From IMG/VR virus record IMGVR_UViG_3300029787_000413, positions 1-20,951 of that record: a stretch of DNA of 20,951 nucleotides. One strand, written 5' to 3'. The first letter of the stretch is position 1; every line of letters begins with the position of its first letter. Origin of the DNA: a virus. This document shows positions 1-20,951 of the stretch, piece by piece. The translations under genes and the position numbers were made by a program. The notes under the pieces were generated by a model. The model ran no database searches. It was not told where the DNA came from and saw only the letters and a program-made list of their open reading frames with translations.

Positions 1-1
1 C

Positions 2-1102
2 ACACCTACAACTGTAGGGACTGCGGCTCAAGCACAAGCAGAACAAACTGCAGTAAATCAAAATGAATTAATACAAGCACAGCAAGCAGAACTATCTGCT
101 AATGCTACAGTAAGAGGACAACTTGCAAATATAACTTCTGATGTAGAAAATGCATTAGCACAAGGTAATCCTTTACCTCCATTTGCAAGGGGTGCACAAA
201 GAGTAGCAGAGGCGGCAATGGCTAAGAGAGGACTTGGTGCTTCTAGTATTGCGGCAGAAGCTATAGCAGAAGGTGTATTAAGAGCAGGTACACAAATTGC
301 GGCGGCAGATGCAGAAGCATATAGACAAGTGATATTAGCTAACTTAAATAATAGACAACAAGCGGCAATACAAAATGCAGATGTTTATTTTAAAACTGAT
401 ATGGCTAACCTATCAAATAAACAAGCAACAAGTTTAACTAATTTGCAAAGTAGACAACAAGTATTATTATCAGATGCATCAGCAGAAAATGCGTCATCAC
501 AATTTAATGCAACAAGTCAAAAACAAACTGACCAGTTCTTTGATAGTTTACAATCACAAATACAAACACAAAATGCACAAAGAACAGATGCAATGAATCA
601 GTTTTCTGTAGCAGAATCTAATAAAATAGCAGGGCTAAATGCAGGTAATCAAGTACAAATAGACCAAGCTAATGCACAAAGAGAGGCGGCAATAAATCAA
701 TTTAACGCACAACTAACAGATGCTAGACAAAGATTTAATGTAGAAAATCAAAGAGTTGTAGACCAATCTAATGTTGCATGGAGAAGACAAATTAATACAG
801 CAAATACTGCGGCAGTAAATGCGGCAAACCAAACGGATGCGGCAAACCTATTGGGTTTATCTAACTTTGCAATGTCTGCACTATGGCAACAGTGGAGAGA
901 TGAAGCAAGTTGGGCTAATACATCATCTGAAAACATTGAAAATAGAAATCACAACATAACATTAGCGGCACTAGAAAGAGAAACTAATTTAGCGTTTATG
1001 GATGAAGCATCTAAAAATGCATTAAATAGATTAATAGGTGGAGTTATAGGAGATATTATTGTAAACTTTACTAGCAGACCACCATCTGGAGAAGGAGAAT
1101 AA
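2..1102 (+). CDS. Q/A/N-rich coiled virion protein, 5' truncated
   Basis: The reading frame is open from base 2 through the ATG at 218, so 218 is an internal methionine and the gene begins left of the window. The 366 visible residues are rich in Gln, Ala and Asn. They carry degenerate repeats of the type NAQR-x-AxNQF (around nt 575-735) in a long, mostly helical stretch, followed by a short hydrophobic segment near the C-terminus (LIGGVIGDIIVNF). No enzymatic motif is visible. The position, next to other late genes and upstream of a giant internal-virion-like protein, and the Ala/Gln-rich helical composition fit an internal core or tail-associated structural protein. I recognise the style from podovirus virion proteins but not a named family. 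It ends four bases before the next ATG, in the same late operon. Confidence 0.8.
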   Translation, partial: TPTTVGTAAQAQAEQTAVNQNELIQAQQAELSANATVRGQLANITSDVENALAQGNPLPPFARGAQRVAEAAMAKRGLGASSIAAEAIAEGVLRAGTQIAAADAEAYRQVILANLNNRQQAAIQNADVYFKTDMANLSNKQATSLTNLQSRQQVLLSDASAENASSQFNATSQKQTDQFFDSLQSQIQTQNAQRTDAMNQFSVAESNKIAGLNAGNQVQIDQANAQREAAINQFNAQLTDARQRFNVENQRVVDQSNVAWRRQINTANTAAVNAANQTDAANLLGLSNFAMSALWQQWRDEASWANTSSENIENRNHNITLAALERETNLAFMDEASKNALNRLIGGVIGDIIVNFTSRPPSGEGE

Positions 1103-1105
1103 ATA

Positions 1106-1360
1106 ATGTGGGGAGAAATATTTAAAGAAGGTCTTAAAATAGTAGGAACAAATCTACTAAAAGGTAGAGATTCTGGTGGAGGCGGCTCTGCAGGAATGAG
1201 ACCAGACTATGTAAGTTTTGATGAATACGACATGGCAATGTTGAAACCCGAAGATGTAACTGCTGTAAAAAAAGCAGATGTATCTAATTACATAACATAT
1301 CAAAAGTTTTGGAATGACAGATTATTACAATACTTAAATATGGCAAGGACAGTAAAATAA
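1106..1360 (+). CDS. Small hypothetical late protein
   Basis: This is an 84-residue protein with an amphipathic N-terminus (MWGEIFKEGLKIVGTNLL), then a Gly-rich linker (SGGGGSAG), then a polar C-terminal half. A good ribosome site (GGAGAAGGAG) lies just upstream, inside the end of the previous gene. Its stop shares one base with the next start, so it is translationally coupled within the late operon. No family is recognised. A minor virion or virion-assembly protein is the reasonable inference from its position only. Confidence 0.75.
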   Translation: MWGEIFKEGLKIVGTNLLKGRDSGGGGSAGMRPDYVSFDEYDMAMLKPEDVTAVKKADVSNYITYQKFWNDRLLQYLNMARTVK

Positions 1361-1857
1361 TGGCAAAGTACGAAGAACCAAATATAAATCCATTTGATGC
1401 CCCTATACCTGGACAGTCTTTAACAGACAAACCTGGTAACTACCCATGGGAACATCCACCAAAGTACACAGACTTTATGGAAGCATCTACATTTATATGG
1501 AATAGAATACACTTAAAAAGAAATAACCAAAGACTATTAGCTTTAATAAATTCTGGTGTACCAGTAGAATCATTAGTTAGAACTACTTTATTTAGTGGGT
1601 TTGTTAGTGGATTATGGAATCCAGATTTAGCTATATTACTTGCACCTACTATAGCTAAGATGTATGTATCATTAGCACAAGCAGGAGGATTAGAAGATAT
1701 AACTTTAGATTTACCTAGAAAGAGAATGAAAAGTGTTGTAGGTGAAATCATGGCACTTAAAGAAACTGCTAGGCCTACTACTGCAAAAGCTAGAAAAGAA
1801 AAGTTTGAGGAAGAAGTTGTAAAAGGTTTAATGTCTAGAAAGAGTGAGGAGGAGTAA
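1360..1857 (+). CDS. Hypothetical virion-associated protein
   Basis: This is a 165-residue protein with a Pro-rich N-terminus (NPFDAPIPGQSL), a central helical region containing a moderately hydrophobic stretch (LWNPDLAILLAPTIAKMYV, about residues 86-104), and a Lys/Glu-rich C-terminal tail. The tail residues KSEEE are encoded by the run of purines that also acts as the ribosome site (GAGGAGGAG) of the next gene. Start and stop each overlap the neighbouring gene by one base. The family is not recognised. Its place between coiled virion proteins and the giant internal protein suggests a structural or ejection role. Confidence 0.75.
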   Translation: MAKYEEPNINPFDAPIPGQSLTDKPGNYPWEHPPKYTDFMEASTFIWNRIHLKRNNQRLLALINSGVPVESLVRTTLFSGFVSGLWNPDLAILLAPTIAKMYVSLAQAGGLEDITLDLPRKRMKSVVGEIMALKETARPTTAKARKEKFEEEVVKGLMSRKSEEE

Positions 1858-2768
1858 TGGTATTTAATTTAAAAGGTTTAATGGAATCTGTAAGACCCAC
1901 ACAGATAGGTATTGGTGCACTTGAAACAATACAAGATAGATTTAAAGAAGATAGAGAATTAGACCAACAAAGATTAAGTAACACTATTGATTCTGCAGGA
2001 TTAATATTAGAAGATGCTAGTAAAGAAGTAGCTTTAATTAATAAAAGAACAGAATTATATAATCAAACTGTGCAAACATATGGTGCGGGGGTTGCTGATT
2101 ATCTTGCACAAAGTAAAACTTTTGCTTTGTATGATGATGTAAAAAATGTATCCGCTATGAAAGACATAGATGGGCCTGCAAGAAATGCACAACGAATTAT
2201 AGCACAGGGAGGTTTTGATACATCAGAAAATCCATATCAATTTGATACAAGAAATTCGCTATTAGATAACTTAGACAAAGTTGAGGCTGAGTTACAATCG
2301 TTAAATAATATACCCGATAAAACTGGTAAAGTTGCTATAAGAAGAAAAGAATTAGAAAAAATTAAAGGCAATATAACTGCTGAAGTTATGCCAGAGGCAG
2401 GCGTAAAAGTGTCTGCATTTCCTACAAGTATGGGAGAAGCCCAAAAAACTAAAGAGCTTGCGGCTTATCTTGCAACAGCTATAAGTTTAAATATTGATTA
2501 CATGGATAAAGATGCTATGGCTGAAATAGGATTTCCTGCAGTAACATTACAAGAAGCAGATAATGTTTTAAATATTGGAGCAGATATAAATAAGTTATCA
2601 AATACTTTTGGGCAAGATTTTACTATACAATTACTACAATCAGATAATCCTGCAGAAGTGGTGGCTGAGTATCAAAAATTATATGAAGAGCTATTAAAAA
2701 AATCATTACCTACAAATAAAACACAAGAAGACAAAAAAGATATAATTGATTTAACACCTAGTACATAA
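1857..2768 (+). CDS. Hypothetical virion/ejection protein
   Basis: This is a 303-residue, mostly helical, charged protein with no signal peptide and no catalytic motif that I can see. Several stretches look able to form coiled coils (roughly residues 20-65 and 140-170). A strong GAGGAGGAG ribosome site sits immediately before the start, inside the end of the preceding gene. It is followed after three bases by the giant gene, so the two are co-translated. In T7-like and related phages, a medium helical protein often precedes the giant internal virion protein. That analogy is the only basis for suggesting an inner-core or ejection role. Confidence 0.75.
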   Translation: MVFNLKGLMESVRPTQIGIGALETIQDRFKEDRELDQQRLSNTIDSAGLILEDASKEVALINKRTELYNQTVQTYGAGVADYLAQSKTFALYDDVKNVSAMKDIDGPARNAQRIIAQGGFDTSENPYQFDTRNSLLDNLDKVEAELQSLNNIPDKTGKVAIRRKELEKIKGNITAEVMPEAGVKVSAFPTSMGEAQKTKELAAYLATAISLNIDYMDKDAMAEIGFPAVTLQEADNVLNIGADINKLSNTFGQDFTIQLLQSDNPAEVVAEYQKLYEELLKKSLPTNKTQEDKKDIIDLTPST

Positions 2769-2771
2769 TAC

Positions 2772-5700
2772 ATGACACAGCTTTATAATTACGAAGGCGA
2801 AACATATCGTTTGGAAGAAGGTCTTACTAATGAAGAGGCAATAGAAAAAATTAAAGGTTATGTTGAAACTACAAATTTAGAAGAAAAAAAAGTAGATACA
2901 ATACCTCAAGACGAACAGCCAGAAGACGGAGGCAGTATATATAAAGAAGATAATACTGAGGCTACCATATATTCTGAAAAAATACCTTTTGGAAAATCAT
3001 TAGGATTTGTAGAAGCAGAAAAAGGTATTAGAAAAGGGTACCATATAGCGGCTGACACCATGTACCATACTCTTGCAAATATACCTGGATTATTACTAAC
3101 AAAAAAACAAGAAGAAAGAATTGAATTAGGGCAACCTATAGATGAAGTTTTAAATGAATCTCAAGTTCAATTAATGTCTGGTTATTTATATAAAGGATTA
3201 AAAAATTTACAAGGTTTGCATCAGAAAAAAATAGATAAATTAGGCGAAACAAAAACTATTGCAGGCAAAGTTTATGAAGGTCTTGGGGCCGCCCCAGGAA
3301 CAATAGCACAATATGTAACAGGATTAAGAGCAGTGCAGGCTGTACAAGTTGTACCTAAGATGGCTCAATTTGCAGTGGGTTTTGGTGCGGTAGATGCATT
3401 ACGAGAATCTGATAAAGGTGCTCTTGCCGCAAGTAAAGCATTTGCACAAGGTGCAACAATAGGCAAGTATCTAGAATGGGCAGGGCCTCTTGCACCATTT
3501 TCAAGAGTTACATCAACTGGAATACTAGGCTTTGGTTTACCTGCAGAAAATGTAGGTGATAGAGTTGCTAATGCCATATTATTTGGTGGCATGTCAGCTA
3601 TTGGCCCTATATATGGAGAAAAAACTATTATTGAAAAAAAGTTATCCGAGACAATACAAAAGAATAGAGAAAGAAAAGCTATACAGGCGTTTGAATCTAA
3701 AATAAATACTGGCACTAAAAGTTTAGAAAAATCTATTGATGAATATAATTTACTAGAAAAGCAAAGAAAAGAATTAAAAAATAAAAAGGAAGATACAAAA
3801 CAAATAGATGAGCAAATAGAAGCTAAAGGAACAGAGGTTATTACTTTAAGCACAGTCCTTAATGAATTAGATACTATCTCGTACAGAATACATCAAGAAA
3901 AATTAGACGTAACAAATCCAAAATCAGCAAGATTAAATATGATTAAGTTTGATGAAAATACTAATCAAATATTACCTAAGCATCAAGACCTAACAAAAGG
4001 ATATATATCTGGCTTAGTAGAAAAATTTGCATTGCCACCATCATTAGCACTAAAAAGATTTCCACAAGCAAAGTATGTAATTGATTTATTAAATATTTAC
4101 AGAATAGAAAACGAAGCTCTTATATTAAAATTTTTAGATGACCCTCAATATGCTAAAATAGAAAATCAAAGAGCAACAAAATTATTAAAATCAGAGCCAG
4201 GAGAAAATGGCATGATGTATTATTTTAATAAATTAAATAAAAAAGAACAGACTAGTTTAATAGATGCTATGTTTAAAATAGAAAGAGACACTGCAGTATT
4301 AATGAATAAAAAAACAGATGCTAAAATAAAAGAAGAATTATTTCCTTTCTTTGATAAAAAAACTTTAGAGATAAAACCAGAAGCCTTAACAGAAAGATAC
4401 AATTTAAAAGATAATCAAGCGTTATCTTACTTACAAATAAGAGAAAAATTAATGGAAGTTAGAGACCATTATAATACAACCATAAAACAATTTGGAACTA
4501 CTAAAATAGCAGAGATACCTAACATACCCAATTATATACCCCATATATTTTTAGGAGAATATAAAATTTTTATTGATACAGTTAAAGATGGTATTAGAAC
4601 AACTAATGAAATAAGAACAGCAAATACAAGGGTGGGTGCCAACGCTGTAAAAAAAGAAATATTAAAAAAACAACCAGAAGCCTTAATAGATATAAGAGAA
4701 ACTGAAAGAGGATACAAAGGCCAAGATGCAACAGTAAGTTATTTTGCTGATGCTGTCTCCCATAGTAAAGTAGCAGGTGAAAAATCTGTAACCTTTAGAG
4801 AAATAGTTAATGACTTATTAGCAAAAAAAGCATCGACAGTTTTTGGTGCTACCAAATTAAAAAGAAAACAAGATTTTATGCCTGGGTTTGCAGGAAGTAT
4901 AAAAAATAAAAAGCAAGTATCTGATTTTGAAACAGCTATGAACGCATATGTTGAAGGTGCAGTTAAAGCGGCAAACAAAATTAAATTACAACAAAGTGTA
5001 ATACAGTTTTTAACAAGACCTATAATAGATGGTAAAGTATATACTAGATTAACTAGAGAGGGTTTTAAAGGCGATAGAAATATAACTATTGCAAAGCTAT
5101 ACCCAGAATCCACAGCTTATGTTACTAAATTGGTTGACGTTGCGTTAGGAAATGAGATGTCAGCTATCACTAAAAAAATAGCAGATGGTGGTAGTAAAAT
5201 TGTAGCAAAGCAACTAACAAAAAATCAAATTAATAAAGCCTTTGGAGGTATAAACCAAATAACATCTCAGTTTTATCTATTTACTTACAACGCTAGATTT
5301 TTGTTAGCCCAAGGCATACAGCCCTATCAAATGATACTACCAAAGTTAGCACATTTACGAGATTTATTTGGTGGTAGAATGATAGACCCATATGCGGCAA
5401 TGGTAGATGCTATGAAAAATATAGCTAGGCCAGATGCATTTTCTACTAAGGTAATAAAAAAATCACAAGAATACTTTGCTCTTAATGAAAAATTTATGAG
5501 AGAGTTTGCGGGAGAAAATATATATCAAAAGCAAGGTAGGGGCTCTAATAGTGTAGCAAAAAGAGTTTTATGGAAATTAACTGGTAGGGGTTTAGCAGGC
5601 AGAGTAGAACAATTTTCTAGACTAAATGCTACACTAATGTTTGCACATTTAATGAGAAGAGCAGGGCTAAAAGAAAAAACAATTATAGATAATGCTTGGT

Positions 5701-6833
5701 ACTTAACTGATAATTATATGGTTAGGTATGATATATTTGATAGACCTATGATGTATACTGAGGGTGGCTTAGGAATACTAGGAAAACCTTTAGGTTTATT
5801 TAAAACTTTTCAACAAAACTATTATGCTCAAATGATAGAACATGTAAGAAATGCAAAACGATATGGGGATGTATCTGGATTAGCTCATTTTGTAGGGGGC
5901 ATGGTTTTAGTATCTGGTTCAATGGGAGTTATTGGTATAAATGCGGCAGACTATTTAATAAAACAATTAAATAAAATATCTCCTATTAATATACCTCAGC
6001 CCTCTGCATTTTTAATGAAATTAGGTATGCCAGATTTTCTTTTATATGGTGTTCCCAGTGCGGCTACAAAAATAGATTTAACAGCAACCTTAGCGGCACC
6101 AGGTATAGGCCCAGGGAGTGTGCTCTCTGCTCCAGGTTGGGAGCAAACAACCAAAATGGCAAATGGTGCGTTTGATATTTTATTTAGATATATGCTATCA
6201 AAAGGTGTTCAATCAACTACTAGTGCAATAAAAAGTTCTTTTGGTGATGAGAGTGCTACACGACCTTTATTAGTTCCCCCAACAAAAGGAGAACTACTGG
6301 ATGCGTACAAAGCCTTTACACCTAAATTATTTCATGGCCCATTAGAACAAATATTTCAAGGGGATAATCCTATGTTTGTCAGTAAAGGTCAAGCTAGATT
6401 AAAAAGAGATTTATATGATTGGTATGCAAGGTACTTATCATCTTACAGTTTAAAAGAAGCTAAAATATTAAAAGTTACTTGGCAGTTAAACCAACTAAAT
6501 AGAGGAAGAGAATTTACATATGATAATCTTATGGATTACGCTGTAAGTGAGATGAGAAGATTACCACCAGATGTAGCTTTAGCTCCTTGGATATATGCAT
6601 TAGCAAAAGATTTAGGTTACTCAGAAACACAAGTTGCACGTTCTATAAAAAGAAGGATGCAAAATATGGATAGAGACTTACTAGACAATGTAACAAAAGG
6701 AGATGTTATGGGGGCTAATAGAAAATTAAAACAAGAAGAGTTAAAATTTATTTTAGATAATATTGATTTACAAGAACTTAGAAATGAAAAAGAAATGATA
6801 CCATCTAATATAAAAGAGGAGGATTTAAACTAG
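2772..6833 (+). CDS. Giant internal virion-like protein (1353 aa)
   Basis: This is a 1353-residue protein. The N-terminus (YEGETYRLEEGLTNEEAIEKI) resembles the short alpha/beta segment that starts many large phage virion proteins. It is followed by an acidic linker, a hydrophobic stretch (about residues 177-212), a charged coiled-coil region (about 295-375), a long helical body and a glycine-rich hydrophobic stretch (about 1037-1061, GGMVLVSGSMGVIGINAA) preceded by a FKTFQQNYY segment. Size, hydrophobic patches and position at the end of the structural block fit a large internal virion or DNA-ejection protein comparable in role to T7 gp16. No transglycosylase motif is visible in it; that activity seems to be carried by the separate gene at 7620. 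There is no clear ribosome site before the start, so coupling from the preceding gene is likely. The stop overlaps the next start by one base. Confidence 0.75.
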   Translation: MTQLYNYEGETYRLEEGLTNEEAIEKIKGYVETTNLEEKKVDTIPQDEQPEDGGSIYKEDNTEATIYSEKIPFGKSLGFVEAEKGIRKGYHIAADTMYHTLANIPGLLLTKKQEERIELGQPIDEVLNESQVQLMSGYLYKGLKNLQGLHQKKIDKLGETKTIAGKVYEGLGAAPGTIAQYVTGLRAVQAVQVVPKMAQFAVGFGAVDALRESDKGALAASKAFAQGATIGKYLEWAGPLAPFSRVTSTGILGFGLPAENVGDRVANAILFGGMSAIGPIYGEKTIIEKKLSETIQKNRERKAIQAFESKINTGTKSLEKSIDEYNLLEKQRKELKNKKEDTKQIDEQIEAKGTEVITLSTVLNELDTISYRIHQEKLDVTNPKSARLNMIKFDENTNQILPKHQDLTKGYISGLVEKFALPPSLALKRFPQAKYVIDLLNIYRIENEALILKFLDDPQYAKIENQRATKLLKSEPGENGMMYYFNKLNKKEQTSLIDAMFKIERDTAVLMNKKTDAKIKEELFPFFDKKTLEIKPEALTERYNLKDNQALSYLQIREKLMEVRDHYNTTIKQFGTTKIAEIPNIPNYIPHIFLGEYKIFIDTVKDGIRTTNEIRTANTRVGANAVKKEILKKQPEALIDIRETERGYKGQDATVSYFADAVSHSKVAGEKSVTFREIVNDLLAKKASTVFGATKLKRKQDFMPGFAGSIKNKKQVSDFETAMNAYVEGAVKAANKIKLQQSVIQFLTRPIIDGKVYTRLTREGFKGDRNITIAKLYPESTAYVTKLVDVALGNEMSAITKKIADGGSKIVAKQLTKNQINKAFGGINQITSQFYLFTYNARFLLAQGIQPYQMILPKLAHLRDLFGGRMIDPYAAMVDAMKNIARPDAFSTKVIKKSQEYFALNEKFMREFAGENIYQKQGRGSNSVAKRVLWKLTGRGLAGRVEQFSRLNATLMFAHLMRRAGLKEKTIIDNAWYLTDNYMVRYDIFDRPMMYTEGGLGILGKPLGLFKTFQQNYYAQMIEHVRNAKRYGDVSGLAHFVGGMVLVSGSMGVIGINAADYLIKQLNKISPINIPQPSAFLMKLGMPDFLLYGVPSAATKIDLTATLAAPGIGPGSVLSAPGWEQTTKMANGAFDILFRYMLSKGVQSTTSAIKSSFGDESATRPLLVPPTKGELLDAYKAFTPKLFHGPLEQIFQGDNPMFVSKGQARLKRDLYDWYARYLSSYSLKEAKILKVTWQLNQLNRGREFTYDNLMDYAVSEMRRLPPDVALAPWIYALAKDLGYSETQVARSIKRRMQNMDRDLLDNVTKGDVMGANRKLKQEELKFILDNIDLQELRNEKEMIPSNIKEEDLN

Positions 6834-7036
6834 TGAATATGAAAGATACAGTTTGGTTTATTGGGGTTGTCTTAGCTCTTGGAGTTACCTGGGGAATGAC
6901 CTCACAAAGAATATCTGCAATGGAAAATGACATAGATAGAATGGAAGAGGCACTTGTAATGTTTACAAAGATGGAAGTTAGACTTGCAGTAATAGAATCA
7001 GAATTAAAAAATATAAATAAGAAACTAGATAACTAG
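6833..7036 (+). CDS. Small membrane protein with coiled-coil tail
   Basis: This is a 67-residue protein with one N-terminal transmembrane segment (about residues 6-23, TVWFIGVVLALGVTWGM) followed by a heptad-like charged helix to the end. The chosen start is GTG, which overlaps the TAG of the giant gene and lies about ten bases after a strong AGGAGG. An in-frame ATG at 6839 is the alternative and would be 16 bases from that site. A single anchor plus coiled coil, placed just before a muralytic enzyme, resembles spanin-like or accessory lysis proteins. No named family is recognised, and a tail or internal membrane role is possible. Confidence 0.7.
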   Translation: MNMKDTVWFIGVVLALGVTWGMTSQRISAMENDIDRMEEALVMFTKMEVRLAVIESELKNINKKLDN

Positions 7037-7044
7037 GAGGAAGT

Positions 7045-7152
7045 ATGAATAAAATAAAAGAAATATGGAATGGTTTAAGTAAGAGAGGCAAGATAGTTGC
7101 AGGTGCTCTTGGTGCTATTTTAATTTTAATTATATTTAGTTACATAGTATAA
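7045..7152 (+). CDS. 35-residue membrane peptide (lysis-type)
   Basis: This short gene was read directly from the sequence. ATG at 7045 follows a near-ideal ribosome site (TAGGAGGAAGT), and TAA ends it at 7152. The product has a basic, amphipathic N-terminus (MNKIKEIWNGLSKRGK) and a single C-terminal transmembrane segment (about residues 18-34). It lies eight bases after the previous gene and ten before the next, between other membrane proteins and upstream of the lysozyme-like gene. Pinholin or holin-regulator roles are possible. The sequence shows only that it is a likely translated one-segment membrane peptide. Confidence 0.6.
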   Translation: MNKIKEIWNGLSKRGKIVAGALGAILILIIFSYIV

Positions 7153-7162
7153 GGAGATATAC

Positions 7163-7600
7163 ATGCTAGGTGGATTACCAGTAGAAATGATTACAATGCT
7201 AGGCTCTAGCCTTCTAGGTGGATTTATGTCCATATGGGGGCAGAGCATAAAAGCAAAGCAAGACGAACAAAAATTATTATTAGCAAGAGCTGATAATCAA
7301 ATGAAACATATTGAGAAAGCTAGAGCGTATGATAACAAAGGCTTTCAATGGACAAGAAGAATTATTGCATTAACTGCTGTATTCTTTATTATTGGTTGGC
7401 CAAAACTAGTGCCAGTATTTTTTGATACAAGTGTGTATTTAACTTGGACAGAATTTACTAGAGGGTTTTTATTCCTAATAGAACAAAAAGAAATAGTATT
7501 AGATAAAGAATTTTTTGGTGTAGTTATTACACCATTAGATACACATCTAATGTCAGCTATCATAGGATTATATTTCGGTGGTAGTCTGGTTAAGAAATAG
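7163..7600 (+). CDS. Holin-like membrane protein
   Basis: This is a 145-residue protein preceded by AAGGAGATATAC, a textbook ribosome site. The first 25 residues are glycine-rich and hydrophobic (MITMLGSSLLGGFMSIWG), then comes a charged helix (about 28-58), a strong transmembrane segment (about 66-85, RIIALTAVFFIIGWPKLVPVFF) and a C-terminal hydrophobic segment (about 129-142, LMSAIIGLYFGGS). Three hydrophobic segments with a charged linker, directly before a cell-wall hydrolase gene, fit a class I/III-type holin or a related phage membrane protein. The topology and neighbourhood are seen; the holin role is inferred. Confidence 0.7.
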   Translation: MLGGLPVEMITMLGSSLLGGFMSIWGQSIKAKQDEQKLLLARADNQMKHIEKARAYDNKGFQWTRRIIALTAVFFIIGWPKLVPVFFDTSVYLTWTEFTRGFLFLIEQKEIVLDKEFFGVVITPLDTHLMSAIIGLYFGGSLVKK

Positions 7601-7619
7601 TTTAATTATATTATTATTT

Positions 7620-8279
7620 ATGACAGAAACAAGTGATGCACTAAGTAAGCAAACCAAACAAATATTAGGGGAGACTGTAGTATTAGGAGAAGGGTTTGAG
7701 GAGGATGTAAACGCAGAGGCCCAAGCATACTTCCTATCTAAAAGAACTGGCAATCAAGATGATGAAAGTTTTTTTGATAGGGTAAAAGATTTTTTTAAAC
7801 CTAGGCCTAAGATAGAAGAGGAACCGCCTCTTGAAACTATATACGTTCCAGAATTAAAAGTTACTCCTGCTCAGCCCGTTGAAATAAAAACTCCCACTGA
7901 GAATAAAATAATTCCTAAGCAAAAACCAAAAACTAAGTACACTCAAAAAGAAATATACGATATGTTATTGGAGGGAGGATTTAAAGAAGACGATGCTAAA
8001 ATTATGTCGGCTGTGGCTATGGCAGAATCTGGCGGAGATTCGAGGTCATTGAATGATGATGGCAAAAGAGATTTATCTTACGGATTATTTCAAATAAATA
8101 TGATAGGGGATATGGGGCCAGAAAGAAGAGACCTATATAATTTAAATAGTAATAATAACTTATACGACCCAATGACTAACATACGAGTCGCCAAAGAAAT
8201 ATTTGATAAGCAAGGTTATGGTGCTTGGGGTGCCTATACTAATAATAGCTATAAAGATTTTTTAAACAGCTCTCAATAA
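7620..8279 (+). CDS. Lysozyme/lytic transglycosylase-like muralytic protein
   Basis: The 219-residue product ends in a lysozyme-fold domain (about 110-215). It contains the catalytic-Glu motif AMAESGG (E136), SYGLFQIN (about 153-160) and GYGAWGAY (about 199-206), the pattern of SLT-type transglycosylases and related phage lysozymes that cut peptidoglycan. The first 100 residues are an acidic, Pro-rich, probably flexible region with no signal peptide. The start is uncertain. ATG 7620 has no ribosome site. An in-frame GTG at 7578, ten bases after AGGA and inside the end of the holin-like gene, would add 14 residues with a hydrophobic run (LIILLF) that could act as a signal anchor. The role could be endolysin or virion-borne hydrolase; position after holin-like genes favours endolysin. 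It converges with, and overlaps by 18 bases, the - strand gene ending at 8262. Confidence 0.8.
   Translation: MTETSDALSKQTKQILGETVVLGEGFEEDVNAEAQAYFLSKRTGNQDDESFFDRVKDFFKPRPKIEEEPPLETIYVPELKVTPAQPVEIKTPTENKIIPKQKPKTKYTQKEIYDMLLEGGFKEDDAKIMSAVAMAESGGDSRSLNDDGKRDLSYGLFQINMIGDMGPERRDLYNLNSNNNLYDPMTNIRVAKEIFDKQGYGAWGAYTNNSYKDFLNSSQ
7891..7903. repeat. Degenerate copy of 13-bp palindrome
   Basis: CTCCCACTGAGAA, 11 of 13 against TTCCCASTGGGAA. It is the only near copy found in the + strand late block and may be chance. It lies in the lysozyme-like gene, in the spacer between the N-terminal region and the catalytic domain. Confidence 0.4.
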
Positions 8280-8495
8280 TTTTTGCATCTCACTACCAAC
8301 ATATTCTAATTCGTTAACAGTGCTTTTAATCATAGCCGCTATTGTGTGGGTGTGAGGATAGTTAGGGTAGACTCTGTTAACCTCAGACACAAAAGTATCT
8401 GGGTTAACAAAATCATAATCAAAACTTATAGTTCCATCTTTATTCAGCTTCACTTCGAGGTTGATTAAAGTGGAACTATTTTTTTTTGTTTCCAT
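8262..8495 (-). CDS. Small hypothetical early protein
   Basis: This is a 77-residue protein with an N-terminal beta-like stretch (INLEVKLNKDGTISFDYDF) and a helical C-terminus (TIAAMIKSTVNELEYVGSEMQKLL). It is the last gene of the leftward block. Its start lies inside the end of the upstream gene, and its 3' end overlaps the convergent lysozyme-like gene. No family is recognised. Confidence 0.65.
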   Translation of the reverse strand: METKKNSSTLINLEVKLNKDGTISFDYDFVNPDTFVSEVNRVYPNYPHTHTIAAMIKSTVNELEYVGSEMQKLLRAV

Positions 8496-8646
8496 CTTTT
8501 TCTACAAAGTCTGGATTAATCTTATCATCCAGTGTCTTTAAATTTTTAGATAACATTTCTATTAAACCATAGACCTCCTTATAAGGTCTGGTGAATAGAT
8601 AACTTACAAGTTTCTCAACTTGTTCTCTACTTATTATGAAGTTCAT
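8476..8646 (-). CDS. Small hypothetical early protein
   Basis: The ATG at 8646 was chosen because GGAGATATACACG precedes it at normal spacing. The longer frame upstream has no ribosome site and overlaps the DUF6378-type gene more. The 56-residue product (MNFIISREQVEKLVSYL...) is a helical, charged protein ending in a lysine run (GNKKK), whose codons supply the start context of the next gene. No family or motif is recognised. It is part of the overlapping early gene chain. Confidence 0.65.
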   Translation of the reverse strand: MNFIISREQVEKLVSYLFTRPYKEVYGLIEMLSKNLKTLDDKINPDFVEKDGNKKK

Positions 8647-8902
8647 CGTGTATATCTCCTGCGATTGCCATGTATGCGGCACCATCTATAAAGGTATCCT
8701 CTGATACTTTACCTTGCTTTGTTCTAGCAATCTTTAGTAGTGCCATCATTACAGCTACATCTCTAGCTGTAAACTCTATATCTTTGTAGGCAGACCAGAG
8801 CTTTGCGATGTTGTCATGGTTCTTTAATTTATTACCATACTCTTTTTCTCTACTGTCTCCCACATAACTTGATGCTTGTTTTAGTATATCTAAACTTTTC
8901 AT
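8627..8902 (-). CDS. DUF6378-like protein
   Basis: The 91-residue protein has the layout I associate with DUF6378, a common small phage family of unknown function. It has a helical N-terminus with YVGDSREKEYGN, then HDNIAKLWSAY, then DVAVMMALLKIARTKQGK and a final FIDGAAYMAIAGDI segment. The pattern HxxIAxLW followed by a KIAR motif and D-x-AAY is reminiscent of MazG/nucleotide-pyrophosphohydrolase-like helices, but no metal-binding EEDD set is seen. The ATG overlaps the stop of the upstream gene (TAATG). It belongs to the end of the replication and recombination operon. Confidence 0.75.
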   Translation of the reverse strand: MKSLDILKQASSYVGDSREKEYGNKLKNHDNIAKLWSAYKDIEFTARDVAVMMALLKIARTKQGKVSEDTFIDGAAYMAIAGDIHDELHNK

Positions 8903-9309
8903 TAAGCGATATTCTCCTTATTAAATAATTCTTTTAGGGGTATTAGGATACACTTAGATGCGTTTCTATCTCCTAACATTCTTGATTTATCCTTATATTT
9001 TTTAGTCAATTTTTTTATTCTGTCAACAGGAAAAACTAATTTACAGTAATCTTTCTTACCTATAGCTAAAACATGTATCCAGTAATCACATTTAGTTACA
9101 CTAATCCCACTGGGCTTTCCATTACATTCTACTTCTATGGCTATGTTTCCTGTCTTGGCCCACCAATCTCTTTCAGTCTTGACCTCAATCTTTTTATTGT
9201 AAAACATATTGTGAACTTGTTTCTCACGCATTTGTCCATACTTTAAATCAAGGTCGAACTTGTTATCGTTGTTTAGTTTAGCGTTGGTTTTTTTAGTTTT
9301 TTTATCCAT
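8902..9309 (-). CDS. PD-(D/E)XK endonuclease-like protein
   Basis: This is a 135-residue protein with a compact nuclease-type core: E29 in REKQVHNMF, then KIEVKTERDWWAKTGN (about 39-54) and IAIEVECNGKPSGIS (about 55-69), followed by CDYWIHVLA. The order of a helix Glu, an E-x-K strand and a further Glu/Gly-rich strand is that of phage PD-(D/E)XK nucleases related to Holliday-junction-resolvase or restriction folds. Metal-dependent DNA cleavage is inferred. The gene sits beside the Cas4-like exonuclease, consistent with DNA processing. One palindromic repeat (9104-9116) lies inside it, encoding KPSGIS. Confidence 0.65.
   Translation of the reverse strand: MDKKTKKTNAKLNNDNKFDLDLKYGQMREKQVHNMFYNKKIEVKTERDWWAKTGNIAIEVECNGKPSGISVTKCDYWIHVLAIGKKDYCKLVFPVDRIKKLTKKYKDKSRMLGDRNASKCILIPLKELFNKENIA
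9104..9116. repeat. 13-bp palindrome copy
   Basis: ATCCCACTGGGCT with an exact CCCACTGGG core, inside the PD-(D/E)XK-like gene (PSG reading frame). It is the leftmost exact-core copy. Confidence 0.6.
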
Positions 9310-9599
9310 TCTTCTAGGCTTTCAACATTGTCTTGTTCTAAATCTGATAAGTCAGCATCATACATTTGAGCATCTTGTAGTGCTCTAACTTTTAATCCTA
9401 CTTCATAAACCATATCAGCATGATTGAGGGCTAGGTCGCATAGGCCCATGGCTATTGTTTTTACTGCATGTTTCTCTGCAGTTTCTTCTCCGTAAGATTT
9501 ATCTATACCACATGCAAATGAACTTTCTGAATGTGGAGATATAACTATTGTTATACCTTTAGAAAAATCAAACTTATCTTTTCCGTTACCCTTCGACAT
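9273..9599 (-). CDS. Hypothetical protein
   Basis: This is a 108-residue acidic protein: a short beta segment (GITIVISPHSES), then a helical region (EKHAVKTIAMGLCDLALNHADMVYEVGLKVRALQ), then an Asp/Glu-rich stretch and a basic C-terminus. ATG 9599 lies inside the end of the exonuclease gene with GAGG six bases upstream. The gene overlaps both neighbours. No family is recognised. Its context among nucleases suggests, but does not show, a DNA-metabolism accessory role. Confidence 0.65.
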   Translation of the reverse strand: MSKGNGKDKFDFSKGITIVISPHSESSFACGIDKSYGEETAEKHAVKTIAMGLCDLALNHADMVYEVGLKVRALQDAQMYDADLSDLEQDNVESLEEWIKKLKKPTLN

Positions 9600-10491
9600 T
9601 GCTATCCTCTTTAGGTTGTGTTACTTTCGTATACCAAAACCATTTTGGATTACGAGCCTTTGATTGTTGCTGTGGTAAAAATTGTAAGTCATCACCCCAA
9701 CAAGGTTTCTTAAAATTGCAAAACCCACATATGAGTCCGAGTTTTCTGTTGCCAGTTTTGACTTGTCTAAATGTTTCTTCTTCATCTTCAAAGCATCTTT
9801 TAAATGGTTTGTTCTCTAATAAATGACTAGCATTATCTCTTGCTATTTGTAAAGCCTTATCTCTATATTTACTATCATCACTGGGAGGAGCAGTAAGCTG
9901 TATCTCACCTGTAGATTTATTAATAACAATCCAACCACCAAAGGGTTTGTTCAATGCTTCTGCATATAAATACCCCTGGGATAAGTATCCAAATACATCT
10001 TCATCAGCTACCTTTTGAAATCCACCACCATCTTTTCCAAACTTTTTATCATATGAAAATGGGCTAGCAGATTTTATATCATATACTTTACCATCTATTT
10101 CTACATCTGTACTACCAGACATTTCTAATTCATCATGGACTTTATACTTTACTTTTTTCTGGTAACTTTCTATATTAACATTCGCTGACTTCATCATAGC
10201 ATAGACTATGATTTCTATTATATCCCCAAACATATTTCTAAGTTTAGAATTGTAAGACATCTCTTCAAAGTCATTGTCCTCATGTAGCTTTTCCATCTGT
10301 AATTGACAGATAGGTCTACCTGCATTAGACATTCTTATTCTAAATTTTTTCTCTCTTTCCTCTGTAAATTGTTTTCTTAGTGCTGTTTTACATAACTCGC
10401 CAAACTCTTCAACAACATCATCAGACATAGACACAGGCCCTTTACAAGCCTGTGCCAAAAAGTTTTGTAGTTGTTCTACTACGTTAGACAT
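9586..10491 (-). CDS. Cas4/RecB-like PD-(D/E)XK exonuclease with Fe-S cysteines
   Basis: The 301-residue protein shows the RecB/Cas4 nuclease layout: MFGDIIE (D90, E93), SGSTDVEIDG (D129), YDIKSAS (D138-x-K140) and the downstream helix GYLSQGYLYAEAL that carries the QxxxY-type motif. C62 before the core and C255, C258 and C264 after it (CGFC-x5-C) match the cysteine arrangement of the 4Fe-4S cluster in Cas4- and AddB-type nucleases. In phages such proteins act as exonucleases in recombination, replication or host DNA degradation. It is followed by the PD-(D/E)XK-like gene and preceded with a one-base overlap by a possible single-strand-binding protein. Family assignment rests on motifs; the exact polarity of action is unknown. 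Confidence 0.8.
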   Translation of the reverse strand: MSNVVEQLQNFLAQACKGPVSMSDDVVEEFGELCKTALRKQFTEEREKKFRIRMSNAGRPICQLQMEKLHEDNDFEEMSYNSKLRNMFGDIIEIIVYAMMKSANVNIESYQKKVKYKVHDELEMSGSTDVEIDGKVYDIKSASPFSYDKKFGKDGGGFQKVADEDVFGYLSQGYLYAEALNKPFGGWIVINKSTGEIQLTAPPSDDSKYRDKALQIARDNASHLLENKPFKRCFEDEEETFRQVKTGNRKLGLICGFCNFKKPCWGDDLQFLPQQQSKARNPKWFWYTKVTQPKEDSNVEG

Positions 10492-11315
10492 TATGCGGCA
10501 GTTACTTCTTCAACAACTTTAGCATCTTGTATGTCTTGCGGACTAGTTCTAGATTTAAGAACAGCATTATGTAGTTCCAAGACAGAAGCATTTTCTTTTT
10601 CAATTATTGCTTTGAAGACATCCATAGTCTCTCTGTCTTTATCAGAGAAGTCTATTTGTTTGTCGTCTATCTTTGTTTTAGCTACATAATAAACATTAGA
10701 GCCTGTCTTTCTTCTTTCAGTATCTGATAGAATAATGTTATGCCTAAACATAATTTTATTTCTTCTACCTAAACTTTCAATAGCTGTACCTATTGGATTA
10801 AAGTTAGAGCCAGATACTCTGTAAAGAACAGGATAGTTTTCTAATTTAACAGTTTCTTTTCCTGCAGTTTTACCATCCATAGTAAGTAGACCATAGACTA
10901 AACGATAACATCTAATCTTTTTTTGTTCTACTAACTTATCTGGTGTAAGATTATCCCACTCTTTTCTAGCTATTCTACCGCATTTTTGAGTGCCAAGAAT
11001 ATCTTCTTGTGGGCTATCCCATGTAGGAAAGATAACAGTTCTATTAGAATATTCCTGCTTCTCTTCATCATACGTCATGTACTGAAAGTTATTAATGAAT
11101 GGTCTAATCTTTACAGGTTTACCAAACACTTCTTGTTCACTTACAGTATCATAAGTTTTGAATACTCCCACTGGGAGTTGATTACCTTCTTCATCCGTAG
11201 CATCTCTATTAATAGTTAGCTTTGGTAAGATAGGTAGGTTGGTGCCTTTGGATTGACCAATGGCATCCATAATATCAGCATTAGACATTCCGTCTATGTT
11301 TGCTAATTCATTCAT
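10491..11315 (-). CDS. Hypothetical protein, possible ssDNA-binding protein
   Basis: This is a 274-residue soluble protein with a strong ribosome site (GGAGG, six bases before ATG). After a short helical N-terminus the body looks rich in beta strands with many aromatic and basic residues (KIRPFINNFQYMTYD, RCYRLVYGLLTM, YPVLYRVSGSNF, NKIMFRHNIIL). It ends in a helical tail with acidic residues. It lies between DNA polymerase and the exonuclease, where many phages encode their single-strand-binding protein. That position and composition are the only reasons for the suggestion; no OB-fold signature is certain. A palindromic repeat (11165-11177) falls in its N-terminal part in a different frame from most other copies. 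Confidence 0.7.
   Translation of the reverse strand: MNELANIDGMSNADIMDAIGQSKGTNLPILPKLTINRDATDEEGNQLPVGVFKTYDTVSEQEVFGKPVKIRPFINNFQYMTYDEEKQEYSNRTVIFPTWDSPQEDILGTQKCGRIARKEWDNLTPDKLVEQKKIRCYRLVYGLLTMDGKTAGKETVKLENYPVLYRVSGSNFNPIGTAIESLGRRNKIMFRHNIILSDTERRKTGSNVYYVAKTKIDDKQIDFSDKDRETMDVFKAIIEKENASVLELHNAVLKSRTSPQDIQDAKVVEEVTAA
11165..11177. repeat. 13-bp palindrome copy
   Basis: CTCCCACTGGGAG, a perfect dyad around the central base, in the possible ssDNA-binding gene. It is read in a different frame (LPVG). Confidence 0.7.
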
Positions 11316-11341
11316 AAAATACCTCCTGGGTATATAAATTA

Positions 11342-13369
11342 CTAATTAGTTATATCTTCTAGATTTAACCAATCACATCCCATTTTAATCTCAATGTCTA
11401 AAGGTACATTAAAATCAATGTTGTATCTTGACTTTAACTCATTTTTCACATCGAGACAACCTTTTTTTAGTATTTTACTTAGAACTTCTACTTCAGTCGG
11501 ATACACATCGACTACTATTGAGTCGTGAACAGTGTTTATTAATAGGCTCTTACACCTATGTTCTTTCATCAGATTGTGTATATTAATACACGCAAGGGGT
11601 ACAATGTCTGCTGTTGCAAATCCTTGCACTGGATAATTCTTTACTTGTGTAGGGTAGTTTGATGAACCCCATGACATTCTTCTTATGTATGGAAAACAAT
11701 ACTGTCTCCCAGTGGGAAGAGTAACCATTTTACTTTTGATAGCTTTGTTTTCTAATTCAACATGCCATTTTGATATGTCTTTATACTTATCTAAAAATGC
11801 TTTGTAATATCTTCTCTCATCTTCTGTTCCAGACTTACCTCCATACAAAGGTTTAAATGTATGTGGCTTTGCTTCTTGTCTTGAACATTTGATTATGTCA
11901 GCAGTATACTGGTGCACATCTACACCATTAACAATATCTTCTATACCTTGTTTATCTTGTGCTAAAAATACTGCGGCCCTAAATTCTAATTGTGAATAAT
12001 CTATTTCCATAATCTTACCATCTGTAAATCTAGAACGAATAACTTTTCTAATAGGAAATGTTTTGGCTCTTGGTTGATTTTGGAAGTTAGGATTTCTACT
12101 AGATAGTCTTCCTGTAGCTGTGATACATTGCATAAAAGCAGGATGTAAATAATCTCCAATCAATGCATCTTTAATACCTTTAACAAATGTACTAAGCCAA
12201 ACTTCTAATGCATTATGTCTTGTTACTAACTCTACAAACTCTCTTATCAATCCAGAATTATATGATGCTATTCTTTTTAAAGTATCTTTATCCGTTTTAA
12301 ATCCACCCTCTGATACATCGTTAGCATACTTCACTGGTATTTGAAATCCTGCTACTTGTTCTTTCTGAATATAGTTTACACCTTCTCCACCACATGCAGA
12401 ACATTTAGATTTATTTTTGTAAGGGTCACCATTTACTTTATACTTTTGTACATAACCTACACCATGACAAACCTTACATTGTAATGCAGATGTTTTAAAT
12501 ATAGGCTCTGTCCATTTATGAATGATACCTTCAAACTCATTCTGTGAATATTTTTTTCTTCTCTTCTGTCTGCCAGATGCTTTGTCTATTCCTATGTTAA
12601 ATGTTTCTGACCAAACCTTTTTGTCTACAACTTTCTTACTATAAACCATCCATGATAATTGTTCGGGGCTTGATAAATTAATTGGAGTATCACCCATAAC
12701 TCTTTGAATTATAGTCTTTATTTTATTATGGACAAGATGGTATTCTTTTGTAAATTCTTTCTCAACTTCATCTAATAAATTTGTTTCTATGAATACACCA
12801 TTCCTTTCCATCTCAATAAGAACTAATAAAAATTCATTCATTAAATTTACTGTTTGCTGTAAGTGTGTTGCCTCTCTTAAATTATGTTGTTGTGAATCAT
12901 AAAGTTCTTTTGTTATGTCTACATCTTTTCTTCCATACTCTTCTAAAATATCTATTGGTATATCTCCAAATGATTTACCATCATTAATATATTGGTCTAC
13001 TTTGTTTACAAGTTTAGTTCCTAAGTGTCTTCTCTTACAACACTCTGATAATTTTAAAGATTGTTTTGTTCCTCTAAGTAAAACATATTCAGTTATCATT
13101 GTATCATAGACTGCACCACTGTATTTAAATCCTGCTTCTAACATCCACATTAAATCAAATTTAATATTGTGCCCTATCAATACTGTAGTTTGATTTAGTA
13201 TTTCTTGTACTGCATTAAAACTTTTAGATGCGTCACCAGTAAATTCATAATGATTAAAGAAATAATATTCTTTGTTTATTCCCACTGAGATTAATTTATT
13301 TGTAGCAATAAATGGAGATGGATTAAAATTAGTATCGTATGTTGTTTCTATATCTACTGTTGAAATCAT
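11342..13369 (-). CDS. polA: Family A DNA polymerase with 3'-5' exonuclease domain
   Basis: The 675-residue replicative polymerase has an N-terminal proofreading domain with DIET (D6, E8), GHNIKFD (D72) and YGRKDVD (about 145-151). The polymerase domain contains TGRLSSRNPNFQNQP (about 419-433), motif A DYSQLEFR (D457), motif B KPHTFKPLYGG (about 501-511) and motif C VHDS (D616). Between the exonuclease and palm lies an unusual insert with CKVCHGVG (C298, C301) and CSACGGEG (C323, C326), a DnaJ-like zinc-binding pattern, in the thumb region. ATG 13369 was chosen because it makes an ATGA overlap with the upstream stop and lies after GAGAAG; a GTG at 13375 would add two residues. It is the central enzyme of the replication module with the upstream helicase and primase genes. 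Confidence 0.95.
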   Translation of the reverse strand: MISTVDIETTYDTNFNPSPFIATNKLISVGINKEYYFFNHYEFTGDASKSFNAVQEILNQTTVLIGHNIKFDLMWMLEAGFKYSGAVYDTMITEYVLLRGTKQSLKLSECCKRRHLGTKLVNKVDQYINDGKSFGDIPIDILEEYGRKDVDITKELYDSQQHNLREATHLQQTVNLMNEFLLVLIEMERNGVFIETNLLDEVEKEFTKEYHLVHNKIKTIIQRVMGDTPINLSSPEQLSWMVYSKKVVDKKVWSETFNIGIDKASGRQKRRKKYSQNEFEGIIHKWTEPIFKTSALQCKVCHGVGYVQKYKVNGDPYKNKSKCSACGGEGVNYIQKEQVAGFQIPVKYANDVSEGGFKTDKDTLKRIASYNSGLIREFVELVTRHNALEVWLSTFVKGIKDALIGDYLHPAFMQCITATGRLSSRNPNFQNQPRAKTFPIRKVIRSRFTDGKIMEIDYSQLEFRAAVFLAQDKQGIEDIVNGVDVHQYTADIIKCSRQEAKPHTFKPLYGGKSGTEDERRYYKAFLDKYKDISKWHVELENKAIKSKMVTLPTGRQYCFPYIRRMSWGSSNYPTQVKNYPVQGFATADIVPLACINIHNLMKEHRCKSLLINTVHDSIVVDVYPTEVEVLSKILKKGCLDVKNELKSRYNIDFNVPLDIEIKMGCDWLNLEDITN
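11706..11718. repeat. 13-bp palindrome copy
   Basis: CTCCCAGTGGGAA, 12 of 13, in the polymerase gene, encoding LPTGR. This copy could be partly constrained by protein sequence. Confidence 0.65.
13279..13291. repeat. Degenerate 13-bp palindrome copy
   Basis: TTCCCACTGAGAT, 11 of 13, about 80 bases after the polymerase start and read in the SVG frame. Confidence 0.45.
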
Positions 13370-13578
13370 CCGCACTTCTCTACATCTTTTACTTTACTAC
13401 AATAAAACTCTTTAGCTTTATTTTGTTTCTTCTTTTTATTTTCTAATATTTTCTTTTTCTTTTCTGGGTTAGGGTCATCCTCCAGGATTATGTCCACAGC
13501 TTTGGCTGTCTCTTTGGCTACGATAAATGCACAAGCATTACAGAATGTAACTAATAATATTAATAATAATATTCTCAT
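13366..13578 (-). CDS. Small secreted or lipoprotein-like peptide
   Basis: The 70-residue product begins MRILLLILLVTFCNACAF, a signal-peptide-like stretch with cysteines at residues 13 and 16. The context before C16 (CNA) is only a marginal lipobox. The mature part is a highly charged helix (a long K/E/N run, about 38-60) ending in a pair of cysteines (FYCSKVKDVEKCG). ATG 13578 overlaps the TGA of the upstream gene (ATGA), and its own TGA overlaps the polymerase ATG in the same way, so it is co-translated with replication genes. Small phage-encoded envelope peptides can act in superinfection exclusion or as outer spanins, but here the location is early, and function is unknown. Confidence 0.65.
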   Translation of the reverse strand: MRILLLILLVTFCNACAFIVAKETAKAVDIILEDDPNPEKKKKILENKKKKQNKAKEFYCSKVKDVEKCG

Positions 13579-14036
13579 TGGTATACCATTTCCCATCTAT
13601 ATTTTAAAACAGAATTTACTGGTTGCCAAACTCTGCCTGGTCTAGTTGTCCATCCCTTACCCTCTTTAAAAGGTTTTGTTTCTGAAACTTTTTGCCACCC
13701 TACAGCTTTCATACTAGAGCCGCTTTCATAATCTAAAGTGTAAGTTAAAATTTTTTTACCTCCCATCTGTTTCCATATTCTTGCACATCTGCCATATAAA
13801 AAAGAACAAGCATTTTTTACAGGTGGTTCTTTTATACAAACCCTAAGAACCTCTAAAGTAAATTGTTCATCAAGTCTTCTTGCTAAAGGTCTACCACAAA
13901 TAGCAACACCTACCATATCATCATCGTAATTAGCCCCAATACTAAATCTATGCCCTTGGCATTTTTTGTTATGCCTATGGTGTTCAGTGACAAACTCATT
14001 TGCTTGCTTTAAAGTTAAAGGTATAGCTGTAAACAT
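13575..14036 (-). CDS. XF1762-family-like (GNAT-type) protein
   Basis: The 153-residue protein has the sequence pattern of the phage/prophage XF1762 family, thought to have an acetyltransferase-like fold: an N-terminal LTLKQANEFVTEHHRHN, then GHRFSIGA, VGVAICGRPLARRLD, LEVLRVC, NACSFLYG, and a C-terminal TYTLDYESGSSMKAVGW that looks like the GNAT acceptor-site region. The substrate is unknown. The start at 14036 was chosen because its ATG forms a TGATG overlap with the helicase stop; the longer frame upstream would run deeply into the helicase gene. It sits between helicase and polymerase genes. Confidence 0.75.
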   Translation of the reverse strand: MFTAIPLTLKQANEFVTEHHRHNKKCQGHRFSIGANYDDDMVGVAICGRPLARRLDEQFTLEVLRVCIKEPPVKNACSFLYGRCARIWKQMGGKKILTYTLDYESGSSMKAVGWQKVSETKPFKEGKGWTTRPGRVWQPVNSVLKYRWEMVYQ

Positions 14037-15253
14037 CAGTCTACAAACCTTGATAGTTCTGCTTGTAGCTGTGTAGTCACTACACCATGCCAACCAGACA
14101 TTTTATTTTTACTAATAGATAAATGTCTCTCAATAGATGTTTGTTCTAAATCATCTTTCTTTCCAATACCTATAATTAAATCTGCCTCTGCGGCTTTACC
14201 TGTCTTTGAGTTCTCCATCATATCAAACCCTATCCTTTCTCTATCATGTGCATCTGCACTTGCTTGTGATACACCTATCACACAACAATCCCTTCTCTTA
14301 CAAAGCTCTCTTGCTTGTTTATAAATCTCTCTTAACTTCTCATCTTGTCTATTGTATGCACCGCCAACATTAACTTTATCTAACTGGTCTATGATTAATA
14401 AGTCTGGATTATGTTGTTCGCAGTGGGAATCATAGTCTGACATATCCCAATCAACAGTATCATATAGCTTAATATTAGGGCTGATTTGAGACCATTTCTC
14501 CTTAGCTAAGTCCACATTTGTCGCAATTTCTTCTCTAGACATACCACAACACGCAGTAATTAGTCTCATTTGTGTACGAATTGCAGGCTCTTCATTAACA
14601 AATGCGTGTACTTTTATATCTTGATGGGCAAATCCGTTCTCATTTGCGACTAATGAAACCCAGAAAGCTGTCTTACCTGTCTCTGGCCTAGCAAAGATAA
14701 TACTAAAATTACCTTTGCCAATGCCACCTATTCTATCCTGCAACTCTCTTATATTAAAATGATAATTGTTAGAGGTATCTACACCTCTCATAATATCTTC
14801 TATGTTAGATGATACTGGTACTATTTCTTTTTCTTTTACATTGTCTATGTCATTTAGATATGTGCGAATAATGTGGAAGTTATGTGTCTTACCATTGAAT
14901 ACATCTGTTGCCATGTTTGCCAGGTCTTTGGCTTTGTCTCTAATGTAAACTCTATTCAATGTATCTTCTATTGCTTTCCCACTGGGAACTTCTTGCTCAC
15001 TAACAATATCAATTAAGTCCTCTACATTTCTTTTGTTGGCAGTAGTAATCATAGGATTATACTTATCAAAATGTAATGTACGAAGTGTATCCATATCCAC
15101 AGCTTCTATCTCTGGATATTCTTCATATGCTTTTACTAATGTTTGGTATAGTTCATATGAACCATTAGTAAAAGTTTTCTTATTTATTTTGTTTTTTGTC
15201 CTCTGATAGAACTCTTTGTCCATCAGAAGTTTTAGCAATTTTCTCTCTAACAT
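14036..15253 (-). CDS. DnaB-like replicative helicase
   Basis: The 405-residue protein starts with a DnaB-type N-terminal helical region (LERKLLKLLMDKEFYQRT). From about residue 175 it carries the RecA-like motor: Walker A ARPETGKT (188-195), Walker B DLLIID (284-289), a GVSQAS stretch (327-332) and a C-terminal AEADLIIGIGK. It would unwind DNA ahead of the polymerase as a hexamer. Primase and helicase are separate genes, unlike the fused T7 gp4. The start at 15253 follows GAGGCGG and lies inside the upstream small gene. Two copies of the 13-bp palindrome (14417-14429 and 14976-14988) occur in its coding sequence, in different frames. Confidence 0.9.
   Translation of the reverse strand: MLERKLLKLLMDKEFYQRTKNKINKKTFTNGSYELYQTLVKAYEEYPEIEAVDMDTLRTLHFDKYNPMITTANKRNVEDLIDIVSEQEVPSGKAIEDTLNRVYIRDKAKDLANMATDVFNGKTHNFHIIRTYLNDIDNVKEKEIVPVSSNIEDIMRGVDTSNNYHFNIRELQDRIGGIGKGNFSIIFARPETGKTAFWVSLVANENGFAHQDIKVHAFVNEEPAIRTQMRLITACCGMSREEIATNVDLAKEKWSQISPNIKLYDTVDWDMSDYDSHCEQHNPDLLIIDQLDKVNVGGAYNRQDEKLREIYKQARELCKRRDCCVIGVSQASADAHDRERIGFDMMENSKTGKAAEADLIIGIGKKDDLEQTSIERHLSISKNKMSGWHGVVTTQLQAELSRFVD
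14417..14429. repeat. 13-bp palindrome copy
   Basis: TTCGCAGTGGGAA, 12 of 13, in the helicase gene, read in the third frame (SHCE). Confidence 0.6.
14976..14988. repeat. Perfect 13-bp palindrome copy
   Basis: TTCCCACTGGGAA, a complete dyad, in the N-terminal part of the helicase gene, encoding VPSGK. Confidence 0.8.
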
Positions 15254-15368
15254 CCGCCTCTATATTGTTTAGTATTCTAAGTTTCATTTTCTTATTCTGA
15301 AAAGTGTCTGCCAACTGTATTAATTTTACTAAGTTATTTAGGTATTTTTTTCGATGGGTACTTTGCAT
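15180..15368 (-). CDS. Small hypothetical protein before helicase
   Basis: This is a 62-residue basic helical protein (YLNNLVKLIQLADTFQN, then LRILNNIEADVREKIAK). It overlaps the start of the helicase gene by 74 bases and the end of the upstream gene by 35 bases. ATG 15368 was chosen; a GTG at 15377 is the alternative. Both have only weak ribosome sites, so coupling from the upstream gene is likely. No family is recognised. A helicase-associated role is speculation from position alone. Confidence 0.5.
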   Translation of the reverse strand: MQSTHRKKYLNNLVKLIQLADTFQNKKMKLRILNNIEADVREKIAKTSDGQRVLSEDKKQNK

Positions 15369-15666
15369 TGAACTCACTTACTTTCATTGTCTTTACATCT
15401 TCTCTAAATTGTTTTATCAATTCTTTATTCCTAGGATTCTTAATATCTAGGGCTTCTTCTTCTGGGTCTTTAACAAAGAAGTGAGGATGCTCTGGGTTAT
15501 CTTCTATCTTTCTTTCTGGTTTTAAAATTGTTTGTTCTATACCTTTCTCTATTAAATTAAAAAAATGTTCATGCTTGTGATTGATGGTAGTATTATCATC
15601 AAAGGTTATCTCCCAATCAAATGGGGCTATATCATTTAGTTTTCTAACTCTTACTATTTTTTTCAT
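15334..15666 (-). CDS. Hypothetical protein
   Basis: This is a 110-residue acidic protein with a beta-like N-terminus (FDWEITFDDNTTINHKHEHFF), a middle region rich in Pro/Glu/His (EDNPEHPHFFVKDPEEEAL) and a basic helical end. The start follows GAGGAGTT at good spacing, inside the end of the upstream gene. No family is recognised. It is a member of the primase-helicase gene run. Confidence 0.65.
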   Translation of the reverse strand: MKKIVRVRKLNDIAPFDWEITFDDNTTINHKHEHFFNLIEKGIEQTILKPERKIEDNPEHPHFFVKDPEEEALDIKNPRNKELIKQFREDVKTMKVSEFNAKYPSKKIPK

Positions 15667-15985
15667 AACTCCTCGTATCTTTTATTATTTTAATTATTTC
15701 TTTTACTTTTTTTGTTAATGTGTTTTGCTTTAGTCTTTCTATATTATCTTTTCTACTCTTTGCTGTCATTCTAGGTAAGTAACATTCCAACTGTATCTTT
15801 CCTTCATCAAAAAGTTTGAGCCACCTGTGAAGGTTATGCACATAATAGTTTTGTAAAACTGTTGGGTTAGCTCTACCAATCTTAATCTTAACTGACTTAT
15901 TCCCATGAGGTTTATAACAGTGATGATATTTCCTATCAGTTCTAATGTACCAAAAAGCAGTACCGCAATTAATATATTTCCACAT
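15644..15985 (-). CDS. Hypothetical basic protein with His/Cys-rich N-terminus
   Basis: This is a 113-residue basic protein. The first half holds C7 and a H-H-C cluster (RKYHHCYKPHGN, about 18-29), then a region with YYVHNLHRWL (about 47-56). The second half is a Lys/Arg-rich helix (RKDNIERLKQNTLTKKVKEIIKIIK). The His/Cys content and basic tail are compatible with a small nucleic-acid-binding or HNH-like protein, but I do not see a full HNH motif. GGTGGA seven bases upstream supports ATG 15985, which directly follows the primase stop. Confidence 0.6.
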   Translation of the reverse strand: MWKYINCGTAFWYIRTDRKYHHCYKPHGNKSVKIKIGRANPTVLQNYYVHNLHRWLKLFDEGKIQLECYLPRMTAKSRKDNIERLKQNTLTKKVKEIIKIIKDTRSYEKNSKS

Positions 15986-16756
15986 CTAATATCCACCAAA
16001 CATCCCCTGTATTTTTGAGTTTCCAAGATACTTTATATCATCATCTAGTATCTTAACTTCGGTATCTACATAATACCTTAGTTGGTCGGCAATGTCAAAA
16101 GCCTTGCTTGTTGCATCTTCATCAAGACAAACATAAACCTTTTTATATTTTCTAAACACAGGTATGTAACTATCTTTTAAACTTGTTCCAAGTATTGCAA
16201 TCCCAGTGAGGCCTGCACTAAATAAAACACATGCAGATATACAATCTTCTACAAGCACAGCAGTATCTGAGTTACCTACAATGTATGGATATGTTTCTTT
16301 ACCATAGATATACCATTTAGGTTTCTCTCCTTTTAAACTTCTGCCAGTAGCATTAACAACTACATTATCTTTCTCTATAGGAAATACTAATCTGTTTTGT
16401 TTTACATCATAGTAAAAAGCTAACTGTCCTTCTCCCCATAATTTATCTAAATCATATCGTTGTAGCATTGCCATACAACCTGGCACTGTTGGAATGTTAA
16501 TAAAATGTTTTGGTATAATAAATCTTTCCATCTCTTTTTGTTTTGGATTTAAATAATTTTCTATATCTTCCATACTATATTCAGTTTGTTCTCCTCCCTT
16601 GATGTTACAAGAAGAATGAAAACAATTCCAAAGTAATTTACCATTCTCATTCCTAACACTAAATGTATTCCTGTGATAACAAAAAGGACAATCCATTCTT
16701 TTATTAGTCCCACTGGGAACATTAAGATTTTTTACTATTTCTATTTCGCTTGACAT
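15986..16756 (-). CDS. DNA primase (zinc finger plus toprim)
   Basis: The 256-residue protein has an N-terminal zinc-binding domain (C23, C26, C45, C50; CPFC...CFHSSC) like DnaG/T7 gp4 primases. This is followed by an RNA-polymerase/toprim core with ATGRSLKGEKPKWYIYG (about 136-152), the toprim Glu in AVLVEDCISA (E170), LDEDAT (D212, D214) and a ILDDDIKYLG stretch (about 237-245). It would make RNA primers for the family A polymerase. It lacks a helicase domain; that is encoded separately downstream. The start lies within the 3' end of the small gene at 16722-16892. Two copies of the 13-bp palindrome fall in it, one 37 bases after the start. Confidence 0.9.
   Translation of the reverse strand: MSSEIEIVKNLNVPSGTNKRMDCPFCYHRNTFSVRNENGKLLWNCFHSSCNIKGGEQTEYSMEDIENYLNPKQKEMERFIIPKHFINIPTVPGCMAMLQRYDLDKLWGEGQLAFYYDVKQNRLVFPIEKDNVVVNATGRSLKGEKPKWYIYGKETYPYIVGNSDTAVLVEDCISACVLFSAGLTGIAILGTSLKDSYIPVFRKYKKVYVCLDEDATSKAFDIADQLRYYVDTEVKILDDDIKYLGNSKIQGMFGGY
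16200..16212. repeat. Degenerate 13-bp palindrome copy
   Basis: ATCCCAGTGAGGC, left half intact and right half weak, in the primase gene (LTG). Doubtful member. Confidence 0.35.
16707..16719. repeat. 13-bp palindrome copy near primase start
   Basis: GTCCCACTGGGAA, 12 of 13, beginning 37 bases inside the primase gene and encoding VPSGT. Confidence 0.75.
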
Positions 16757-16892
16757 TTTTCTCCCTCTTTTTTATTTGGTATGTATCCTTCCCTATACTA
16801 AAGTATCCAGACAATATATCTGTAAGTTCATCTAACTCTCTTAACATATCATCAGTAAGCTCTGGCTTTTTCTTATTAGTCTTTGTGGCCAT
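16722..16892 (-). CDS. Small basic/acidic hypothetical protein
   Basis: This 56-residue gene was read directly from the - strand. The product has a basic head (MATKTNKKKPEL), an acidic helix (TDDMLRELDELTDILSGY) and a strongly basic tail (KKREKNVKRNRNSKKS). It overlaps the end of the upstream gene by 17 bases and the start of primase by 35 bases, consistent with the dense coupling seen all along this block. The ribosome site (GAGTGG) is weak. No family is recognised. Confidence 0.55.
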   Translation of the reverse strand: MATKTNKKKPELTDDMLRELDELTDILSGYFSIGKDTYQIKKREKNVKRNRNSKKS

Positions 16893-17043
16893 ACCACTCT
16901 ACATTTCCTATCCCTTGTTGAACTACACACCCCAGTGGGGCCTCTTCACATACAGGGTATGATGGACAGCTTACATGCTTATCAATGTAAACTCTTTTCT
17001 TTTTTACTTTTTTACGCTTTAAGTTTTTTTTTGATGTACTCAT
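16876..17043 (-). CDS. Small Cys-containing hypothetical protein
   Basis: This 55-residue gene was read directly from the - strand. ATG 17043 lies inside the 3' end of the upstream gene with an excellent ribosome site (CGGAGG, seven bases away). The product has a very basic N-terminus (KKNLKRKKVKKKR) and a compact Cys-containing part (HVSCPSYPVCEEAPLGC, then VEWYGHKD), perhaps metal-binding. The palindrome copy 16929-16941 encodes APLG here, a different frame from the commoner PSG/PTG reading. No family is recognised. Confidence 0.6.
   Translation of the reverse strand: MSTSKKNLKRKKVKKKRVYIDKHVSCPSYPVCEEAPLGCVVQQGIGNVEWYGHKD
16929..16941. repeat. 13-bp palindrome copy
   Basis: ACCCCAGTGGGGC: the 11-base centre CCCCAGTGGGG is a perfect dyad, though the outer bases differ from consensus. 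It is read in the PLG frame of the Cys-containing small gene. Confidence 0.55.
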
Positions 17044-17236
17044 TAAATACCTCCGTTATATCTTCTTTAGTTATAAATCTTTCCCAATCACTGTAAGTTG
17101 CATTTACATAATCCATAACAGATTTTAATTCTAAATGCCCTTTACCTATATGCACTTTAGCAATATCTATGGCAATATCATCTAGCATGGTTTCTTTCAT
17201 ATGTTCTGCCCATGCATCCCACTGGGGGTCACTCAT
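17012..17236 (-). CDS. Hypothetical acidic protein
   Basis: This is a 74-residue helical protein (MSDPQWDAWAEHMKETM... EDITEVFNEYIKKKLKA). ATG 17236 was chosen because GGAGG lies six bases upstream; a TTG one codon earlier is less likely. It overlaps the upstream stop by eight bases. A palindrome copy (17216-17228) lies at codons 3-7 in the third reading frame (DPQWD). A nine-A run precedes its stop, and the next gene starts inside its end. No family is recognised. Confidence 0.65.
   Translation of the reverse strand: MSDPQWDAWAEHMKETMLDDIAIDIAKVHIGKGHLELKSVMDYVNATYSDWERFITKEDITEVFNEYIKKKLKA
17216..17228. repeat. 13-bp palindrome copy near a gene start
   Basis: ATCCCACTGGGGG with exact core, about 9 to 21 bases into the gene starting at 17236 and read in the third frame (PQWD). 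Confidence 0.6.
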
Positions 17237-17459
17237 CAAAAACCTCCAGGGATTTTAATTGTTTTGTATGTATAGAGCCATGCTCATTAAATAATCCAAA
17301 CTTATCTGCATTTGTTAGCATAACTAACGTAACATGATTCCTTGGTTTTTCTAATAGGCTTGCCTCAATGGGAAACCCTAAATGAAATGCTAAAACTTTA
17401 TCTCCTTTTTTTAAATTAGATAAGCCATTCTTTTTTATAATCTCTTTTAGTTCGCTCAT
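17229..17459 (-). CDS. Small hypothetical protein
   Basis: This is a 76-residue protein with a helical N-terminus (MSELKEIIKKNGLSNL) and a beta-type body starting KKGDKVLAFHLG, reminiscent of small SH3-like barrels, but no family is certain. It is the first gene after the structured non-coding segment 17485-17620. An AGGAGC about 14 bases before the ATG is a distant ribosome site and is complementary to a hairpin loop just upstream, so translation of this gene may be controlled by RNA structure. Confidence 0.65.
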   Translation of the reverse strand: MSELKEIIKKNGLSNLKKGDKVLAFHLGFPIEASLLEKPRNHVTLVMLTNADKFGLFNEHGSIHTKQLKSLEVFDE

Positions 17460-17483
17460 AATAATTTCTTTCTGCTCCTAGTT

Positions 17484-17525
17484 AAAAGGGTGGTGGGAAC
17501 AAGGAGCGAAGATAAACCCACCACC
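17484..17525 (-). terminator. Strong hairpin with short U run (terminator-like)
   Basis: On the - strand, GGTGGTGGG (17525-17517) pairs perfectly with CCCACCACC (17497-17489) across a 19-base loop and is followed by CTTTTAAC. The stem is strong, but the T run is only four and the loop is long, so it is either a leaky terminator or a regulatory hairpin. Its loop contains GCTCCT, complementary to AGGAGC at 17474-17479 before the next gene. Confidence 0.45.
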
Positions 17526-17620
17526 ACATTGTGTCTGTTTAGTGTCTGCCTACTACATTCCTTACGGAATACTTTCGCTAGGTTATGGAAGCCCGAAGGT
17601 TCTCCTCGACTAAACAAACG
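17485..17620 (-). ncRNA. Candidate structured RNA / leader element
   Basis: No gene fits here on either strand. Read on the - strand, an 8-bp helix (17609-17616 with 17536-17543) closes two hairpins. One (17587-17605) has a UUCG tetraloop on a CC/GG stem with an imperfect lower stem. The other has a perfect 5-bp stem (17566-17570 with 17557-17561) extended by two G-U pairs, a GUAA tetraloop, and an outer CCUA/UAGG helix (17579-17582 with 17549-17552). A second element, a 9-bp GC-rich hairpin (17489-17525), follows. UUCG and GNRA loops appear only on the - strand, the direction of the flanking genes, which argues for a transcribed RNA. The family is not recognised; it could be a cis leader, a processed small RNA or a regulatory junction. 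Confidence 0.5.
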
Positions 17621-17629
17621 TACTCCAAA

Positions 17630-18124
17630 CTATTGCTTGGAGAACTCTGAGATACCAACCATATCAAAGTTAATACCACTACGCATTAACAGCTTGGCTG
17701 ATTGCTCAAACTCTTGAGGGACAACCTGTATTTTAGTAACTCTAAACATATGGTCTTCCTCTATATCTACTTTCTTTAGTGTACCACCATAGCGTAACAA
17801 TCGTATCTGGTGAAACTTTAGATTAGTAAAATCATGGGGAGACCATTCTGGTTCTCCATTTAATTCTGCTTGTTTCTCTATGTATTGTCTATTGCTAAAC
17901 TCACATACAGTCATCCCTAAATCTTTAGGCATTGTAGATGGATTCCCACTGGTAGTGTATGGTTTATCATCTATGTAAGATTTAGATTTATTCCTAACCC
18001 CAAACTTGTATATGCCCTCACGCATATTTCCATTCTTTTTTTGAAACATCATATAGAAAAATCCATTGCCTATTTGATTACGCAATGCTTCCCCTAGTGT
18101 TCCTATCTGTCCTATTATAGCCAT
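17630..18124 (-). CDS. Hypothetical early protein
   Basis: This is a 164-residue soluble protein. An N-terminal MAIIGQIGTLGEALRNQIGNG is followed by a beta-rich, polar body (FYMMFQKKNGNMREGIYKF, QIRLLRYGGTLKKVDIEED) and a C-terminal region ending GISEFSKQ. AAGGAG lies five bases before ATG 18124. It stands just upstream of the structured non-coding segment and downstream of a small membrane peptide. No family is recognised and no catalytic motif is evident. Confidence 0.7.
   Translation of the reverse strand: MAIIGQIGTLGEALRNQIGNGFFYMMFQKKNGNMREGIYKFGVRNKSKSYIDDKPYTTSGNPSTMPKDLGMTVCEFSNRQYIEKQAELNGEPEWSPHDFTNLKFHQIRLLRYGGTLKKVDIEEDHMFRVTKIQVVPQEFEQSAKLLMRSGINFDMVGISEFSKQ
17943..17955. repeat. 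13-bp palindrome copy, imperfect
   Basis: TTCCCACTGGTAG, 11 of 13, in the hypothetical gene 17630-18124, encoding TSGN. Confidence 0.5.
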
Positions 18125-18136
18125 GTTATCTCCTTT

Positions 18137-18259
18137 CTAATATAATAATCCCATCATTAACTTCTGTGTAACAAAAAACGAAGCTAATACAATGTTACAA
18201 ACCACCACAATTTTTACTAATACTATTGTGTATGCTAAAAAATCTTTCATCGTATTCAT
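18137..18259 (-). CDS. 40-residue membrane peptide
   Basis: This short gene was read directly from the - strand. AAGGA lies five bases before ATG 18259, and a TAG ends the frame at 18137. The product is a single hydrophobic segment (about residues 8-30, including YTIVLVKIVVVCNIVLASFF) with short polar ends. It fills the gap between the GP88-family gene and the next early gene with 11-12 bases either side. Function is unknown; a small early inner-membrane peptide is inferred. Confidence 0.6.
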   Translation of the reverse strand: MNTMKDFLAYTIVLVKIVVVCNIVLASFFVTQKLMMGLLY

Positions 18260-18270
18260 AAATATCCTTT

Positions 18271-18921
18271 CTAATGTTTATGGTAACTAACATTTGGTAT
18301 TCGTTTATCCCAACAAGCTCTACAATCCCCACATGAATTGTTTTGTTTTCTTGATGGGCAGTCATAACCTATAGGCAATTTAGCACTATGCACAGTTGAA
18401 GTCCACCTATGAGACTTGACTGGCTCTCCATCAATCATAGGGGCAGATATTCTAACCACTAGATTTTTTGGAAACTCTTTAGTTTTCTTGTAATCACTAA
18501 TTAATTTTACTTCCCTTGTGGGAAGCCAATGTTTTACTTCGGGTGTACCATTACAAACCATTACAATTTTATCTAGCATTTCCATATCATGCACATCCCC
18601 AGAATCAAACCATCTGAAGTATTTAGATTTGTTAGTTTCCCTAATCATAATTATCATGGCCTCTACAAAGCCATCTTCATAAAAGGCATCAAACCTTTTC
18701 ATTAATCCATCTTGTACCGATGGGAATAGATAATTACCTTTAAAGGCATAACACCCATAACAGGTAGACCCTTTTATCTTACGAAGTCTTGCCCCAGTTT
18801 TACAGAGAGATGCAGGTATATTAAAAGTCTTGCAAGGCATCTTACTTGCTTTACCGAGTCTGGGTATAATCGCCTCGGCCTCTTTTCTAGTCATCCCAGT
18901 GGGAATAAATTTGTCAGTCAT
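18271..18921 (-). CDS. GP88-family phage protein, Cys-rich
   Basis: The 216-residue protein matches the pattern of the phage GP88 family of unknown function. It has an N-terminal cysteine set (C30, C40, C54, C57; CYGCYAFKGNY), then FRWFDSGDVHDMEML (about 102-116), HWLPTREVKL (131-140), and a C-terminal set (C188, C197, C200, C203; CGDCRACW). The eight cysteines suggest metal or Fe-S binding, and the RWFDSGD and PTR motifs are typical of the family. AAGGAG lies five bases before ATG. It is the first gene after the operator-containing promoter at 19027-19055, and an operator-like copy sits at codons 6-10 (IPTGM). Confidence 0.8.
   Translation of the reverse strand: MTDKFIPTGMTRKEAEAIIPRLGKASKMPCKTFNIPASLCKTGARLRKIKGSTCYGCYAFKGNYLFPSVQDGLMKRFDAFYEDGFVEAMIIMIRETNKSKYFRWFDSGDVHDMEMLDKIVMVCNGTPEVKHWLPTREVKLISDYKKTKEFPKNLVVRISAPMIDGEPVKSHRWTSTVHSAKLPIGYDCPSRKQNNSCGDCRACWDKRIPNVSYHKH
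18893..18905. repeat. 13-bp palindrome copy near GP88 start
   Basis: ATCCCAGTGGGAA, 12 of 13, 17 to 29 bases into the GP88-family gene and encoding IPTGM. Confidence 0.75.
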
Positions 18922-18936
18922 ATAAGCTCCTTTAGT

Positions 18937-18991
18937 TGTGGCTTGGCACTTTGGCGTATACTTCTAAACTGTACCGAGTAACCAAGCCACA
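18937..18991 (-). promoter_or_regulatory. Long-stem hairpin in the mRNA leader
   Basis: TGTGGCTTGG at 18937-18946 and CCAAGCCACA at 18982-18991 form a perfect 10-bp inverted repeat with a 35-base loop. It lies between the promoter at 19027-19055 and the GP88-family ribosome site at about 18927-18932. In the leftward mRNA it would be a 5' leader hairpin that could protect the transcript, be cut by RNase III, or affect initiation. Confidence 0.55.
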
Positions 18992-19026
18992 CATCGATGC
19001 TTCAATTAAGTTTGCATCTAACTATA

Positions 19027-19055
19027 CTTATATCATTCCCAGTGGGCATAGTCAA
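19027..19055 (-). promoter_or_regulatory. Sigma70-type promoter with operator in its spacer
   Basis: On the - strand TTGACT (19055-19050) and TATAAG (19032-19027) are separated by exactly 17 bases. The palindromic repeat (19036-19048) fills the spacer, so a protein bound there would block RNA polymerase. The start point would be near 19020, giving a leader of about 100 bases to the GP88-family gene. Both boxes match five of six consensus bases. It faces the whole replication block. Confidence 0.6.
19036..19048. promoter_or_regulatory. 13-bp palindrome in promoter spacer (operator candidate)
   Basis: TTCCCAGTGGGCA, 12 of 13, the only clear intergenic copy. It lies wholly between the -35 and -10 boxes of the leftward promoter. 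Confidence 0.7.
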
Positions 19056-19109
19056 ACTTGTCGCACTAATGCATATTTTTTAACAGTTATGGAGAGTAGG
19101 GATACCTAT

Positions 19110-19137
19110 AGTATATCTATGTATATGGATTTGACAA
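19110..19137 (-). promoter_or_regulatory. Possible second leftward promoter
   Basis: On the - strand TTGTCA (19137-19132) and TATACT (19115-19110) are 16 bases apart, just after the terminator at 19160-19183. It overlaps the rightward candidate promoter at 19131-19158 and has no palindromic repeat in its spacer. It could be a secondary start for the GP88 transcript. The match is weaker than for the promoter at 19027-19055. Confidence 0.35.
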
Positions 19138-19158
19138 TCATGGGATAATTGGTACAAT
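19131..19158 (+). promoter_or_regulatory. Candidate rightward promoter without a sense gene
   Basis: On the + strand TTGACA (19131-19136, all six consensus bases) is followed after 16 bases by TACAAT (19153-19158). Transcription from it would run rightward, antisense to the small early genes, and its first bases would include the CCCCC/GGGGG hairpin. No + strand gene of plausible length follows. It may make an antisense RNA, or be a chance match in AT-rich DNA. Confidence 0.4.
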
Positions 19159-19159
19159 A

Positions 19160-19183
19160 AGAAACCCCCTTTATGTGGGGGCC
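19160..19183 (-). terminator. Rho-independent terminator of the right early operon
   Basis: On the - strand CCCCC (19181-19177), a seven-base loop and GGGGG (19169-19165) are followed by TTTCTTATT. It lies directly after the stop of the zinc-peptide gene (19207) and before the leftward promoters, so it separates two leftward transcription units. On the + strand the hairpin has no T run. Confidence 0.65.
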
Positions 19184-19206
19184 TTATATATAATCTATGG
19201 ATATGG

Positions 19207-19374
19207 CTATAATCGACTTCTACAAGATATACAAAACCTTTGGAATCTAGTCATAGGTACTACTCTAGTACATAAATTACATTTCCTATCCTTTAAAGGT
19301 TCTTTCTTTTCTTCTTTAGGTTTAGAAGTATTATAATAATCTGGTAACTTAAATTCTTTTACTTCTTGTTTCAT
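19207..19374 (-). CDS. Small CxxC/CxxC zinc-finger-like protein
   Basis: This 55-residue gene was read directly from the - strand. The N-terminal half is charged (KQEVKEFKLPDYYN, then KPKEEKKEPLKD). The C-terminal half is a compact CNLC...FCISCRSRL unit (C32, C35, C48, C51) with basic and aromatic residues between the pairs, the layout of small zinc ribbons or treble-clef fingers. It directly follows the stop of the upstream gene (TAG-ATG) and ends before the terminator. Small phage zinc fingers often bind nucleic acid or host RNA polymerase, so a regulatory role is possible, but nothing shows what it binds. Confidence 0.65.
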   Translation of the reverse strand: MKQEVKEFKLPDYYNTSKPKEEKKEPLKDRKCNLCTRVVPMTRFQRFCISCRSRL

Positions 19375-19626
19375 CTATAATTTATAGTTCCCATGAGCAG
19401 GATGAAAAGGTACAGTTTCCTTAGGGTCAAAATTATCTACTAGATACTGTAATGATTTTTCCATTCTCTTTATTTCTTTATCTGCCCCTCTAAAGTATGA
19501 GTTCTTTGTCATATCCCTGTAAAAGTCTATGAGTTTATTAAGCTCTTGTTCAGCTTGTTTACATTTACTTAACTTATCTTTTTGTTGCATCTTTTTATAC
19601 AACGGATTTGTTTTCATGTGCATCAT
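19375..19626 (-). CDS. Hypothetical helical protein
   Basis: This is an 83-residue charged, helical protein (KKMQQKDKLSKCKQAEQELNK and KEIKRMEKSLQYLVDNF) with a Pro/His-containing C-terminus. ATG 19626 overlaps the TGA of the upstream gene; in-frame ATGs at 19623 and 19617 are alternatives. AAGGA is nine bases upstream. No family is recognised. Confidence 0.65.
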   Translation of the reverse strand: MMHMKTNPLYKKMQQKDKLSKCKQAEQELNKLIDFYRDMTKNSYFRGADKEIKRMEKSLQYLVDNFDPKETVPFHPAHGNYKL

Positions 19627-19856
19627 GGGTTTGTTTCCTTTATGTCTTCTATGTATAAACTTTTAACTACTGATGAATCATTGTCAACAAATGTAGCTTT
19701 AGCAACTAATTCATATCTTGCGTTTATACTTCTAAATTTATTCCCAGTGGGAAGATTAAATGGAATATAAAATGTCCACTTACCATTTTTACAACTTGCA
19801 TCAAACTTACCAAAATTAATATTAAGTTTGTTGTTGTCGTCTATCCATGTTTTCAT
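19623..19856 (-). CDS. Small beta-rich hypothetical protein
   Basis: This is a 77-residue protein with alternating beta-type stretches (KLNINFGKF, WTFYIPFNL, ARYELVAKATFV). Its ATG overlaps the TGA of the GIY-YIG gene (ATGA). One of the two perfect 13-bp palindromes (19741-19753) lies in its middle, encoding LPTGN. No family is recognised. Confidence 0.65.
   Translation of the reverse strand: MKTWIDDNNKLNINFGKFDASCKNGKWTFYIPFNLPTGNKFRSINARYELVAKATFVDNDSSVVKSLYIEDIKETNP
19741..19753. repeat. Perfect 13-bp palindrome copy
   Basis: TTCCCAGTGGGAA, a complete dyad, in the small beta-rich gene and encoding LPTGN. Confidence 0.8.
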
Positions 19857-20620
19857 AATAATACTACCTTTCCATCAGTTTTATATTTATATTTTTTTCT
19901 GTAGAATTGAGAAGGATACCCGTTTTTTGGCCAAATGTCTAGTTCATTTGTTTTATATTTTTTAAACCCTTCAATAGCTTTCCACACACTTTCTTTTGCA
20001 AATTCTTTTTTAAGGTCTGTTTTTTTCATGTAGTCATCTACCCTGTTTAATCTTCTCATAATTTTACGTTTGTCCAAAAGTTTTCTAGTATTTCTTGCAT
20101 CTCGTTTTACTTTACTAATAAAATTTAATGCTTCCTCACTGGGAATATAGTATTCAATGTTGTGAACGTAATATTTATTGTAGACATCATCTTTGTAGCG
20201 ATGTTTGTTATGAAACTCATCAATTTCTTTATCTGTCATATACATATGATTATAAGTTATACGCAAGAAAGATTTGTATTTATCAGACCAAAAAGGTTTT
20301 GTAATATGCATTGTAAAAGGATTTGAATATCTCTCACTCCTTTTTATATTATATTTTGGTTTAAATTTTGATATAAACTGGCTCTCCCTTCTTTCCATAT
20401 AATCATAATCAGAATTGTAATTCCTTGATTTTATTATCCTGTAATACTCAAAATCTTTGTCTTTTTTATGAGACCTTATCCTATTATAAACATTTCTACT
20501 TATACCTATGTATACTATATTTAATTTTTGTTTTCTTGATTTTTTTAGTAGAAAATAAATTGCTGTATTAGTAGGAAAGTCTCTGTATACCTCTTTTACT
20601 TTTCCTAGTTTTATATTCAT
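19853..20620 (-). CDS. GIY-YIG family endonuclease
   Basis: The 255-residue protein has a GIY-YIG nuclease domain in its first 95 residues: AIYFLL (20-25), VYIGIS (36-41), NRIRSH (46-51), the catalytic Glu in ERRESQFI (E79) and the closing PKYN (88-91). The remaining 160 residues are very basic and helical, likely for DNA binding. Such free-standing proteins in phages are often homing endonucleases, and some take part in DNA degradation or repair. No intron is seen nearby. AAGGA is seven to eight bases before ATG. A degenerate palindrome copy (20133-20145) is inside it. Confidence 0.8.
   Translation of the reverse strand: MNIKLGKVKEVYRDFPTNTAIYFLLKKSRKQKLNIVYIGISRNVYNRIRSHKKDKDFEYYRIIKSRNYNSDYDYMERRESQFISKFKPKYNIKRSERYSNPFTMHITKPFWSDKYKSFLRITYNHMYMTDKEIDEFHNKHRYKDDVYNKYYVHNIEYYIPSEEALNFISKVKRDARNTRKLLDKRKIMRRLNRVDDYMKKTDLKKEFAKESVWKAIEGFKKYKTNELDIWPKNGYPSQFYRKKYKYKTDGKVVLL
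20133..20145. repeat. Degenerate 13-bp palindrome copy
   Basis: TCCTCACTGGGAA, 11 of 13 with the right half intact, in the GIY-YIG gene, encoding IPSEE. It is the rightmost candidate. Confidence 0.45.
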
Positions 20621-20658
20621 TAATTTTTCCTTTCTTTTTAATCATCTTTAAAATTATT

Positions 20659-20742
20659 TTATATCCCTAGTATTAAGATTGCACCTCCAAGCCATACACA
20701 ATTAATTAGTGTAGCCCAGAATAGTAATTCCCATATACTCAT
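20659..20742 (-). CDS. 27-residue membrane peptide
   Basis: This very short gene was read directly from the - strand. Its ATG overlaps the TGA of the upstream gene in an ATGA junction, the same coupling used by clear genes in this block. The product is almost entirely hydrophobic (WELLFWATLINCVWLGGAILI) with one acidic residue near the start. It would be a single-pass membrane peptide of unknown function. The length makes this a tentative call. Confidence 0.45.
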   Translation of the reverse strand: MSIWELLFWATLINCVWLGGAILILGI

Positions 20743-20888
20743 AAACTTTCATCCCTTTCTTTTTTATCTTTAAACCACTCTATATCAATAGTGTTTCCAT
20801 CATCGTCAAGATGTTCTACACCATAAATATATCCCTTGTTATTATCGTCTTTACCTTGCCAGTCAACTGGTATTTTATTTTTATTCAT
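20739..20888 (-). CDS. Small acidic hypothetical protein, first early gene
   Basis: This 49-residue gene was read directly from the - strand. AAGGA lies six bases before ATG 20888, and a good promoter lies just upstream at 20913-20941. The product (MNKNKIPVDWQGKDDNN... then DDDGNTIDIEWFKDKKERDE) is acidic and hydrophilic. First position after a strong promoter is typical of early host-takeover genes, but no function is recognised. Confidence 0.6.
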   Translation of the reverse strand: MNKNKIPVDWQGKDDNNKGYIYGVEHLDDDGNTIDIEWFKDKKERDESL

Positions 20889-20912
20889 AGTTTATCCTTT
20901 CTAAATAATGTA

Positions 20913-20941
20913 AGTATATCAGACACTTAGCTAATTGTCCA
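20913..20941 (-). promoter_or_regulatory. Sigma70-type early promoter
   Basis: On the - strand TGGACA (20941-20936) and TATACT (20918-20913) are 17 bases apart, each matching five of six consensus bases. An AT-rich leader and AAGGA then lead to the gene at 20888. No palindromic repeat lies in it, so it may escape the proposed repression. Confidence 0.6.
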
Positions 20942-20951
20942 AATAAAAAAC

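Follow-up and report, generated by a model that had tools for sequence, protein, structure and literature searches.

Repression from an operator placed between the -35 and -10 boxes is a classical arrangement, as in lac- or tet-type architectures, and to our knowledge early-gene control in most uncultured marine phages is poorly known. In mycobacteriophage L5 and cluster A, a repressor acts with operators and stoperators, 13-bp sites over the phage genome that are asymmetric, monomer-bound, oriented with transcription and located in short intergenic spaces (PMC9283540). In another example, Bacillus phage SP-beta has been described with MrpR and a repeated element, SPBRE, a 15-bp sequence of promoter/intergenic regions in a temperate phage, with a recombinase-like binder (PMC10516654). 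Finally, in the HMO-2011-type group of marine podoviruses, integrase-less subgroups are thought to be lytic, and the subgroups near the phage considered here are believed to be pelagiphages (PMC9038755).

The window, i.e., the whole 20,951-base stretch of DNA analysed here, is judged from its genes to belong to an HMO-2011-type marine podovirus, probably a pelagiphage. This placement is based on its polymerase, which over nearly its full length shares 57% identity with the enzyme of Pelagibacter phage HTVC033P and 40% with that of Puniceispirillum phage HMO-2011; the family A DNA polymerase and the group's replication and structural gene set are present, and gene order matches that of the HTVC033P subgroup, with homologous primase, helicase, polymerase, terminase and capsid genes (PMC9038755). 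A DNA search of the whole window against phage records returned no match. The whole early region is seen in a 47,124-base contig, G001, whose polymerase is 99% identical to that of the window and which carries homologues of the HTVC033P terminase, portal and coat. The proteins searched included no recognisable integrase, and a lysogeny-type repressor would be unexpected because the integrase-less subgroups are thought lytic. Two further contigs, L047 and L127, represent parts of G001, and across the stretch upstream of the first gene the window is matched at 96% identity by both G001 and L048. The informative comparisons are therefore L129 and L008, which form a sister lineage (polymerase identity to the window 83-84%) and supply two independent contigs for the promoter.

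A palindromic motif with the core CCCASTGGG is repeated in this DNA far beyond chance. Ten perfect cores are found in the window against roughly 0.1 expected, the reversed control pattern occurs there 0 times, and matches with at most one mismatch number 27, against 1.26 in shuffles; G001 holds 16 perfect cores. The likeness to L5 lies in the many copies of a 13-bp site genome-wide, some L5 sites being in promoters and others able to stop elongation. Two defining features of the L5 type fail, however, and the motif is for that reason kept out of it: instead of asymmetric sites oriented with transcription in short intergenic spaces, the window has a palindrome in mixed orientation that is mostly intragenic (nine of the 10 perfect cores lie within ORFs), and no repressor gene was found among the proteins searched. 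By analogy, the system may nonetheless work in an L5-like manner, joining control of initiation with intragenic roadblocks. Like SPBRE, it is a phage-specific repeat of early promoter regions that was first noticed from sequence alone; it differs in that most copies are intragenic and in that a recombinase-like protein was not found among the proteins searched. The classical lac-/tet-type likeness is that of a palindrome lying wholly in the 17-bp spacer of a sigma-70-type promoter, but here the operator-like site belongs to a genome-wide set and its binder is putative.

That promoter, P3, consists on the minus strand of TTGACT (19055-19050), the 17-base spacer ATGCCCACTGGGAATGA and TATAAG (19032-19027), and its surroundings comprise the following features:

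19050-19055, minus strand: P3 -35 hexamer TTGACT, unchanged in the window, L047/L048, L129 and L008
19027-19032, minus strand: P3 -10 hexamer TATAAG with TG-N ahead of it (extended -10), unchanged in relatives
19036-19048, no strand assigned: operator-like palindrome in the P3 spacer, with the core CCCAGTGGG at 19038-19046, proposed from sequence and relatives
19020-19067 (limits approximate), minus strand: conserved 48-bp block with -35, palindrome and -10
18271-18921, minus strand: first gene after P3, GP88 family (Pfam PF17338) by family match
18893-18905, no strand assigned: second palindrome copy, within the beginning of the first gene, 143 bp further downstream than the P3 copy, kept in L129 and L008
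20913-20941, minus strand: right-edge promoter TGGACA-N17-TATACT with extended -10 and no motif, counterpart of G001 23360

The motif copy in the spacer reads TGCCCACTGGGAA on the minus strand (19048-19036) and TTCCCAGTGGGCA on the plus strand. It is an imperfect palindrome, in which the 9-bp core is perfect and one outer pair fails. The original prediction of TTGACT-N17-TATAAG on the minus strand proved right in all its coordinates upon re-inspection. Its statement that the palindrome exactly fills the spacer was correct in that the copy lies wholly between boxes spaced within the 16-18 bp range, and overstated in that 13 of the 17 spacer bases are covered. Overlooked at that time was the end of the spacer, TGA, directly before TATAAG (TGnTATAAG); with TG one base ahead of the hexamer, the -10 box is of the extended type. 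The weak points of P3 are a -10 box that ends in G in place of the usual final T and a rank of about 45th among the promoter-like matches in G001.

Taken alone, the P3 boxes could be chance. Promoter-like sites number 67 versus 61.5 in shuffles, and matches in the window at 5/6 per box number 16 versus 13.9 in simulation; the probability that any of the 10 copies lands in such a spacer is about 4-8% (roughly 4% when the 13-mer is considered, 7% with the core alone). Since promoter-like matches are at chance level and the spacer coincidence is of this size, the case for an operator from the single sequence is suggestive only, and it is comparison with relatives that makes it convincing at the sequence level. 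Alignment of the upstream regions of the window, L047, L048, L129 and L008 reveals a shared 48-bp block, GTGCGACAARTTTGACTATGCCCACTGGGARTGRTATAAGTATAGTTA, in which the window differs from either sister-lineage contig at two positions; the scores are 46/48 for L129 and 44/48 for L008, the latter owing to an end gap. The remaining intergenic region, in contrast, is only about 65% identical, the leader of L008 is unrelated to that of the window, and the first gene in both sister contigs is, by inspection, another GP88-like protein. Boxes and palindrome are thus conserved together in the two independent contigs. The upstream half of the block, when searched across all loci collected, was found only with the motif, and no relative among the loci compared carries the promoter without it. 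Retention of the -35/palindrome/-10 block where the first gene has changed supports the earlier proposal of an operator in the promoter of the replication genes, although that proposal was incomplete, given that most window cores are intragenic. A scan for TTGAC-N4-core-N5-TATA matched the window lineage and two unrelated contigs. One of these, the 44.5-kb phage contig L136, has the same core in the spacer of a near-consensus promoter (TTGACATTACCCACTGGGTGTGGTATAAT, 11921-11947, minus strand), which may be chance because the scan selected for such an arrangement.

Downstream of P3, L129 and L008 both retain the second palindrome copy, there within the beginning of the exchanged GP88-like gene; it lies 143 bp from the P3 copy in the window, versus 146 and 355 bp in the sister contigs. 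Because it persists though the gene differs, the two copies seem to form one control unit. Different GP88-like genes stand under one promoter (18271-18921 in the window, 1509-2258 in L008 and 3004-3774 in L129), and the motif copy near the start of each encodes I-P-T-G. No tandem operators were found. As had been noted earlier, the right-edge promoter (20941-20913) lacks a copy; so does its G001 counterpart, as well as the G001 early promoter at 23270, and these motif-free promoters support separate control of early transcripts. The further suggestion that the two early units are differently controlled is accordingly plausible, with two other strong promoters lacking the motif, but the right-hand unit is not free of it, since intragenic copies lie at 19741 and, more weakly, at 20133. 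A candidate for a second association with a promoter is seen in G001, where the divergent promoter at 22832 is closely preceded by a full copy, on the upstream side of its -35 box, and holds a half-site in its spacer. In L041 (1820-2850, corresponding to G001 21819-22849), a divergent 298-aa ORF without a family assignment has the promoter-like site TTGACA-N18-TATAAC, with a full motif copy immediately upstream and a spacer half-site.

The other intragenic copies, for which no strand is assigned, are distributed as follows:

19741-19753: codons CCC ACT GGG, conserved in L129
17216-17228: frame P-Q-W-D
16929-16941: frame A-P-L-G
16707-16719: primase gene; the sister lineage has ACT for AGT, a flip confined to the palindrome centre
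14976-14988: helicase gene
11706-11718: DNA polymerase gene
11165-11177: frame L-P-V-G
9104-9116: intragenic palindrome copy

As judged from codon comparison, these copies are under selection at the level of DNA, and the rare codons they contain are retained. When codons with a conserved amino acid only are considered, 24 of 25 over perfect cores are identical to those of the sister lineage, against some 9-10 expected from a codon-matched background (P = 5e-11), and over one-mismatch cores the figure is 15 of 15 versus 7.1 (P = 1.5e-6). Elsewhere, CCC codons are kept in one of seven cases and GGG codons in one of 12. A coarser test on whole 9-mers, with less power, points in the same direction (7/8 identical, P = 0.01 given conserved amino acids). 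The change at 16707 is the sole one there and alters the amino acid, while merely flipping the palindrome centre. Convergent protein motifs (P-S/T-G) were rejected as the origin of the intragenic copies, since the frames L-P-V-G, A-P-L-G and P-Q-W-D are used as well and synonymous sites are conserved. With so many cores inside genes and their synonymous sites maintained, the motif is best described as a putative dispersed binding-site system that extends beyond a promoter operator. The centre is G or C in all 16 G001 copies, and the adjoining A/T pair belongs to the invariant core; a centre free to be G or C between invariant neighbouring pairs is what would be expected of a protein dimer that reads double-stranded DNA. 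Motif copies are also present in the structural genes of G001. At G001 9780-9960 and in the counterparts L144, L153, L173, L177 and L178, a copy immediately follows a stop codon ahead of the capsid genes. That copy (G001 9867) was rejected as a late promoter, TATAAT being present and a clear -35 missing; for that reason, and because the sequence hardly varies among ten contigs across approximately 110 bp surrounding it, it is non-discriminating.

Every contig with a polymerase at least 83% identical to that of the window bears the motif, whereas it is absent from the 57%-identity clade that includes HTVC033P, and no comparable dispersed palindrome was found in HTVC033P, HMO-2011, CRP-1 or CRP-3. 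The early promoters of HTVC033P have spacers without such a palindrome. In its contig, L130, positions 474-4614 contain a series of early promoter-like TTGACA-N17-TATnnT sites before small genes, with no spacer palindromes. Among 289 genomes of one bacterial class, which may not be that of the host, the perfect 13-mer is not enriched; it occurs in nine, once in each and never twice. Absence from the 57% clade and the four cultured relatives, together with at most one copy per bacterial genome, favours a phage-encoded binder. A bacterial genome scan for ATTCCCASTGGGAAT gave scattered, chance-like matches and was set aside.

We consider it rather likely, from these sequence comparisons, that the spacer palindrome is an operator at which a dimeric and probably phage-encoded protein blocks RNA polymerase at P3, while also binding the dispersed sites. 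In this scheme a small DNA-binding dimer, most probably a phage product, would recognise CCCA-S-TGGG with one subunit per half-site, and, when bound at 19036-19048, would sit between the -35 and -10 boxes and keep host sigma-70 RNA polymerase off P3. Repression from the start site predicted for P3 would switch down the unit that runs from the GP88-family gene through primase and helicase to polymerase. The site 143 bp downstream may strengthen this repression via looping or a roadblock, and the further intragenic copies are probably bound by the same protein. Among the points against an operator are the location of most copies inside genes at a distance from promoters, and the lack of the motif in stronger promoters. 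More tentatively, and with some doubt, the presumably lytic lineage may combine a symmetric, orientation-independent site network in coding sequences with a repressor site in its main replication promoter. A novel type of phage protein would then control or silence the genome, acting at initiation as well as at sites inside genes, in what would be a palindromic equivalent of the stoperator system.

The intragenic abundance could also reflect a genome-wide site for a structural DNA protein, such as a nucleoid-like, partition, replication or packaging factor, with the promoter copy affecting transcription incidentally. The nine intragenic window cores, the copies in G001 structural genes and the DNA-level selection on all copies agree with this, but it leaves unexplained both the exact spacer fit with a co-conserved -35 and extended -10 and the concentration of cores in the early region (10 of the 16 in 27% of G001, P = 0.003), and we regard it as unlikely. 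The same position within the spacer would suit an activator or dual regulator that reshapes or helps a weak promoter instead of blocking it, and the P3 -10 box, TATAAG, does lack the usual final T. The MerR family, which includes an activator bound in the promoter spacer, provides a precedent; MerR promoters typically have spacers of 19-20 bp, 17 bp being optimal for unaided polymerase. P3 has a spacer of 17 bp, for which reason a MerR-type activator was ranked low, and its -10 box is extended; activation or dual regulation is considered quite improbable.

Use of the motif by a host transcription factor would be in keeping with the frequent borrowing of host regulators by phages and with a box layout of the host sigma-70 type; the single copies in nine of the 289 bacterial genomes, from a class that may not be the host's, and the related phages with similar promoters lacking the motif make it very improbable. 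Promoter-like matches being at chance level in AT-rich sequence, P3 might itself be a chance match around one motif copy, yet all of its parts are conserved with the motif amid changed surroundings, and the block immediately precedes the gene that opens a long unit; this explanation is highly improbable. Finally, the palindrome could form an RNA hairpin (5-bp stem, 3-nt loop) in phage transcripts. A short hairpin is possible on either strand and a few copies look terminator-like, but the promoter copy is upstream of the start site and would be untranscribed from P3, the bases adjacent to the centre stay complementary though unpaired in a triloop, and both centre variants are found whatever the coding strand; this reading is barely credible.

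If the putative repressor is encoded by the phage, two proteins are of interest. Pfam and PHROGs searches of the small early proteins gave no DNA-binding domain, no phage repressor of the helix-turn-helix type was recognised among the proteins searched, and Rfam and PDB sequence searches yielded no match and nothing meaningful, respectively. The protein at 15644-15985 (113 aa) is strongly basic, with a net charge of +17, and that at 17630-18124 (164 aa) has no match in family searches. Both occur almost only in motif-bearing contigs (motif status being taken from the contigs other than the short L314), which is weak evidence because the lineage searches reach close relatives only; AlphaFold gave mean pLDDT values of 40 and 45, respectively, and no usable structure. 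With an exact candidate operator, promoter and selected site set in hand, the regulator should be findable by pull-down. Should the intragenic sites be functional, a phage from a group considered mostly lytic would be constraining its protein-coding sequence to maintain a control or packing system that spans the genome.

Several minor observations accompany these results. A Mom-like DNA modification gene (13575-14093, minus strand) lies between the helicase gene and a small ORF; it is absent in G001 and in G002-G004 and intact only in L005. A GIY-YIG-like ORF (19853-20620, minus strand) is also present in L129 but not in G001, which has other ORFs at that position. The 5' leader of the putative P3 transcript contains a hairpin (18937-18991, minus strand; GUGGCUUGG...CCAAGCCAC), which matches no Rfam family and is carried by only three viral contigs, its loop being nearly identical in L129 despite the different first gene. 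At 19131-19184, a rightward promoter-like TTGACA-N16-TACAAT, with TG before the -10 box, points straight into a G+C hairpin; the site reads TTGACT-N16-TATAAT in L129/L008, and a comparable layout seems to precede the GP88 genes of L049-L054 and L066.
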